Assembly: GCF_000746085.1 (NCBI RefSeq)
Contig: NZ_JQKO01000005.1
Span: forward strand, 1 to 64,000
Direction of reading: 5' to 3'
Source: Methylocapsa aurea
GTDB taxonomy: Bacteria; Pseudomonadota; Alphaproteobacteria; Rhizobiales; Beijerinckiaceae
Length of the DNA: 64,000 nt
In this document: positions 1-64,000 of the stretch, one piece after another
Layout: each line of letters starts with the position of its first letter
How positions within the stretch are numbered: the first letter of the stretch is position 1
The notes under the pieces: model-generated
Databases searched by the model: none
The model's input: the letters and a program-made list of their open reading frames with translations, nothing else
Told to the model about the DNA's origin: nothing
Translations under genes and position numbers: made by a program

Positions 1-110
1 ATATTGCTTGCCTTTCGGACCCGCTGCGCTGATCGGCGGCTTGAAAAAGCGCGGCGGGCAGCGCATTCTACATTGCCGATAAGGCTCATTTGCAAGCGGG
101 GTAACCTACA

Positions 111-638
111 ATGTCCGATCTCATCGTCATTGTCTATCCGTCCCAGGAAAAAGCAGAGGAGGTGCGAAACCGCCTGTTTGATTTGCAGAAGGAATATCTG
201 ATCAAACTCTCGGACGCTGTCGTCGCCACCAAATCAGCAGATGACCGGATCCAACTGCACCAGGTCGTCAACACAACGGCGGCCGGCGCCGCCTCGGGCA
301 GTTTCTGGGGCTTGTTGGTCGGCGTGATTTTCCTCAATCCGATTCTCGGCGTGGCTTTAGGGGCGGCGGGCGGCGCATTGGGCGGCGCGCTGACGGACTT
401 CGGCATCAATGACAAGTTCATGAAAGACATCGCCGAAAGCATCCAGCCCGGCAATGCCGCCTTGTTCGTGCTCATCAAGGAAATGACGGCGGATAAGGTG
501 CTCGATCAGATCAAGGACTATGGCGGCGTCGTGCTCAAGACGTCCCTCGACGACGCCAAGGAACAAGCGCTTCGCAATGCTCTCGCCGGCGCCGTGGCCG
601 CCAATGCGCCGCAGCCCCCGCCCGCAGCCAGCGCCTGA
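111..638 (+). CDS. DUF1269 family membrane protein
   Basis: A 175-aa protein of the DUF1269 family, whose function is unknown. Residues 1-55 form a soluble alpha/beta domain that starts with the typical MSDLIVIVYPSQEKAEEV-type strand and helix. A glycine/alanine-rich hydrophobic hairpin follows at about residues 60-100 (GLLVGVIFLNPILGVALGAA), then a second soluble domain and a Pro/Ala-rich tail. Family members are thought to be membrane-associated and are often linked to stress, but there is no defined reaction. A GGGG stretch 10 bases upstream can serve as a weak ribosome binding site. The gene is monocistronic; the next 300 bases hold only a transposase remnant. Confidence 0.8.
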   Translation: MSDLIVIVYPSQEKAEEVRNRLFDLQKEYLIKLSDAVVATKSADDRIQLHQVVNTTAAGAASGSFWGLLVGVIFLNPILGVALGAAGGALGGALTDFGINDKFMKDIAESIQPGNAALFVLIKEMTADKVLDQIKDYGGVVLKTSLDDAKEQALRNALAGAVAANAPQPPPAASA

Positions 639-698
639 TCCCACCAAAGGGAGCGTCAAGAGGTCAAGGCGGAGCGTTGGGTGGCGCCGCCCTACCGC

Positions 699-842
699 CT
701 AGGTGTTTGGTCCCGGAATGAGGTGACGCGGGCTAATCTTGAAGATAGTCGGGTTGGGTGTCCCGGCATGAGCGATTGCCTCGAATGGCGTTTTCCATCT
801 CAAGGCCTTCAGATGCTTGGCAAAATTGTAGGTCTTCACGAA
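699..842 (-). pseudogene. IS481-type transposase C-terminal remnant
   Basis: In the minus frame the last 47 codons before a TAG read as the C-terminus of an IS481-family (IS3-like DDE) transposase. They include the YNFAKHLKALRWKTPFEAI segment and end in HLIPGPNT, which is the usual terminus of these enzymes. Nothing upstream in this frame or the others continues the integrase core, so only about 15 percent of the gene survives. It lies in the 308-base gap between the DUF1269 gene and ku. The family call rests on recognising the terminal motif. The exact 5' edge of the remnant is uncertain. Confidence 0.6.
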
Positions 843-946
843 GGCGGAACAAAGCCGGCTGCGACGCGTTGGTTTTCCTCGATCTCCTGCTGCGACACGC
901 CCGGCGCTGTTCCTTTCGCGACGGGCACTGAGAGCGAGGCTGTGCA

Positions 947-1813
947 TTGGCGCCGAGAGCGAATTGGAAGGGGTTCCTAAAGATCGCCGAGGCGGCCTGT
1001 CCGGTGGCGCTCTATGCGGCCGCTTCGACATCCGAGCGCATCGCGTTTCATACGATCAATCGGGCGACGGGACATCGCGTCCGCCGCCAGTTCATCGACA
1101 GCGAGACGGGAAAAGCGGTCGAAAAAGACGATCAGGTCAAGGGCTACGAAGTCGACAAAGGCGATTATGTCGTGCTCGAGCCCGATGAAGTCGCCGCGGC
1201 GGCTCCCCAGAGCGACAAGACGCTTTCCGTCTCGGCATTCATCAGCTGCGCCGACATCGACGACGTCTATTTCGACAAGCCCTATTACCTCGCCCCATCG
1301 GACAAATCCGCCGAGGAGGCGTTCGCCCTCATCCGGGAGGGCATGCGCAAGAAGCAGGTCGCGGCGATCGCGCGGACGGTGCTGTTCCGGCACATTCGCA
1401 CATTGCTCATCCGCGTTTACGGCCAGGGCCTCGTCGCCACGACGCTCAATTTTGATTATCAGGTTCGCCCCGCGAGGGAGGCCTTCGACGCCGTTCCCTC
1501 GATAAAAATTAAGGGTGAGATGCTTGAGCTCGCCGAGCACATCATCAAGACCAAGACCGGCGCGTTCGACCCATCCAAATTCGAGGACCGCTATGAGGCG
1601 GCGGTTGCGGAACTGGTCAAGACCAAGCTCGCGGGCAATAAGATCGAAGTCCGAAAGGAGCCACGGCGCGAGAAGGTCGTCGACCTTATGGGCGCATTGC
1701 GCGCGAGCGCCGGCATCAGCGGGAAAAAAGCCGCCGCGAAGGCGCCGACGAAATCTAGGGCGGCGCGCGCTGTGAAGGCGACGACAGCCGCGCCGCGCCG
1801 GAAGGCCGGGTGA
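947..1813 (+). CDS. ku: Ku protein (NHEJ end binding), first copy
   Basis: Bacterial Ku, 288 aa, a homodimeric ring protein that binds broken DNA ends and recruits LigD for non-homologous end joining. The N-terminus ANWKGFLKIAEAACPVALY matches the family start, and the Ku core beta-barrel covers about residues 5-255. The C-terminus is a Lys/Ala-rich tail (about 262-288), as often seen in bacterial Ku. The start is a TTG at 947; no ATG lies close enough to keep the conserved N-terminus. It lies 3 bases before ligD and is surely co-transcribed with it. The IS481 remnant lies just upstream, so the original promoter region may have been altered. Confidence 0.93.
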   Translation: MAPRANWKGFLKIAEAACPVALYAAASTSERIAFHTINRATGHRVRRQFIDSETGKAVEKDDQVKGYEVDKGDYVVLEPDEVAAAAPQSDKTLSVSAFISCADIDDVYFDKPYYLAPSDKSAEEAFALIREGMRKKQVAAIARTVLFRHIRTLLIRVYGQGLVATTLNFDYQVRPAREAFDAVPSIKIKGEMLELAEHIIKTKTGAFDPSKFEDRYEAAVAELVKTKLAGNKIEVRKEPRREKVVDLMGALRASAGISGKKAAAKAPTKSRAARAVKATTAAPRRKAG

Positions 1814-1816
1814 GCG

Positions 1817-4372
1817 ATGGCGCTCGAGGCCTATCGCAAGAAGCGTAATTTTTCTGCGACTGCGGAGCCGAGGGGCGACCGAACGCCCAAGACCAGCGAC
1901 AGCTTCGTGATCCAGAAGCACGACGCGAGGCGGCTGCATTATGATTTCCGGCTGGAGATGGACGGCGTCCTGAAGAGCTGGGCTGTCGCCAAGGGGCCAA
2001 GTCTTGTCCCCGGCGAGAAGCGGCTCGCGGTCCATGTCGAGGATCATCCCCTCGAATATCGCGACTTCGAAGGCGCGATCCCGAAAGGCGAGTATGGCGG
2101 CGGCGCCGTGATCATTTGGGACCGCGGAACATGGTCGCCGATCGGCGACGCTCATAAAGGCTATGCCAAAGGCCATCTCGACTTCGAACTGCGCGGCGAG
2201 AAGCTCGGCGGCCGCTGGCATCTTGTGAGGATGCAGGGCAAGCCGCGCGAGAAGCGCGAGAATTGGCTGCTGATCAAGGGCGATGACCAATACGCCCGGC
2301 CCGAAGGCGGACCCGACATTCTGGACGAACATCCAGAATCGGCGAAGACCGGCCGCGTGATCGCCGACGTCGCCGGCGAGGCGCCTAGCTGGTCCTCAAG
2401 GACGGGAAAGAGCGAGGAGAAGCGCAAGGCGCGCCCAAGCGCCACGCCGGCCTCTCCTTCGGGAGAGTGCCGAGCTCGTTGGATTCCAGACCCGGCGGCG
2501 ATCAAAGGCGTCAAAAAGGCGCCGCTGCCGGATTTTGTCGAGCCGACGCTGGCCACGCTCGTCTCATGCCCGCCAGACGGCGAGCGCTGGCTTCACGAGA
2601 TCAAATTCGACGGCTACCGCCTGCAGGCCCGCATCGAGGCGGGCCGCGTAAAGCTGTTGACGCGGAGCGGCCTCGACTGGACCGAGACATTCGGCGGGGA
2701 GGTCGTCGCGGCGCTGCGGGCCCTGCCCATCGGCGCGGCTTTGATCGACGGCGAGCTCGTAGTCGAATCCCACTCGGGCGCGTCCGATTTCGCTGCTTTG
2801 CAGGCCGATCTCAGCGTCGGGCGCAACGACCGTTTCATCTTCTACGTTTTCGACCTTCTCTACCTCAACGGTTATGATCTGCGCCGCCTATCACTGATCG
2901 CCCGCAAGGATCTGCTCGAAAAAGTTGTCGGCGACAGTTCCGGACTCATCCGCTACAGCAGCCATTTCGAGGAGAATGGCGCTTTGGTGCTGCGCCATGC
3001 CTGCCGACTGAGCCTCGAGGGCGTGGTCTCCAAGCTGCGCGATGCGCCCTATCGATCTGGTCGCAACAAGAGCTGGGTCAAAGCCAAATGCTCGGCGCGA
3101 CAGGAATTCGTCATCGGTGGCTATGCGCGCTCAACGACCTCCCGTCGGGCGATCGGGTCTTTGGTCCTCGGCGTGTATGAAGGCGATGCGCTGCGCCATG
3201 TCGGGCGCGTCGGAACCGGCTTTACGGCGGCGGTCGCGGAGGATCTGTTTAAGAAGCTCGACAAGATGAGGGTCCAGGCGAGTCCTTTCGCAGAGCGACT
3301 GACCGCGGAGGAGGCGCGCGGGGTGCGCTATGTGCGGCCGGAACTCGCGGCGGAGGTCGAGTTCCGAGCCTGGACCGCCGATGGCAACCTGCGTCACGCG
3401 TCTTTCCGCGGCCTGCGCGAGGACAAATTGCCGCGCGAGATCGTCCGCGAGACCCCGCCATCGGCCGCGCCGGCGACAAAGCCGCAACGCCGAACTGTGA
3501 AGCTCACCCATCCCGATCGCCTATACTGGCCCGACGATGGCGTGACCAAGGAAGGGCTCGCCGACTATTATGCCGAGGTCTGGCGTTTCATTGCCCCCTT
3601 CATCGTCGGACGCCCCCTGGCGCTGCTGCGCTGCCCCAGCGGCATCGCCGGCGAAAAATTCTTCCAAAAGCACGCCTGGAAAGGGCTCAGCCCCAACATC
3701 GTCCTGGTGAAGGATCCCAAGGAGCCGTCCGCGGAGCCGCTGATCAGCATCGGCAATCTCGACGGACTGATTGGGCTCGTGCAGTCGGCGGCGCTCGAGA
3801 TTCATCCTTGGGGATCGACGGCGGCCGATTGGGAGCATCCGGACATGATCATCATGGATCTCGATCCGGGCGAAGATGCGCCATGGGAAGCGGTGATCGC
3901 GGCGGCTGAGGAAACCCGGCAAAGACTGAAGGATGCTGGTCTCGCCGCCTTCGTGAAGACGTCTGGCGGCAAGGGACTCCACGTCGCATCGCCGCTCAAG
4001 GCCAAGGCCGAATGGCCGACGGTGAAGGCGTTCACAAAGGCGATCGCCGACGCGATGGCCGCCGATAGTCCGGGCCGCTTCGTGTCGAAGATCACAAAGG
4101 CGAAGCGGCGCGGCAAGATTTTTGTCGACTATCTGCGCAACCAGCGCGGGGCGACCGCCGTCGCCCCCTTTTCGACGCGCGCCCGGCCGGGAGCGGCGGT
4201 CTCCATGCCGCTTGCCTGGGACGAGCTGACTTCGGGGATAGGGCCGGCCTATTTCACGGTAGGAAACACGCCGACGCGGCTCGCCGCCTTGTCGGCGGAT
4301 CCTTGGGAGGGCTTCCGCGCGGCGGCCGCGCCACTCGAAGAGCGGAAGCCGCGCAGAAAAAAGGTCGCCTAG
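1817..4372 (+). CDS. ligD: ATP-dependent DNA ligase LigD (PE-ligase-polymerase)
   Basis: Multidomain NHEJ ligase of 851 aa, in the Pseudomonas-type order. The 3'-phosphoesterase domain is at about residues 28-165 (QKHDARRLHYDFRLEMDG, with the metal-binding His). The adenylation/ligase domain is at about 235-545, with motif I EIKFDGYR giving catalytic Lys263. The archaeo-eukaryotic primase-type polymerase domain is at about 560-840, with acidic motif IIMDLDPGED near residue 680. The protein end-processes, fills and seals breaks held by Ku. It follows ku by 3 bases, forming one operon. Its TAG stop lies inside the terminal CTAG of a mosaic repeat. Full length, with no defect seen. Confidence 0.96.
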   Translation: MALEAYRKKRNFSATAEPRGDRTPKTSDSFVIQKHDARRLHYDFRLEMDGVLKSWAVAKGPSLVPGEKRLAVHVEDHPLEYRDFEGAIPKGEYGGGAVIIWDRGTWSPIGDAHKGYAKGHLDFELRGEKLGGRWHLVRMQGKPREKRENWLLIKGDDQYARPEGGPDILDEHPESAKTGRVIADVAGEAPSWSSRTGKSEEKRKARPSATPASPSGECRARWIPDPAAIKGVKKAPLPDFVEPTLATLVSCPPDGERWLHEIKFDGYRLQARIEAGRVKLLTRSGLDWTETFGGEVVAALRALPIGAALIDGELVVESHSGASDFAALQADLSVGRNDRFIFYVFDLLYLNGYDLRRLSLIARKDLLEKVVGDSSGLIRYSSHFEENGALVLRHACRLSLEGVVSKLRDAPYRSGRNKSWVKAKCSARQEFVIGGYARSTTSRRAIGSLVLGVYEGDALRHVGRVGTGFTAAVAEDLFKKLDKMRVQASPFAERLTAEEARGVRYVRPELAAEVEFRAWTADGNLRHASFRGLREDKLPREIVRETPPSAAPATKPQRRTVKLTHPDRLYWPDDGVTKEGLADYYAEVWRFIAPFIVGRPLALLRCPSGIAGEKFFQKHAWKGLSPNIVLVKDPKEPSAEPLISIGNLDGLIGLVQSAALEIHPWGSTAADWEHPDMIIMDLDPGEDAPWEAVIAAAEETRQRLKDAGLAAFVKTSGGKGLHVASPLKAKAEWPTVKAFTKAIADAMAADSPGRFVSKITKAKRRGKIFVDYLRNQRGATAVAPFSTRARPGAAVSMPLAWDELTSGIGPAYFTVGNTPTRLAALSADPWEGFRAAAAPLEERKPRRKKVA

Positions 4373-4487
4373 GGCATATTCCGAACAGATTGATTCAATC
4401 TGTTCAACGAGAATATGCTTAGATTCTTTAACACGGGAGCGATTTCTGATTGATCGAATGATTCCGTCTGATCGAGAAGCGCTCTAG
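4369..4487. repeat. Mosaic palindromic repeat (type B) between ligD and ku
   Basis: A 119-bp element running from CTAGGGCATATTCC to GCGCTCTAG. It contains two internal palindromes, AACAGATTGATTCAATCTGTT and a GATCGAATGATTCC-type hairpin. A close copy lies at 47826-47944. The left CTAG contains the TAG stop of ligD, and the right CTAG contains the TAG stop of the convergent second ku gene. It probably acts as a bidirectional terminator as well as an interspersed repeat. Confidence 0.85.
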
Positions 4488-5293
4488 CCGCCTTTCGCCG
4501 GTTTGCCATCGGATGAAATGCTCTTGCGCAGCGCCTCCATGATGTTGATGACATTGCTCGGCGCCGCCTCAAGTTCGGTCTTTGCTTTCGCTGGTCGCTT
4601 CCCGCCTTTCTTCTTTGCGGCGATGATCTCGAGAAGACGCGCCTGCACGGGATCGCTGACCATGTTCGGGCTCCACCGCTTGCTGCGCTCATCAATCAAA
4701 GCGGCGATAAGGCTCATCAGCTTCGGATCGATCTCGCCCTCTCCAATCTTTCCGAAATAATGGTTCGGATCGCGCACCTCATCGCCGTAGCGCAGGGTCC
4801 AAAGCACGATCCCCTTATCGCGCGGCTCCAGCATCACCGCGCGCTCGCGGCGGTAGAGCACGAGGCGAGACACGCCAACCATGCCGGTCGATTCCATCGC
4901 GTCGCGGATGACCGAGAAAGCCTCCTCGCCGACGGGATCGTCGGGGGTCAGATAATGGGGCTTGTCGCACCAGATCCAATCGATGCTGCCGACGGGAACG
5001 AACATCTCGATGTCGATCGTGCGGGCGCTTTCGAGCGCCACCGCATCAAGCTCATCCTCCTCCAAAAGAACGTAATCATCCTCGCCGCGAGGATAGCCCT
5101 TCGCCTCATCGTCCTTGTCGACAGGCTTGCCGCTCGCTGCATCGACAAATTGACTGACGACCCGGCGCCCGGTCTTCCGGTTGAGGGTAAGGAAGCGCAC
5201 CTTTTCAGCGTCAGTGGTCGCGGGCGCCATCGCGACCGGGCAGGTCACAAGGGAAAGCTTCAGGTAGCCTTTCCAAAATGCGCGCGACGCCAT
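4484..5293 (-). CDS. ku: Ku protein, second copy
   Basis: A second bacterial Ku of 269 aa, convergent with ku-ligD. The N-terminus MASRAFWKGYLKLSLVTCPV is the canonical family start. I therefore chose the ATG at 5293 rather than the start four codons upstream. The Ku core spans about residues 3-225 and ends in a short Lys-rich tail. It is clearly diverged from the first copy (for example CPVAMAPATTDAEKVRF against CPVALYAAASTSERIAF), so this is an old paralogue and not a recent duplication. The two proteins could form homo- or heterodimers. The stop codon falls in the mosaic repeat at 4369-4487. Confidence 0.93.
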   Translation of the reverse strand: MASRAFWKGYLKLSLVTCPVAMAPATTDAEKVRFLTLNRKTGRRVVSQFVDAASGKPVDKDDEAKGYPRGEDDYVLLEEDELDAVALESARTIDIEMFVPVGSIDWIWCDKPHYLTPDDPVGEEAFSVIRDAMESTGMVGVSRLVLYRRERAVMLEPRDKGIVLWTLRYGDEVRDPNHYFGKIGEGEIDPKLMSLIAALIDERSKRWSPNMVSDPVQARLLEIIAAKKKGGKRPAKAKTELEAAPSNVINIMEALRKSISSDGKPAKGG

Positions 5294-5391
5294 GTAACGC
5301 TCCAAAAGATGCGATTTGAGCTTGCCTGTCCCCCAGCAGAGCTCGACGGATACTCAGGCGCAATGCCGCCGCTCGACCGGCGCGCTTGAGA

Positions 5392-5703
5392 TTACTCCCG
5401 CACGAGGCGGTTCGTGTAATTCGGAATCCTGATCGACAAGTCCTGCGGAAGCGTTTCGATGACGCGGGTCCGCTTGCTCGGCCGCTCGCCTTCAAAAGCG
5501 ATGACATAAAGCGGCGCGCTGATCTCGCGCCCTGTCGCGGGGTCGCGCGCGTAAAGCAGGTCCGACGCCGCCACAAGGAAAGACTCGGCCTCGCCATGAC
5601 AGGAAACGACAAGATCGAAGAACCGCAGGTTCCGCTTTGCTGGCCGCAGGCTCCACTCCGCCGCAATGGCGCAATGATCGCAAAAGCAAATAAGTTTCCG
5701 CAT
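5392..5703 (-). CDS. Hypothetical small cytoplasmic protein
   Basis: A 103-aa protein starting MRKLICFCDHCAIAAEWSL. I chose the ATG at 5703 because an AGGGAG lies 9 bases upstream; the frame stays open for 50 more codons to 5853. No family is recognised. The N-terminus has a CFCDHC cluster that could bind metal, followed by a beta-rich region (FDLVVSCHGEAESF) and a C-terminus ending RIPNYTNRLVRE. It lies next to the second ku gene on the same strand, about 100 bases upstream, so it could be co-transcribed. That does not establish a repair role. Confidence 0.5.
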   Translation of the reverse strand: MRKLICFCDHCAIAAEWSLRPAKRNLRFFDLVVSCHGEAESFLVAASDLLYARDPATGREISAPLYVIAFEGERPSKRTRVIETLPQDLSIRIPNYTNRLVRE

Positions 5704-5931
5704 GCGCAAACGCTCCCTGTGCTCACGCCTGATCGCGTCCCCTGTGAACGCCCCCGCCGTAGAGGCGTTCCACCATGAGCCATGCATGAGCCATGGACCT
5801 CGCCGACGTCCAATGATCAGGAACAGCGCCCCAAGCCCGAGCGTCACTGTCATCTATAATTCATGTGCAACCTGCAAGATCGGCGGCGAATGAGTCTCTC
5901 CCATCTCCCAGTCGCGGCTCAGGCCGGGACG

Positions 5932-6037
5932 CTAGAGCATTTTCAAGCGAAGTGGAAACCGGTTCGCGTTAAGAAAATGCGACAAAACAAAGAGCTAGAG
6001 CTGCTTTCTGATTCCATCGGATCTGAAAGCACTCTAG
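5932..6037. repeat. Mosaic palindromic repeat (type A)
   Basis: An element bounded by CTAGAGCATTTTCAAGCGAA at the left and GAAAGCACTCTAG at the right. The core contains CCGGTTCGCGTTAAGAAAAT and ACAAAACAAAGAGCTAGAG. It is nearly identical to 23931-24034 and recurs in inverted orientation at 19168-19268, 28775-28834 and 50999-51100. It occupies part of the 368-base gap 5704-6071, where I see no other gene; the remainder is likely promoter sequence for the oxygenase-like gene. Confidence 0.85.
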
Positions 6038-6071
6038 AATTGGGAAATGAAGGGGCAATGGCGGATCATTT

Positions 6072-6692
6072 ATGAATCAAGTTGTGGGACTATTTCCGAC
6101 CCCGATAATGCGCGTAGAGCGCCTGTTGGGGGAAGATTTAATCCGCCATTTGGTCCCTGAGGTCACCGCCTCCCGCACCATCGCCAACGCAAAATCCGAC
6201 AGGCTTTCCCATACCGAGATCATGAGCCCGCGGTCGAAAGCCTCGTTTGTCGAAGCGAGCGCGTTGATCAATCCCAAGCTCGTTGAATTCGGGGCGCTGC
6301 TCTTCGGCGAGAACCTCGACTGGTCGATCAAGGAGATCTGGGTCAACTTTCTGGAGACCGGCGGGAGCCAGTCGATCCACAACCACGCCAATAGTTTCGT
6401 CTCGGGCGTGCTCTACCTGACGCCGTCACACCCCTCGGCGAACATTGTCTTCCACAAGAGCCTCGGCGGCGCAGATTTCGCCTTTAAGAACCAGAACGAG
6501 AATGTGCGGTTCGGGCCGTATAATGGCGGCAAATGGGCGATGCCGACGATCGCTGCGGGCGATCTTGTCCTCTTTCCCAGCTACCTGTTGCACGAGGTCC
6601 CGACAAATCGCGGCAATCAGCGCATCTCGGTCGCCTTCAATGCAATTCCCGCTCGGCTTGATTCGTTCGGCTACGCCATCAACCTTTCCTGA
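6072..6692 (+). CDS. 2OG-Fe(II) oxygenase-like protein (TIGR02466 type)
   Basis: A 206-aa protein resembling the TIGR02466 family of putative 2-oxoglutarate/Fe(II)-dependent oxygenases. It starts with the usual VVGLFPTPIMRVERL segment. The jelly-roll core carries an iron-site motif SIHNHANSFVSGVLYLT (HxH, residues about 102-104) and a distal LLHEVPTNRGNQRISVAFN segment, giving the third His and the Arg expected to bind 2-oxoglutarate. The substrate is unknown; family members are cytoplasmic and occur widely in alphaproteobacteria and marine bacteria. It lies just upstream of a CopC-like secreted protein on the same strand (66-base gap), so the two may be co-transcribed. Confidence 0.75.
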   Translation: MNQVVGLFPTPIMRVERLLGEDLIRHLVPEVTASRTIANAKSDRLSHTEIMSPRSKASFVEASALINPKLVEFGALLFGENLDWSIKEIWVNFLETGGSQSIHNHANSFVSGVLYLTPSHPSANIVFHKSLGGADFAFKNQNENVRFGPYNGGKWAMPTIAAGDLVLFPSYLLHEVPTNRGNQRISVAFNAIPARLDSFGYAINLS

Positions 6693-6758
6693 AAGCGCGA
6701 TCGCGACGGACCAGCGCCAACCGTCGGCTGTCCCGCTCAACGAAGATACGAGGAAAAA

Positions 6759-7253
6759 ATGAAGACGAGGAAGCAAGCATCGGCGGCTGTCCTGCTGCTC
6801 GGCGGGGTGCTGCTCGGCGCGCCGCAAGCGCTGGCGCAGGAAATGTATGACACATCCGTTCCGTTCCAGGGAGACGTCTTGAAAGAGGCGCCCGCGCCGA
6901 TGGTCATCAGCTTCGCTGAGGCGATCTATCTAACGAATCTTCGCCTTGTCGGCGCGGATGGCGAGGCGTGGCCGCTCGACTGGCGGAAGACCGAGGACGA
7001 CGTCTTCAAAGTCGAATTTCACGTTGCGAAGCCGCTGCCGCCGGGCAGCTACCAGATCGAGTGGACAGCTTATGTCCGCCAGCACTACCACCCTGACGGC
7101 GGCGTGATCGCCTTCACCATCGATCCGCAGGCCGCCCCTGGAGGCGCTCTCACGCCGGCGGCAACGCAGCCAACAGTCTCCGCGCCTCAGGCCGCGCCGG
7201 ATTCGCCCGATCCAGCGCTTCGAGCAGTCTCCGCGCCGCCGACGGATCGCTGA
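6759..7253 (+). CDS. Atypical CopC-domain periplasmic protein
   Basis: A 164-aa protein with a signal peptide (cleavage near ALAQ, residue 27), followed by a CopC-like beta-sandwich (PMVISFAEAIYLTNLRLVG ... LPPGSYQIEWTAYV ... GGVIAFTID). CopC proteins normally bind Cu(II) through the mature N-terminal His plus a DGH motif. This one starts QEMYDTS, has HYHPDGG in place of DGH, and has no N-terminal His. Copper binding is therefore uncertain, and other ligands (Met, His) may be used. The last 40 residues are a Pro/Ala-rich tail whose coding sequence overlaps the 3' end of the convergent gene by 104 bases. Confidence 0.7.
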   Translation: MKTRKQASAAVLLLGGVLLGAPQALAQEMYDTSVPFQGDVLKEAPAPMVISFAEAIYLTNLRLVGADGEAWPLDWRKTEDDVFKVEFHVAKPLPPGSYQIEWTAYVRQHYHPDGGVIAFTIDPQAAPGGALTPAATQPTVSAPQAAPDSPDPALRAVSAPPTDR

Positions 7254-9774
7254 GACCGAGCTGCCGGGCCATAGCGAGCACCGGGAGATAGGCCGCATCG
7301 AAATTGGCGCTCATCCGCACCACCTCGACGAGCTGCGGCCCGACGTCAGCGATGAAGCCCTGTGCATTGCCTGCAATCCGGGTCCGCACGCCGATCTCGA
7401 GGAAGCGGTCGCGGGCGCGCCAGTAGTCAGCGAGCCTTCGGAACGCGCCGGCATCCTCGCCCCGCAAGAGGGCGCTGGGTTGTGGATGAAAGGCGTCAAG
7501 CAGCGCCATCAGGCGGGCGCCGGGCGTGTCGCTTGCGACATAGGCGGCGCGCGGCGCCTGGGTCGTAACAAGCGGCCGGTCATCGCTGTTGAGCGGACCT
7601 GGCCCGGCGAACAAGCGCAATTCATCCGCGCTCGCGAGGTAGAGTCCAAATAGAGCCGTGTCGTCCCTCAAATCAAGCGCCGCCAGCCGGGCGCCCAGCG
7701 AACCGTCCTGGACGCGGCGGCTGAGCCAATCGACCGGGTAGGATTTCGGCGAGAGGCGGCCAACCAAAGCAACGAGCGGCGTCTCGATGCTGAATTGCGC
7801 GAGATATGCGCTAGAGTTGGGGAAGACCGCGAGGAAGGTTCGCAGGATGACGCGCAGCGTGTCAAGATCGAGCTGGTGGAGCGGGAGCCACTGACAAAAC
7901 AGCCCATCTTCCGCGAGCCGATCGCGGATCGCCGCGAAATGCTCTTGCGTGTAGAGCGCGCCTGAGCCATCGAGCGACGGATGGAAAAGGTCGGCCACGA
8001 CGACGTCGTAGCGATCGCCGGCGGCGCGAACGAAGCGGCGCGCATCGGCGACATGGACGCGCAGGTTCGCGTCGCGACCGAGATTGGGAGCCGACTGTCT
8101 GAACCACGGGAAGGACTCAACGACCTCAGGCACAAGCTCGACGCCATCCGCAATCACCCCAGGATGATCCCCCACAGCCGACAAAGTCGTGCCGGTGCCA
8201 AGCCCGAGGAAAAGCGCCCGCTTTGGGTTGGGATGGAGAAGCAGCGGAATGTGAGCCTCGCGAGCGTCGGACCGGATCGATGCGTCGCCGCCCATGCGGA
8301 AGTGGTTGTTGACCTGGAGATGATTCGCTCCGGCCTGATCCCGCACGACGCTGACGGCCGCCATCACGCCGTCGCGATGCCATAGGAGCGCGCCGCCCGG
8401 CGGCGTCTGGATAAAGCGCAGCGAGAGGGGCGAGAGCTGCAGCGCGATCGCCGCCGCAGCCGCTAAGGCGGCCAAAGCGCGCGTCCGCCCGCGGAAATTC
8501 GGCAGCGCCAGAAGATAGAACAGGGCGACCAAGGTGAAGCCGAATTTGGCGCCGATCAAGGGGAGCAGGAGCGGGCCAAAGAGGATTGGCGCGAGCGCGG
8601 CGCCTAATGTGTTGACCGCGAGCGCAGCGCCGAGCGCGCCAGCGCGATCGCGGACGCCTTGCGCCAGCTGGGCGAAGAGCGCGCCCATCGCAATGGTGGG
8701 CAGCAGGAAGGCGGCGCCAGCGACGCCGAATTCAGCGCCGAGCCGGCTGGCCATCGTCGGTGGCGCAAATCCCTGAAGCGCGGTCAGGATCGTCTCAGAG
8801 GAGGCGAGCGCCACGGCGCCGCCGACGCAGCAAAGCGAAGTCAGAAGGACCAAGCGAACCGTCAGCGCGTCACGATCATAGCGCTTGGCGAGCCGGCTCT
8901 GGAGCGCGCCGCCGCACGCCGTCCCGAGGAGGTAGACAGCTAACAGGATGGCGAAGGTGTAGATCGTGTTCTCAAGGATTTGGCTGACAACGCGAATCGT
9001 CAATACTTCGTAGCCGATGCCAAGGAGCCCCGTGAGGAAAAGCGGCGCCAACTGAGCCCGACCGGCAGCGGACCGCGGGTCTGCGGGGCGAGCCGCCGCC
9101 GACCCGCTGTGCGCCTGTCCCCCGCAAAGCCACATGGTTATGGCGCAGACCAGGTTGACGGCCGCGCACGCCATCAGCGTCGCTGTGAGCCCCAGGGCGG
9201 GAATGAGCAGAAAGATCGTTGCGAGCGCGCCAGCGACGGCGCCGAGCGTATTGGCGGCATAGACGATGCCGACCGCGCCGCCTCCGCACAGACGCGGGGC
9301 CAACACCGCCTCCAGCGTCGGCAAGGTCCCGCCCATCGCCAATGTGGCCGGCAACAGCAAAGCAAATGGCAAAGCGAAGGCGACAAGCCATTGCCGCGCC
9401 GGCGAAGCGTCGACCGGCGCGAGCGCGAGGGCAAGGTCGCCAGCAAGCGGCGCGAGGGGAATGAGGAGAACGGCCCAGGCGCCGATTGCGAGTTCCAGCC
9501 CAGCATACCAATACGCGGGCCGCGCCTTCATGTTGAACCACGGGGCGCCCAACGCCAGAGCGCCCAGCGCGAGCCCGGCGAAAAGGGCGGTCATGACGCC
9601 AAGCGCGGCGACGATCTCGTGTCCGAGCGAGACCGCAAGCAACCGAGTCCAGATGATCTCATACGCCAATCCGGCGAAACCAGACAGACCCGCGATGCCC
9701 ATGATCGATAGCGCGCCAAAGCGGTGCGCTTTTCGATCGACTCTGGCCATCGGCTCCGCAGCGACTTCAGTCAT
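7150..9774 (-). CDS. Membrane protein fused to spermidine-synthase-like domain
   Basis: An 874-aa fused transporter-like/spermidine-synthase-like protein. Residues about 20-440 hold roughly a dozen hydrophobic segments, beginning GLSGFAGLAYEIIWTRLLAV, the usual start of this family. Residues about 465-700 form a Rossmann methyltransferase-like fold with ALFLGLGTGTTLSAV and a DVVVADLFHPSLDGSGALY segment. The classical polyamine-synthase acceptor motif with DSTDP is absent, so polyamine synthesis is doubtful. The C-terminal 170 residues are helical. I chose the ATG at 9774 (MTEVAAEPMARV); the open frame extends further, but that part is only antisense to the PHP gene. The two minus-strand genes are likely one operon. 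Confidence 0.75.
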   Translation of the reverse strand: MTEVAAEPMARVDRKAHRFGALSIMGIAGLSGFAGLAYEIIWTRLLAVSLGHEIVAALGVMTALFAGLALGALALGAPWFNMKARPAYWYAGLELAIGAWAVLLIPLAPLAGDLALALAPVDASPARQWLVAFALPFALLLPATLAMGGTLPTLEAVLAPRLCGGGAVGIVYAANTLGAVAGALATIFLLIPALGLTATLMACAAVNLVCAITMWLCGGQAHSGSAAARPADPRSAAGRAQLAPLFLTGLLGIGYEVLTIRVVSQILENTIYTFAILLAVYLLGTACGGALQSRLAKRYDRDALTVRLVLLTSLCCVGGAVALASSETILTALQGFAPPTMASRLGAEFGVAGAAFLLPTIAMGALFAQLAQGVRDRAGALGAALAVNTLGAALAPILFGPLLLPLIGAKFGFTLVALFYLLALPNFRGRTRALAALAAAAAIALQLSPLSLRFIQTPPGGALLWHRDGVMAAVSVVRDQAGANHLQVNNHFRMGGDASIRSDAREAHIPLLLHPNPKRALFLGLGTGTTLSAVGDHPGVIADGVELVPEVVESFPWFRQSAPNLGRDANLRVHVADARRFVRAAGDRYDVVVADLFHPSLDGSGALYTQEHFAAIRDRLAEDGLFCQWLPLHQLDLDTLRVILRTFLAVFPNSSAYLAQFSIETPLVALVGRLSPKSYPVDWLSRRVQDGSLGARLAALDLRDDTALFGLYLASADELRLFAGPGPLNSDDRPLVTTQAPRAAYVASDTPGARLMALLDAFHPQPSALLRGEDAGAFRRLADYWRARDRFLEIGVRTRIAGNAQGFIADVGPQLVEVVRMSANFDAAYLPVLAMARQLGLSDPSAARRLLEALDRANPARPEARRLLAALPPA

Positions 9775-9881
9775 AATTGCGTCAAACAGTTTTTGCAGCC
9801 CATAACTGGAGGCGCATTCGCTTCCGGGGTGCGGAGAAAGAACAGGGGTGGGACCGCAATCGGCGCGGTCCCACCCATCGA

Positions 9882-11816
9882 CTATTTGGTGGCAAGTTGG
9901 TTGGCGAGGTCCTTGTTGGTCTCCACCAGCAGCTTCGGCTGATCGGACACCCGAATAAAGATCGGGTTGGTGTAGAACCACAGGTCCGCCCAAGCGGCGA
10001 CGTCGAAGCTCGAAAGCTTGGCGCCCCCACCCGTCGTCTGCATGTGCGCCGGGCAAGCAGGGTCCGTGCAGAGAATGACCGACGTCGCAGGATCGCTCAA
10101 CGGATTCCCCAATGCATCCGTCTCGTTGGGCGTCGCCACCGGAAGATTGGTGCCACGCGCGCGGATGTACTGGTTGCCCTGGATATTGGGGATAACGAAG
10201 CTCATCGTCCGCTTGTTGCCCGAAACCGTCCATTTCGCCGCGTTGAACGTCGCGTAGATCAAGGCCGACGGATTGGTTCCGTTGGTGTAGTTCGCGTTGT
10301 TCGGCGAAATGACGCCCGTGATATTACCGCGGATGAAGTCGACGTGGTCGAGCACCGGCTTGTTGAGCGGCTGCTGGATGCCGAGCTGCAACAGCGACGG
10401 GTTGTTGAACGCGTAGGGCGAGTTGTTCGGCTTGGACGGCGTCGTGACGGTGAGCGTGATCCGAACCGACTTCCCACGCGGCACCACCAGCGTCTCGCCC
10501 ATGCGGACCTGAGCGGTCTGTCCTTCGATCGCGGCAGTGAAGCCGAGGTCGCCCGTGATCAGATCGCCGGAGACCGAGAACGAGTTGCCGCTGCGGACCG
10601 CGTTGACGATCACCTGCGGCCGAAATAGCCCGTTCGTCGGCCGCAGTATGTACAGCTTTTGATATTCGCCCGGATAGAAGTCTTGAGTCGATTCGCGGAC
10701 ATAGGGGCTGAATGCGCCGCGGTTATGCCAATCCGAGCTAGCAAAGAAGAACCAATTGCGGCCTTCGCCGAGCAACGCATCCCATACCCCGCCGATCTTC
10801 GCGCCATAGATGCCCGTGCCGCCATAGGTCGTCACCCCGACCGAGTCAATGCCGGGTCCGCCAAAGTCCTTTCGGTACTCGCCGCGGTTGTTGCTTGCCT
10901 GATGGCCCGGCATCGTTTCGAATCCGACGGCGACAGTCGGACCTGCGTTGTTGAAGTCGCGGAAATGCTCGACGTTGAAGCCTCTATTGGCGTTAGGATC
11001 GAAAACGCCGGCGCGTTCGACATGCGCTGGCACATAATAGCTCTGCAAAGGGTAGTTCGCCTGCATCCAGGCGACGCTTGGCACCGCTTTGTTCTGGTGG
11101 TTCGCAAGGCCCAAGCCGGGCCCGGTCGCATTCGCAACCTTGCCCTTCCAGATGCCGCTATTAGCAACGCCTGGCGTGCCGCCGCTGCCGCTCGTGTCGG
11201 TATCGCTGCGGTCAAAGCGGAATTCGAATTGAGCGAGAGCGTCGTTATTGCCTATGTCGCCACGCAAGTAGTTCCATGGCCGCTGGGCTCCAAGGACCGT
11301 GGTGCTGGTGTGCTCATGGCCAGGCACGTTTGTCTCGAGCCCGACATAAAGCATTGGGTTTTGGAGTTGCTTAACCAGCGACGCCACCTCGGGATAGACA
11401 AATTCCTGAAGCATTTGCCAGCGCCACATCGCCCGATGCGGCAGCCCGTCCGGCGAGAACGATGTCGACGTGACGACGTCTCCCTTAAGGGCCGCGGCGC
11501 CGATCGTCTGTTCCCATAGCTTGCCGGAGCCGGTCTTCGAGCTGTCGCCCTCTGGATCGTCGAACCGGCAATCGCGCGTGCCGGTGCCGCCGTGGCCCGC
11601 CTGCGCCATCCACTCCAGGCCAAACGTATTGATCGACTTCGTAATCAAGGTCGAGACCGACACGGTGCCATCGGTGCAGGTCGTGTGGTTGTGGAAGTCG
11701 CCTGCCATGTAGCGGTCTGTGGCGTCGAGCGCCTTCGCCGGCGTCAACATCCCGATCGTCAATGCCAAAGTCGACGCATAGGTCAACAATCGCATGGATA
11801 AAGCCGTGTTTGGCAT
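9882..11816 (-). CDS. Secreted PHP-domain protein
   Basis: A 644-aa exported protein with a signal peptide at about residues 8-30 (LLTYASTLALTIGMLTPAKA). A polymerase-and-histidinol-phosphatase (PHP) fold follows. Metal-ligand candidates are GDFHNHTTCTDG (His42, His44), AQAGHGGTG near residue 76, and ASSDWHNRG in the second half, matching the closing Asp/His motif of PHP enzymes. Family members hydrolyse phosphoesters using two or three metals, but the substrate of secreted forms is unknown. The start at 11816 is supported by a GGGGAG 9 bases upstream. It is divergent from the PpiC-HupE operon across a 251-base region with a palindrome. Confidence 0.7.
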   Translation of the reverse strand: MPNTALSMRLLTYASTLALTIGMLTPAKALDATDRYMAGDFHNHTTCTDGTVSVSTLITKSINTFGLEWMAQAGHGGTGTRDCRFDDPEGDSSKTGSGKLWEQTIGAAALKGDVVTSTSFSPDGLPHRAMWRWQMLQEFVYPEVASLVKQLQNPMLYVGLETNVPGHEHTSTTVLGAQRPWNYLRGDIGNNDALAQFEFRFDRSDTDTSGSGGTPGVANSGIWKGKVANATGPGLGLANHQNKAVPSVAWMQANYPLQSYYVPAHVERAGVFDPNANRGFNVEHFRDFNNAGPTVAVGFETMPGHQASNNRGEYRKDFGGPGIDSVGVTTYGGTGIYGAKIGGVWDALLGEGRNWFFFASSDWHNRGAFSPYVRESTQDFYPGEYQKLYILRPTNGLFRPQVIVNAVRSGNSFSVSGDLITGDLGFTAAIEGQTAQVRMGETLVVPRGKSVRITLTVTTPSKPNNSPYAFNNPSLLQLGIQQPLNKPVLDHVDFIRGNITGVISPNNANYTNGTNPSALIYATFNAAKWTVSGNKRTMSFVIPNIQGNQYIRARGTNLPVATPNETDALGNPLSDPATSVILCTDPACPAHMQTTGGGAKLSSFDVAAWADLWFYTNPIFIRVSDQPKLLVETNKDLANQLATK

Positions 11817-11954
11817 TACTTTAGTCTCCCCTCCTGTAGAACCGAGGCCGCGACCTTAGTTGCCAATCGTGACAGGAAATACAACCACAGGTGATAGTTT
11901 AGCGACCCTTTTATGACATTCAGGCGCGACTGACGTTTGATTTTGCTTCCATGA

Positions 11955-11971
11955 ATGACATGCGCTGTCAT
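11955..11971. promoter_or_regulatory. Candidate operator palindrome in a divergent promoter
   Basis: A perfect inverted repeat, ATGACA-TGCGC-TGTCAT, lies in the 251-base region between the divergent PHP and PpiC-HupE genes. It is flanked by further TGACAT half-sites (about 11933-11940 and 11976-11982) and two CATGAATG repeats. This arrangement suits a dimeric regulator that could control both directions. The protein that binds is not known, and no regulator gene is adjacent. Confidence 0.4.
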
Positions 11972-12067
11972 GAATGTGACATCGTCAATCTATTACTAGG
12001 TGCGCAACCGAGACGTGCGGGCTGCATGATCGCGTCGACGCTTAGTAAAGTTGGCTAGGAATTTTTG

Positions 12068-12943
12068 ATGTCGCTGGGAGAAATGATCTCGTTTGCGGAA
12101 GGGGGGAGGACAGCGTCGATGCTGGCCGGAGCGCGCGGGCTGCTGCGGGCCGGGCTTCTAAAAGAGCCGCTGCTTCACTTCCTTTTGCTTGGATCGCTGA
12201 TTTTCGCAATCCATGCGGCCGTATCTCCGTCTGTGAGCAAGGACAAGCTCATCGAGGTCCCACCGGAGGTCCGCCAGTCGACCATCGAGCTTTTCGAGAG
12301 CACAAATCAGCGTAAGCCGACGTCGGAGGAACTGGCCCGCCTGCTTGATGTTTGGATCCTCAACGAGATCACTTACCGCGAGGCGCTCGCCCAGGGGCTG
12401 GACAAAGGCGACGAAATGATTCGGGAGCGCATCATGCAGAAGATGCGCCTTCTGGTCTTCGGCAACGTCACCGTGAACGAGCCCACCGAGGCCGAGCTCC
12501 GGCAATGGTTCGAGGCGCGGCGCGAAGGCTATGACATTCCCGATATCTTGAGCTTTTTTGAGCTTCCCATCGGCGGTCCAGAGGGCGAAGCCGAGGCAAA
12601 ATCGATCCTGCGACAGATCGAGGCCGGCGACGAGCCGGAGGAGGTTCGGCTTCGGGCACATATCTTTGCAAATCGACCCCGCAAGAGTCTCGAAGCGGCT
12701 TTTGGCAAGCCTTTCGTCGAGCAGCTCACGGCTTTGCCAATTGGGCGTTGGCATATGCTGCAATCTCCAGCCGGCTGGCACATCGTTCGCTTCGATTCAA
12801 TCGTGCCTGGACGAGCGGTCCCATTGCATGAAGTCGAGACGCAGGTCATCAGCGATTGGAAGGACGATCGTGGGCGCGCCCTCGGCACGGCCATCATTCG
12901 CGATATGGGAAAATCCTACGTGATCCGGCGCAACGAATCATGA
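12068..12943 (+). CDS. PpiC-type peptidyl-prolyl isomerase-like protein
   Basis: A 291-aa protein with an N-terminal membrane anchor at about residues 38-56 (FLLLGSLIFAIHAAVS). A SurA/PpiD-like helical region follows (LARLLDVWILNEITYREALA), then a C-terminal parvulin-like domain ending PIGRWHMLQSPAGWHIVRFD, the hallmark last strand of PPIC rotamases. It is probably periplasm-facing and helps fold exported partners, here most likely the neighbouring PHP or HupE proteins. ATG 12068 with AGGA upstream is preferred over the TTG three bases earlier. Its stop overlaps the next start (ATGA). Confidence 0.72.
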   Translation: MSLGEMISFAEGGRTASMLAGARGLLRAGLLKEPLLHFLLLGSLIFAIHAAVSPSVSKDKLIEVPPEVRQSTIELFESTNQRKPTSEELARLLDVWILNEITYREALAQGLDKGDEMIRERIMQKMRLLVFGNVTVNEPTEAELRQWFEARREGYDIPDILSFFELPIGGPEGEAEAKSILRQIEAGDEPEEVRLRAHIFANRPRKSLEAAFGKPFVEQLTALPIGRWHMLQSPAGWHIVRFDSIVPGRAVPLHEVETQVISDWKDDRGRALGTAIIRDMGKSYVIRRNES

Positions 12944-13926
12944 TCGGGTTCCTTCAAGGCCTCGGCGGGGGCCGCCGGCGGTTCATGCTGTTCGCCATGG
13001 CGGCGCTATCGGCCGCCTTCCTCGTCCCGGCGCGGCCGACATCGGCGCATGAGGCGAGTATGGCCGTGATGGTCCTGCGGGAAGTAGGTCCCGGCCGCTA
13101 TCTCGGACAGTGGTCGATGCCGCCGATCGACGAGCGGCTGCGTCCGATCTTTCCCGAGCACTGCGCATGGGACCCGCCCGAACTCGATTGCGGCGAACGC
13201 GGATTCGTCGGAACCCTCAGTTTCATGGGGCTCGGCAGCAAGCAGTCGGTCGCGATGTTTCGCGTGTTTCCCCTGGAGGGGCCCGCCCAGGCCTATACGG
13301 TCAGCGCCGCCAATCCCATCGTGACGGCGGCGCGCGACCCCGGTCGCGACATCGGGGCCTGGCTCAATCTTGCCGATACCTATGTCAATCTCGGCATCGA
13401 CCACATCCTGCGCGGGATCGACCATTTGCTTTTCGTGCTCGGCCTTATTTGGCTGGTGCGCGACCGGTGGATGCTGGTGCGCACCATCACCGCGTTCACC
13501 GTCGCGCACAGCCTGTCGCTCGCGGCGGCGACATTCGGCTGGGTCGGCGTTCCGGAAAGGCCGCTCAATGCTACAATTGCGCTCAGCATCGTCTTTGTCG
13601 GCGTTGAGATCGTGAAGTTGCAGCGCGGCCAGGTCGGTCTCGCGGCGCGCTACCCATGGGTGGTCGCATTCGCTTTCGGCCTTCTGCACGGTTTAGGCTT
13701 TGCGACCGCGCTGACCACTCTCGGGATCCCACAAACGACGCTGCCCTTCGCTTTGCTGTTCTTCAATATCGGGGTCGAGATCGGGCAACTCGCCTTCGTG
13801 TTCGTGGTGCTCGCGCTGATCTGGGCGCATCATCGGGTTGAGGCGACGCTGCCGCGCTGGGGCGCTGTGCTGCCGGCCTATGCGATCGGCAGCATCGCGG
13901 CCTTCTGGTTCCTGGTGCGGGTTTGA
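12940..13926 (+). CDS. HupE/UreJ family protein with extracytoplasmic N-domain
   Basis: A 328-aa protein with a signal peptide ending near TSAHEAS. An extracytoplasmic domain of about 120 residues contains two Cys (HCAWDPPELDCGER). A HupE/UreJ_2 membrane domain with about six segments follows. Conserved His/Asp motifs are GIDHILRGIDHLLF, HSLSLAAA and FGLLHGLGFATAL. HupE/UreJ proteins are linked to nickel or cobalt uptake in hydrogenase and urease clusters, but this long subclass is uncharacterised and no hydrogenase or urease gene is present. The start at 12940 overlaps the PpiC stop by 4 bases, indicating translational coupling. Confidence 0.75.
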   Translation: MIGFLQGLGGGRRRFMLFAMAALSAAFLVPARPTSAHEASMAVMVLREVGPGRYLGQWSMPPIDERLRPIFPEHCAWDPPELDCGERGFVGTLSFMGLGSKQSVAMFRVFPLEGPAQAYTVSAANPIVTAARDPGRDIGAWLNLADTYVNLGIDHILRGIDHLLFVLGLIWLVRDRWMLVRTITAFTVAHSLSLAAATFGWVGVPERPLNATIALSIVFVGVEIVKLQRGQVGLAARYPWVVAFAFGLLHGLGFATALTTLGIPQTTLPFALLFFNIGVEIGQLAFVFVVLALIWAHHRVEATLPRWGAVLPAYAIGSIAAFWFLVRV

Positions 13927-13952
13927 GACTTAGGGTCCGATTGGTGGGAGAT

Positions 13953-14561
13953 ATGATGAAGGACGCTCGGTTGAAGGCGACCGCCGCGCTTGGCGCGTTG
14001 CTCGCTCTGTTGACGCCGGCGCCAGCGCTCGCACATATTGGCGTGGCGCTTGGCCTGCAAAGCGGCATCCTCCACCCGATTACCGGGCTCGATCATGTCG
14101 CGGCCATGGTGGCGGTCGGCCTCTGGGGCGCCCAACTCGGCAATCCGGCGATCTGGGTGCTGCCTATTGCGTTTCCGCTGGTGATGGCGCTGGGCGGGCT
14201 CTTGGGCATGAGCGGCGTTGTTCTGGCGTTGCCTGAGGAGGCAGTCGCCCTCTCGGGCATCGTCCTCGGCGTCCTCGTCGCGTTGCACGCCCGGCCACAG
14301 CTCTGGATCGCCGCGGTGATTGTCAGCGTCTTTGCAGTTTTTCACGGCTATGCCCATGGCCGCGAATTGCCCTATGCCGCCGATCCGCTCGCCTTCGGCG
14401 TAGGCTTCGTTGTCGCCACAGGGCTTCTTCATCTCTGCGGCATTCTCATTGGCCTCCTGGTGCGCATGCCGCTCGGCGAGCGCGTTATTCGCGCCTGCGG
14501 CGCCGCGGTCGGCTGCGTTGGCGCCTATTTCCTTCTCGCCGCGTTGGGAGCAATCGGATGA
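13953..14561 (+). CDS. HupE/UreJ family protein (canonical short form)
   Basis: A 202-aa classical HupE/UreJ protein. It has a signal peptide ending TPAPALAH, with a mature N-terminal HIGVALG typical of the family, then about six membrane helices. The signature HPITGLDHVAAMVAVGLWG is intact, and a second motif HGYAHGRELP is present; their His/Asp residues are the proposed metal ligands. ATG 13953 or 13956 is chosen because GGGAG precedes it closely; a TTG at 13923 is possible but less likely. It is the third gene of the PpiC-HupE operon, and its stop overlaps the next start by 4 bases. Confidence 0.8.
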   Translation: MMKDARLKATAALGALLALLTPAPALAHIGVALGLQSGILHPITGLDHVAAMVAVGLWGAQLGNPAIWVLPIAFPLVMALGGLLGMSGVVLALPEEAVALSGIVLGVLVALHARPQLWIAAVIVSVFAVFHGYAHGRELPYAADPLAFGVGFVVATGLLHLCGILIGLLVRMPLGERVIRACGAAVGCVGAYFLLAALGAIG

Positions 14562-15175
14562 GAGCCATCGTCCGTCGCCTCGCGGCGACGTTCGCGCTCG
14601 TCGGCGCCCCGGCAAATGCGCATGCGCATCTCGTCAATACCCGGCTCGGTGATTTCTATGGCGGCATGCTCCATCCGCTCACCGGGTTCCAGGACCCCCT
14701 GCCCTGGCTGGCCCTCGCGATCCTTGCGGCCCTCCAAGGCCCGCGACGGGCGCGATGGCTGCTCGTGGCCTTCCCGGTCGGCCTGCTCGTCGGCGGCGGA
14801 CTGTCGCTCATCGCTCCGGGCGTTTCTTTCATTCCTCTCCTCGACGTGGCGCTCATCGCACTCATCGGCATGGCCGTTGCCGCCGCCGTTGTCATGCCCC
14901 TGCCAGCGGTGATTGGTCTTGGCGTCGTCATCGGGCTGGCGCACGGATACCAGAACGGACAGGCGATGACGGAATCGACGGATCACCTGCTGTTCATTTC
15001 CGGGGTGACCGCAATCGGATATGCGTCGATAACTATGGCGACCGCATGCGCCACCGCATTCCTACAGGGCAGCGGAAGCTGGCGCCTCTTGGCGTTGCGC
15101 GCGAGCGGCAGCTGGGTGGCGGCGGTGGGAATCATGGCGTTCGGACTGCAGTTCGTCGCGCCAGCAACGCATTAG
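14558..15175 (+). CDS. HupE/UreJ family protein with altered signature
   Basis: A 205-aa third HupE/UreJ-like membrane protein. It has a signal peptide ending ANAHAHLVNTRLG and about six membrane segments. The signature reads HPLTGFQDPLPWLALAILAA: the conserved Asp-His of HPxxGxDH has become Gln-Asp. The second motif is HGYQNGQAM instead of HGYAHG. Metal coordination therefore probably differs from that of the preceding paralogue. It starts with an ATGA overlap with the previous gene. Its TAG stop is part of the left TTAGAGC end of a mosaic repeat. Confidence 0.7.
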   Translation: MRAIVRRLAATFALVGAPANAHAHLVNTRLGDFYGGMLHPLTGFQDPLPWLALAILAALQGPRRARWLLVAFPVGLLVGGGLSLIAPGVSFIPLLDVALIALIGMAVAAAVVMPLPAVIGLGVVIGLAHGYQNGQAMTESTDHLLFISGVTAIGYASITMATACATAFLQGSGSWRLLALRASGSWVAAVGIMAFGLQFVAPATH

Positions 15176-15297
15176 AGCATGATGCCGAAAAGTGGAAACT
15201 GGTTTTCGGCATCATGCTCTAACTCTTCGATGAGAGGCGAATTTAAGACTTTGGACGAGATCGCGTTGCGATTCCGTCCAAAGTCATCCGGCTCTAG
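15172..15297. repeat. Mosaic palindromic repeat (type C)
   Basis: A 126-bp element with a perfect stem AGAGCATGATGCCGAAAA paired with TTTTCGGCATCATGCTCT. A second stem built on GACTTTGGACG and CGTCCAAAGTC follows, ending GGCTCTAG. A close copy lies at 28576-28708. It directly follows the HupE operon and can terminate it. The rest of the gap to 15472 shows no gene. Confidence 0.85.
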
Positions 15298-15472
15298 ACA
15301 ATTCGTTCGCGGAAGCCTCTCCCCCCATGCGCGGCGCCCGCCGACGCAAGACGCGGGATCATTGTTTCCGAGCGGCGCCTGCGGCCGAACCGCCAACTCG
15401 GCGAGATAAAGCGGAGCTGTGAAGCGACCGCGTCCTCTTGACGTTGGCGCTCCGATTTCCTTAAGCTCCGCC

Positions 15473-16021
15473 ATGCCGAGCAACGAAAAGGCCCTCGCCG
15501 CCCTCGCCGCTAACCCGTTTCCGCCGAGCCCCTGGGTGCAGGTTACCGATGACGGCGTCGTCATCAGAGCCGGCTTCAGCGATCAACTCCTGGCGCTGCT
15601 CCGCTGGGTGCCGAAAGTGCGTTGGCGGCCTGAAAAGCGCGACTGGATCGTTCCCTTGTCAGGCGCCGAAGCGGTCCGCGCGCTTCTGCCTGAGATTTTG
15701 CGGCTGGCTGAGGCGACCCAGCCGGGCGCGCGCGGAGCCTCCCCGCCAAATCCGAACTCGGAACCATCGCCGGCCGATCTCTTCCGGACATCCGCGCGGT
15801 TGATTTTCGGGGGAGACTGGCAGCGCGACACGGCGCGCGCCTTGAACCTGGACGAAACCGCGCTCGTCCGCTGGCTCGCCGGGGAGAGCGGCCTCGAAGA
15901 TCCCGAGGCGCTCCTCGACGAGATGCTGGCCCTGATGCGCCGGCGCGCCGCCGATATTGCGACCGAGGCGGACCGGCTCGCCGCCGCGATCGAGAAGGCG
16001 CGGCGGCGCGACCGCCCCTGA
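15473..16021 (+). CDS. Hypothetical protein with a HARP-like segment
   Basis: A 182-aa cytoplasmic protein of unknown function. Residues about 20-75 (VVIRAGFSDQLLALLRWVPK, then WRPEKRDWIVPL) resemble the short HARP-type fold, in which a strand-rich motif contains a conserved W-P-x-R-W. A Pro/Ser-rich linker follows, then a helical region with a helix-turn-helix look (TARALNLDETALVRWLAGES), and a basic helix at the end. The ATG at 15473 gives a compact protein; a GTG at 15419 would add 18 residues. The HARP resemblance is an impression only. DNA binding is plausible but unproven. Confidence 0.55.
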   Translation: MPSNEKALAALAANPFPPSPWVQVTDDGVVIRAGFSDQLLALLRWVPKVRWRPEKRDWIVPLSGAEAVRALLPEILRLAEATQPGARGASPPNPNSEPSPADLFRTSARLIFGGDWQRDTARALNLDETALVRWLAGESGLEDPEALLDEMLALMRRRAADIATEADRLAAAIEKARRRDRP

Positions 16022-16043
16022 CGGGTTTCGATCGGGCGGCCTC

Positions 16044-17645
16044 TTACTGGTCCGAAGGACGTTCAGCCTCCGGCTCTTTTGCCGGCTCCGAAGGGCTCCC
16101 CCCCTCCGAGTCTATTGCCGGTTCGGATGGCCTCAAAAGGTCGGGCTCCTTTGTCGGCTCCGGCTGGCTCGCGGCCTCTGGCGTTTTCGCCGCCTCGGGC
16201 GCCTTGGCGATGTCCTGCATCACCGGCGGCGGATTCCAGGCCCCAGTCAGCGCATCGCCCTTAGGGGCATAGAGCCGCATGGTCAGGTTGAACGGCCCTT
16301 TCGGCGCAGGCAGCCAGTTGGCCTCCTTGTCGGCGCCCGGACTTTCGTTCTGGAAATAAAGATCGAGCGATCCGTCGAGATTGGCCTTGAACGGCATCCA
16401 GCTGCTGAGGGCAAAGCGGTTGAGCGCATTTTCAACCTGGAAGCCCGCCTCATCATAGAGCGTGATCGACCAGAAGGCCTCCGCCGGCGGCGTCGCTCCC
16501 TTATCGAAATGGAGCGTGTATTTATGGGCGCCGTCGAGCGGTTTGCCGGTCTGGTCCGCCAGATTGATCGGGTAGATCGCATCCTCCGGCACATTCGCGC
16601 CGAGGCCCATCTGGGAGACGATCGCGCGCTTCAAATAGTAATTGCCGTAGACCCCCATCGTATCGGTGTTCATCGACCAGCCATTCGCAACCCTGGCAAG
16701 GGTCGCCATTTTCCACGCCATCAGTTTTTGCGCGTCCTGCGGCGCGCGGTCGAGGGCCTCGCGGATCGCAGGATCGAGCTTGCCGATGTCGAAGCTCTTG
16801 CCAGGCTCGATTCCGATGCGCTTCATCCGAGCGATGATCGGCTCATCCGTGATATGTGGCGGCTGCAGCTTCAGGAGTTCCGCCGCATAGGCGAAATACC
16901 GGCCAGCCGGCATCACATCGACCTGCAGCTTGGGCGGGGTCTTCATGTCGACGTTCGGATCGATTTTGACGACGGAGGGCAGCGGAGCCTTGCCCCAGCG
17001 CGACAGCGGCGTGACCTTGAATCCGGCCTGGATCTTGTGGACCGCGTCATAATCCTGCGGCCCATCCGTCTTGGTGCGGCCGATGATCCAAACATAGGGC
17101 GTCGGCGCATCGATGCGTTGCGTCTCTTTCGGAAGCTTGAACCTCTCGATCAGCTTGTCGCGGAGATCCGGACGCCAGCCCGGCGGCGTAATGATGAAGT
17201 GGCCGGCCTGGGTTCCCGTCGTGCGCCAGCCCGGCGAAGCAAAGACGTCCGTCCACATGTCGAGCATGGGCAAAAGATAATAGCGACCGCCGGTGTCCGG
17301 GACTGAGACGATCAAAGGCTCCTTGGTCAAGTCGAGCCAGGCGATGGAATAGAGCGTATCGAAATTGGGCCGCACCACCGATCTGAACTCGGCAGGCGGA
17401 AACTCGGGGACATTCACGAATGAATTCATCGGTCCGCGGCCCATTTCCTTGCCCGGCTCGATATTGGTGAGCTGCTTGCGGGTCAGATCCATCGTCACCA
17501 ATGGATAGAAATAGACATAGGCCTCGACGCCGATGGCGCGCGCCTCCTCTGCCGTCACAGGCGCCGCCAGCGGCGCCTCCGCCCTTGCGGCAGGCGCAAG
17601 GCTCAGGAGCAGGGTCATTGTCACCGCAATTGCTTTATAGGTCAT
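16044..17645 (-). CDS. DUF1254/DUF1214 exported protein
   Basis: A 533-aa exported protein with a signal peptide (cleavage near ARAEAP, residue 23). The DUF1254 domain is at about residues 35-170 (VEAYVYFYPLVTMDLTRKQL, VVRPNFDTLYSIAWLDL). The DUF1214 domain is at about 350-465 (FWSITLYDEAGFQVENALNR, NESPGADKEANWLPAPKGPF). The function of the family is unknown. The last 60 residues are a low-complexity Pro/Glu/Ala tail (repeats such as PEAAKTPEAASQPEPTKEP), which is unusual for the family. GGAG 6 bases before the ATG supports the start. It is convergent with the preceding gene. Confidence 0.85.
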   Translation of the reverse strand: MTYKAIAVTMTLLLSLAPAARAEAPLAAPVTAEEARAIGVEAYVYFYPLVTMDLTRKQLTNIEPGKEMGRGPMNSFVNVPEFPPAEFRSVVRPNFDTLYSIAWLDLTKEPLIVSVPDTGGRYYLLPMLDMWTDVFASPGWRTTGTQAGHFIITPPGWRPDLRDKLIERFKLPKETQRIDAPTPYVWIIGRTKTDGPQDYDAVHKIQAGFKVTPLSRWGKAPLPSVVKIDPNVDMKTPPKLQVDVMPAGRYFAYAAELLKLQPPHITDEPIIARMKRIGIEPGKSFDIGKLDPAIREALDRAPQDAQKLMAWKMATLARVANGWSMNTDTMGVYGNYYLKRAIVSQMGLGANVPEDAIYPINLADQTGKPLDGAHKYTLHFDKGATPPAEAFWSITLYDEAGFQVENALNRFALSSWMPFKANLDGSLDLYFQNESPGADKEANWLPAPKGPFNLTMRLYAPKGDALTGAWNPPPVMQDIAKAPEAAKTPEAASQPEPTKEPDLLRPSEPAIDSEGGSPSEPAKEPEAERPSDQ

Positions 17646-17939
17646 CGCAGACTCCAGAAGTCCAATGCATCGGATGAATCGCCGAGTTCATATCCAAAAT
17701 TGCGGCGCATTTGTCGAATGCAAAGCGCCGGCGCCGCTCAGTTGCTGTCCCGACTTGAGATCAAGCAACGCCCGCCGCCCAGCTTAAGCGCCATTTTTGA
17801 AAATTGGTCGCTGGCTTCAGAAGAAAAGTCTCGCGCCGCTCGGGGCTTCCGGGGAAAATCGTTGGGCGACCGTCCCTTCCGTGCTGCATTAGAGGGACGA
17901 CGAGCATGGTCCCCCAAACATCGCGGCGAGATCAAAGAT

Positions 17940-18884
17940 TTAGAGCCGAAAACTGAGAGACGCGAAGATCGCGTCCCCTTGCACCCGCTTTTCGGCGGCG
18001 AACTCATGAAACCACCGGCCGCTCAGCGTAAGTTCTTGGGCGTCCGCCTTGAAGGTATAGGAGAGCAATGGACCGATGGCCGCCACGCGCCCCCTATAAG
18101 GGCCGAGTGTGGCGGTGGGGCCGCCATCGTCGGTCACTTGCTGATAAAAATAACCGCCGACGCCAGCAGCGAGGCCAAATGGGAAGTGCTGATTGAGAGC
18201 CCACTCGAAGTGCAGCTCAGCGCCGCTCTGATAGTTCGTCGCCGCGTTGACCGTGTTGATCGTCAAGCCGAGCGCGGCGGAGGCCTCGAAGCCGGTCTGG
18301 AGGCTGAGGAAGGTATATGCCCCTTTGATGTCGATCGCGGGCCGATTCAAGCTCGTGAACGCGATTCTGTTGGGGTCATACGCGCCGCTCGGAATGAAGC
18401 CTATCAGGACCGCATTCCAATGATGCTCGCGCTCTTGCCAACCAATATAGGTGGCGACTTCGACATTTCCGATTGCGTTGACGGAGTCCGCCAAGGCCTG
18501 TTGGCGGAAACCCGATGGCCCCACGGTCGGAACCAAAGCTGTATTTCTAACCCCGCCAAAGGGCACGTTCACTCCGAACCCAAGCGAACCGCCCAGCACA
18601 TCGAGGTCCGTAACCCAATTGACGATAGCGCCGTTCGCGACAAAGTTGTAATTGACTTTCGTGGTGTCCTTATACCAGACGCCCGAGTATAGATAGAATA
18701 TATCAGTGAAATAGACGCCGGGCGGCGGCGTATACCCAGCCATCGGAATCGCGAGACCGAGAACATATTCGCTGAGCCCATACTCCACCGCCTGCGCGGG
18801 TTGGACGGCGGCGGCGCTCGCAAGCCATAGCATGGCGGCTGCGCTCCGGGACTTACGCCAAACCGACTTGCGCCAATGCCCCAT
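17940..18884 (-). CDS. SphA-like outer-membrane transporter protein
   Basis: A 314-aa protein resembling the SphA / phenol-degradation meta-pathway outer-membrane family. The signal peptide ends near QPAQAVEYG. Amphipathic beta-strands follow and finish in a C-terminal aromatic residue pattern (IFASLSFRL) typical of outer-membrane barrels. Internal features include GFIPSGAYDPNR, GADLHFEW-like strands and TFKADAQELTLSGRWFHEF near the end. Members are thought to take up hydrophobic substrates. No catabolic operon adjoins it, so the substrate cannot be inferred. The 294 bases upstream of the DUF1254 gene and downstream of this one show nothing notable. Confidence 0.75.
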   Translation of the reverse strand: MGHWRKSVWRKSRSAAAMLWLASAAAVQPAQAVEYGLSEYVLGLAIPMAGYTPPPGVYFTDIFYLYSGVWYKDTTKVNYNFVANGAIVNWVTDLDVLGGSLGFGVNVPFGGVRNTALVPTVGPSGFRQQALADSVNAIGNVEVATYIGWQEREHHWNAVLIGFIPSGAYDPNRIAFTSLNRPAIDIKGAYTFLSLQTGFEASAALGLTINTVNAATNYQSGAELHFEWALNQHFPFGLAAGVGGYFYQQVTDDGGPTATLGPYRGRVAAIGPLLSYTFKADAQELTLSGRWFHEFAAEKRVQGDAIFASLSFRL

Positions 18885-19291
18885 GGCCTCACCTCAGAAG
18901 CGAAAACTAGGCTCTAGGCATGACCACAACAGCTGCCTATCGAATGAACAAATATCATAATTCTTTCCGGCCAGCCTTCCTTTGAGCGACTTTCCAGCAT
19001 CAGCGAGCAGATTGCTCCCGCGCGTTACAATTTCGCTACACAATGCCTCAAAACGGCAGACGGATCGGCGAAAGCCGCGCCGATTTGCAGCGAAATCCGA
19101 TTGTCGTGGATCTTAGGATGGGCGGCGCGGCATACGCCGCCTACGGGCGAAGCCGCGCCGCCTTCTCCTAGAACTCTTTTAAGTCCATAGAAAATCGGAA
19201 AGCAGCTCCGACACTTTGCGTTATCGTATTTTTAACGCGAAACGGCGTCCGCTTTATTCGAAAAATGCCGCTGTCAGCAAACCAATTTTGA
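18885..19291. other. 407-base intergenic region with a strong hairpin and a repeat
   Basis: No coding region is supported here. It holds the promoter side of the SphA-like gene, a perfect 11-bp inverted repeat at 19121-19131 and 19152-19162 (GGCGGCGCGGC with GCCGCGCCGCC), and a mosaic repeat at 19168-19268. No T-run follows the hairpin, so it is not a standard terminator. Confidence 0.6.
19168..19268. repeat. Mosaic palindromic repeat (type A, inverted and degraded)
   Basis: It starts CTAGAACTCTTTTAAGTCCA and contains TTTGCGTTATCGTATTTTTA, ACGCGAAACGGCGTCC and CGAAAAATGC. This is the reverse orientation of the type A element at 5932-6037, with more mismatches than the other copies. It lies downstream of the HdeA-like gene on the opposite strand. 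Confidence 0.65.
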
Positions 19292-19648
19292 TTACTTGCT
19301 GAGTTCGATGCCGCGCTTGGCTCTCATTTCGTCGAAGACGAGGCCGATCGCTTCGATCACCTTTTTCTCGGGATGCGCCTTGCAATAAACAATCGTTTCG
19401 TGCTCGGCTTCCTTCGAGCGCGGCACATTGATGTAATGTTTCTTCGCCAATCCATTGTACCAGCCGCTGTACCATGTGGTCAGCATGTCCGCGTCTTCCT
19501 GGAAAGTGTTGGCCAGCTCCGCGCAGGTCAGAGCCTGGACATTGAGATAGCCCTCTTTGTCCGCATAGGTTTGCAGTTCAACTTGAGCGTTCGCGCTGGA
19601 CGCAAGGCACGCCATGATGGCCGCGGTGGCAAGCAATATCTGTCGCAT
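19292..19648 (-). CDS. HdeA/HdeB-like periplasmic protein
   Basis: A 118-aa exported protein: signal peptide MRQILLATAAIMACLASSAN (cleavage near NAQ), then a small helical domain with two Cys (QALTCAELANTF and ETIVYCKAHPEKKV). The pattern C-x-E ... W-Y-G ... C-x-x-x-P fits the HdeA family of periplasmic acid-stress chaperones, whose single disulfide joins these Cys. The ATG at 19648 is preceded by GGGAG at 8 bases; a longer frame to 19705 is less likely. It has no acid-resistance neighbours. The role is inferred from the fold. Confidence 0.7.
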   Translation of the reverse strand: MRQILLATAAIMACLASSANAQVELQTYADKEGYLNVQALTCAELANTFQEDADMLTTWYSGWYNGLAKKHYINVPRSKEAEHETIVYCKAHPEKKVIEAIGLVFDEMRAKRGIELSK

Positions 19649-20031
19649 TCTTCGTTCTCCCTGCTTGGGTCTTACGCCGGCATCCGGAGCCCAGTGTTGC
19701 ATCACCGGCGAATCGCCGCCGCGTCAGCGCTAACCTTGTACTGTGACGGACGAAGGACAAACAAGCCGCGCCCGGAGTTTGCGCCGCCCGTTGAGCCCTG
19801 GGCCAGGGGCCTGGGCCACGCGCGAGGCGCGGCGCTATCGCTCCACCGCCGGGTGGGGTAAAGAGCAACTCGAACGAAACCGACCATCGTCGCGCCATTG
19901 GCGCGGGCCGGAGGGGCCTTGGGCCGGAAAAACGCCAAAAACCCCTCAGCGGCGGGCCTGGACGAAGCTCCAGCCCCCTCCATCTGGGGCGGCGGCTCAA
20001 CCGGGGCGCGCCGAGCTAAGGAAAGAATTCC
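19649..20031. other. 383-base divergent region without a recognised gene
   Basis: This region separates the HdeA-like gene (minus) from gshB (plus) and must contain both promoters. Open frames here lack a ribosome site and show no recognisable family. It is GC-rich with Gly/Arg/Pro-biased translations, which is typical of noncoding high-GC sequence. Confidence 0.5.
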
Positions 20032-21075
20032 ATGTCGCTGACAGTCGCTGTCCAGATGGACCCGATCGAGAAAGTCAATATCGCCGGCGATTCAACCTTC
20101 GCCCTCATGCTCGAGGCCGCCCGGCGCGGGCATCGCCTCTTTTACTATACGCCCGACAAGCTGTCCCTCTGGGAAGGCCGCGTCGTCGCACAGGCGGCGC
20201 CGATCGAGGTGCGCGACGTGGAGGGCGATCATTTCACCTTGGGCGAGCCAAAGCTGCTCGGTCTCGCAGGCGTCGACGTCGTTCTGCTTCGCCAGGATCC
20301 GCCTTTCGACCTCGCCTACATCACCTCGACGCATCTCCTGGAATTGCTGCCGCCAGAGACGCTCGTCGTCAACGATCCGGCGAATGTGCGCAACGCGCCG
20401 GAAAAGCTGTTCGTGATGCGATTTCCACAGTTAATGCCGCCGACGCTGATCACCCGCGACAAAGCCCTGATCGAGGGATTCCGCGAAGCGCATGGCGAGG
20501 TGGTGATGAAGCCCCTGCACGGGCATGGCGGCGCGGCCGTTTTCAAGCTCGCCCGCAAGGACCCCAATTTCGGCTCGCTCTTCGATCTGTTCGCGACGAC
20601 ATTTCGTGAACCCTGGGTTGTGCAACGCTTCCTCCCGCAAGTCAGCGAAGGCGACAAGCGCATCATCCTCATCGACGGCGTCGCCGCCGGAGCGGTGAAC
20701 CGAGTGCCGGCGGAAAACGACATCCGCTCCAACATGGTGCGAGGCGGCGCCGCCGCTGCAACGCAATTCACCGAGCGCGAACAGGAAATTTGCCGCACGA
20801 TCGGCCCGGAATTGAAACGGCGCGGCCTCCTTCTCGTCGGCATTGACGTCATCGACGGACATCTGACCGAAATCAATGTCACCTCGCCAACTGGGATCAG
20901 GGCGATCAAGCGGCTCGGCGGTCCCGATCTGGCGGTCGCCGCCTGGGATGCGATCGAGGCGAAAAGAATGGCCCCCGACGCCTTGCCATCGGTCAATGCC
21001 GAGCCCAAATCCAATTGGATCTTGCGGAGGATGCGCGGCGTTCGGCGTCCAGCCCACAACGGTCGGAACCCATGA
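20032..21075 (+). CDS. gshB: Glutathione synthetase
   Basis: ATP-grasp enzyme of 347 aa that joins gamma-glutamylcysteine and glycine to make glutathione. The N-terminal domain begins [20 protein letters not shown], the signature of GshB. The ATP-grasp part has [17 protein letters not shown] (the flexible Gly-rich loop), [21 protein letters not shown] and the metal-site end [16 protein letters not shown]. The length is slightly above the usual 315 because of a basic C-terminal tail. An AAGGAAAG just before the ATG is a good ribosome site. Its stop overlaps the glnD start (ATGA), so the two genes are coupled. Confidence 0.97.
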
Positions 21076-23891
21076 GCGCCATGCTCGACACACTTTCACC
21101 GGCGCGGCGCCGGCGCAGCGGGGTGGTTTTGCCCCATGCGGCCTTGTTCGATCGGGCCGGACTTCGCGCCAGGATCGCGGCGTTGCACGCCAGCGATAAG
21201 CCTAGCCTCGACGTGCGCCGGGAGGTGATCGCGCTTTTTAACGCCGCCCTCGGCCATGGCCGGGCCATGGCCCGCAAGACGCTTGAAGCCAACGGCGGCG
21301 GTCTCGCCTGCGCCGGTCAGCTCGCGCATATCGAAGACGAATTGATCCAGGCGATTCATCATTATGTCGTCAATCATGTCATCGTTGGCGGTTGGCCGGA
21401 GGATGGCGACGCGGAGGCCAATCCCTGTACGATCGCCGCGGTGGGCGGATATGGCCGCGCCACCCTGGCTCCAGGGTCCGACATCGATCTCCTGTTTCTG
21501 CTTCCCGCCGCCAAGCGCGAGCGCGGCGAACGCGTCGTCGAAGCCATCCTCTATGTCCTCTGGGACCTCGGCCAGAAGGTCGGGCATTCGACCCGCACGA
21601 TCGAGGAATGCCTGATCGAGGCGCGCGCGGACATGACCGTTCGCACTGCGCTGCTCGAGGCGCGCTTTCTTCTCGGCGACAAGGCGCTTTTCAAAACCAT
21701 GCGGAGCCGGTTCGAGCGGGAGATCGTGCATGGCGAGGCGGCCGAATTCGTCGCAGCGAAGCTGGCCGAACGCGACGCAAGGGTCGCTCGAACCGGCCGT
21801 TCGCGCTATCTCGTCGAGCCCAATGTCAAAGAAGGAAAAGGCGGGCTGCGCGATCTCAATACGTTGTTTTGGATCGCCAAATATGTCTACCGGGTGCGTG
21901 AGGCCGCCGATCTCGTCGGAGCCGGACTGTTTTCGCGCTCCGAATATCAACTCTTTCGCCGTTGCGAGGAATTCCTCTGGCGGGTGCGCTGCCATCTCCA
22001 TTTCCTGACCGGCAGGGCGGAGGAGCGGCTGACCTTCGATCATCAGCGCCAGATCGCGAGCCGGCTCGGCTATTCGACCCGCGGCGGCCTCGCCAGCGTC
22101 GAGCGTTTCATGAAACATTACTTCCTGATCGCGAAGGATGTCGGCGATCTGACCGCTATCGTCTGCGCCGCGATGGAGGAAAAACAAGCCAAGCCCTATG
22201 CCGCGCTGGATCGATTCTTCGGGCCGCTGCTCTATGACAGGACCCTCGTCGCCACCGGCGACTTCGCCATCGGAAGCGGCCGCGTCACGGTCGCCGCCGC
22301 GGATGTTTTCGCCCGCGATCCGGTCAATCTCATCCGCCTGTTCTGGGTCGCCGATCGCAACGGCCTCGCCATCCATCCCGATGCAACGCGGCTCGTCACC
22401 TTGTCGCTGAAGCGCATCGACGCGAAATTGCGCGCCAATGCCGAGGCGAACCGGCTGTTTCTCGACATTCTGACATCGCGCAACACCCCGGAGATCGTGC
22501 TGCGGCTGATGAACGAAGCCGGCGTTCTCGGACGCTTCATTCCAGACTTCGGCCGCATCGTCGCGCTGATGCAATTCAACATGTACCATCATTACACGGT
22601 GGACGAGCATCTTTTGCGCGCGGTCGGCAATCTCACCGACCTTGAAAAGCACAGGCTCTCCGGCGAGCACCCGTTGGCGAGCGAGATCCTGCCCTCGATC
22701 GGCAATCGGACCGCCGTCATTCTCGCGCTGTTTCTGCATGACATCGCCAAGGGACGGATGGAGGATCACTCCCTGGCTGGAACGCAGGTCGCCCGCGCCA
22801 TCTGTCCGCGCCTGGGGCTGTCGGACGCCGAGACCGAGACGGTCGCCTGGCTGGTCGAAAACCATTTGATCATGTCCGACACGGCGCAGCGGCGCGATCT
22901 CGGCGATCGCAAAACCATCGCGACCTTCGCGAACCGGGTGCAGACGCTCGAGCGGCTCAAAATGCTCTTCATCGTGACAATTTGCGACATCCGCGCGGTT
23001 GGGCCCGGGGTCTGGAACAATTGGAAAGGCGAGTTGCTGCGCACGCTCTATTGGGAGACCGAGGTGGTGCTCGCCGGCGGCCACTCGACGATCGACCGCA
23101 AACGGCGCGTCGCCGAAGCGCGGGCGGAGTTGCGGCGCGCCTTGCCCAACTGGTCGGACCTCGATTTCGAAGCCTACGCGGCGCGCCACCCGCAAGCCTA
23201 TTGGCTGAAGGCCGATCTCGACCAGAAGATCCTGCACGCCAAGCTTTTGAACATGACTGAAGTCGAAATGCCCGCGCCGGTGACCAATATCGTCGCCGAT
23301 TCCGCCCGCGGCGTCACCGAGCTCACCGTGATCCCGCCGGACCATCCGCGGCTCTTGTCGATCATCGCCGGCGCCTGCGCCGCGTCCGCAGCGAATATCG
23401 TCGACGCCCAAGCCTTCACGACGACGGATGGAATGGCGCTCGACACGATTTTCATTTCGCGCGCCTTCGACTATGATGAAGATGAATTGCGGCGCGCCGG
23501 CAGGATCACTTTCGCCATCGAGCGCGCCCTGAAGGGCGAAATCGAGCTGCGCGAAATGGTCGCCGCGAGGACCAGCCAGGCAGGCGCGATCCACAATACA
23601 TTCCGGCTGCATCCTGAAGTATCAATCGACAATTCGCTTTCCAATCGTTTCACCGTGGTCGAGGTTTCCGGCCTCGATCGTCCGGGCCTGCTTTACGATT
23701 TGACGACCTGCCTCTCCCGGCTTGGCCTCAACATCGGGTCGGCGCATATCGCGACATTTGGCGAGAAAGCGGCGGACGTGTTCTACGTGACCGATCTGGA
23801 CGGCGGCAAAATCACATCGACGGAGCAGGGGGAATCGATCCGGCGCATGCTTTTGAAAACCTTCGCCCAATCAGCGGAGGCCGAGCGCTGA
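21072..23891 (+). CDS. glnD: PII uridylyltransferase / uridylyl-removing enzyme
   Basis: A 939-aa nitrogen sensor that uridylylates PII proteins when glutamine is low and removes UMP when it is high. Domains: nucleotidyltransferase with [18 protein letters not shown] (about residues 120-145); HD hydrolase with [15 protein letters not shown] (about 550); and two C-terminal ACT domains (about 750-820 and 860-935) that sense glutamine. I chose the ATG at 21072 ([15 protein letters not shown]), which overlaps the gshB stop. All key motifs are intact. Coupling to gshB is not the arrangement I know best for rhizobia, where mutS is the common neighbour. Confidence 0.97.
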
Positions 23892-23930
23892 CGGACATTG
23901 AGGCCAAAATAGCCCGGAGCGCCGCCTCCC

Positions 23931-24034
23931 AAGAGCATTTTTGAGCGAAGGGGATACCGGTTCGCGCTAAGAAAATGCGACAAAACAAAGACCTAGAGCG
24001 CTTTCTGATTCCGCCGAAACTGAAAGCGCTCTAG
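23931..24034. repeat. Mosaic palindromic repeat (type A)
   Basis: It starts AAGAGCATTTTTGAGCGAAG, passes through ACCGGTTCGCGCTAAGAAAA and GCGACAAAACAAAGACC, and ends GAAAGCGCTCTAG. It is nearly identical to 5932-6037. It fills most of the gap between glnD and grpE and is likely transcribed, so it may work as a terminator or an RNA processing site. Confidence 0.85.
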
Positions 24035-24125
24035 CGAGCCATTCGCTTGGCCTCAGAGGAAGAGCTTGATTTTTGCCGCTGAAAAACTGATATCCCGACA
24101 CAGCGCGTCTTTCAGCGGATTGATC

Positions 24126-24725
24126 ATGAACGATACAAAAAAGCCGACGAATGAGACTTCCGATGCCCCCGCCGACGCTCTCGCTTCGGCATATGCCGAT
24201 CTCGCGGGGCAAGGCGCCGCCGGTCAACCTGACCCATTCGCGGTGCTCGAAAATCTTCAGCTCGAAAACGCCGGCTTGAAAGACAAGTTGTTGCGCACGC
24301 TGGCGGATATGGAAAATCTGCGTCGGCGCACGGAGCGCGAGGTGGCCGACGCAAAAGCCTATGGCGTCTCCTCCTTCGCGCGCGACATGCTGACTTTCGC
24401 CGACAATCTGCGCCGCGCCGTCGAAAGCGTCCCCGCCGAAGTTCGCCAGCAGGCCGACGGGCCGGTGCGAACATTGATCGACGGGCTCGAACTGACCGAG
24501 CGCGACTTCGCCTCGCGGCTTGAAAAATACGGCGTCAAGAAGCTCGAGCCGCTCGGCGCCAAGTTCGATCCAAATATGCAGGAGGCCTTGTTCGAGGTCC
24601 CCGACGACGCCGTGCCGAACGGGACAGTCGTTCAGGTCGTCGAGTCTGGCTATGCGATTGGCGATCGCGTCCTTCGCCCAGCGAAGGTTGGAGTCTCGCG
24701 AGGCGGCGCCAAGCCCGCCAATTAG
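24126..24725 (+). CDS. grpE: GrpE nucleotide exchange factor
   Basis: A 199-aa heat-shock cochaperone that releases ADP from DnaK. A long N-terminal coiled coil (about residues 45-95, LKDKLLRTLADMENLRRRTE) is followed by helices and a C-terminal beta-domain with FDPNMQEALFEVPDDAVPNG and GYAIGDRVLRPAKVGVSRG, the GrpE signature. The start at 24126 (MNDTKKPTNETS) is a compact one; upstream codons in frame would be a non-family extension. dnaK, dnaJ and hrcA are not nearby, so grpE is uncoupled from its partners here. Confidence 0.96.
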   Translation: MNDTKKPTNETSDAPADALASAYADLAGQGAAGQPDPFAVLENLQLENAGLKDKLLRTLADMENLRRRTEREVADAKAYGVSSFARDMLTFADNLRRAVESVPAEVRQQADGPVRTLIDGLELTERDFASRLEKYGVKKLEPLGAKFDPNMQEALFEVPDDAVPNGTVVQVVESGYAIGDRVLRPAKVGVSRGGAKPAN

Positions 24726-24797
24726 CGCCCATATGTTCGAGCCAAGCGAAGCAGAACAACCAGCGCACTGAAGCTTCGAGCGTGTCCTTTCGGCCTA

Positions 24798-24874
24798 AAG
24801 CATGATCTGAGCGCGGTTTTCGATCAGATCATGCTTCCGACCCTGTCCATCTGAGCGATCCTTCGCTCAGATGG
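24798..24874. terminator. Two perfect hairpins between grpE and the OmpW gene
   Basis: Two back-to-back inverted repeats lie between convergent genes. The first stem is AAGCATGATCTGA at 24798-24810 with TCAGATCATGCTT at 24824-24836. The second is CCATCTGAGCGA at 24847-24858 with TCGCTCAGATGG at 24863-24874 and a 4-base loop. They are related to the mosaic repeats (a CTAAAGCATGATC start). They probably act as a bidirectional terminator. Confidence 0.55.
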
Positions 24875-24926
24875 CGCCCTCGATGGGATCGCTCGAGAGC
24901 TTGTAAACCAAGAACTTCCAAATACT

Positions 24927-25649
24927 TTAGAACTTCAAGGTGACGCCCGTGCTCACGACCCAGGGGTCAAGCGCGACATGGGTGCGAATTGGGATTGCGG
25001 TGCCCAATACCGTCCCTTGCGCGTTGGTGGACAAGAAGAGCTTCTTGACGTCGGCGAAGACGCCGAGATTGGGAGTGAGCATGAAATCGGCGCCGCCCTG
25101 CAGGACGAAACCCCAGCTCTGATCGACCCCGAAATTATTGACCAGGATGCCATCGGCGATATTGCCGAAGTTAAGAAGATAGACGGCGCCTATGCCGGCA
25201 TAGGGCTGAAACGGACCCAATTGCGTGACATGGTATTGGAGCAGCGCCATGGCGGGGCCCCAGCGCATGCTGCCAAGGAGATTGGTGCCAAAGGCGTTGG
25301 TCAGCGAGAATCCCGTGGCCTTCAAATGGGCGACGGGAGGAATGCCCGCGCTCAGCGCAATCGCGATATTGGGCGTAACGAAATATCCGAGCTCGAGAGC
25401 GACGGTATAGTTCGGCCGTATATCGATATTCGAAATACTTGCTATTCCGGCGACATTGTTGAAATAGCCGCCACCGGTCGATTGAGCATTGGTCTCCATG
25501 AAAGCGCCCAGGGCGCCGACGTGAAGGTAAAAGCTCGGCGACGGGGGCGGCGGCGGCGGAGCCGGCGGCGCCAAGTCCGCCGCTTCAACACGGCTTACTG
25601 CAAGCGCGGCAAACATCGCCACGGCGCAAAATCGAATTGCAGGCATCAT
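24927..25649 (-). CDS. OmpW family outer-membrane protein
   Basis: A 240-aa exported beta-barrel. The signal peptide ends near VEAADLAPP; a Pro-rich linker with eleven prolines in fifteen residues follows, then OmpW-type strands (FYLHVGALGAFMETNA, NYTVALELGYFVTPNIAIAL, FQPYAGIGAVYLLNFGN) and a terminal Phe (STGVTLKF). OmpW proteins form narrow hydrophobic channels. The C-terminal aromatic residue is required by the outer-membrane assembly machinery. GGGAAG precedes the two adjacent ATGs at 25649 and 25646. No operon partner. It is convergent with grpE. Confidence 0.85.
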   Translation of the reverse strand: MMPAIRFCAVAMFAALAVSRVEAADLAPPAPPPPPPSPSFYLHVGALGAFMETNAQSTGGGYFNNVAGIASISNIDIRPNYTVALELGYFVTPNIAIALSAGIPPVAHLKATGFSLTNAFGTNLLGSMRWGPAMALLQYHVTQLGPFQPYAGIGAVYLLNFGNIADGILVNNFGVDQSWGFVLQGGADFMLTPNLGVFADVKKLFLSTNAQGTVLGTAIPIRTHVALDPWVVSTGVTLKF

Positions 25650-25980
25650 CGACTTCCCTCCACTCTGTTTATTGAGAAAGGGTTCCCGCTTTCACGATTT
25701 TTTGTCAATCGATACAAAGCAACGACAATCGATCGGCTGACGTCTATGACTTATTTACCACAGATTCGGAAGCCCCAGCCGCAAGGCATTCGGACGGCCA
25801 GGCACGGAAAACTCCCAATTGATTGCGCGCGCACTGGCTGCGACAAAATCCCTCTTTTGCCGGTGCGCGCCATCTCGACTTTGCCAATGACAGATTTCAG
25901 ATAAGGTGATAGCGCTTTGGCAAATAAAACAAGTTTTCGCCTCGGCGGGGCGTTTTGAATGGCGAGGGAGGAGGGCGAAA
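25650..25980. other. 331-base divergent region, no gene seen
   Basis: This separates the OmpW-like gene (minus) from copC (plus) and must contain both promoters. It is more AT-rich than its surroundings around 25680-25750 and 25905-25940. I found no motif that I can assign to a copper regulator. Confidence 0.5.
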
Positions 25981-26454
25981 GTGACTTTTCAGCGACGTTT
26001 CCTTGACGGCATTTTCGGGCGCCGGGATTTTGGATTGGCGCAGCGGGCCGCCGAGCCTTTGAGCTTGGCCCGGCGGGCTTTGGCGCTGTGCCTTGTCGCG
26101 GCGCTGGGATTGGGGGCCGGCGCGTTGGACGCCGCGGCGCATTCGCGGCTGGTCAAGTCCGATCCCGCCGCGCGGGCGGTGCTGTCCGCCGCGCCCAAGG
26201 AAGTGCGGCTCTGGTTCAACGAGGCGATCGAGCCGGCCTTCGCGAAAATCTGGATCATCCCGGCGGAAGGTCCCCAGATTCCGCTCGCCAACCACCGCGA
26301 CGACGCTGATCCGCGCCTGCTCGTCGCGACGCTTCCGGACAACTTGCCCAAGGGACCCGTCGCAATCGGCTACCGGGTCTTATCCGTCGACGGCCATGTC
26401 GTCGAATCGACGCTGACCTTCACCGTGCAGACCACCACCCAAAATCCAACCTAG
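25981..26454 (+). CDS. copC: CopC copper-binding periplasmic protein
   Basis: A 157-aa CopC. The GTG start at 25981 is preceded by GGAGGAGGG at 5 bases, an unusually strong site. The signal peptide ends LDAAAHSRLVKSDP, giving the mature N-terminal His that is the first Cu(II) ligand. The VLSVDGHVVEST segment supplies the Asp and His completing the type H-D-H site. The beta-sandwich runs from about residue 55 to 152. It lies 12 bases before the CopD fusion, and together they form a copper uptake unit. Unlike the CopC-like protein at 6759, its copper site is complete. Confidence 0.9.
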   Translation: MTFQRRFLDGIFGRRDFGLAQRAAEPLSLARRALALCLVAALGLGAGALDAAAHSRLVKSDPAARAVLSAAPKEVRLWFNEAIEPAFAKIWIIPAEGPQIPLANHRDDADPRLLVATLPDNLPKGPVAIGYRVLSVDGHVVESTLTFTVQTTTQNPT

Positions 26455-26466
26455 GCCGCTTCGAAC

Positions 26467-28530
26467 ATGTTCGACCCGCTTGCGCTTGTGCGCGGCGCCG
26501 CAATGCTTAGCGGCGCCATTGTCGTTGGCTCCGGGTTCTTGCTGTGGCTGTTGCGCGGCTCCCTAACCATTGAGGTTGAGGGCGGCGCAACATGGCGCCG
26601 CCGCGTCGCTCTCATGCTCGCCGCCGCCGCCGCCGCAGGGCTCGTCGCAACCATCTTGTTCACGATCGGAACCGCCGCGGGCGCCGCCGACATCAGCGCT
26701 TTCGCAGTCGATTCTGCGGTGCTGAACACCTTTCTCACCAAGACATGGGCCGGCGGGGTCACGCTCGTCCAGCTCGGCTTCGCTCTCGCCGCAGGCGTTC
26801 TTTGCGGCCTTGCCTGGTTCACGCTGGAGAAAAAGCCGACCTCCGACCTCTTCCTGTTGCTGGCCGCGGTCACTGCGGGCCTTGGCCTTTGCGCCGGCGC
26901 TTTCGCCAGCCATCCGACCTCGATCGAACCGGCGGCGGCGGGGATCGGCGCCGCGATCGCCCATCGCGTCGCGATGAGCCTTTGGCTCGGCGGCCTCCCC
27001 GCCCTGATTTTGCTGATCGGCCTCACGCCTGTCGCGGACAACGCCCGCCGCCTCTCGCCGCTGGTCTTGCGCCGCTTCTCGGTTCTCGCCACCGCCGCCA
27101 TGCTCGTCATCGCCGTCAGCGGAACCGTGTTGACCTGGTATCTCGTCGGCTATGTCTCCCGCGCGATCGGAACCGCCTATGGCCACCTGCTGATCGTCAA
27201 ACTGCTGCTCCTTGGTGGCGTTCTCCTCATCGCCAGCAGCCTGCAGCGGCGCCTGTTGCCGGCGCTGGAGATGAAGCCAAGCGATTCGATCCTTCTAAGC
27301 TACGCCAAGCGGGTCAAGATCGAGACCGTTCTGGCGGTCCTCATCGTCGCCGCCGCCGCCGGTCTGGCGCAGCAAAATCCGCCCGAGCACGAAGACATCT
27401 ACTGGCCGTTGCCATTTCGCTTCTCGATCGCCGCGACCTGGGGCGTTCCATGGGTTCCGACCATGGTCCTTGGCGGCGCGGCCCTGACAGCGCTCGGACT
27501 GGCCCTGATCGCCTTCGTGCTGCGGCCCTCGCTGCGGCCGGTCCAACTAACCCTTACGCCGCGGCATACCCTCATCGCCGGAGTCGCGGCCGGCTTGATC
27601 GGGCTCGCCCTGGGGCTGCCGGCCATCTCAGTTCAGGCCTATCCCGACAGCTATCTCACCACTGATATCCCCTACGGAGCTCAATCGATCGCCGACGGGT
27701 TGCGCCATGTCGAGGCCAATTGCACGCAATGCCACGGCGTCAGCGGACTCGGCAATGGACCGCTCGCGAAGAGCTTGCCGAAGCCGCCCGCCGATTTCTC
27801 GGCGCCCCATACCGCCCTCCACACCGGCGGCGATCTTTACTGGTGGGTGACCCATGGCATCCAGCCCTCGGGCATGCCGGGCTTCGCCGACGCGCTAAGC
27901 AATGACCAGCGCTGGAACATCATCAATTTCCTGCGCGCCTTCTCGGTCGGCTATCAGGCCAGGGTGATCAGCCCGAAGGTCTTCCCCGGCCAATCCTGGC
28001 TGGGGCCGCCGGATTTCCCGGTGACCGACCAGCAAGGCGTCACCCGCTCGATGCGCGACTATCGCGGCAAATCCGCGCTTCTGCTCGTCGTCGGTCCAGG
28101 CGATGCGCAGGATAAGGCGCGGCTCGAGCAGCTTCTGGCCGCCAAGGACCGCCTCGGCGAACTCGGCGCGCAAATCGTCCTCTTGTCGCCCAGCCCGGCG
28201 ACGGCGGGCGCGGTGGGAAGCCTGCCGATCGAGCCGCTGCGCGACTTCGCCGCCGGCAAGATCCTGACCGTCGATCAGGACCAAGCCGATGCGCTCGCGA
28301 CCTTTGGCCTGTTCACCCGCACCTTCGCCGACGCCAAGGTCGACGTCGCCAGAGCCCCGATCGAACATGCGGAGTTCCTGATCGATCCCTCCGGCTATAT
28401 TCGCGCCCGCTGGATCCCCAACCAGGAAACCGGACCAGAAAGCTGGAGCGACATCGCCGTCCTTGAACAACAGCTCAAGACAATCAATAAAGAGCCAATC
28501 ATCGCGCCCCCAATAGACGAACACCATTGA
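26467..28530 (+). CDS. CopD-cytochrome c-redoxin fusion protein
   Basis: A 687-aa three-part membrane protein. Residues 1-385 carry about nine to ten membrane helices of the CopD/PcoD copper permease fold, with His in YGHLLIVKLLLLGG and MSLWLGGLP. Residues about 405-490 are a class I cytochrome c, with heme site NCTQCHGVSGLGNGPLA (Cys418/Cys421/His422 region) and Met ligand QPSGMPGF. Residues about 510-675 resemble a redoxin/Sco fold (PDFPVTDQQG, LLLVVGPGDA, HAEFLIDPSGYIRARWIP), but the redox Cys pair is absent. It follows copC by 12 bases. The fusion suggests copper import tied to electron transfer. Confidence 0.8.
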   Translation: MFDPLALVRGAAMLSGAIVVGSGFLLWLLRGSLTIEVEGGATWRRRVALMLAAAAAAGLVATILFTIGTAAGAADISAFAVDSAVLNTFLTKTWAGGVTLVQLGFALAAGVLCGLAWFTLEKKPTSDLFLLLAAVTAGLGLCAGAFASHPTSIEPAAAGIGAAIAHRVAMSLWLGGLPALILLIGLTPVADNARRLSPLVLRRFSVLATAAMLVIAVSGTVLTWYLVGYVSRAIGTAYGHLLIVKLLLLGGVLLIASSLQRRLLPALEMKPSDSILLSYAKRVKIETVLAVLIVAAAAGLAQQNPPEHEDIYWPLPFRFSIAATWGVPWVPTMVLGGAALTALGLALIAFVLRPSLRPVQLTLTPRHTLIAGVAAGLIGLALGLPAISVQAYPDSYLTTDIPYGAQSIADGLRHVEANCTQCHGVSGLGNGPLAKSLPKPPADFSAPHTALHTGGDLYWWVTHGIQPSGMPGFADALSNDQRWNIINFLRAFSVGYQARVISPKVFPGQSWLGPPDFPVTDQQGVTRSMRDYRGKSALLLVVGPGDAQDKARLEQLLAAKDRLGELGAQIVLLSPSPATAGAVGSLPIEPLRDFAAGKILTVDQDQADALATFGLFTRTFADAKVDVARAPIEHAEFLIDPSGYIRARWIPNQETGPESWSDIAVLEQQLKTINKEPIIAPPIDEHH

Positions 28531-28536
28531 GGCTTT

Positions 28537-28570
28537 CTTTCCAATCAGATGAGTTCATCTGATTGGAAAG
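28537..28570 (+). terminator. Long perfect hairpin after the copper operon
   Basis: The 16-bp stem CTTTCCAATCAGATGA pairs with TCATCTGATTGGAAAG across a 2-base loop, only 6 bases after the stop of the CopD fusion gene. No T-run follows. It is a likely stabiliser or terminator of the copC-copD transcript. A mosaic repeat continues directly after it. Confidence 0.5.
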
Positions 28571-28575
28571 CGCTC

Positions 28576-28708
28576 CAGAGCATGGTGCCGAAAAGTGGAA
28601 CCCGGTCTTCGGACGACATCATGCTCTACCTCTTTGGTGAGAGGCGGATTTAAGACTTTGGACGAGATCGCCTTGCGATTTCAGTCCAAAGTCATCCGGC
28701 TCTAGAGC
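28576..28708. repeat. Mosaic palindromic repeat (type C)
   Basis: A close copy of 15172-15297. It starts AGAGCATGGTGCCGAAAAGT, has TTAAGACTTTGGACGAGATC in the middle and ends CCGGCTCTAG. It has a few substitutions in the loop and stem (CATGGTGCCG for CATGATGCCG), so the first stem is slightly imperfect. Confidence 0.85.
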
Positions 28709-28774
28709 GCCCTATTCGTGGAGATGACGCCTGCCGTCCGATCGGGGATGTCCCGTTAAGCCGTTTCCAGCCGA

Positions 28775-28834
28775 TCTAAAGCTTTGTTTCTTATCGCATT
28801 TTCTTAGCGCGAAAGGGTTCGCTCGAAAATGCTT
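28775..28834. repeat. Mosaic palindromic repeat fragment (type A, inverted)
   Basis: It contains TCTAAAGCTTTGTTTCTTAT, CGCATTTTCTTAGCGCGAAA and GCTCGAAAATGCTT. It matches the reverse orientation of type A but lacks one half. The gap 28531-28885 is therefore almost entirely repeat sequence and holds no gene. Confidence 0.65.
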
Positions 28835-28885
28835 CACGCATCAACCTCGACACGCGGCAAGGGGCCAATTTAGCCGGCCGCCCCC

Positions 28886-29326
28886 TCATTGCTTTTTCAG
28901 GCTGAGGCTTTTGCCTTCCTTGGGATCCTTCAGCCAAACGCCGTCCGGCTGCTGATCGAGATGCGTGCTGTGGCCCTTGCGCGCGGTGAGCACGAGGCGG
29001 CCATTGACGATCTGCCAGGCGACCGGATCGAAGATCACAATTCCCTGATCGCGGCACCCTGGGGCGAGGGACGCCTTGTCGCCGCCCTTCGCCTTGGCCT
29101 TGTCATCCAAGGTCAGCATGCAGCCGGTGTCCTTGCCGCCATCGCGCAGAATCGAGTAGCGGCCAGCGGCTTCGCTCGCTTTTCCCGCCGCCCGGGGGGG
29201 ACTGGCTTTTGCCGGCGCCGCCCAGCCCTGCGCCTCGGCGCAAATGAGAAGGCCCGCGGCGCAGACCAAACGGGGCCAAGCGCGGCGGAAATGCGCAATG
29301 ATGGACGCCTCTAATGTCTTCTGCAT
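28886..29326 (-). CDS. AprI/Inh-type metalloprotease inhibitor-like protein
   Basis: A 146-aa exported protein with a signal peptide (AAGLLICAEAQGWAAPAK). After a short Ala/Lys-rich linker, a beta-barrel domain follows at about residues 50-143. Its features match the AprI/Inh family: GRYSILRDGGKDTGCMLTLD, two Cys (GCMLTL and APGCRDQG) that can form a disulfide, VAWQIVNGRLVLTA, and the closing strand DGVWLKDPKEGKSLSLKK. These proteins inhibit secreted serralysin proteases in the periplasm. No protease gene is in view. GAGG 4 bases before the ATG supports the start. Confidence 0.7.
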   Translation of the reverse strand: MQKTLEASIIAHFRRAWPRLVCAAGLLICAEAQGWAAPAKASPPRAAGKASEAAGRYSILRDGGKDTGCMLTLDDKAKAKGGDKASLAPGCRDQGIVIFDPVAWQIVNGRLVLTARKGHSTHLDQQPDGVWLKDPKEGKSLSLKKQ

Positions 29327-29906
29327 TTTTCCTCATAATCCCGGAGCCGCTCAAAGGCCATGGGCTGCCTTTTATGACCGCAAGCGTGGCATCGCGAAGA
29401 GTTTACATCCGAGATCGTAAAAAAAGCTACTCTCGCCGGAGGGCAAGCGCCAAGGCGCCGCCGCTCCGTCGATTTGTGGGTCCGGCCAAAATGAGATATC
29501 CCATGCGACAGCGAGCGGATCGCGGCGATGCGCTCCGGCGCTTCAAACCGTCCAACTTTCGGCCATTTTCCCTAAGAGGTTCAGTTTGCAACGCCGCTTG
29601 CAGCCAAGCGCGAGAACGCCGGCCCCGGGCGAGAGACATGGCTTCCCTGATCGCAAAAGACGTTCGAAGGAAAGCGGCCGCGCCGGGGAGGCCTATCGGC
29701 GCCATGGCCATTGAGCTTGCCGGCGGATCGAGGATAATGCCAACCTGCGACGGGCCGATTCGGCATCGCCAGAACGGCGAAGGCCGCCGGTCTTCAGGCT
29801 TGAGAGATCTCGAACGAGCTATGGCATGTCTCCTCATCCAAGGCGGCCAATGCTCGCGCGGTGGCCGCCGGCACCCATGTAGGGCATCCCTTGGGAGGAC
29901 CAACCC
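29327..29906. other. 580-base region without a recognised gene
   Basis: Open frames exist on both strands (606 bases plus, 477 bases minus) but both give Arg/Pro/Ser-rich translations without a known family or a good ribosome site; they probably reflect GC-biased noncoding DNA. The right end must include the promoter for the DUF3108 gene. A decayed gene or an unannotated RNA cannot be ruled out. Confidence 0.4.
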
Positions 29907-30755
29907 TTGTTTCGCCTAATCGGCCTTGCGCTTCGTCCTTTTCGCCTGACCTGCGGCCTGTGTCTTGGCCTCTCTATTGGGCTTGGTTTGGCTTCGGCGC
30001 GCGCCGACACCGTGCGGGCGCGCTATTCCGTGACCCTGATCGGGCTTCATATCGGAGAGGCCGCCGCGGTCGGATCGATCGATCCGGCAAGATACCGAAT
30101 AGATCTCAACGCCAAATTGACCGGCCTTGCGGCAATGGTGTCGAATGTCAAAATGGCGCTGACCTCCACCGGCTCCGTTCACAAAGGGATCGTCGCACCC
30201 GCGAGCTTCGCCACGACGGCGGCGAGTTCTCAAGAGACCCGGACGGTGCGGATGTCGCTGAACGCGGGCAATGTGAAGAACGTGGAAATCACTCCACCCC
30301 TCGAAGACAAGGAGAGTCGGGTTCCGGTCACCGCGGCGAACAAGCGCAATATTCTCGACCCGACGAGCGCTTTCATCATGACTGTGCCCGAAGGCCAATC
30401 CCTGGTTGGGCCGGCGGCCTGCAACCGGACGATTCCTGTCTATGACGGCTATATCCGGTTTGATATCACGCTGTCCTATGTGGGCTCCAGGGACGTGGCG
30501 GTGAAAGGCTACTCCGGTCCGGTCTCGGTCTGCGCCGCGCGCTACACGCCCATCGCCGGGCACAGGTATGATTCAAGGTCGGCGCGATTCATGGCTCAGA
30601 ACAGGGAGATCGAGACTTGGCTCGCGCCGGTCCCGCACGCCCATGTGGTGGTGCCTATTCATGTCGCGTTGACGACCCTGGCCGGCTCCGCCGTAATTGA
30701 CGCCGTCGAATTTTCGGTCGAATCCGGCGGCGTTGCGGCCGCCACGACGAATTAG
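29907..30755 (+). CDS. DUF3108 exported protein
   Basis: A 282-aa exported protein of the DUF3108 family, of unknown function. The signal peptide is at about residues 15-33 (LCLGLSIGLGLASARADTV). The mature protein is a beta-rich lipocalin-like fold: RARYSVTLIGLHIGEAAA, MVSNVKMALTSTGSV, and later SRDVAVKGYSGPVSVCAARY. The TTG start is supported by GGGAGG 8 bases upstream. The TAG stop is part of a TTAGAGCGC mosaic-repeat end. No partner gene. It likely resides in the periplasm or envelope. Confidence 0.8.
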   Translation: MFRLIGLALRPFRLTCGLCLGLSIGLGLASARADTVRARYSVTLIGLHIGEAAAVGSIDPARYRIDLNAKLTGLAAMVSNVKMALTSTGSVHKGIVAPASFATTAASSQETRTVRMSLNAGNVKNVEITPPLEDKESRVPVTAANKRNILDPTSAFIMTVPEGQSLVGPAACNRTIPVYDGYIRFDITLSYVGSRDVAVKGYSGPVSVCAARYTPIAGHRYDSRSARFMAQNREIETWLAPVPHAHVVVPIHVALTTLAGSAVIDAVEFSVESGGVAAATTN

Positions 30756-30841
30756 AGCGCTTTCATTTCCGCCGGAATCAGGCGGAATCGCCGCCGCACT
30801 CCAACACTTTGTTTTAATGCGTGGTTTTAATGCATGGCTCT
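30752..30841. repeat. Mosaic palindromic repeat (type E)
   Basis: It starts TTAGAGCGCTTTCATTTCCG, contains the inverted repeat ATTCCGCCTGATTCCG-like stem around CCGGAATCAGGCGGAATCG, then TTTGTTTTAATGCGTGG, and ends GCATGGCTCTG. It shares the TTTTAATGC block with 34836-34938. The first bases provide the stop codon of the DUF3108 gene. Confidence 0.65.
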
Positions 30842-30885
30842 GTCCAGCGAGAGCTGCATCTTTTGGAAAAGCCAAGGCAAACCCC

Positions 30886-31590
30886 ATGATCACGCTCTAC
30901 ACGTTCGGGCCTTATTTCGGTCTTCCCGACGGAAGTCCCTTCGTCACCAAGGCCATGCTGCTCTTGAAGCTCGCCGGCCTCGCCTACGCGGAAGATCGCG
31001 GCGGCTATGGCCGGGCGCCGAAAGGCAAGCTACCCTATATCAATGACGACGGCGTCCTAATCGCGGATTCGACCTTCATCCGCTTTCATATCGAGAAAAA
31101 ATACGGATTCGATTTCGACGCCGGGCTGGATCCCGCGCAAAAGGCCACCGGCTGGGCGGTCGAGAGAATGTGCGAAGATCATCTGAATTGGGCCATGATC
31201 GCCGCCCGCTGGGTCGACGAGGCCAATTTCGCCAAAGGTCCCGCCCATTTCTTCGACGCCGTCCCGCTGCCGATCCGACCCATCGTGCGCAGCCTCGTTC
31301 GCCGCAAGGTCAGGAGCAGTCTCATCGCGCATGGATTTGGGCGTCATGCGGAAGCCGAAGCCTTTGTGCTGGCCAAACGCGACATCGATGCACTCGCCAC
31401 GCTCCTCGGCGACAAAGCCTTTCTGATGGGCAAGACGCCCTGCGCGGCGGATGCAACCGCCTTCGCCTTCATCGCGCATCTCCTGAGTCCGACGTTTAAT
31501 GCGCCGATCCGAACCGCCGCCGAGCGCCACGCGAACCTCGTCGCCTATCGCGACAAGATCATGCGGCTCTATTTTCCTGCTTTCGCCTGA
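30886..31590 (+). CDS. Glutathione S-transferase family protein (metaxin-like)
   Basis: A 234-aa protein. Residues 1-75 form the thioredoxin-like domain (MITLYTFGPYFGLPDGSPF, KGKLPYINDDGVLIADS, with the cis-Pro and the Asp-Ser contact to glutathione). Residues 90-230 form the helical domain. The spacing and LIADSTFIRFHIEKK resemble the Faxc/metaxin-like GST group rather than classical detoxifying forms. It is a likely cytoplasmic glutathione-dependent enzyme, with gshB 10 kb upstream. The start at 30886 follows an AAGG. No operon partner. Confidence 0.78.
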   Translation: MITLYTFGPYFGLPDGSPFVTKAMLLLKLAGLAYAEDRGGYGRAPKGKLPYINDDGVLIADSTFIRFHIEKKYGFDFDAGLDPAQKATGWAVERMCEDHLNWAMIAARWVDEANFAKGPAHFFDAVPLPIRPIVRSLVRRKVRSSLIAHGFGRHAEAEAFVLAKRDIDALATLLGDKAFLMGKTPCAADATAFAFIAHLLSPTFNAPIRTAAERHANLVAYRDKIMRLYFPAFA

Positions 31591-31621
31591 GGCGCGACAA
31601 AGGCCCTCGATTCTTGGCGGA

Positions 31622-32332
31622 TCACTTGAGAAATACGTAGATATCGGCTTCGAGACTCGCGTCATCGCTCTCTTTAGTGTCCGAAAGATATTCCTCGATG
31701 AAGAGGTTTTTCGCCTCAAGACCCTTTTCATCAAGGAAAGCGGTAATGAGATCATAGGTCGAATCGATATCCTCATAAGCGCCGCGATGGAGGAATTTGA
31801 TCGCCTTGCCGGAGGGAGAACTGCCGAGCTTCACCCCATCGGTCAGTTCGGTCTTCCCCTCGGGCTTCTCGGAAAGAGGGACCATCGCCTCGAAATGAAA
31901 GTTGGCGTCGTCGGTTGACAGGAACACCGCGAAAGGGCGCCCCGCCGGCGTCAATCCAGCGGTTTTGACCGCCGCGTCGACCTTAGCGATTGCGCCCGTG
32001 ATGGACTTGAAGCCATTCTCCCAATCCGAATCGCCGCTGAGGAAAGCGACCGGCCTGGCGGGAACCTCCAGCGTCACGGTCGTGGCGTCGGTCGGGATGC
32101 CCGGCGCCGCCTTTGGCTGTTCGGCCTCGGTTGGCGCGGCAGGGGATGCCGAAGGGGACGCGGACGGATCGGAAGGAGCGGCCGCATCGGGAACAACCGG
32201 AGCGGATTCGGCGGCCGCCACGATCATGGCTTGGCGCGCCTGCGATTGCGCCGGGAGGCTCGATGCTATGAACATCACTGCGCCAATAGCCAGCGCGGCA
32301 TTCGCCAATCGCTTGATGTCGCCGGTTCTCAT
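31622..32332 (-). CDS. Exported GyrI-like effector-binding-domain protein
   Basis: A 236-aa protein whose C-terminal 145 residues match the GyrI-like / SOUL-type effector-binding fold: TLEVPARPVAFLSGDSDWEN, AGRPFAVFLSTDDANFHFEA, GKAIKFLHRGAYEDIDSTYD and EEYLSDTKES. Unusually for this cytoplasmic fold, an N-terminal signal-like helix precedes it (LANAALAIGAVMFIASSLP), then a Pro/Ala/Ser-rich linker. It is probably periplasmic or membrane-anchored. The ATG at 32332 has GGAG 6 bases upstream; a longer frame to 32452 lacks that. The ligand is unknown. Confidence 0.75.
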   Translation of the reverse strand: MRTGDIKRLANAALAIGAVMFIASSLPAQSQARQAMIVAAAESAPVVPDAAAPSDPSASPSASPAAPTEAEQPKAAPGIPTDATTVTLEVPARPVAFLSGDSDWENGFKSITGAIAKVDAAVKTAGLTPAGRPFAVFLSTDDANFHFEAMVPLSEKPEGKTELTDGVKLGSSPSGKAIKFLHRGAYEDIDSTYDLITAFLDEKGLEAKNLFIEEYLSDTKESDDASLEADIYVFLK

Positions 32333-32481
32333 TTGCCGCTCCAAAACTGTCACTGACGCTTGTCTAGCCGAATCCTCGGCTTGATTGTAGCGGTTGGCTG
32401 GGCGAAGCCAAGCGAACAGGATGCATAAGAACACGCGGCTTCGACAAAACAATGGCCGTTCCCCAATGTTTTTCTTACATT

Positions 32482-32529
32482 GCGAACAGAATCTGGCGAA
32501 CAGAATCTGGCGAACAGAATCTGGCGAAC
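32482..32529. repeat. 14-bp tandem repeat upstream of dapF
   Basis: The unit GCGAACAGAATCTG occurs three times in perfect tandem (32482-32523), then a partial unit. It lies 29 bases before the dapF start, in the promoter or leader. Copy number may vary between strains. No palindrome is present in the unit. Confidence 0.9.
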
Positions 32530-32557
32530 GGAAACCCGATAGAATGAACGTAGGCTC

Positions 32558-33430
32558 ATGAGTCCTCTCGGCAACAGGCGCGTCACCAAGATGAATGGTC
32601 TCGGCAACGAGATTTTGGTGCTCGACCTACGCGGCGGCGCCACTGCGGTCAGTGGGGCGGAAGCGCGCGCGATCGCGCAAGGCGAGGGCCTTGCGTTCGA
32701 TCAGCTCATGGTGCTGCGCGAGCCGCGGTCGACAGATGCCGATGCTTTCATGACAATCTTTAACGCCGATGGCTCGGAAGCCGGCGCCTGCGGCAATGGC
32801 ACGCGGTGCGTCGCTTGGACATTGATGCGCGGAAGCCAACGCAAGACGCTCGTGCTCGAGACCGCCGCCGCGCGGCTCGAATGCCGGCGTATCGACGAAT
32901 GGACCTTCTCCGTCGACATGGGCCGGCCGCGCCTCGCCTGGAGCGAAATCCCTTTGGCCGAACCCTGCGCCGATACGAGCGCCGTCACTCTGCGGTTCGG
33001 CCCGGAAAGCGCGCCGCTGCTCGAGAACCCCTCGGTCGTCAACATGGGCAACCCGCACGCGATTTTTTGGGTCGCCGACATCGCGGCCTATGATCTGGCG
33101 GCCATCGGCCCGCTGCTCGAAAACGATCCAATGTTCCCCGAGCGCGCCAATATCTCCCTGGCCCAGGTTCTGTCGCGCGAACATATCGCGCTGAAGGTTT
33201 GGGAGCGCGGCGCCGGCTTGACGCGGGCCTGCGGTTCGGCTGCTTGCGCCGCTCTCGTCGGCGCGGCGCGCAAAAACCTCACCGGCCGCCGCGCTACGGT
33301 CAGTCTGCCGGGCGGCGATCTCGAAATCGAATGGCGTTCTGTGGATGACTGCGTCGTGATGACCGGTTTGGTCGAACTCGAATTCGAGACGACCCTCGAC
33401 CCCGCCCTGTTCGAGGATCTCGCCGCGTGA
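32558..33430 (+). CDS. dapF: Diaminopimelate epimerase
   Basis: A 290-aa PLP-independent racemase that converts LL- to meso-diaminopimelate for lysine and peptidoglycan. The two catalytic Cys lie in [14 protein letters not shown] and [15 protein letters not shown]. The substrate-binding N-terminal FVKMNGLGN-type segment reads [16 protein letters not shown]. Other contacts are [11 protein letters not shown] and [12 protein letters not shown]. The length is normal. The stop overlaps the start of mtaB (GTGA), a linkage conserved in rhizobia. The leader contains a 14-bp tandem repeat. Confidence 0.97.
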
Positions 33431-34689
33431 CAGGCTCCGGGCAGAGGCCGCAAGGCGTCGAGGTTGTGACCTTCGGTTGCCGGCTCAATCTCGTCGAATC
33501 CGAGGCTATGCGGCGCGCGGCGGCGGCGCAGGGTCGCCAGGATCTCGTCATCGTCAACACATGCGCGGTGACCGCGGAAGCGACCCGCCAGGCGCGCCAA
33601 GCCATCCGCCGGATCAAGCGCGAAAAGCCGAACTCCGAAATCATCGTCACAGGCTGCGCCGCCCAGATCGACCCCGATCAATTCATCCGCATGGCGGAAG
33701 TCGCGCAGGTTATCGGCAATGCGGAAAAAGCCGACCCGGACATCTGGGCCGGCAGCGACGGCGCGCGGGTAAAAATCTCCAACATCATGTCTGGGGACGC
33801 GCGGCCAGGCGTCCTCAGCGAAGGCGTCGAGGATCATACGCGCGCCTTTCTCGCGGTCCAGACCGGCTGCGATCACCGCTGCAGCTTTTGCATCATTCCG
33901 TTCGGGCGCGGCCCGTCCCGCTCAGCTCCGCTGGAAACGATCCTGGACGCCGCCCGCGATCTTGCCTCGAAAGGCTTCCGCGAGATCGTCCTGACCGGCG
34001 TCGATCTGACATCCTATGGGCATGACCTTGCCGGCGCGCCGAGGCTCGGAGGTCTGGTCAAGGCAATTTTGCGCGCGGCGCCCGGTCTCGAGCGGCTGCG
34101 GCTGTCCTCGATCGATTGCATCGAGGCGGATGCCGATCTCATTGACGCTTTCGCCGCCGAACCCCGGCTGATGCCCCATCTCCATCTTTCGCTTCAGTCC
34201 GGCGATGATCTCATCCTGAAGCGCATGAAGCGCCGGCACAGCCGCGCCGAAGCCGTGCGACTTTGCGCTAAGATCAAAAAACTGCGGCCGGAAATCGTGT
34301 TCGGCGCCGATCTCATCGCTGGGTTTCCGACCGAAACGGACGCCAGTTTTGAAAATACGCTGGCGCTGGTCGAAGATTGCGGCCTGACCCATTTGCACGT
34401 CTTTCCGTTTTCGGCGCGGCCGGGAACGCCGGCGGCGAGAATGCCTTTCGTCGCCGCCTCTATCGTGAAGGAACGGGCGCGGCGCCTGCGCGAGGCCGGG
34501 GCGGCGGCGCTTCGCTCCCATCACGAGGCCCAGATCGGAAAGACCCTACGCGTCTTGACCGAGCGCGGGGGCATCGGCCGCAGCGCGGATTTCACCTGCA
34601 TCAGGACCCTCGATGCGCCGCCCTCCCGCATGATCGACGTCAAAATCACCGGAAACGGCGGCAAGGCGCTCGAAGGGGCGATTTGTTGA
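33427..34689 (+). CDS. mtaB: tRNA ct6A37/t6A37 methylthiotransferase MtaB
   Basis: A 420-aa radical-SAM enzyme that adds a methylthio group to t6A37 of tRNAs reading ANN codons. The N-terminal UPF0004 domain has [28 protein letters not shown] and VTGCAAQID, whose three Cys hold one cluster. The radical-SAM domain has [18 protein letters not shown] (CxxxCxxC). The C-terminal TRAM-like part is about residues 360-418. It starts at GTG 33427, overlapping the dapF stop by 4 bases. In many rhizobia ftsY follows; here a repeat and xerD follow instead. Confidence 0.95.
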
Positions 34690-34835
34690 CCTGACCTTAA
34701 TTCGAAGCGCCGAACAATCGCTTTCATTGATTTATCGGATCATGGGGCGCCCACTCCGACCTGTTCGCCGGCAGGTCATGCAAAAATACTAATGAACGGA
34801 ACGCATTCTTAAATTCCAATTTTCATGAAAGCGGC

Positions 34836-34938
34836 CTAGAGCATGACGGCTTCAAGTTGCATCGGCCATACTCTTAATCGCCTCGTTTTAACGCATGATC
34901 TTGTCCAAGAAGTCTGCAACTTTTTCAGAACACTAGAG
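34836..34938. repeat. Mosaic palindromic repeat (type E)
   Basis: It starts CTAGAGCATGACGGCTTCAA and contains CGTTTTAACGCATGATC. A stem pairs AAGTTGC with GCAACTT, and the element ends CACTAGAGCC. It fills most of the 290-base gap between mtaB and the small ORF before xerD. Like the other copies it carries CTAG at both ends. Confidence 0.6.
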
Positions 34939-34979
34939 CCGAGGCTTGGCGTCAAGCCGAGCCAATTGCGGAGATTCGC

Positions 34980-35123
34980 GTGCCATCCCTGATCCGTTTT
35001 CTTCTGGTTATCGGCGTTCTGGCGGGGATCGTCTTCGCCGGCATGATCGCTCTCGTGACCTTCGTCGAGCCGCAGCCGCGCGAAATGAGCCAATCGATTC
35101 CTCCAGCACGGCTGAACAAATAG
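34980..35123 (+). CDS. Small membrane protein preceding xerD
   Basis: A 47-aa protein starting at GTG, with CGGAG 6 bases upstream. It has one transmembrane helix (SLIRFLLVIGVLAGIVFAGM) and a short tail, VEPQPREMSQSIPPARLNK. Rhizobial genomes commonly show a homologous micro-protein right before xerD, with the same VEPxPRE pattern after the helix. The function is unknown. It ends 8 bases before the xerD start, so the two are almost certainly co-transcribed. Confidence 0.7.
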   Translation: MPSLIRFLLVIGVLAGIVFAGMIALVTFVEPQPREMSQSIPPARLNK

Positions 35124-35131
35124 GCGCCGCA

Positions 35132-36076
35132 ATGCAAGCCAGGAACGGCTCCCATCGCCTGATCGAAGCCTTTCTCGACATGATCGCGGCCGAACGCGGC
35201 GCCTCGAAAAACACAATTCTGGCTTATTCCCGCGACCTTGCCGATTATGTCGCGGCTCTGGGGCGCGCCGGCAAGACGCCGCTCGAGGCGGAAAGCGGCG
35301 ATATTCGCGCCTATCTCGGCCAGCTCCAAGCCCATGGCCTGAAACCCGCTTCAAGCGGTCGAAAACTCTCTTCGATTCGCCAGCTCCACCGGTTTCTCGT
35401 TGCCGACGGACGCCGCGCCGACGATCCGGCGGCCATTCTCGAAGGGCCGCGCCGCGGCCGGGGCCTGCCCAAAATCTTGTCGATCGCCGAGGTCGATCAT
35501 CTCTTGGCGGTCGCCCGCGAAGGCCTTCAGGATTCCTCGCGCCCAGACGGGGAGCGCCTGCGGGCGCTGCGCGTCGCCGGCCTCCTCGAACTCCTCTACG
35601 CCACGGGCCTGCGCGTTTCGGAACTTGTGTCGCTGCCCAAAAGCGTGACGCGCTGCAAGGACCCGCTCATCACCATTCGGGGCAAGGGCGGGCGCGAGAG
35701 GCTGGCGCCCTTATCGGCCCTGGCGCGCCAGGCGCTCATCGCCTATCGCGCCTTTCTAGAGCAAAGATATCCCGGCGCGGCGCAAGGCCCCTGGCTGTTT
35801 CCGGCGGACAGCGAAACCGGCCATCTTACCCGGCAGGCTTTCGCCCGCGATCTGAAAACCTGCGGTGCCGCCGCCGGAATCGCCTCGGCCCGGATCAGTC
35901 CGCATGTGCTGCGCCACGCTTTCGCGAGTCATCTTCTGCAAAACGGCGCCGATCTGCGCGTTGTGCAGGAATTGCTGGGCCATGCGGATATTTCAACGAC
36001 GCAAATCTACACCCATGTGCTCGACGAGCGGATGAAAGCCATGGTGCGCGATCTTCATCCCCTGAATGACGAATGA
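35132..36076 (+). CDS. xerD: Tyrosine recombinase XerD
   Basis: A 314-aa site-specific recombinase that, with XerC, resolves chromosome dimers at dif. The N-terminal SAM-like domain covers residues 5-100 (HRLIEAFLDMIAAERGASKN). The catalytic domain is at about 125-300, with Arg in YATGLRVSELVSL, Lys in IRGKGGRERLAPL, HxxR in SPHVLRHAFASHLLQ, His in LLGHADISTTQIY and the Tyr nucleophile in the same segment. I chose the ATG at 35132 (MQARNGSHRL), 8 bases after the micro-protein. It is convergent with the LuxR-type regulator at 44 bases. Confidence 0.95.
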   Translation: MQARNGSHRLIEAFLDMIAAERGASKNTILAYSRDLADYVAALGRAGKTPLEAESGDIRAYLGQLQAHGLKPASSGRKLSSIRQLHRFLVADGRRADDPAAILEGPRRGRGLPKILSIAEVDHLLAVAREGLQDSSRPDGERLRALRVAGLLELLYATGLRVSELVSLPKSVTRCKDPLITIRGKGGRERLAPLSALARQALIAYRAFLEQRYPGAAQGPWLFPADSETGHLTRQAFARDLKTCGAAAGIASARISPHVLRHAFASHLLQNGADLRVVQELLGHADISTTQIYTHVLDERMKAMVRDLHPLNDE

Positions 36077-36120
36077 TCCGCGCGGCGCGCCAACCCGCTC
36101 TTTCAGCGAGGGACTGCGTA

Positions 36121-37272
36121 TCAAGCCGGACCCTCATTTTCGTCGCCTTTTCCATCGGCGGCGGCGAGCACGAGCCGGATGAGTTCCGCCTGTCGATGCG
36201 TTCCGGTCTTGGCGAAGATGCTGGAGAGCTGGGTGCGGGCCGTCGCATCCGAAATCCCGCGCCGGGCCGCCGCCGCCTTGCGGCCATCGCCCTTTACGAT
36301 CTCGGCGGCTAATCTCGACTCCGCGATTGTCAGGCCATAATCGCGGCGGAGGTTTCGCTCCAGGCGGCGCCGGTCAAGGTCTGGATCGGTCGCCATGACG
36401 AGGACGACCGGCGCCTTTGAGGCGAGCCAGGGAACCTCCACGGCGGTGCGCTGGGCCCTGAGAGGCGTCACGCTCACGCGCAGCGGCGAACGCTGGGAGC
36501 CGCGCCGAATTTCAACCTCTCCGCCAAGACCAGGTCGCCCGCCGGCCGAAGGAGCACAAGAGGCGATCGCGATTTGCAGGCCGCGCGACCCATCGCTAGC
36601 GGCGAGGCGATCGTCTCGAAGAACAAGCGCGTCTCCGGCGTCGAGCATCGTCTTGGCCGCGGCGTTCGCGAAGAGCACCCTGGCGGCGGCGTCGACGAGA
36701 AAGGCGCCATGCCTCAAGCCTTCAAGCCGCTCCGGCGCAGCGTCCGGGTTGACCTCCTGCGATTTGAGCTGGCGATGGATGCGCACGGCGCGGTCGAGAT
36801 GACGCAACACCGTCTTGAAGACGAGCGTCTGCTCATCGGTGACGAAATCTTTTCCAGGCGCATTGACCACGCAGATCAACGACGGAACCCGATCCTCGCT
36901 CAACGGATGAGCGTCCGCCTTTCCAAGATCGGCTTCGGCCGGGCGCCACCATTCGTTGAAGGTGGGCGTCGCGAGATAGCCCTTGCCCGGCATAAAACTG
37001 CCTGGCGAGAAAATCGCGCCCGCGGGGAGGGTCGTCGTTTGGATCCAGAGCGGATCGCGAAACTCCAGAGGGTTCTCCCTGCCGGCGAAATCCAATCCCT
37101 CCTCTACGGCCGACGGCGCTGCGTTGACCCGCCAATCGGTAGTAGCGACAATTGTTTGCGTCCCGCCCATGGCGTCGGCAAGTTTTCCCAGCACCGATGG
37201 CCAGAGATTGTTGTCGAGCACCGCCTCGTAAATAAAGTCGATCAAACCGAAGAGTTTGTCGTCCCCGTTCAT
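36121..37272 (-). CDS. LuxR-type HTH transcriptional regulator
   Basis: A 383-aa regulator. The N-terminal 180 residues lack a recognised sensor signature but have a PAS/GAF-like look. A PAS-like segment follows (HGAFLVDAAARVLFANAAAK, about residues 190-230). The C-terminal LuxR helix-turn-helix is at about 315-375 (YGLTIAESRLAAEIVKGDG, ISDATARTQLSSIFAKTGTH). The ligand and target are unknown. GAGGGCG 5 bases upstream supports the ATG at 37272. It is alone between xerD and a 467-base gap. Many relatives exist in rhizobia and act on unknown genes. Confidence 0.85.
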   Translation of the reverse strand: MNGDDKLFGLIDFIYEAVLDNNLWPSVLGKLADAMGGTQTIVATTDWRVNAAPSAVEEGLDFAGRENPLEFRDPLWIQTTTLPAGAIFSPGSFMPGKGYLATPTFNEWWRPAEADLGKADAHPLSEDRVPSLICVVNAPGKDFVTDEQTLVFKTVLRHLDRAVRIHRQLKSQEVNPDAAPERLEGLRHGAFLVDAAARVLFANAAAKTMLDAGDALVLRDDRLAASDGSRGLQIAIASCAPSAGGRPGLGGEVEIRRGSQRSPLRVSVTPLRAQRTAVEVPWLASKAPVVLVMATDPDLDRRRLERNLRRDYGLTIAESRLAAEIVKGDGRKAAAARRGISDATARTQLSSIFAKTGTHRQAELIRLVLAAADGKGDENEGPA

Positions 37273-37739
37273 TGCATCGCCCTCTACCCGTGCGGAACAG
37301 GTCTCGAAAAACGCGCCGGTGTTTCAACAAGATCCAATTTCATCGCCATGACTTTTGGCGCTTCCATTGGAAGCGATCTTGTTCATTTCAATTTTAGCAA
37401 ACCCAAAAAACGCGCGACGGCGTTGTTCTATGTCAAATGGCTCGCCCGCCGTTTTCATTTCACGGCTAAGAGCGATTGCCGAAACAGGAGCGCGCCGCAT
37501 GCGCTGAGATCCTTTTGCTCCATCCTTCCAGGGAAGCATGTGAGAAAGAACACACCCGTGCCCAGCGCCAGGAACAAAACATGAAACCAGCTTGCGAACA
37601 TGACGATATAGCGATTTAGGATAAACGATTTAGGACAAACGTTCGATGCAATCTGAGGCCAGTCTGGCACATTGGCGAAGCCACAGGACGTTGGAGCTCC
37701 CAGCAACGTCCTACAAATTTAAGCACCTAAAAATTTTTC
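37273..37739. other. 467-base region without a supported gene
   Basis: An 83-codon minus frame here has one hydrophobic stretch but no ribosome site or family resemblance. A 14-bp tandem pair, CGATTTAGGATAAA then CGATTTAGGACAAA, sits near 37612-37639. The region is relatively AT-rich compared with its neighbours and probably contains the promoter of the LuxR-type gene. It could also be a decayed gene. Confidence 0.45.
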
Positions 37740-38471
37740 TTATTCTTTCGAATGCCCCCCCTTCATAAGAAGGTGGCGCGCCGGGCCTCGGTTTGGTCCC
37801 GCGGCGAGCCAGGCTCGGAGAAAAGCATCGGACCAGCGCGCCACAGCGGCGTCATGCCGGAACCAGCCTTGCAGATGTCGATGGCTGGGATGGGCCCCCG
37901 GCTGCGCCATGCGCCCCGCCGACCGGATCGACCAAAGGCACATCATGGCCAAAGTCACCTCCGGGTGAAATTGGAAGCCATAGGCGGACGCGCCAAGGCG
38001 AAAGGCCTGCGCTTCGAAGTCTTTTCCTTTCGCCAGAAGAGTCGTCCCGCGCGGAAGATCAAATCCCTCCCGATGCCATTGGTAGACGCGATTGGGGAAA
38101 CGGCAGTCGCAGACGCGATGCCCGTGTTCGGTCGGATCGATCGGATAATAGCCGACCTCCACGCGGCCTTGCGGATGCGGGCGAACGCGATGGCCGAGAT
38201 GGCGCGCCAGCATCTGAGCGCCGAGGCAAATCCCGAGAAATGGCTTTTCTTCCTTGAGCGGAACGCCGATCCAGTCAATTTCACGGCGCAACCAGGCGTC
38301 TTCGTCATTGACGCTCATCGGGCCGCCGAAAACAATCACGCCGGCATGATCCCTCAGCGTTTCCGGCAACGGGTCGCCGAAACGGGGACGGCGGATGTCA
38401 AGCTCATGCCCCCTGGCCTGCAAAAGCCGTCCGAACCGCCCGGGCGTCGAATGTTCCTGATGCAGGATCAT
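37740..38471 (-). CDS. Class I glutamine amidotransferase
   Basis: A 243-aa GMP-synthase-like amidotransferase. The triad Cys lies in PFLGICLGAQMLARHLG, and His and Glu lie in FQFHPEVTLAMM. The N-terminus ILHQEHSTPGRFGRLLQARG is typical for the alphaproteobacterial subgroup. I chose the ATG at 38471, which has AGGG 5 bases upstream; starts up to 38513 (TTG) are in frame. The acceptor substrate is unknown; relatives include gamma-glutamyl-polyamine hydrolases. The last 60 residues are basic and lack a partner domain. Confidence 0.85.
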   Translation of the reverse strand: MILHQEHSTPGRFGRLLQARGHELDIRRPRFGDPLPETLRDHAGVIVFGGPMSVNDEDAWLRREIDWIGVPLKEEKPFLGICLGAQMLARHLGHRVRPHPQGRVEVGYYPIDPTEHGHRVCDCRFPNRVYQWHREGFDLPRGTTLLAKGKDFEAQAFRLGASAYGFQFHPEVTLAMMCLWSIRSAGRMAQPGAHPSHRHLQGWFRHDAAVARWSDAFLRAWLAAGPNRGPARHLLMKGGHSKE

Positions 38472-38541
38472 GAGAACCCTGCCGGAAGAAGTGAGTCGCA
38501 TCGGCATGATCAATAATTTTGGCGACCAAACTCGGCCGCCG

Positions 38542-39351
38542 TCAAGCGTTGCCGCGCCGTTTTTGCTGCAAGCGCGAAAGAACCGGCAGGACCAGGGCTT
38601 TTGGCGAAAACGGCAGGAGCCATGCGGTGATTTTATTGACGAGACCAGGCACGACCTCGCGGCGTCCGGCGATCAGGCCGGCAAACCCCGCTTCCGCGAC
38701 CTCCATCGCGCTTTGGCCCGGAAGAAAGGCTAAGGTTTCGGCTTCGAAACCGGCGCGGGACTGGAATCCGGTGCGCGTGTAGCCGGGACACAGCACCGTG
38801 ACCGCGACGCCCCGTCCGCGCATCTCCTGGCCGAGCGCGAGCGTGAACGAACGCACGAAGGCCTTCGACGCGTAATAAATCGCCAAGCCAGGCCCGCCCG
38901 GGAAGAAGGAGACGATCGAGGCGACGTTCAGGATCTTGCCGCGCGCCGCCACGATCTGCGGCAGAAAACGCAGGGTGATTTCGACCAGGGCCCGGACATT
39001 GAGGTCGACGATCGCGAGCTGCTCGGCGGGATCAAGGGCGACGCATTCGCCCATGAGGCCAAATCCTGCATTGTTCACAAGGACATCAGGCGACGCGCCA
39101 GCTTTTTGCAGCGCCGCCGCGAGTTGCTCTACGGCGCCCCGCTCCGCGAGGTCGGCTGCAAAAACCAGCGGGCGCGGGCGCCCCAAAGCAGCGATTTCAT
39201 CGGCGAGCGCATCGAGCCTATCGCGGCTGCGCGCCACGAGCGCGAGGTCATGGCCATGCCGGGAGAAAACCCGGGCGAGATCGGCGCCTATGCCGCCCGA
39301 GGCGCCGGTGATTAAGGCGACTCGGCGCATTCCGTCCGGCTCCCCGCTCAT
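38542..39351 (-). CDS. Short-chain dehydrogenase/reductase
   Basis: A 269-aa SDR. The cofactor loop is VALITGASGGIGADLARVF (TGxxxGIG), NNAG is in LVNNAGFGLMGEC, and the catalytic residues are Ser in LNVASIVSF and YxxxK in IYYASKAFV. The C-terminus has a hydrophobic segment (LLPFSPKALVLPVLSRL), common in the classical SDRs that carry out lipid or ketone reduction. The substrate is unknown. The ATG at 39351 overlaps the stop of the terB gene by 4 bases (ATGA), so the two are coupled. Confidence 0.9.
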   Translation of the reverse strand: MSGEPDGMRRVALITGASGGIGADLARVFSRHGHDLALVARSRDRLDALADEIAALGRPRPLVFAADLAERGAVEQLAAALQKAGASPDVLVNNAGFGLMGECVALDPAEQLAIVDLNVRALVEITLRFLPQIVAARGKILNVASIVSFFPGGPGLAIYYASKAFVRSFTLALGQEMRGRGVAVTVLCPGYTRTGFQSRAGFEAETLAFLPGQSAMEVAEAGFAGLIAGRREVVPGLVNKITAWLLPFSPKALVLPVLSRLQQKRRGNA

Positions 39352-39869
39352 GCGCCCCCCTTCGGCGGCGGGGACCAAGGTCCTGGCGGCAGCGGCTCCA
39401 CTGAGGTCTCCGGCGGGGCATCGCGCGCAACGCGCTGGCGCGACAGTACCCGGTCCCTGGTCGAAACGCCGAGAAGCTCGGCGACCCGCCAGATGGTGTT
39501 TTCCTCGAATTCATGGATCTCGCCGTCGGCAAAGGCGATATCCCACATCATGTCCACGATTTTCAGTCTGCCGTCGTCGTCGAGCGTGCGCTTAAGGACG
39601 CTGGTGAACTGGTAGAAATCGACGGCGTCGCGATCGCTCTGCTCGGCCTTTTCGACCAATTCCGCGGTCGCGCTCGGATCGAGGCCAAAGCGCTCCTCGA
39701 TGATCGCGCTCAGCCGCGCCCGCTCGGCCGGATCGGTCGCGCCGTCGACGCTGGCGACATGAATAAGCAGGGCCGCCGCCGCGAGACGATAATCATCCTC
39801 GTCAAAGCGCTTTCCGGCCTGCTCCGACCGGCTCACCTCGGCGATGAAGGATTTCAGCGCGTCGAACAT
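39348..39869 (-). CDS. TerB-like tellurite resistance family protein
   Basis: A 173-aa cytoplasmic protein with the TerB/DjlA-like helical domain at about residues 20-140: AAAALLIHVASVDGATDPAE, LSAIIEERFGL, and MMWDIAFADGEIHEFEENTI with acidic residues that can bind calcium or another metal. A Pro-rich tail follows. Standalone TerB proteins are common in alphaproteobacteria and do not imply tellurite resistance, since the other ter genes are absent. GGAGA before the ATG at 39869 marks the start. Confidence 0.85.
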   Translation of the reverse strand: MFDALKSFIAEVSRSEQAGKRFDEDDYRLAAAALLIHVASVDGATDPAERARLSAIIEERFGLDPSATAELVEKAEQSDRDAVDFYQFTSVLKRTLDDDGRLKIVDMMWDIAFADGEIHEFEENTIWRVAELLGVSTRDRVLSRQRVARDAPPETSVEPLPPGPWSPPPKGGA

Positions 39870-39937
39870 CAAATCTCTCCAGATCCCGATCTTGTCCGAA
39901 AAATGGGACGCGCCGGTCCATTCGCCTCCTGCGCCAA

Positions 39938-40351
39938 TCAACGCAGCAGCAGACAGGTCCAATAGCCTTCGGGGCGATGATAGGCTCGGCGCAACTCATG
40001 GATCCAGGCCCGACATGACGCCCTTGTGGGGAAGCAGACTTTTTCGTCGCGCCAATCGACCAGGGCTTGGCCATAAGGGCCGGCAAAGGGGCGTCCGCCG
40101 GAAAAATGGCCGAACCAGACCGAACGCCAGGGCAAGGTTTCCGCTGTGATTGGAGGAGCCCAGGGCGGCGCTCCGATCGAGCAGGCGACGCCAAAGTCGG
40201 CCAATTCGGCACCGCTCGCTGCGTCAGCGCGGCTGGCCAAAGAAAGACTTGCGAAGGAAAGGATTGCGGCGGAAAGGCCCGCGGCCACAACGAGAGCCAA
40301 GACTCTGGTCTCGCCGCGGGCGCGTTCGACCGCTGCGCTATGTTGGATCAT
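39938..40351 (-). CDS. Hypothetical exported protein with Cys residues
   Basis: A 137-aa protein with a signal peptide (VLALVVAAGLSAAILSFASL). The mature part has WFGHFSGGRPFAGPYG and a C-terminus with Cys at VCFPTRASCRAWIHEL and GYWTCLLLR, a spacing typical of small Cys-stabilised rhizobial secreted proteins. The function is unknown. The 68-base gap to terB makes co-transcription possible. The start is not certain; the ATG at 40351 includes a charged n-region. Confidence 0.55.
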   Translation of the reverse strand: MIQHSAAVERARGETRVLALVVAAGLSAAILSFASLSLASRADAASGAELADFGVACSIGAPPWAPPITAETLPWRSVWFGHFSGGRPFAGPYGQALVDWRDEKVCFPTRASCRAWIHELRRAYHRPEGYWTCLLLR

Positions 40352-40522
40352 GCCTCGCGTCCGATAATTCCGGTGATGGTCCGCCCGAATCGAGCACTGT
40401 CAAGCAATGGGGAGCGACGTGAAAGACGCCCTGACCTTCGCCCACAATCCGCCATATCGCAAGCGCGAATGCGCCTTATCAACTCTTGTCTGTCCGGCCG
40501 CCCGGAAGGGGATCGCTGGCGA

Positions 40523-41113
40523 TCACGTCCCCGCCCGGCCAAGATCGGCCATCTTTTTGAGCCATTCTTGCCGTTTGAGGTCGTTCGCCGCTTCGATCAG
40601 CCCGAACAGGCTCTCCTTGATCGGACCGATGCCGCAAAATCCCAATATATTGCGCTCCAAGCTTTTCAGGCCATGGGCGCCGAAATACCAGCGATAAATC
40701 AGCGCGGGCATGCCCATTGTGACAATGATGCGCGCGCTTTTGCCCTTGAGAAGCTGCGTCCACTTGCCATTCGACGAATTGAGCGCGTCAAAGGCGAAGC
40801 CTGGGCGGAATGCCTGTTCGAAAAATGCCTTCAAGAGAGCGGGCATCGACCCTAGCCACAGCGGATAAATGATGACGAGATGATCGGCGGCGCCGATCGC
40901 TTCCTGGGCGGGCTTTAACGCGCCGGGCAAGACGCCGTCATAAAACTCCTGCTTGGTGCGAAGCAAAGGGAAATCGAGCTGGGCGACTTCGATGCGGGCA
41001 ACCTCATGTCCGGCGGCTTCCGCGCCCTTTGCGTAAGCATCGGCGAGCGCATGGCAAAGATGATGTCCGGCGGGATCCGGGTGTCCTTGGATGATGACGA
41101 TCCGTCGCGCCAT
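40523..41113 (-). CDS. NAD(P)H-quinone oxidoreductase-like flavodoxin-fold protein
   Basis: A 196-aa protein of the NAD(P)H dehydrogenase (quinone) / MdaB-like flavodoxin fold. It starts RIVIIQGHPDPAGHHLCHAL, whose GHPDP is the phosphate-binding loop. FMN/FAD contacts are at DHLVIIYPLWLGSMPALLKA and GKSARIIVTMGMPALIYRWY. Such enzymes reduce quinones by two electrons to prevent radical formation. The ATG at 41113 is preferred over upstream in-frame sites because it gives the family N-terminus. It is divergent from pheT. Confidence 0.85.
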   Translation of the reverse strand: MARRIVIIQGHPDPAGHHLCHALADAYAKGAEAAGHEVARIEVAQLDFPLLRTKQEFYDGVLPGALKPAQEAIGAADHLVIIYPLWLGSMPALLKAFFEQAFRPGFAFDALNSSNGKWTQLLKGKSARIIVTMGMPALIYRWYFGAHGLKSLERNILGFCGIGPIKESLFGLIEAANDLKRQEWLKKMADLGRAGT

Positions 41114-41406
41114 GCGACGAGCCTTTACTGGAGGCGCGAGTCGCGCCGCCCGAGAACAAAGGCATGGAATAGGGCGCGCGGAGGCGGTCTTCACTGATGT
41201 GAATCAAGAGCCGCGCCAGCGCGGGGCCCGCTAATTTTGGGTGGACCTGGGTCGGCGGCCTAATCGGGCAATCATTCGAAGACATTTCCCCTCGACAAGG
41301 ATAGGCGCTAGAGAAGGAAAGGCCGTCGCGAAAACATGCCAAACGAATGCGTTTGGCGCCGCCTGCGGCCGACGCTTTCCCCTCGCGCTATCTTTCTGGG
41401 ACCGCA

Positions 41407-43839
41407 ATGAAGTTCACTCTTTCCTGGCTTAAGGACCATATCGAGACCGATGCCGGCCTCGACGAAATCGTCGAAACGCTGACCAAGATCGGCCTCGAGG
41501 TCGAACAGGTCGACGATCCAGCCGCGGCTTTGAAGGATTTCGTCATCGCTTCCGTGATCGAGGCGAAGCCGCATCCCAACGCCGACCGGCTGCAGGTCTG
41601 TCTTGTCGACGCCGGCGGCGGCGCCTTGGTGCAGGTCGTTTGCGGCGCGCCGAACGCGCGAGCGGGCTTGAGATCGGTCTTTGCGCCGCCCGGCAGCTTC
41701 ATTCCAGGAAAGAAGGTCACGCTCGGCAAAGGCGTCATCCGAGGCGTCGAATCGAACGGCATGCTTTGTTCTGGAGCGGAATTGGGCCTATCCGACGATC
41801 ATGACGGCATTCTCGACCTGCCCGACAGCGCGCCGGTCGGCGCTCCCTATGCGCCCTGGGCCTGGCTCGCCGAGCCGGTCATCGAGATCAATCTCTTGCC
41901 CAATCGCCCCGACGCCATGGGCGTGCATGGCATCGCCCGCGATCTCGCGGCGGCGGGGCTCGGCCGGCATAAGGATCGGAAAATCGCGCCGATCGCCGGC
42001 GGCTTCCCTTGCTCGCTTGAGGCGAAACTCGATTTCTCCGCCGAGGACAGTCATCTCGCGCCTGCTTTCGCGCTGCGGCTCGTCACCGGCGTCCGCAATG
42101 GGCCAAGTCCGGGCTGGATGCAAAACCGGCTCAAGGCGATCGGGCTCCGGCCGATCAACGCGCTGGTGGACATCACCAATTATCTCGCCTTCGACCGCGC
42201 CCGGCCACTGCATGTGTTCGACGCCGACAAGGTGCGCGGCAATATCGCCGTGCGGCGCGCCAGGCCTGGAGAGGAGCTGCTCGCGCTGGATGGCCGGACT
42301 TACGCGCTCGACAGCGACAATGTCGTCATCGCCGACGACGCGGGCGTTGAATCCCTGGCCGGGATCATGGGCGGGCAGGCCTCGGGCTGCGATGAGGCGA
42401 CGACCTCCGTGCTGATCGAGTCCGCGCTGTGGGACCCGGTGAATATCGCGCGGAGCGGGCGCAGGCTAGGCTTGAACTCGGACGCGCGCTACCGGTTCGA
42501 GCGCGGCGTCGATCCGGCGTTCTGCCTCCCCGGCCTCGAACTCGCCACCCATCTTGTGCTTGAGCTTTGCGGCGGCGCCGCTTCGCAGATCTCGCTCGCA
42601 GGAAAAATACCGCAGCCAGACCGGCGCATCGTGTTTCCCTGGAGCGAGGTCAGGCGCCTCACCGGCCTCGAACTCGACGCCTCGGAAATGAGCGGAATTC
42701 TCGAGCATCTGGGTTTCGAGCTCGCCGGTTCTCCAGGCAATGGCGACCGCGTCGTCGTCAAGGCGCCGTCCTGGCGCCCCGACATCGAGGGGAAAGCCGA
42801 TCTCGTCGAGGAAATCGTGCGGATCGCCGGGCTCGATCGCGTGGCTTCGCAGCCATTCTCGCGCGAGAATGCGCATGTCGCCGCGCCAGTGCTGACCCAA
42901 TTGCAGAGGCGGATCGGCTCCGCCCGGCGCGCGCTCGCCGCCGGCGGCCTCGTCGAGGCGGTGACCTGGTCCTTCGTCTCGCATGCCCGCGCGCTGGCCT
43001 TTGGCGGCGGTGCCCCTGCTCTCGCCCTCGCCAATCCGATCGCGCCCGACCTTTCCGACATGCGGCCGAGCCTGCTGCCCGGCTTGATCGCGGCGGCGCA
43101 GCGCAATGCGGACCGCGGCCAGGGCGACGTCGCGCTCTTCGAAGTCGGCCAGATCTTCTTGGGCGACGGCGAAGCCGATCAGAGGATCGCGGCCTCGGGC
43201 CTCAGGCGCGGCGCGGCCAAACAGACGGGAACCGGCCGAAATTGGTCGGCGGCCCCCGCTCCCGTCGATATTTTCGACGCCAAAGCGGATGCCTTGGCGC
43301 TGCTTTCAGCGCTCGGCGCGCCCGTCAGCGGCTTGCAGATCGTCCCCGGCGGACCAGCCTGGCTGCACCCCGGCCGCTCCGCCACTTTGCAATTTGGCCC
43401 AAAGAACATCATTGGCGTTTTTGGCGAGATTCATCCGCGCTGCCTCGAGGCTCTCGACGCCGAGGGCCCTGTGGTCGCCTTCGAATTAATCTTAAATGAC
43501 ATACCCTCGCCAAAATCTCGGCCGACAAAAGCCAAACCGAAGCTCGAACTTTCGGAATTCATGCCTGTGCAACGCGATTTTGCGTTCCTCGTCGAACGCT
43601 CGGTCAACGCAAGCGACATTTTGAAGGCTGCGCTGGCCGGGGAGCGCCTGCTTGTGACCGATGCCGGCGTTTTCGACGTCTATGAGGGCAAGGGCATTCC
43701 CGAAGGCAAGAAGTCGGTGGCCATATCCGTCACCTTGCAACCGCGCGAAAAGACCCTGACTGAAGCCGAGATCGACGCCGTTGCGGCCAAGATCATTGCC
43801 GAGGTGGAAAAGAAGACCGGCGCGACCTTAAGAGGATGA
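41407..43839 (+). CDS. pheT: Phenylalanine-tRNA ligase beta subunit
   Basis: An 810-aa beta subunit of the alpha2beta2 PheRS. It starts [20 protein letters not shown]. It has the EMAP-II-like tRNA-binding domain (about residues 40-155), B3/B4 (editing) domain (about 205-375), B5 domain (about 400-480), catalytic-like core and the C-terminal FDX-ACB anticodon domain (about 715-808). All domains are present. The usual partner pheS is not adjacent: upstream is a divergent reductase gene. The rpmI-rplT pair is convergent downstream, so the classical rpmI-rplT-pheS-pheT order is broken here. Confidence 0.96.
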
Positions 43840-43843
43840 AGCC

Positions 43844-44290
43844 TTGCGATATTTCCCCACGATGATGTTCGCGGCGGCGCTGATCGCGCTGCCAGCCGTC
43901 ACGAGCGCCGCGCCGCGCACAATCGACGATTGCGAAAAAATCCAGGCGGCCGATGCTTACAACCAATGCCTGGCGCTGTTCGGCCCGGTCGCCCATTCGC
44001 ATGCTCTTGCGCATGACTCAGGCGGAAAGCTCAAGAGCGCCGAAAATGACGCGGACATCGCCCCCGCGACGGGACGGGCGGCCGCCGCTGCGCCGCCGCG
44101 ACATGGGCGCTACGCGCATGCCCATTCCCGCCGCCATGCAAGCCGACATGGCTGGACCAGGCATAGCTGGACCAAGAATGGGTCTGCAGGGCATCATAGC
44201 CAAGCGCGCCGGACCGGAGCGGCGCAGCATCACGCTGGAGCAAAAAGGCTCCAATTCAGCGTGGTTTCAGGTCATACAAAGGTGCGTTGA
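43844..44290 (+). CDS. Small exported His-rich protein
   Basis: A 148-aa exported protein. The TTG start with AGAGGA 7 bases upstream gives MRYFPTMMFAAALIALPAVT as signal peptide (an ATG at 43862 is also possible). The mature part begins APRTIDDCEKIQAADAYNQC, a small conserved two-Cys segment. A disordered His/Arg/Ala-rich region follows (HGRYAHAHSRRHASRHGW) with over 15 His, suggesting metal binding. It follows pheT by 4 bases, so it is co-transcribed, but the function is unknown. A similar segment after pheT is common in rhizobia. Confidence 0.6.
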   Translation: MRYFPTMMFAAALIALPAVTSAAPRTIDDCEKIQAADAYNQCLALFGPVAHSHALAHDSGGKLKSAENDADIAPATGRAAAAAPPRHGRYAHAHSRRHASRHGWTRHSWTKNGSAGHHSQARRTGAAQHHAGAKRLQFSVVSGHTKVR

Positions 44291-44354
44291 TCGGGCGGCT
44301 TGCGCCTCCGGTCAACGCCAGATGTGCCGGCCAGATAGGCCTGCGCGATTCGAC

Positions 44355-44720
44355 TCAGGCTGAAGCGGGCAGAGCGCTCTTGGCTTTTTCAACGATCGCC
44401 TTGAAAGACTCCGGCTCGCTGATCGCGAGTTCCGAAAGCACCTTGCGATCAATCTCGATCCCCGCCTTGGCGAGACCGTCGATGAAGCGCGAATAGGTGA
44501 TCCCAAGTTCGCGGACCGCTGCGTTCAGGCGCTGAATCCATAAGGCGCGGAAAACCCGCTTCTTGGCGCGACGATCGCGCGTCGCATATTGCATCGAACG
44601 ATCGACAGCCGCCTTCGCGGTGCGGATCGTATTCTTGCGGCGGCCATAAAAGCCCTTAGCCGCATTTAGCGTCTTCTTGTGCTTAGCGTGCGAGGTGACC
44701 CCGCGTTTGACGCGCGCCAT
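44355..44720 (-). CDS. rplT: 50S ribosomal protein L20
   Basis: A 121-aa L20, with the canonical N-terminus [18 protein letters not shown] and [20 protein letters not shown], and the globular C-terminal domain ([20 protein letters not shown]). It binds 23S rRNA and early assembly intermediates, and in many bacteria represses its own operon. It follows rpmI by 51 bases on the same strand. Confidence 0.98.
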
Positions 44721-44771
44721 GAAAAAACTCCGGACTGCTTCGAGAAACTGAACAAGACGAATGGAAGGCTT

Positions 44772-44972
44772 TCAGCCGTTGGGCAGAAAGTACTTGATGA
44801 TGTTGTCGCCATCGCTCTTGAACAGAACATTGGTGCCGCGCAGATTCCGGATCTGCTTGTTGGTGCGCTTGATCATGCCATGGCGCTTACCGGCTTGCGC
44901 ATACAAGACCTTGCCGGTCCCGGTGATTTTGAAGCGCTTCTTCGCGCCCGATTTAGTCTTCAGCTTGGGCAT
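44772..44972 (-). CDS. rpmI: 50S ribosomal protein L35
   Basis: A 66-aa L35 starting [20 protein letters not shown] and ending IIKYFLPNG. The length and sequence are canonical. It is followed by rplT in the same direction. The expected upstream neighbour infC (IF3) is absent: the next gene is a divergent hypothetical one. GGAG 9 bases before the ATG is the ribosome site. Confidence 0.98.
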
Positions 44973-45254
44973 TTTGCTCGTCTCCGTCGGACGTCAAGCG
45001 TCCGCAATTGTTGATCGAGTGAGGCGCAAGACCCCACTCCCGTTCGTTTCCGAACGAGCGAACGAACCGCCACGGCAGCCCTACAGCCGGTCGGTTCGAA
45101 GCGGCGGTTTATAATGAAAGAATTACGAAAAGCAATGGCTTCATCCAAACGCCGGCGAAAACTTAGAGGCGCGTTGGACATCGGGGCGGCAAAGCGCTAG
45201 CCTAAATGATCCCTGCGGCATTTTCCGTCCGGATAGGACGGAGCCGCAGCTTTC

Positions 45255-45629
45255 ATGGCCCAATTTCAGACCGGCGCCGACCGGATCGTTCAGCTCAACG
45301 CCGACAAGACTCTTCTCTATTACAACCAGTGCCGCGCCTCGTCGCACCGCTTGGCCGACGATCTTCTCTCGCATGGACATGCTGCGCAGGTCCTGCGCTG
45401 CTCCGGCTTGAAGACGCGCGCCCCCGACGCCGACCAGCGCTGGCGGGCAGCCGGCGCGCAAACATTCTGGATCCACTACGTGGTGCAATTCGACGCGCAT
45501 ATCGTCGATCTCACCCGGCGGCAGTTTTTTCCTGGCTGCGACAACCCCTTTCATCAATCCTCGGTGAACTTCGCCGCCGAATGGGACAGTTTTGGTCCGG
45601 AAAGCGAAAACCCGCGATTTCATGGCTAG
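45255..45629 (+). CDS. Hypothetical conserved protein
   Basis: A 124-aa cytoplasmic protein with no recognised family. It has a mixed alpha/beta composition with ASSHRLADDLLSHGHAAQVL and an unusual FWIHYVVQFDAHIVDLTRRQ segment, followed by FFPGCDNPFHQSSVNFAAEW. These Asp/His/Cys-containing segments look like an enzyme active site related to the papain-like toxin or transglutaminase folds, but this is an impression. It is divergent from rpmI. The 282-base region between them holds both promoters. Confidence 0.55.
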   Translation: MAQFQTGADRIVQLNADKTLLYYNQCRASSHRLADDLLSHGHAAQVLRCSGLKTRAPDADQRWRAAGAQTFWIHYVVQFDAHIVDLTRRQFFPGCDNPFHQSSVNFAAEWDSFGPESENPRFHG

Positions 45630-45717
45630 GTTCTAGCTCCAGATCGCTGTCCCGTTTCCGCCGCGCCCCAAATTGCTCTAAACTAAAAAATCGATGTCCT
45701 GATCGTCAGGAACCCTC

Positions 45718-47097
45718 ATGCCCTATGCCTGCAATCTTGGGGCGACGCATTATGTCTTCGACGATTTGCGCGCGCTTCTGGCCCGCGCCTCCCCTGGCCG
45801 CGCCGGTGATCGGCTTGCGGGACTAGCCGCCGCCAATGATCAGGAGCGCGTCGCCGCCCGGATCGCCCTCGCCGATGTCCCGCTGACGCGCTTCCTCGAA
45901 GAAGCCCTGATCCCTTATGAGGCCGACGAAGTGACCCGGCTCATTCTCGATGGGCATGACGGGGAGGCCTTTGCGCCGCTCAAAGCCATGACGGTCGGGG
46001 ATTTCCGCGACTTTTTGCTCTCGGACGAGGCGACGACGCAAGCGCTGGCCGGAATTGCGCCGGGGCTCACGCCGGAAATGGCGGCCGCCGTCTCGAAACT
46101 CATGCGCAATCAGGATTTGATCGCGGCCGCGAAAAAGATCTCCGTCGTCACGCGGTTTCGCACCACGATCGGCCTGCCTGGACGCCTCTCGGTGCGGATC
46201 CAGCCCAATCACCCAAGCGACGACCTTGCCGGCATCGGCGCCTCCATTCTCGACGGCCTGATGTATGGCTGCGGCGACGCCTGCATCGGGATCAATCCGG
46301 CGACCGACAGCCGCGCCAAGGCCCTCCTCCTCTGGGAGCGGATCGAGGAGCTGCGGCTGCGCTTCGAGATCCCGGTTCAATCCTGCGTGCTCTGCCATGT
46401 CACGACAACGCTTCAGGTTATAGAACGGGGCGGTCCGGTCGATCTGGTGTTTCAATCGATCGCAGGGTCGCAGGCGGCCAATCGCTCCTTTGGCGTCGAC
46501 CTCGCAATGCTTGAAGAAGCCCATTGCGCGGTCCGCGCGCTGAACCGGGCGCCGGCGGGCGCAAACCTGATGTATTTCGAGACCGGGCAAGGCGCGGCGC
46601 TTTCGGCCGGGGCGCATCATGGCGTCGATCAGCAGACCATGGAGGCGCGCGCCTATGCGGTTGCGCGCCGCTATGCGCCTTTGCTGGTCAATACGGTCGT
46701 CGGCTTCATCGGTCCGGAATATCTCTACGATGGCAAGGAAATCATCCGGGCCGGACTGGAGGACCATTTCTGCGGCAAGCTCCTGGGCCTGCCGATGGGA
46801 GTCGACGTCTGTTACACCAACCACGCCGAAGCGGATCAGGACGATATGGACGCGCTGCTGACCCTGCTGGGCGTCGCCGGCTGCACCTATATCATGGGCG
46901 TTCCAGGCGCCGACGACATCATGCTCGGCTATCAGTCGACCTCCTATCACGATGCGCTTTATCTTCGCTCGGCGCTGGGCCTGCTGCCGGCGCCGGAGTT
47001 CGAGGCCTGGCTCAAGACCGTCGGCGTGATGGACGCCAAGGCGCGGGTGCGGCCAAGTCCGGCCAGCGCCGCGCGGCTCCTCGCCGGGGCGCTCTGA
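45718..47097 (+). CDS. eutB: Ethanolamine ammonia-lyase large subunit
   Basis: A 459-aa adenosylcobalamin-dependent EutB (TIM barrel). It has the typical ISVVTRFRTTIGLPGRLSVR and IQPNHPSDDLAGIGASILDG, the substrate and cofactor contacts near GLMYGCGDACIGINPATD, VCYTNHAEADQDDMDALL and IMGVPGADDIMLGYQSTSYH. Together with EutC it splits ethanolamine to acetaldehyde and ammonia. AGGA 6 bases before the ATG supports the start. It overlaps eutC by one base. No eutR, transporter, reactivase (eutA) or microcompartment genes are in view. Confidence 0.97.
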   Translation: MPYACNLGATHYVFDDLRALLARASPGRAGDRLAGLAAANDQERVAARIALADVPLTRFLEEALIPYEADEVTRLILDGHDGEAFAPLKAMTVGDFRDFLLSDEATTQALAGIAPGLTPEMAAAVSKLMRNQDLIAAAKKISVVTRFRTTIGLPGRLSVRIQPNHPSDDLAGIGASILDGLMYGCGDACIGINPATDSRAKALLLWERIEELRLRFEIPVQSCVLCHVTTTLQVIERGGPVDLVFQSIAGSQAANRSFGVDLAMLEEAHCAVRALNRAPAGANLMYFETGQGAALSAGAHHGVDQQTMEARAYAVARRYAPLLVNTVVGFIGPEYLYDGKEIIRAGLEDHFCGKLLGLPMGVDVCYTNHAEADQDDMDALLTLLGVAGCTYIMGVPGADDIMLGYQSTSYHDALYLRSALGLLPAPEFEAWLKTVGVMDAKARVRPSPASAARLLAGAL

Positions 47098-47867
47098 TGC
47101 CTCGCGCGCCAAGCGATTTTTGGGACTATCTGCGCGACGCAACGCCCGCCCGGATCGCGCTTGGCCGCGTCGGCGACGCCCTGCCGACGCGCCGCGTGCT
47201 GGAATTCCAGCTCGCTCACGCCAAAGCGCGCGACGCGGTCGAGACGGCTCTCGATCCCGCCCCGCTTCTCGCCGAACTTGCGCACTGGCGCCCGATTCTC
47301 GTGCGCAGCCAGGCGGACGATCGGCGGACCTTTCTGCAACGCCCGGATCTTGGCCGCAGGCTCGCGCCGCCCTCAGCCGAGGCGCTGGCGCCTGAACGGC
47401 CGGGCGCTTACGACGCAACGATCGTCATCGCCGATGGGCTGTCCGCCGCCGCCGCGCAGACCCAAGGCCCGCCTCTGTGCAAGATGCTTTTGGCGACGCA
47501 GGGCCTTTCCTTCGCGCCTCCGGTGGTGGCGTTGCAGGCGCGCGTAGCCCTGGGCGACGAGATCGCAGCGCGGCAGGGCGCCCGCATGGCCCTCGTCCTC
47601 ATCGGCGAGCGGCCGGGCCTTTCGGCCTGCGACAGCCTCGGCGCCTATCTCACGATCGATCCAGCTCCGGGCGCGACTTCCGATGCGCGTCGCAATTGCG
47701 TTTCTAATATTCGACCGGACGGGCTGAGCCTTGAGGACGCAAGCCGCCGCATCCTCGCCCTCATGTTCGCAGCGCGCGCTCTGGGGCTGACGGGAACCGA
47801 GCTCAAGGAGGATGACGCCTTGGCGCTAGAGCATATTCCGAACGGATTGGTTCAATCTGTTCGATGA
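47097..47867 (+). CDS. eutC: Ethanolamine ammonia-lyase small subunit
   Basis: A 256-aa EutC that binds the cobalamin tail. It begins PSDFWDYLRDATPARIALGR, with RVLEFQLAHAKARDAV, the base-binding DATIVIADGLSAAA, RMALVLIGERPGLSACDSLG and NCVSNIRPDGLS. The start shares its A with the stop of eutB (TGATG). Codons 244-256 (LEHIPNGLVQSVR) and the stop are read from a mosaic repeat that begins at 47826, so the native C-terminus has been replaced. The core is intact and the enzyme should be functional. Confidence 0.95.
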   Translation: MPRAPSDFWDYLRDATPARIALGRVGDALPTRRVLEFQLAHAKARDAVETALDPAPLLAELAHWRPILVRSQADDRRTFLQRPDLGRRLAPPSAEALAPERPGAYDATIVIADGLSAAAAQTQGPPLCKMLLATQGLSFAPPVVALQARVALGDEIAARQGARMALVLIGERPGLSACDSLGAYLTIDPAPGATSDARRNCVSNIRPDGLSLEDASRRILALMFAARALGLTGTELKEDDALALEHIPNGLVQSVR

Positions 47868-47944
47868 GAATATGGTCAGACTTTTTGGCGCTGGAGCGAT
47901 TTCTGGTCGATCGAATGATTCCATTCGATCGGAAAGCGCTCTAA
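47826..47944. repeat. Mosaic palindromic repeat (type B) inside the eutC 3' end
   Basis: A close copy of 4369-4487. It starts CTAGAGCATATTCCGAACGG and ends GGAAAGCGCTCTAA. The first 42 bases are translated as the end of EutC. The rest covers the gap before the DUF3253 gene and can form two stems, thus also a terminator. Confidence 0.85.
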
Positions 47945-48060
47945 TGGCGCCGAAGGAGAAATAATAGCTGTCCAAAGCACTCCTGGAAAAACACTTCAGG
48001 AACAAACGGCACATCTTTTGTATACTGTCTCTTAAGCGAAAATAAATTGGAGGTTTCTCG

Positions 48061-48336
48061 ATGGATGCGACGCCAAAACTAGCCGATGTGATCTTGGAGC
48101 TTTGCAAGACCGTTGCGCCGCCGGAAACGATCGATCCGGTCGACGCCGCGAAAGCTTTCGCGCAAGTGAGCGGAAGAGGAAGAAGCGCTCCCTGGGAAGG
48201 CTATCTGCAGCCGGTGCGGGACAATGCAGTGCGGCTGGCGCGCGAAGGCAAGATCATCATTTACCGCAAGGGCGTCCCGGCCGATCCCGATACGTTCAAG
48301 GGGCCCTATCGGCTCGGGCTCGCAACCAACGCATAG
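48061..48336 (+). CDS. DUF3253 small protein
   Basis: A 91-aa cytoplasmic protein of the DUF3253 family. It has a winged-helix-like fold: DVILELCKTVAPPETIDPVD, AAKAFAQVSG, DNAVRLAREGKIIIYRKG and the closing FKGPYRLGLA. The family is found near various metabolic genes and its function is unknown. GGAGG 7 bases before the ATG is a good ribosome site. It follows the eutBC repeat and has its own likely promoter. Confidence 0.85.
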   Translation: MDATPKLADVILELCKTVAPPETIDPVDAAKAFAQVSGRGRSAPWEGYLQPVRDNAVRLAREGKIIIYRKGVPADPDTFKGPYRLGLATNA

Positions 48337-48348
48337 ACCTCCCGCGTT

Positions 48349-49296
48349 TCAGCGGAAGGGCGCGACAATGTCTTCCGCCCTGGCGAAAAGCTCCTGACCA
48401 AATCTCAGTTCCGCCGCCTTGGCGTTTTCGACGACTTGCTCGGGCCGGGTCGCCCCGATAATCGCCGAGGAGACGTTCTCCTTGCGCAGAACCCAGGCCA
48501 GCGCGAATTGCGCCAGGCTCACGCCGGCTTCTTCCTCCGCCAGGCGCCGCAGCTTGTCGACGGCCTCCAGCATGGGCGCCTCCAGCCAGCGTTTGGGCAC
48601 CATGGAGCCCATCGACTCGCTGCTCGCCCGCGAGTCCTGAGGCGGCGGTGCGCCGGGCTTGTACTTGCCGGTCAGCACCCCTTGGGCGAGCGGCGACCAG
48701 ACGATCTGGGTGACGCCGTAATCAGCGCAGCGAGGGAAGATTTCGGCCTGCGGATAGGGCCAAAGCAATGAATATTGCGGCTGGCTCGAAACGAAGGGCG
48801 CGACGCCCTCCATTTCCGCCGCCCGCTCGATCTTGTCGAGCGGCCACTCGCTAAAGCCGATATAGCGCGTCTTGCCTTGAGCCACCGCCCGGGTCAGAGC
48901 CTCCATCGTTTCGTCGAGCGGCGTATCCTCGTCATAGCGATGGCATTGATAGAGATCGACATAATCGGTCTTGAGCCGCTTCAACGACGCATCGAGCTGC
49001 TTCTCGATCTGAGCGCGCGACAGCCCTCGATCAGCGTCGCTCATGGCGCCATAGACTTTGGTCGCCAGAATATACGAGGTGCGGTCGATGCCTTGGAGCG
49101 CCTCCCCAAGCAAGCTTTCCGCCGCGCCGCGGCCATAGACATTCGCGGTGTCCAGAAGATTGATCCCCATGTCGAACGCCTTATGGACGCAGGCGATCGC
49201 CTGGGCTTTTTCGACGCCGCCGGAGTAGGTCAACCAAGAGCCGAGTGAGATGGTCGAAACCTGTAGATCGCTGTCGCCGAGCTGACGATATTTCAA
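48349..49296 (-). CDS. Aldo/keto reductase (potassium-channel beta-subunit type)
   Basis: A 315-aa AKR of the Kv-beta/YghZ group. It starts YRQLGDSDLQVSTISLGSW; the catalytic tetrad is Asp and Tyr in GINLLDTANVYGRGAAE, Lys in YILATKVYGA and His in DLYQCHRYDEDTP. NADPH contacts are in SSAIIGATRPEQVVENAKA near the end. The TTG at 49296 is chosen because GGGGAG lies 7 bases upstream and the conserved N-terminus follows. The substrate is probably a small aldehyde or ketone. It is convergent with the DUF3253 gene at 12 bases. Confidence 0.9.
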   Translation of the reverse strand: MKYRQLGDSDLQVSTISLGSWLTYSGGVEKAQAIACVHKAFDMGINLLDTANVYGRGAAESLLGEALQGIDRTSYILATKVYGAMSDADRGLSRAQIEKQLDASLKRLKTDYVDLYQCHRYDEDTPLDETMEALTRAVAQGKTRYIGFSEWPLDKIERAAEMEGVAPFVSSQPQYSLLWPYPQAEIFPRCADYGVTQIVWSPLAQGVLTGKYKPGAPPPQDSRASSESMGSMVPKRWLEAPMLEAVDKLRRLAEEEAGVSLAQFALAWVLRKENVSSAIIGATRPEQVVENAKAAELRFGQELFARAEDIVAPFR

Positions 49297-49360
49297 GACA
49301 AAGCTCCCCTGGAAGACGGCTCGCCCATGCACGCCGCATGCCGCCGCCAGCCCTGCTTGA

Positions 49361-49930
49361 TCAATAGTCCGGCGAGGGCTCCGCCAGTGACGAGGCCTCG
49401 TCAATCAATCCGCGGCTGAAAATGATCGTCCGCATCGCCTGAACGCCAATCACCCGGGTAATGTCTTTGAACGCGAAGAAAGGGATCAGCGCGACGAATA
49501 TGACCGCGCCCGCAGAAAGGATCGCTTTCAGGCTGCCGCCGCCCATCTCCGGATACCATTCGGACATGGGCTTGCCATGCAAGACTCCAACAAGTCCCTT
49601 TTCAGCGAGGTGGAAGCAAATAAACAATATTGTAAATATAAGCGACTGGTAAAGCACCAGGAACAGCAGCGACCTGCCTTTGATCTGGCGGCCAAGATGC
49701 AGCTCCTCCCCTAGAAGCATCACCTTCGCCAACATCAAGGCGTTGATCGCGGCGAAACCCTGAGCCTGATAGTTGACGTGGCTCTCGGCCAAGATCATCG
49801 ATCTATAAACTTCGAAGACCCCGAACAAGACCCAAAGATAGAGGAACATCGCCATGAACCGCCGGAGTTCATGCAGCGCCTTCCTCTTCAGATTGGATTC
49901 GCCTCGACCCGAACCGACGCTTTCGACCAC
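49361..49930 (-). CDS. Hypothetical inner-membrane protein
   Basis: A 189-aa protein starting at GTG 49930, with GGGAGG 6 bases upstream. It has four hydrophobic segments: MAMFLYLWVLFGVFEVY, GFAAINALMLAKVMLLGEE, SLLFLVLYQSLIFTILFIC and AGAVIFVALIPFFAF. Between them are charged loops (HLGRQIKGR). The C-terminus is acidic (DEASSLAEPSPDY). No family is recognised. It lies 64 bases upstream of the aldo/keto reductase in the same direction and may share a transcript. Confidence 0.65.
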   Translation of the reverse strand: MVESVGSGRGESNLKRKALHELRRFMAMFLYLWVLFGVFEVYRSMILAESHVNYQAQGFAAINALMLAKVMLLGEELHLGRQIKGRSLLFLVLYQSLIFTILFICFHLAEKGLVGVLHGKPMSEWYPEMGGGSLKAILSAGAVIFVALIPFFAFKDITRVIGVQAMRTIIFSRGLIDEASSLAEPSPDY

Positions 49931-50155
49931 GTGAAGCCTCCCTAGGCCCGCACGGGCCTTGCCGCAGCCGCGCCGGCGCAAGTTGCGATGGCGAAAAGAC
50001 AGCGGCGGGAAGACGGCGAATGTCAAGCCGCGGGAAGGCGGCCCGCCCACCTCGGGGCTTGATCCCCTCGCCTCCGGCGGCGCGATCCGCGCCAGATGGT
50101 TTTGCGAATTCTTGTCGCCGGACCGAATGACCCCGCCGCCCGCCGCTGATCGCCT

Positions 50156-50506
50156 TTATTTAAGATGCTGGGCGAGGAACTTGTTCATTTCGAACATCGT
50201 CACTTTGTCCTTGCCAAACACCGCAGTCAGCTTCTCATCGGCGAGAATCTCGCGCTTGTTCGCCTCGTTCTGCAGCTTATGCTTCTTGATATATTCCCAC
50301 ATCTTGCTGACGACTTCGGTGCGCGGCAAAGGGGCCGATCCGACGACGGCGGCGAGTTCCTTGGAGGGCTGCAATGGCTTGGTGAAGGCGCTGGTCGCAG
50401 GCTTCGCCTTTTTTGCCTCGGCGGTTTTTGCTGGCGCCTTGGCCGGGGCCGCCGCGGATGCGGCCTTGGCCGGCGTGGTCTGAGACTTTTTGCTTGAACC
50501 CGTCAT
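50156..50506 (-). CDS. SWIB/MDM2-domain protein
   Basis: A 116-aa protein. The C-terminal 70 residues form a SWIB/MDM2 domain: FTKPLQPSKELAAVVGSAPL, VSKMWEYIKKHKLQNEANKR, and KLTAVFGKDKVTMFEMNKFL. The N-terminal 40 residues are a Lys/Ala/Pro-rich, histone-H1-like tail (AKAASAAAPAKAPAKTAEAK) that should bind DNA. Standalone bacterial SWIB proteins are known in chlamydiae and alphaproteobacteria and are thought to compact DNA or assist topoisomerase. The ATG at 50506 is preceded by GGAGG. Confidence 0.9.
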   Translation of the reverse strand: MTGSSKKSQTTPAKAASAAAPAKAPAKTAEAKKAKPATSAFTKPLQPSKELAAVVGSAPLPRTEVVSKMWEYIKKHKLQNEANKREILADEKLTAVFGKDKVTMFEMNKFLAQHLK

Positions 50507-51187
50507 CCCGTCTGCCTCCATCTGAATTTTACGGTGATCTTAGCGCGAAAGCGATGCTGCTTCCGACTCGTTCCTTGAACGCGCTTGGCATGACGGAACC
50601 CCAACCATCGCCCTCCGTCAAGCGAAGGACCTCATTTTTGTCGAGACGGGTGCGGCGGATGCTGGCGCGTTCGGTGACCAATTTCTCCCCTATCGGACGT
50701 CCGCGCGGCGCCTTCGGTCCGCAGCTGCTTCCGCTTCATCCGCGCTCCTAGCAGTAGCGTTGTGGACGGCCAGATCTGGACGAGGCGGATCTTCGTGAGC
50801 AAAAATATGCGTTAAAACAACGACATGCCGAGCACCCCCCAAGAAGGTCGACACAAAGGCGGTCGCGAAAGCGGAGCCTCGCGCGCCGCATCCCAGCAGG
50901 CGCAAGGCGAATCAACCTGGCGACCGACCGGACGCACCCAAAAGTCATGGGGAAAACTGCATTTTTGCGCCAAAATCGGTCGGAACAAGCGCCCTCGTCG
51001 AGCGCTTTCAGATTCGGCGGAATTGGAAGGCAACGCTAGCTCTTTGCTTTATCGCATTTTCTTAACGCGAACGGCCTCCGCTTCGCTCAAAGATGCTCTG
51101 GCGCCATTCCCGCCGACACCGCTGGATTTTGAGAGGAAATGACGCGGAGTCAAAGAAACCGAGCAAGATTGCGAGGCTTCGCCTTCG
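50507..51187. other. 681-base intergenic region with a mosaic repeat
   Basis: No gene is supported here. It contains the promoter of the SWIB gene at its left and a mosaic repeat at 50999-51100 at its right. Around 50798-50830 a short AATATGCGTTAAAACAACGA block resembles the TTTTAATGC part of the type E repeats. Small open frames lack ribosome sites. Confidence 0.5.
50999..51100. repeat. Mosaic palindromic repeat (type A, inverted)
   Basis: It contains AGCGCTTTCAGATTCGGCGG, then GCTAGCTCTTTGCTTTATCG, CATTTTCTTAACGCGAACGG and AAGATGCTCTG. It is the reverse orientation of 5932-6037, with a slightly different loop. It lies downstream of rpoH (minus strand) at about 90 bases from its stop and may terminate it. 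Confidence 0.8.
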
Positions 51188-52102
51188 TCAAATCATCGCT
51201 TCGGCCGCGCTCTCCATGTGACGTTTGGTCAGAGCCAGGCGAAGCTTCTCCATGGCCCGGCATTCGATCTGGCGAACGCGCTCTTTCGAAATCCCGAGGC
51301 GGTCGCCCAAGGTTTCAAGCGTCGCGGCTTCATCGACGAGCCGCCGTTCGCTCAGAATGCGCCGTTCGCGCTCGGAAAGGCTGGTCAGCGCCTCCTTGAG
51401 CCAATCGGCGCGGCGGCCGGAATCGATCGCAAGGCTCGCCAATTCATCGGGCAGCGGCTTGTCATCGACCAGAAACTCGACCCGGTCCGCCCCGGAGGAG
51501 CGATCCGCATCCCCGGGCGGCGCATTCAACGAAAGGTCGGGCGCCGACAGGCGCGCATCCATCGTCTCGACATCCGACCGGGAGACTCCGATCGCCGAGG
51601 CGATCTGGCTGAAAAGCTCCCTATTGCCCTGCGCGCCGCCGCCGCGAGAAAGCTTCGCCCGAATGCGGCGGAAATTGAAAAACAAGGCTTTCTGCGCCGA
51701 ACTCGTCCCGCCGCGAACGATCGACCAATTATGCAAAATGTAATCTTGCATCGAAGCCCGGATCCACCAGGTCGCATAGGTCGAAAAGCGAACCTCGCGC
51801 TCCGGCTCGAACCGCGCCGCCGCCTCCATCAAGCCGATATGGCCTTCCTGGATAAGATCGGGCACGGACAGACCATAATGCCGGAACCGGACCGCGAGGG
51901 CGATCACCAGCCGCATATGCGCGCGCGCGAGCTCATGCATGGCTTTTTCGTCGCGCTCGTTTTTCCAGCGCAAGGCGAGAGCCCGCTCTTCCTCCAATTG
52001 AAGAAAGGGCGCCTTCATCGCCGCCTCCGAGAGCTGCCGCCCGATCCCAGGAAATTGCGCCATGGCATTGCCCATCGACTTTGGCGGCGCCGGCTCCGCC
52101 AC
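51188..52102 (-). CDS. rpoH: RpoH-type heat-shock sigma factor
   Basis: A 304-aa sigma-32 family factor. Region 2 has LVIALAVRFRHYGLSVPDLI, QEGHIGLMEAAARFEPER and STYATWWIRASMQDYILHN. The RpoH-box core is present as AQKALFFNFRRIRAKL. Region 4 ends LGDRLGISKERVRQIECRA. It directs transcription of heat-shock or other stress promoters. Alphaproteobacteria often have two or more RpoH, and this copy cannot be numbered. The start is GTG at 52102, with GGAAAAG 7 bases upstream. It is divergent from nfu. Confidence 0.92.
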   Translation of the reverse strand: MAEPAPPKSMGNAMAQFPGIGRQLSEAAMKAPFLQLEEERALALRWKNERDEKAMHELARAHMRLVIALAVRFRHYGLSVPDLIQEGHIGLMEAAARFEPEREVRFSTYATWWIRASMQDYILHNWSIVRGGTSSAQKALFFNFRRIRAKLSRGGGAQGNRELFSQIASAIGVSRSDVETMDARLSAPDLSLNAPPGDADRSSGADRVEFLVDDKPLPDELASLAIDSGRRADWLKEALTSLSERERRILSERRLVDEAATLETLGDRLGISKERVRQIECRAMEKLRLALTKRHMESAAEAMI

Positions 52103-52497
52103 TGTTTTACTTTTCCGGCAATCCCTCGCTTGCCATTTCTGCTTGCAAGCGTTAGCTTTACAATATCGCCGCCTGCGCCGGCCCCTCGATCAAGGCGCCC
52201 TCCCTAAACGATTGCCCAGCGCGGCTGGTTCCGCGACCGCCGCAATCAAGAGCGTCGCAGCCTGCCGCCCTCCAGAGCCAGCGTGAACTTGACGAGAGAT
52301 CTTGGCGCCAGCCCCTCGTTATGCTCCAGGCGGAGCCGAGGCCTAGATCGACGGCGCCTTGGCCCGCGCATTGCTGGCGCCCCTCGCCTGCGATCGCCTT
52401 ATTGCTTGCTCATTGGCGCGGGCGGGATCATATTTTAGAAGGATTCCGATCCTGTGCATCCAGCTCCGGCCTTGAACCGGACGTTTGGGAGAGTTCA
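52103..52497. other. 395-base divergent promoter region of rpoH and nfu
   Basis: No gene is supported. Close to nfu, TTTAGAAGGATTCCGAT at 52434-52450 looks like an imperfect Irr/ICE-type iron-control element. A hairpin, TCCGGCCTTGAACCGGA, follows at about 52465-52481. Both lie within 65 bases of the nfu start. The ICE assignment is weak because the second half matches only 4 of 7 positions. Confidence 0.4.
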
Positions 52498-53061
52498 ATG
52501 TTCATTCAGACCGAAGCCACGCCCAATCCAGCCACCTTGAAGTTCCTTCCCGGCCGCCCCGTCATGAAGCTCGGGACGCTTGACATCAGAGGCGAGGAGG
52601 GCGCGACGCAGTCGCCGCTCGCCCAGGCCCTTTTCGCGATCGACGGCGTATCCGGCGTCTTTTTCGGCTCCGATTTCATTTCGGTCACTAAGTCCTCGGG
52701 CGACTGGCAGGAGATCAAGCCGACCGTGCTTGGCGCGATCATGGAGCATTTTCTCTCCGGCGAGCCCTTGCTGGCCGACGACTCAGGGCTTGCGCCGCAA
52801 GGCGAAGGCGACGAGTTCTTCGCTCCGAACGACGCAGAGACGGTCGCGACGATCAAGAAACTCATCGAAACCCATGTCCGCCCGGCGGTCGCCAAGGACG
52901 GCGGCGACATCAAGTTTCGCGGGTTCCGGGACGGGACCGTCTACCTTGGCATGAAGGGCTCTTGCTCCGGCTGCCCGTCATCAAGCGCGACGCTAAAGCA
53001 CGGAATTCAGAATTTGCTCAAACATTATGTTCCGGATGTGCGCGCGGTCGAACAAATTTGA
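52498..53061 (+). CDS. NifU-like iron-sulfur scaffold protein (NfuA type)
   Basis: A 187-aa protein. The N-terminal Nfu_N domain is at residues 1-90 (MFIQTEATPNPATLKFLPGR, AQALFAIDGVSGVFFGSDF). The C-terminal NifU domain is at about 105-180 with the cluster motif KGSCSGCPSSSATLKHGIQN (CxxC). It carries or delivers 4Fe-4S clusters to apo-enzymes such as MiaB and MtaB. GGGAG 6 bases before the ATG is the ribosome site. In many rhizobia it precedes tsaB-rimI, as here. Confidence 0.92.
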   Translation: MFIQTEATPNPATLKFLPGRPVMKLGTLDIRGEEGATQSPLAQALFAIDGVSGVFFGSDFISVTKSSGDWQEIKPTVLGAIMEHFLSGEPLLADDSGLAPQGEGDEFFAPNDAETVATIKKLIETHVRPAVAKDGGDIKFRGFRDGTVYLGMKGSCSGCPSSSATLKHGIQNLLKHYVPDVRAVEQI

Positions 53062-53225
53062 CCGCCAATCCGCCGCAGACCCTCCACAATTGAATCCGGC
53101 GCTGCTGCTACAGAAAGGGGCGCTTGCGCGTTCGCAGGGTTGGAGCCATTGTCAACCTTTGGCTCGGGCGGCGCTTGGCGAGCGCCGCGCTCTGGCGAGT
53201 CTTCTCACATGGATTTTGGCGCCGC

Positions 53226-53915
53226 ATGAAAATCCTGGCGATCGATACAGCGCTCCCTGCGGTCTCCGCCTGCGTCATCGACGATGAAGCCGAGGCCGCG
53301 GAGGTGCGCGAGACCATTGCGATGGAGCGCGGCCACGCCGAGGCGCTGATGCCCTTGATCGACCGCGTCATGGCCCGGGTGGAGGGCGGATTTTCCGCGC
53401 TCGACAGGGTTGCGGTGACGGTTGGTCCTGGCTCGTTCACGGGCCTGCGCGTCGGCATCGCCGCCGCCCGCGCCATCGGCGTCGCCTGCGAAATTCCCGT
53501 CGTCGGCGTCTCAACCCTCGCCGCGCTCGCCGCGCCCCTGATTCTCGAGGAGAAGCCGGGCCTTGTCGGCGTCGCGATCGACGCCCGCCACGGCAATGTT
53601 TACTTTGCCGCATTTGGACCTGATGGGAGGGCCATATTGGCGCCCCGGATCACGACGATCCACGACGCCGCCCGTTCGCTGGGCGAGGGTCCCGTCCGGC
53701 TCGCCGGCTCGGGCGCGCCGTTGCTCGCCATCGAGGCCGCCTCCGGGGGAATGATCGTCGAGGTCGTCGATGACGCCGTCGCGCCGGACATTGTCATCGT
53801 CGCCAAACTCGGGCTGCTGGCCGATCCTATCCTGGCCCCGCCCAGGCCGCTTTATTTGAAGGCCCCCGACGCCAAGCCGCAGGACGCGGCGCGGATTCCT
53901 CTGGCCGCGCCGTGA
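53226..53915 (+). CDS. tsaB: tRNA t6A biosynthesis protein TsaB
   Basis: A 229-aa protein of the TsaB/YeaZ family, a partner of TsaD for making the t6A37 nucleotide of tRNA. It starts MKILAIDTALPAVSACVID, has the ASKHA phosphate loop VTVGPGSFTGLRVGIAAARA and VGVSTLAALAAPLI. TsaB dimerises with TsaD and is itself not an ATPase. The start at 53226 follows a normal position. It lies 7 bases before rimI, so the two are co-transcribed. Confidence 0.93.
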   Translation: MKILAIDTALPAVSACVIDDEAEAAEVRETIAMERGHAEALMPLIDRVMARVEGGFSALDRVAVTVGPGSFTGLRVGIAAARAIGVACEIPVVGVSTLAALAAPLILEEKPGLVGVAIDARHGNVYFAAFGPDGRAILAPRITTIHDAARSLGEGPVRLAGSGAPLLAIEAASGGMIVEVVDDAVAPDIVIVAKLGLLADPILAPPRPLYLKAPDAKPQDAARIPLAAP

Positions 53916-53922
53916 GCGGGGC

Positions 53923-54405
53923 ATGTTCAACCTATTCGCCAAAGCCTCCGTCCCCTCCCCGCGTCCGATCGGAGGAGAGTGGAGCGCCGAATGCGCCCGC
54001 ATCCACGCCTCGAGCTTCGCCTATCCCTGGCGGGAGGCCGACATCGAGCAGCTTTTGCTCGCCCCCGAGATTGTCGCCGCAGGCGCCATCGAGGCGAAGG
54101 ATCAAACGCTCGCCGGATTCATCATGTCCCGCACGGCCCTGGACGAAGCCGAAATCCTGACGCTTGCCGTCACGCCGGAGCGCCGCCGCTGCGGGATCGG
54201 CCAAAGTCTTCTATCGGCCCATCTGGCCGGCCTCGCCAGTCTGGGCGTCAACCGGGTCTTTCTCGAAGTCGATATCGACAACGCCGCCGCGCGCGCACTC
54301 TATGAGCGCTTTGGCTTTCGCCAGGTGGGGGAGCGCAAGGCCTATTACCGCACCGAAGGCGGCAAGCCGGCCAGCGCGCTCGTCATGCGGCTCGACCTGA
54401 CTTAG
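53923..54405 (+). CDS. rimI: Ribosomal-protein-alanine N-acetyltransferase RimI
   Basis: A 160-aa GNAT acetyltransferase. The acetyl-CoA motif is ILTLAVTPERRRCGIGQSLL (Q/RxxGxG/A), with ECARIHASSFAYPWREADIE as the N-terminal substrate part and VDIDNAAARALYERFGFRQV as the C-terminal motif. RimI acetylates the N-terminus of ribosomal protein S18. It forms an operon with tsaB. The gap to miaB, 120 bases, has no gene. Confidence 0.9.
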   Translation: MFNLFAKASVPSPRPIGGEWSAECARIHASSFAYPWREADIEQLLLAPEIVAAGAIEAKDQTLAGFIMSRTALDEAEILTLAVTPERRRCGIGQSLLSAHLAGLASLGVNRVFLEVDIDNAAARALYERFGFRQVGERKAYYRTEGGKPASALVMRLDLT

Positions 54406-54525
54406 AACCGAGCTTGAAGAATTGGATGGCGGCGCCGCAAAGTCCGCGCGTTTGCCTGTTTCCTTGAATGTCATAAGGCTTTAGAACAAGCATGAGAGGC
54501 TAAGGCCTCGAAGATCGCGGGGACG

Positions 54526-56009
54526 ATGTCAGGTTTCGATCATTTGCATGCCGGCGACGGAGATGCCGGTCAAGCGCATGCCGGCCAAGGCATTTCCGCC
54601 GAACCGGAGGCTTGCGCTGAAAGGCCGCGGCGCCGCAGCGTTTTCGTGCAGTCTTTCGGCTGCCAGATGAATGTCTATGACGCCCAACGCATGACCGATC
54701 TCTTGGCGCCCGAAGGCTACGCCGAGACGGCGCGGGCGGAAAACGCCGACCTCGTGATCCTGAACACCTGCCATATCCGCGAACGCGCCTCTGAAAAGAT
54801 TTTTTCCGAATTGGGCAAGCTGCGCGCGCTCAAGGCGGAGCGCGCCAAGTCCGGCAGGCACACGAAGATCATCGTCGCCGGCTGCGTGGCGCAGGCGGAA
54901 GGGAGCGAGATTTTCCGCCGCCAGAAAGCCGTTGATATCGTCGTCGGCCCACAGAGCTATCATCGGCTGCCCGAGCTCTTGCGCCGCTCGCAAACCCAGC
55001 CGGGACTGGTTGAGACTGATTTCCCGCCCGAGCCCAAGTTCGATTTTCTGGTCGCCCCTTCCCTGCAGCAGATCCGCAAGCGCGGGGTCAGCGCTTTCGT
55101 CACGGTGCAGGAAGGCTGCGACAAGTTCTGCAGTTTCTGCGTCGTGCCCTATACGCGGGGCGCCGAGAGCTCTCGCCCCGTCGCCGACATTCTCGCCGAG
55201 GTCGAGACGCTCGCCGCCGGTGGTGTGCGCGAGGTGACCCTCCTCGGCCAGAACGTCAACGCCTATCACGGTCAAGCGGATCTTGCGGAGTCTGACGCCG
55301 GAGGGACGGCTTCGCTGGCGCGCCTCTGCGGGTTGATCGCCAAGACGCCCGGAATCGCGCGCATCCGCTATGCCACGAGCCATCCTCGCGACATGGACGA
55401 CGACCTCATCGCAGCGCATCGCGACGAAGCGGCTTTGATGCCGTTCCTGCATCTGCCGGTGCAATCGGGTTCGGACAAGATCTTAGCCGCGATGAACCGT
55501 AGGCATGACAGCGCCAGCTACCGCGATCTCGTCGCCGACATCCGGCGGGCGCGGCCGGACATCGCGCTTTCGTCGGATTTCATCGTCGGATTTCCGGGCG
55601 AGACCGACGCGGATTTTTCCGCGACGCTCGATCTGATCGAAAAGACCGGCTTCGCCAGCGCCTTCTCGTTCAAATATTCGCAGCGCCCCGGGACGCCCGG
55701 CGCCGATTGGCCGGACCAGATCGAGGAAAGCGTCAAATCGGCGCGGCTCGCCACGCTTCAAAACCTGCTCGAGCGGCAACGCCAGGCTTTCAATCGAAGC
55801 ATGGTCGGGCGAACGCTCGACGTCCTGATCGAAAAACGCGGCCGCCATGCCGGCCAGATCGCCGGGAAAACGCCCTATCTTCAAGCGGTTCAGCTTGAGG
55901 GCGCGGCCGAGCGCATCGGTGAAATTCTGGCCGTCGAGATCGTCGCGGCGGGCGCCAATTCCCTGTTTGGACGCCTTGCGCCGGATCAAGCCCCCCGAGG
56001 TGCGCCTCT

Positions 56010-56013
<4 letters not shown>
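54526..56013 (+). CDS. miaB: tRNA-i6A37 methylthiotransferase MiaB
   Basis: A 495-aa radical-SAM enzyme that methylthiolates i6A37 in tRNA. The N-terminal domain has [37 protein letters not shown] and [15 protein letters not shown] (three Cys cluster). The core has [20 protein letters not shown] (CxxxCxxC). The C-terminal TRAM domain spans about residues 395-470. An N-terminal 25-residue extension before the core is His/Gly/Asp-rich. The stop overlaps the start of phoH (TTGA), giving translational coupling. Confidence 0.96.
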
Positions 56014-57061
<1,048 letters not shown>

Positions 57062-57065
<4 letters not shown>

Positions 57066-57547
57066 GCTTCGTGATCGACCTTTCGATCGAATCGGGCGAT
57101 TGGGGGGCCCTTGAGGACCCATCGCGCCTCGCCGAGACCGTGATCCGGGCCGCGATCGCGCGAAGCGGCGTCAAGCTGATCGAGGGCGCGGAGATCAGCA
57201 TCGTTCTTTGCGACGACGCCTTCATTCGCGATTTGAATCGCAAATGGCGCGGCCTCGACAAGCCGACCAATGTTCTTTCCTTTCCGGCCGGGGGCCCGGC
57301 CGGGGCGCCCATCCTCGGCGACATCGTGATCGCATGCGAGACCGCCGCCAGCGAAGCTTTGGAGGCGCAAAAGCCGTTGCGCGATCATGTCGCCCATCTC
57401 CTCGCGCACGGCTTTTTGCATCTGATCGGCTATGATCACATCGAGGATGCCAAGGCGCTGGAGATGGAGGCGCTCGAACGCGACATTCTCGCAACGCTGG
57501 GGATCGATGATCCCTACCAAGACGCCTTGATCCAGGCCGCGAATTGA
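57062..57547 (+). CDS. ybeY: Endoribonuclease YbeY
   Basis: A 161-aa metal-dependent RNase that matures 16S rRNA and is involved in ribosome quality control. The Zn site is the three-His motif AHLLAHGFLHLIGYDHIED. The N-terminal part has LCDDAFIRDLNRKWRGLDKP and TNVLSFPAGGPA. The ATG overlaps the phoH stop (ATGA). The gene is between phoH and a CBS protein as is usual in rhizobia and many bacteria. Confidence 0.96.
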
Positions 57548-58599
57548 CGACGACGGGGATGATGACCGAACGCGATATGCTCGCTGCGAACGAGAACGGA
57601 TCCGACAAACTCATCGCCGGCGCGCGGCCGAGCCTGTTCGACCGTTTGCGCGCCTTGTTCGGGCTCGGCGGCGCCTCGATCCGCGACGATATCCAGGATG
57701 CGCTTGCCGACACCTCGACCGATGTCGATTTTTCGGCGCAAGAGCGCGCCATGCTGAAGAATGTCCTCGCCCTGCACGAGTTGCGGGTCGAAGACGTCAT
57801 GGTTCCTCGCGCCGACATTATGGCCGTCGCGCTCGAAACCAGCCTCAGCGATGTGCTGGCGACGTTTCGCACCGCCGGCCATTCCCGGCTGCCGGTGCAT
57901 GGCGAGACTCTCGATGATCCCCGCGGCATGGTGCATATCCGCGATTTCGTCTCCTATCTCGCCGCCGAGGCGAATCCCTCCCCGGCGCCGTCGGCGTCCG
58001 AATCCTCGGCGCGCGAGCCCGAAAGCGAGCCCGCGGCCAGACGATTCGAGAATTTGGACAAATTAGACATCCCCTTGTCGCAAGCCAATATTCTGCGCCC
58101 GGTCCTCTTTGTCCCCCCCTCGATGCCGGCGCTTGACCTCCTTTTGAAGATGCAGGCGACGCGAACCCATATGGCGCTCGTCATCGACGAATATGGCGGC
58201 ACCGACGGCCTCGCCTCGATCGAGGACATCGTCGAGATGATCGTCGGCGATATCGAAGACGAACATGATTTCGACGAAAGCCCCAAGATCGACGCCATGC
58301 CCGACGGAAGCTTCGTCGTCGACGCCCGCGCCAGTCTCGAGGACGTCTCGATCGCGATCGATTCCGACCTCGCTACGATCAGCGACGCCGAGGACGTCGA
58401 CACCCTGGGCGGACTGATCACGACGCTCGCCGGGCATGTTCCGGTTCGCGGTGAAATCATCGTGGAAGGCGGGCTCGAATTTGAAGTCCTCGACGCCGAC
58501 CCGCGCCGGGTGAAGCGAATTAAGATTCACATCGGGCGCGGCGAGCCCAAGGACGAGCCGGCCTCCGCCGAAATCGATCAGGCGCAGCACGAAAAGTGA
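57544..58599 (+). CDS. CBS-domain protein (CorC/TlyC-like)
   Basis: A 351-aa cytoplasmic protein with two CBS domains (about residues 75-135 and 175-240; VEDVMVPRADIMAVALETSL and MALVIDEYGGTDGLASIEDI). An Ala/Ser/Glu-rich insert between them is long. The C-terminal CorC_HlyC domain is at about 255-340. The N-terminal membrane domain of full CorC-type transporters (DUF21) is absent, as in the classical ybeX next to ybeY. A role in Mg/Co homeostasis or ribosome assembly is inferred. The start is TTG 57544 (overlapping the ybeY stop) or one of the ATGs at 57559/57562. Confidence 0.9.
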   Translation: MTTTGMMTERDMLAANENGSDKLIAGARPSLFDRLRALFGLGGASIRDDIQDALADTSTDVDFSAQERAMLKNVLALHELRVEDVMVPRADIMAVALETSLSDVLATFRTAGHSRLPVHGETLDDPRGMVHIRDFVSYLAAEANPSPAPSASESSAREPESEPAARRFENLDKLDIPLSQANILRPVLFVPPSMPALDLLLKMQATRTHMALVIDEYGGTDGLASIEDIVEMIVGDIEDEHDFDESPKIDAMPDGSFVVDARASLEDVSIAIDSDLATISDAEDVDTLGGLITTLAGHVPVRGEIIVEGGLEFEVLDADPRRVKRIKIHIGRGEPKDEPASAEIDQAQHEK

Positions 58600-58942
58600 A
58601 GCGCGTCTTTGCCGAACCGATCGGCGTGCGATGTGGAGCGCCGGCCGCCGTAATGAACCATGAAGTTTTAGATGAAATCGCTCAGCCGCGGCGAACAAAG
58701 GGCCGCGCCAGTCCTGATGCGCTCTCCTCCAAGAAAGCAGAAGATCCGGGTCGCGGATGGCGCGCCGAGCGGTCATTTTCCTCAAATCAGCGAGCCGCCG
58801 GTCGTCGTGGAGGCCATTGGCGAGGGGCTGTCCGAGCCGCGCCATTCACAGCAACACTTCGGCGCCGGCGAGATTATGAGGAGCGGTCGGTTTGGCGAGT
58901 CCCTTCATCGCAAAGGCGCCTTTGGCGAAGGCCTCCGCCATC

Positions 58943-60634
58943 ATGAGCGCCATCGCCGCTGCGATCATTCAGGCCAAGGGCTGGCGCCGCCGCCTGATCG
59001 CGCTCGCCGCTGGCGCGACGGGCGCACTCGCCATGGCGCCCTTCCATTTTTTTCTCGGGCTGGCGATCCCGGCCACGGTTGCGATCTGGCTGATCGACGG
59101 TTCGGCGTCAAAGATCCAAACGCCTCCAGTCGGCCGCTTCGGCCGCGCGACGGCGCCTATTCTCCCACACGCCGCGCGGCGCGCCTTCGCCGTCGGCTGG
59201 TGGTGGGGCTTTGGCTATTTCCTAGCCGGGCTCTGGTGGCTTGGCGCGGCCTTTCTCGTCGAGGCCGAGGCTTTCGCTTGGGCCATGCCCTTTGGCGTCA
59301 TCGGCCTTCCCGCGCTTCTGGCTTTCTTCCCGGCCCTTGGCTTCCTGCTCGCGCGCCTGCTCTGGACGCCTGGCGCCAGCCGGATTTTTGCCTTCGCCGC
59401 GGCGCTGACCTTGGCCGAATGGCTGCGCGGACATGTTTTGACGGGTTTTCCCTGGAACACTTTCGGGATGGCGCTCGGCGGCAATCTCGTCTTGGCGCAA
59501 TTGGCTTCGGTCATTGGCCTTTATGGGCTGACCGTCATCGCGCTGGTTCTGTCCTCCGTCCCCGCCGTTCTCGGCGGCCCAATCGCCCCGAGAGAAAGCG
59601 GGGCGAGGCGCCCGGTTGCGGCGTTCGGCGCGGCGGTCCTCGCGCTGGCGGCGATTTACGGCTTCGGCGCCCTTCGCCTGGCTCTGGCGGATCGCGGCGC
59701 GGTCCAAGGGGTGGAACTAGCCATCATGCAGCCAAATCTCGCCCAGGACGCGAAGTTCCGGCCGGAGAACCGGGACGCGATCCTGGCGCATTATTTGAAA
59801 CTGTCCGCCGCCGCCAAAGGGCCGGCGAAGAACTCCGCCAATTCCAATGAACTCACGACGACCGTTTTCGTCTGGCCGGAATCGGCGTTTCCTTTTATAT
59901 TATCGCATGATCCGGAGGCGCTCGCCGATATCGGAGCCTTTTTGCCGCTGGGCGCTGTTCTCGTCACCGGAGCCGCGCGCGAGGACGATGTCTTGCCCAT
60001 CGTCCATGCCGCGCTCGGCTTGCCGTCTCCGCCAACAAGATATTTTAACGCGATTCAAGTCATTGCGAACGGCGGGCTGATCCTCGACAGTTATGATAAA
60101 GTTCACCTGGTGCCTTTTGGTGAATATTTACCGCTCCAATCCATGCTGAATAGTCTGGGACTGCATCATTTCGTCCATGTCCCAGGAGGGTTTGAAGCGG
60201 GGGCGGCAAGAAAGACGCTCGCCGTGCCAGGGTTGCCGGAGGTTGCGCCGCTGATCTGTTACGAAGCGATTTTTCCAGGCGAAGTCATGCCCCAGCCAGC
60301 CGGCGCGAAGCGGCCGGGCGTTCTGCTCAATGTGACCAATGACGCGTGGTTTGGGATGACCGCCGGCCCCCACCAGCATTTCGCCCAAGCGCGGCTGCGG
60401 GCGATCGAAGAAGGGCTGCCGATGATCCGGGCCGCGAACACCGGAATTTCCGCGATTATCGATCCCTATGGACAGATTCTGGAACAATTGCCTCTCGGAG
60501 CCGAAGGCTTATTGGAGGGGACCCTGCCGCAAGCCATTGCGCCGCCATTCTTTGCTCGCTGGCCGTTCGCCAGCAGCTTTTCAGTCTGGTTCGCGGCGCT
60601 TCTTGTCGCCTTGACGGCCAGGGCCCGTGTTTGA
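58943..60634 (+). CDS. lnt: Apolipoprotein N-acyltransferase
   Basis: A 563-aa inner-membrane enzyme that adds the third acyl chain to lipoproteins. About six to eight membrane helices occupy residues 10-225. A nitrilase-fold domain at about 240-525 contains the catalytic Glu in VFVWPESAFPFI, Lys in YDKVHLVPFGEYLPLQ and Cys in APLICYEAIFPGEV. A final helix ends the protein. The ATG at 58943 is taken; a TTG at 58892 with a GAGGAG site would add 17 residues. The 343 bases between the CBS gene and this start show no supported gene. Confidence 0.95.
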   Translation: MSAIAAAIIQAKGWRRRLIALAAGATGALAMAPFHFFLGLAIPATVAIWLIDGSASKIQTPPVGRFGRATAPILPHAARRAFAVGWWWGFGYFLAGLWWLGAAFLVEAEAFAWAMPFGVIGLPALLAFFPALGFLLARLLWTPGASRIFAFAAALTLAEWLRGHVLTGFPWNTFGMALGGNLVLAQLASVIGLYGLTVIALVLSSVPAVLGGPIAPRESGARRPVAAFGAAVLALAAIYGFGALRLALADRGAVQGVELAIMQPNLAQDAKFRPENRDAILAHYLKLSAAAKGPAKNSANSNELTTTVFVWPESAFPFILSHDPEALADIGAFLPLGAVLVTGAAREDDVLPIVHAALGLPSPPTRYFNAIQVIANGGLILDSYDKVHLVPFGEYLPLQSMLNSLGLHHFVHVPGGFEAGAARKTLAVPGLPEVAPLICYEAIFPGEVMPQPAGAKRPGVLLNVTNDAWFGMTAGPHQHFAQARLRAIEEGLPMIRAANTGISAIIDPYGQILEQLPLGAEGLLEGTLPQAIAPPFFARWPFASSFSVWFAALLVALTARARV

Positions 60635-60706
60635 CAACGCTTGGCAAGTGATCTCTATTTAGCAAGTGATGTTTATTTTCATTCCATTTTTTGCCCCATC
60701 CGCCCG

Positions 60707-60728
60707 AAAAAAGGCGCCAGCCGGCGCC
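60707..60728 (-). terminator. Minus-strand intrinsic terminator-like hairpin
   Basis: On the minus strand a stem GGCGCC-GGCT-GGCGCC is followed by TTTTTT (bases 60728 down to 60707). On the plus strand the T-run is missing. There is no annotated minus-strand gene to its right, so either it belongs to an unrecognised short RNA or the orientation is accidental. Confidence 0.4.
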
Positions 60729-60831
60729 AAGGAAACATCCGGAGAGGCGCGGCATGCAGCCGCTCATTTTCCGTTGTGGAGCGCGATGAAAATATTTTTA
60801 TTATCTCTCACAGCATGAAGCGCATTTGGCT

Positions 60832-61317
60832 ATGAATGAACAAAGCTTGAGCATGGATAAGGTGAAGAAGATTCCGAATCCGATCGACAAACATGTCGGC
60901 AGCCGGGTTCGCATGCGTCGCGTCATATTGGGCATGAGCCAGGAAAAACTCGGCGAAGCCTTGGGTCTGACCTTTCAGCAGGTCCAGAAATACGAAAAAG
61001 GCGCCAACAGGATCGGCGCGAGCCGGCTGCAGCAGATCTCCCGGACGCTCGACGTGCCGCCAGCGTTTTTCTTCGAAGGAGCTCCTTCTTTCGAAGCAGC
61101 CGCCAGCGACGAGAGGGCCCACGTCGGCGTCGCCGAGGATTCAAATTCAACTTATGTCGCCGATTTTCTGTCGACCGCCGAGGGATTGCATCTGAACATG
61201 GCTTTCGCGCGGATTCATGATCCAAAGGTCCGCAAGCGCATTGTCGATCTTGTCGTCGCCCTCGCGGGCGACGAGAGCCACGACCCAATCGCGCGCGAAC
61301 CCTCGGATGAAACCTGA
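60832..61317 (+). CDS. XRE-family transcriptional regulator
   Basis: A 161-aa regulator. The N-terminal Cro/C1-type HTH is at about residues 20-75 (VGSRVRMRRVILGMSQEKLG, LTFQQVQKYEKGANRIGASR). A variable helical C-terminal part is present. In rhizobia, this HTH gene is conserved immediately upstream of metK. The ATG at 60832 is taken (MNEQSLSMDKVKKIPNP); an ATG at 60853 is also possible. The upstream region is relatively AT-rich. The target is unknown. Confidence 0.9.
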   Translation: MNEQSLSMDKVKKIPNPIDKHVGSRVRMRRVILGMSQEKLGEALGLTFQQVQKYEKGANRIGASRLQQISRTLDVPPAFFFEGAPSFEAAASDERAHVGVAEDSNSTYVADFLSTAEGLHLNMAFARIHDPKVRKRIVDLVVALAGDESHDPIAREPSDET

Positions 61318-61481
61318 CGGATGCGCCGGCCTGCGTTCGATCTAACGAACAGCGTGGGCCAAATAGCTTGACAAAACGAACGGGATATAGAAATTTCCGG
61401 GGCGGCGATCTCGGGGCGCCCTTCGAATAGGCGCGCCTGCCGATCCCTGGCGACGAAGCTTTTGCCCACTGGAGACAGTCC

Positions 61482-62678
61482 GTGCCTCGCGAGAATTATC
61501 TTTTTACGAGTGAATCGGTCGCGGAAGGACATCCCGACAAGGTTTGCGATCGGATTTCCGACGAAATCGTCGACCTGTTCTTCCGCGAAGGCGAGAAGGC
61601 GGGGGTGGATCCCTACCAGATCAGAGTCGCCTGCGAGACTCTGGCGACGACCAATCGGATCATCATCGCCGGCGAAGTGCGCGGCCCGGCAATTCCCACT
61701 GAGGCGATTGAAGCCGCCGCACGCGGCGCGGTCAAGAGCATCGGCTACGAGCAGGACGGCTTTCACTGGCGGACCGCCGGCGTCGAAGTGCTTCTTCATG
61801 CGCAATCGGCCGATATCGCCCAAGGAGTCGACGCCGGCGGCAACAAGGACGAAGGCGCTGGCGATCAAGGCATCATGTTCGGCTACGCCTGCCGCGAAAC
61901 GCCGGAGCTCATGCCGGCGCCGATCTATTACGCCCATAAGATTCTCGAAGTGCTTGCGCGCGAACGCAAGTCGGGCGTCGGCGACGCCACCAAACTTGGT
62001 CCGGACGCCAAAAGTCAGGTGACGGTCAGATATGTGAACGGCAAACCCGTCGGCGTGACCCAGATCGTGTTGTCGACGCAGCACCTCGACGAAAATTTGA
62101 GTTCGCTTGATGTTCGAAGCATTGTCGAGCCCTATATCCGGGCGACTTTGCCGGAAGGCTGGATCAGCGCGGATACGATTTGGCACGTCAATCCGACGGG
62201 CAAATTCGTGATCGGCGGCCCCGATGGCGATTGCGGCCTGACCGGCCGCAAAATCATCGTCGACACTTATGGCGGCGCGGCGCCCCACGGCGGCGGCGCC
62301 TTTTCCGGCAAGGACCCGACCAAGGTCGACCGCTCCGCCGCCTATGCCGCGCGCTACCTCGCCAAGAATGTCGTCGCCGCTGGGCTCGCCGATCGCTGCA
62401 CCATCCAGCTGTCCTATGCGATCGGCGTCGCGGAGCCCCTGTCGATCTATGTCGACACGCATGGCACGGGAAACGTCGCCGAGGACAAGCTCGAGGCTGT
62501 CCTTGGCCAGAGCATGCGTCTCTCCCCGCGCGGCATCCGCGAACATCTGGAACTGAATCGGCCGATCTACGCCCGCACGTCCGCTTATGGCCATTTCGGC
62601 CGGACGCCCGATGCGGAAGGCGGTTTTTCCTGGGAAAGGACCGATCTGGGGGCCAAACTCAAGGCGCATTTGGCCTGA
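61482..62678 (+). CDS. metK: S-adenosylmethionine synthetase
   Basis: A 398-aa MAT that makes SAM from methionine and ATP. Motifs: [20 protein letters not shown] (ATP/Mg), [12 protein letters not shown] (the GAGDQG motif) and [20 protein letters not shown] (the P-loop-like motif). The start is GTG 61482 with GGAGAC 5 bases upstream. The 164-base leader contains TTGACA at 61368 but I saw no SAM-II type fold. Full length. It supplies SAM for TrmB, MiaB and MtaB in this window. Confidence 0.97.
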
Positions 62679-62756
62679 GCATCTTTGTTTTGATGCGCGT
62701 TCTGACCCAATAAATCTGCGCGAAAAACAAAGCTGGAAGGCGGATCTGGAAGACCA

Positions 62757-63527
62757 ATGTTGGGAGGTTGCGCGCAGACAACCGTTTCGTCGGATAAAGA
62801 TAAGGCGGCGGCGCATCCATCGGGCCTTTATGGCCGACGCAGGGGCAAGAAGCTTCGGGCGCGCGCCGCCGAACTCTTGCAAATAACCCTGCCCGGCGTG
62901 ACTTTTGATGCGTCAAAACCTATTTTAGATCCCGCGTCCCTCTTTGAGACTGAATATTCAGCGCTTTGGCTGGAAATTGGCTTCGGCGGCGGCGAGCACC
63001 TTGCCGCCGAGGCGATCCGGCACCCCGACGCAGGCTATATAGGCTGCGAGGCGTTCTTGAACGGGCTTGCCAAGGCCTTGGCTTTGATCGAGGGGAGCGC
63101 GTTGCGCAATGTGCGTCTCTATGATGGCGACGCGCGCAATGTGATAGACGCACTGCCGCCGCAGAGCCTGGACGGCGTTTATCTTCTCTACCCCGATCCC
63201 TGGCCGAAGCGGCGGCAGCGCAAACGGCGTTTTCTGTCCGATGAGATGCTAATTAGACTGGCCCGCGTCATGCGTCCTGGCGCTGAGCTCCGTTTCGCGA
63301 CCGACATCGACGATAATGCGGGCTGGACATTGGCCCGCGTCCTGCGCTCGGCTGATTTCACATGGAAGCCGCTAAGCGCAGGCGATTGGCGCCGCCCTTG
63401 GGAGGGTTGGAGCGGAACAAGATATGAAGCCAAGGCGCTACTCGAAGCGCGACAGCCAGCCTATTTCACATTTCTGCGCAACGAGATCTATCCGGAGCAA
63501 GGAACCGTCGATTTAGAGCACCGTTGA
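62757..63527 (+). CDS. trmB: tRNA (guanine-N7-)-methyltransferase TrmB
   Basis: A 256-aa SAM-dependent methyltransferase that makes m7G46 in tRNA. Motifs: LWLEIGFGGGEHLAAEAI (SAM), YIGCEAFLNGLAKALALI, and VYLLYPDPWPKRRQRKRRF (the PDPWxKxRHxKRR motif). The C-terminus has TRYEAKALLEARQPAYFTFL. Codons 253-256 (LEHR) and the stop come from the left end of a mosaic repeat that begins at 63513. It follows metK as usual in rhizobia. Confidence 0.94.
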   Translation: MLGGCAQTTVSSDKDKAAAHPSGLYGRRRGKKLRARAAELLQITLPGVTFDASKPILDPASLFETEYSALWLEIGFGGGEHLAAEAIRHPDAGYIGCEAFLNGLAKALALIEGSALRNVRLYDGDARNVIDALPPQSLDGVYLLYPDPWPKRRQRKRRFLSDEMLIRLARVMRPGAELRFATDIDDNAGWTLARVLRSADFTWKPLSAGDWRRPWEGWSGTRYEAKALLEARQPAYFTFLRNEIYPEQGTVDLEHR

Positions 63528-63596
63528 GGCGAGCAGTTTTCGGTTCGCGTCGAGAAAATGTGATCCTAGAGATGCTTTCTGAAAGGGCCATAGGGG
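63513..63596. repeat. Mosaic palindromic repeat (type A, partial) at the trmB 3' end
   Basis: It begins TTAGAGCACCGTTGAGGCGA, contains TTTCGGTTCGCGTCGAGAAA and ends GATGCTTTCTGAAAGG. It is a diverged copy of 5932-6037. The first 15 bases are read as the last four codons and stop of trmB. The remaining 160 bases to 63758 show no gene. Confidence 0.7.
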
Positions 63597-63758
63597 CCGC
63601 CATTGCCCCCTTGTCGGTTTGATCGATCGCCCCTGCCAGCGCCGCGCGGATGATTGGCCACCGGATTTTCCAGAAACAAAAGCTTGACCTATGTTTTATA
63701 GCCGTGTATCAGCTTCGAAGGGATGATGAAATTCATCATTACTAAATAGATCGCGCGT

Positions 63759-63983
63759 TTAGGCGGCAGGCTCAATTTTTTTCGGCGCGTCGGCAGGGTG
63801 CGCTCCGAAAGGATTGCGATCGAGACTATGGCCGTAACGTTTGCGGCTTCTCCGATAGCCTTGCGATCTAGCGCCGGCCGTTTGAGCTGCGGATTTACGG
63901 GATGCGGTTCCGCGAAAGCGCTGCAACGTGGCTGGCAGGGCGCTCAAGACCAGCCCCGCAAGATAGCCAAATTGGACGCTCAT
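63759..63983 (-). CDS. Possible small protein at the window edge
   Basis: A 74-codon frame starting MSVQFGYLAGLVLSALPATL with one hydrophobic segment followed by an Arg/Ser-rich tail. No family is recognised. The upstream region falls outside the window, so its context and ribosome site cannot be judged in full. Confidence 0.3.
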   Translation of the reverse strand: MSVQFGYLAGLVLSALPATLQRFRGTASRKSAAQTAGARSQGYRRSRKRYGHSLDRNPFGAHPADAPKKIEPAA

Positions 63984-64000
63984 GTTCAGCAAGACGATTG

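Follow-up and report, generated by a model that had tools for sequence, protein, structure and literature searches.

The DNA analyzed here is a 64,000-nucleotide stretch of the Methylocapsa aurea genome (the window), and its features of interest are listed in Table 1. All of the genes that the original prediction placed here (PHP, PpiC, three HupE, CopC-like, 2OG oxygenase, and fusion) are present, and their family names proved right by Pfam and NF profiles or, for PHP, by the predicted fold. The ATGA overlaps described for the PpiC-HupE genes were found at two of the three junctions (12940-12943 and 14558-14561), but the HupE1-HupE2 junction is a TTGA overlap (13923-13926) or, with HupE2 starting from the ATG that its homologues favor (13953-13956), a gap of 26 to 29 bp. 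The mechanically called fusion ORF extends from 10233 into the PHP gene, and the ATG at 9774 is the likelier start; the mechanical PpiC ORF starts at TTG 12065. The CopC-like and fusion genes overlap by ∼100 bp at their 3′ ends. No tRNA was found in the window and no known RNA regulator at the gathering threshold in positions 5000 to 18000. Six other loci likewise had no RNA regulator next to the module, the single match lying inside a urease gene of locus L098.

Table 1. Genes and predicted regulatory sites of the PHP-PpiC-HupE locus
Feature	Position	Strand	Basis and remarks
2OG-Fe(II) oxygenase (2OG-FeII_Oxy_5)	6072..6692	+	PF13759, 76.6 bits; core module gene
CopC-like exported protein	6759..7253	+	PF04234, 38.5 bits
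Membrane MFS/spermidine-synthase-like fusion	7150..9774	-	NF037959 (fused MFS/spermidine synthase), 91.0 vs cut-off 40
Exported PHP-fold metallohydrolase, Ig-like C-terminal domain	9882..11816	-	Predicted structure; signal peptide by eye
PpiC-type protein (Rotamase_2)	12068..12943	+	PF13145, 46.2 bits
HupE1 permease, HupE_UreJ_2	12940..13926	+	PF13795, 165.6 bits
HupE2, HupE/UreJ permease	13923..14561	+	PF04955, 181.7 bits; both metal motifs
HupE3, divergent HupE/UreJ	14558..15175	+	PF04955, 57.4 bits; without HX5DH and FHGxAHG
Predicted Pho box CTGTCAT-N4-GTGACAT	11965..11982	+	12/14 positions
Weak Pho-box-like site	5847..5864	+	11/14; begins 225 bp before 2OG start

The PHP protein matches no Pfam family, DUF3604 (PF12228) included, and DUF3604 was therefore rejected as its name. 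It scores 39.1 against the CehA/McbA profile NF038032, below the cut-off of 80; CehA/McbA relatives reportedly hydrolyze carbamates, which speaks against a phosphoesterase. Its fold is nevertheless evident from the predicted structure (pLDDT 75.5), which aligns with 2anu at Z 14.4 (rmsd 3.4, 209 residues aligned), with 3e38 at 14.3, with 7rty at 14.0, and with 9etk at 10.9, the next match falling to 5.8. These matches came from re-aligning Foldseek candidates; with Foldseek alone, neither the PHP nor the HupE1 model had a match at E ≤ 0.001, and a sequence search of solved structures gave none for either protein. The residues H42xH44, H75, E161, H265, and D362xH364 form the HxH...H...E...H...DxH pattern that we take to be the metal ligands of the PHP superfamily, and they are conserved in 79/80 (H42 and H44) or 80/80 (the other five) sequences. 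Both the fold and the ligand pattern are common to the PHP-superfamily phosphoesterases TM0559, BVU_3505, and PsfC; the window protein is most likely a metal-dependent phosphoesterase. It differs from those enzymes in being exported and in having an Ig-like C-terminal domain, dedicated partners, and a C583-x4-C588-P-A-H591 motif, which is found in module members only, all 10 distant homologues lacking it.

The partners recur with PHP in many bacteria. Co-occurrence of PHP, PpiC, and HupE1 across genomes had been set beforehand as a check on the original prediction, and it was borne out: among the 46 PHP-anchored loci whose flanks exceed 7 kb on each side, PpiC, HupE1, and the 2OG oxygenase were present in 46 and the fusion in 43. 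The anchored set took in 80 of 187 PHP relatives, and the 46-locus set excludes the other 35 of the 81 loci, whose flanks are short. When all 81 loci are counted, 7 are without PpiC (all contigs of 4.2 to 9.5 kb), 10 without HupE1, 10 without 2OG, and 8 without the fusion. The loci come from alpha-, beta-, and gammaproteobacteria, with Hyphomicrobium facile DSM 1565 and a Methyloversatilis strain among the carriers, and none of 10 distant PHP homologues has PpiC, HupE1, 2OG, or the fusion nearby. The association of these genes is not due to chance. The 2OG and fusion genes, described earlier as lying beside or divergent from the operon, do have those positions but are not mere neighbors, as both belong to the module. 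On the other hand, the grouping of PHP with three HupE proteins holds for HupE1 only, since HupE2 and HupE3 are optional (13/81 and 12/81 loci). Among 149 genomes searched (M. aurea and its relatives), a PHP match was found in one, M. aurea itself, and the module was most likely acquired laterally. DUF1254 lies close to the module here, and it also does so in two DUF3604 loci, yet it was rejected as a module part (0/81 PHP-anchored loci).

A second arrangement emerged from loci anchored on PpiC (the strongest 34 of 45 non-own matches, with the 11 weaker ones left out). HupE1 was present in 33 of these and a DUF3604 protein in 32, whereas 2OG, the fusion, and a Cu-chaperone-like gene were each found in 0 of 34. 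Thus, the 2OG, fusion, and CopC or PCuAC-like genes accompany only the PHP version in the loci examined. Like the window PHP, the DUF3604 protein adjoins PpiC and HupE1 and carries a ligand pattern (HxH, DH, E, H, DxH, kept in 44/44), but the two are separate families by profile comparison (E 3.5e-4, probability 37%). Since the PpiC-HupE1 pair occurs with either enzyme, it appears to be a cassette for the maturation of exported metallohydrolases of the PHP type. A 4-bp overlap between PpiC and HupE1 was seen in 44/71 and 26/33 pairs by mechanical gene calls. Six further loci (L161 to L166) came from HupE1 matches in relatives: L162 and L165 have DUF3604-PpiC-HupE1; in L163, neither PHP nor DUF3604 is matched in the 17 kb around PpiC-HupE1, which counts against the cassette view; and L161, L164 (at a contig end), and L166 have HupE1 without PpiC. 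The earlier proposal is therefore supported in part: its core, a secreted metal-dependent PHP supplied with a dedicated foldase and metal permease, is upheld by co-occurrence, including that of PpiC-HupE1 with DUF3604, but HupE2 and HupE3 are optional.

Several features of the membrane proteins bear on how such a cassette might work. PpiC has a hydrophobic anchor at residues ∼31 to 58. HupE1 combines PF13795 with a predicted N-terminal His in the mature protein (cleavage site by eye): H37-E38 is invariant in 41/41 aligned sequences, and [A/S]HE occupies this place in 69/72, the rest being L105 (GHE), L113 (AHD), and L108 (a misread ORF). The outer domain (residues 41 to 130) is beta-rich in the predicted structure, contains two Cys that are invariant in 41/41 aligned sequences, and has the zinc protein ZrgA (8ezw_C; Z 6.4, 87 aligned) among its listed structure matches; the Ang-1 structure 9GCE is absent among those listed. 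HX5DH and FHGxAHG, which are presumably the HupE/UreJ nickel permease motifs, both occur in 14/14 HupE2 homologues, and HX5DH occurs in 72/72 HupE1 sequences. HupE3 and its homologues have neither (0/13), despite the PF04955 score of HupE3. In its PF04955 domain and both motifs, HupE2 resembles the Rhizobium leguminosarum HupE nickel permease (cited in PMC12537917), but the window HupE2 does not adjoin a hydrogenase gene and HupE3 is without the motifs.

The closest known system to HupE1 is the Ang-1-HupE/UreJ-2 “anglerase” (PMC12537917), which shares the PF13795 permease domain and the predicted mature N-terminal His; its outer beta-sandwich, with ZrgA among the solved matches, may also have a counterpart in the outer domain of HupE1. 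According to that paper, Ang-1 binds Cu (74 nM) and Ni (220 nM), and ZrgA is the protein nearest to this domain (PMC12537917). There are also differences. The HupE1 outer domain has ∼100 residues and two invariant Cys, compared to a linker near residue 176 in RbAng-1a, and the anglerase neighbors named in section 8 of the paper are DUF4198, IndA-like, PfkB, and unknowns, not PHP, PpiC, DUF3604, or 2OG (PMC12537917).

The functions suggested by the names of two other partners were weakened. For the fusion, polyamine synthesis is doubtful because the aminopropyltransferase motif is missing: the DxxDP motif that we take to mark spermidine synthases, D-[SAG]-[ST]-D-P, was found in 0 of 74 homologues, and at that place the window protein has D-x-F-H-P, a form of the synthase domain's own [D/E]xFHP motif (64/74). 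The speE score (TIGR00417) is 57.3, below the cut-off of 249.55. Classical copper chaperoning by the CopC or PCuAC-like proteins is similarly weakened because copper motifs are missing. The CopC-like protein lacks the N-terminal His (predicted mature start Q in 4/4, by eye) and scores 28.5 against NF033814 (CopC), below the cut-off of 95, and the PCu(A)C homologues of other loci lack H(M)X10MX21HXM, presumably the PCu(A)C copper chaperone motif, in 39 of 39 cases.

The upstream regions point to phosphate. Counted from its first position, the candidate Pho box between PHP and PpiC lies 100 bp ahead of the PpiC ORF and 149 bp away from the start of PHP; its second half-site is weak (5/7). Among 64 regions upstream of PHP (those of 82 that reach 350 bases and have the start motif), 22 contain GTCA[T/C] repeats spaced by exactly 11 bp, the repeat spacing of Pho boxes, compared to 7 of 640 control windows, though the Fisher value overstates certainty because many loci are related; the remaining 42 have no such pair. 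Other spacings were never found more than three times, and GTCA at 11 bp ranked top among all 4-mer repeats. Similarly, 18 of the 64 regions have a site of at least 11/14, whereas 40 permuted motifs gave a mean of 1.65 (maximum, 5). In the M. aurea genome, 20 Pho-box-like sites were found at two or fewer mismatches compared to 1 for the reversed pattern. The PHP-PpiC gap holds one of them, and others precede two of five PF12849 (PstS-type) genes, ppk, a CYTH-CHAD gene, and a Phosphoesterase-family gene. Apart from the PF12849 genes and those searched with Pfam, the genes at these sites were identified by inspection of their ORFs. Three of the five PF12849 genes are without a site, some of the 20 sites lie within genes, and three are copies of one sequence (window 409 to 426, C17, and C26). 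The weak site before the 2OG gene is not significant alone (4 such sites in the window versus 1.91 expected). A PhoD-type cluster, one member of which was confirmed as PhoD, lies nearby in 8/82 loci. The operon is thus predicted to be under Pho control, which is not general to the cassette, since only 2 of 32 DUF3604-type regions have the 11-bp pairs.

Taken together, the reading we prefer, and to which we give about an even chance, is that the module was acquired laterally and produces, under Pho control, an exported and metal-dependent PHP phosphoesterase together with a foldase and a metal-handling permease dedicated to it. When phosphate runs short, binding of PhoB to the box at 11965 to 11982 would turn on PpiC-HupE1-HupE2-HupE3 in one direction and PHP with the fusion in the other. 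PHP would pass the inner membrane, probably unfolded via Sec, and the anchored PpiC would aid its folding. HupE1, with an outer domain predicted to start with His, may handle at the membrane the transition metal that PHP would need and hand it over to PHP. The 2OG oxygenase, the SAM-enzyme/MFS fusion, and the CopC or PCuAC-like protein probably modify PHP, its product, or its metal. A broader view, which we offer tentatively and hold to be a possibility rather than an expectation, is that PpiC-HupE1 is a general metal-loading maturation machine at the inner membrane for two hydrolase families, the PHP version being Pho wired, so that a shortage of phosphate would induce a new exported phosphoesterase along with its metal supply.

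Shortage of phosphorus is generally regarded as coupled to shortage of trace metals, since the phosphatases that cells secrete depend on metals that are scarce. If the preferred reading is true, the two would be tied together directly at the genetic level, by a phosphate-regulated hydrolase encoded beside a foldase and metal permeases of its own, and a module with a predicted phosphate-starvation control site suggests an undescribed way of phosphorus acquisition. It would also offer testable roles for DUF3604, the PF13795 permeases, and this PHP family in many environmental proteobacteria, and likewise for the 2OG oxygenase and the MFS/synthase fusion. A full-text search of open-access PMC, judged by title and the start of the abstract, found no literature joining these genes, and the term DUF3604 turned up in one listed paper.

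Other explanations were considered. First, the module may scavenge metals, with a TonB receptor and HupE importing copper or nickel, PHP cleaving an organic ligand to release the metal, which would supply pMMO or enzymes of the cytoplasm instead of PHP. HupE is a known importer of nickel into the cytoplasm (PMC12537917), and such import alone would not provide a periplasmic enzyme with metal, which counts against metallation of PHP. Nickel uptake is pointed to by NikR and a TonB receptor in L033, by TonB receptors in 11/81 loci, and by urease genes beside L098; a TonB receptor also adjoins DUF3604-PpiC-HupE1 in L140 and HupE1 alone in L166. The M. aurea genome has a pmoA-family gene and NiFe-hydrogenase genes. 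The original prediction had found no hydrogenase or urease. This is correct for the window, where there is no PF00374 match (C4:1-64000) and no urease among the proteins searched with Pfam (10, then 20), but the genome has PF00374 matches over the cut-off on contigs C17 and C20. The further claim that some other function is required of the HupE proteins was therefore too strong. However, NikR was matched in only 1/86 loci searched, by which nickel regulation of the module was rejected; PpiC-HupE1 nearly always accompanies a hydrolase, while in L161 and L166 genes of the HupE1 type are found with neither PpiC nor a hydrolase; the hydrogenases lie on other contigs; and the repeats upstream of PHP are Pho-type, in a search that covered Pho-type repeats and not metal-regulator sites. 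Scavenging thus appears unlikely, at perhaps one chance in four.

Second, the fusion and 2OG might make and export a small compound, e.g., a metal chelator, that PHP and HupE process. The near-constant presence of both enzymes in full-flank loci and the synthase domain's own motif would fit this, and recurring neighbors outside the core, only partly annotated, may include further biosynthesis genes. But both enzymes are missing from the PpiC-anchored loci, and the genomes of L039, L040, L108, and L091 keep the rest with no fusion found (in a search run without a positive control), which leaves a pathway of this kind improbable. Finally, that the HupE proteins, one with both nickel-permease motifs, merely feed the hydrogenases encoded on C17 and C20 and that the rest are there by chance is scarcely credible, being already contradicted by the conservation of the same gene set in full-flank loci of three proteobacterial classes.

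The original prediction that the PHP, PpiC, and HupE genes keep company across genomes was borne out by the loci collected through PHP homologues. Where more than 7 kb was available on both sides of PHP (46 loci), PpiC, HupE1, and the 2OG-Fe(II) oxygenase (2OG) were present in all 46 and the MFS/spermidine-synthase-like fusion in 43; we refer to these five genes as the module. Scanning the PHP alignment against named genomes kept 80 of 187 relatives. These are mostly betaproteobacterial, with Steroidobacter, Methyloversatilis, a Methylococcaceae MAG, and two Hyphomicrobium also represented, and the nearest among the 80 kept were the two Hyphomicrobium (76% identity). Across all 81 PHP-anchored loci, PpiC was found in 74, the fusion in 73, HupE1 and 2OG in 71 each, a PCu(A)C-like gene in 39, HupE2 in 13, HupE3 in 12, and a CopC-like gene in 3. 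Gene order and strand differ among these loci, which means that the module is not one frozen segment. On a Comamonadaceae isolate plasmid, PHP, the fusion, PpiC, HupE1, 2OG, and the PCu(A)C-like gene all lie on one strand. No module partner was found beside any of 10 distant PHP homologues. In the window (see the table), ATGA overlaps occur at the PpiC/HupE1 and HupE2/HupE3 junctions, and the 3′ ends of the CopC-like and fusion genes overlap by ∼100 bp.

Features in and around the module in the window, from left to right
Feature	Coordinates	Strand	Remark
LigD and Ku (non-homologous end joining)	1817-5305		convergent; directly precede module
Element resembling the repeat past HupE3	5934		ahead of 2OG; the two flank the module
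2OG-Fe(II) oxygenase	6072-6692	+	first gene of the set
CopC-like exported protein	6759-7253	+	second
MFS/spermidine-synthase-like fusion	7150-9774	-	third
Exported PHP-type protein	9882-11816	-	fourth
Predicted Pho box	11965-11982		PHP-PpiC gap
PpiC	12068-12943	+	rightmost operon
HupE1 (PF13795)	12940-13926	+	same operon
HupE2	13923-14561	+	same operon
HupE3	14558-15175	+	same operon
Palindromic repeat-like sequence	15174-15219		immediately past HupE3
687-residue protein with CopD domain	26467-28530		separate, ∼11 kb past module

We favor a model in which PHP would be an exported phosphoesterase under Pho control, served by its own foldase and a metal-handling permease; how the metal would reach PHP, and what PHP would hydrolyze, are inferred. 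The PHP model (pLDDT 75.5) matched PHP phosphoesterases with Z scores of 14.4, 14.3, and 14.0, compared to 5.8 for the first unrelated structure, and residues 416 to 626 are predicted to be Ig-like. A C-x4-C-P-A-H motif is conserved in module PHPs (C583 and C588 in 79/80, H591 in 80/80) and occurs in 0/10 distant homologues. HupE1 has a His at its predicted mature N terminus (41/41 aligned; 69/72 by motif) and an HX5DH motif in 72/72. Both permease motifs are present in HupE2, and neither was found in HupE3.

The main rival is metal uptake, because import is the function of a studied HupE and because a minority of module copies have TonB receptors (11 of 81 PHP-anchored loci), NikR, or urease nearby; NikR and a TonB receptor are both upstream of the module on the Comamonadaceae plasmid. 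Among the structural matches listed for the HupE1 outer domain was ZrgA, whose Z score (6.4) is too low to be relied on by itself. ZrgA is also the protein that PMC12537917 reports as the closest to Ang-1, and that paper proposes metal capture and uptake for the Ang-1 system; its section 8 mentions neither PHP nor PpiC nor DUF3604 as an Ang-1 neighbor. Copper is not established as the metal, since classical copper ligands are missing from both the CopC-like and the PCu(A)C-like proteins; the copper motif was found in 0/39 of the latter (loci L033 and L039 to L118). These 39 proteins, in which a different metal site is possible, keep HPW in 38, carry RR within the first 60 residues in 32, and have predicted mature starts of HE(Y/F)(Y/F) in 12 and C[EDQ][FYI] in 24.

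The main argument that the PpiC-HupE1 foldase/permease pair may serve the hydrolase is that it is common to two hydrolase families, PHP and DUF3604. When PpiC was searched for in 385 genomes of the class, 31 of them matched, including the window's genome, and the 34 loci with the strongest of the 45 non-own matches were fetched. HupE1 adjoins PpiC in 33 of these and 32 contain a DUF3604 gene, whereas PHP, 2OG, and the fusion were found in none; in one locus (L163), the pair occurs without a hydrolase match. The pattern HxH, DH, E, H, DxH was present in 44/44 DUF3604 proteins, and some of five N termini inspected by eye have signal-peptide or lipobox-like starts. The profile comparison of PHP with DUF3604 was weak, though the order matched.

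Pho control is predicted from a candidate Pho box, CTGTCATGAATGTGACAT, which was scored, like the other sites, against the Pho-box consensus. First, 18 of 64 PHP upstream regions matched at least 11 of 14 consensus positions; 40 permuted motifs averaged 1.65 such regions, with no more than 5 for any of them. Second, GTCA[T/C] pairs spaced at exactly 11 bp occurred in 22/64 PHP upstream regions and 7/640 control windows, and all other spacings between 5 and 40 bp gave 3 or fewer. When all 4-mer repeats were counted with no motif chosen, GTCA at 11 bp ranked top (25/64; next, 19). Third, allowing up to 2 mismatches to the consensus gave 20 sites in the window's own genome, compared to 1 for the reversed control. 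Other sites besides the window's box precede 2 of 5 PF12849 (PstS-type) genes, ppk, a CYTH-CHAD gene, a Phosphoesterase-family gene, and a metallophosphoesterase and a phosphodiesterase, both identified by eye. However, the second half-site of the window's box is weak and its pair is not a GTCAY pair, the 11-bp pair is missing from 42/64 PHP upstream regions and present in only 2/32 DUF3604 upstream regions, and some of the 20 sites fall within genes. Three identical Pho-box-like 18-mers (window 409-426, G000:C17:68856, and G000:C26:18009) probably represent a repeat and not a regulatory site, because the window and C17 copies sit within copies of one 175-residue gene.

The module parts are known families or folds, and the gene combination and Pho link were not found in the published open-access PMC literature searched; we therefore read the module as encoding a predicted Pho-controlled exported hydrolase, to which an unusual permease/foldase pair appears to be dedicated. 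A PHP search of 149 genomes matched one, the window's own, and 0 of 14 congeners, which suggests lateral gain. The genome carries a pmoA-family gene (PF02461) and for this reason is probably that of a methanotroph. On the same contig, ∼20 kb from this gene, is a HupE1-type paralogue with neither PpiC nor PHP beside it (G000:C18:22227-22802; loci L022 and L161), and in a congener (G299) a TonB receptor and a HupE1-type gene (L166) lie ∼11 kb from pmoA.

Other genes were seen beside the module. A small exported protein adjoins it in 27 PHP-anchored loci (e.g., L061:12234-12833), one member having a PEP-CTERM motif (Pfam). A lipoprotein-like protein of ∼160 residues lies beside PHP at L033:11391-11897, where it has no Pfam match, and in 22 other loci. 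In a betaproteobacterial MAG, a urease alpha gene (Pfam; L098:3202-4908) adjoins the module and contains an antisense Rfam match to the 5′ ureB sRNA (88.5 bits).
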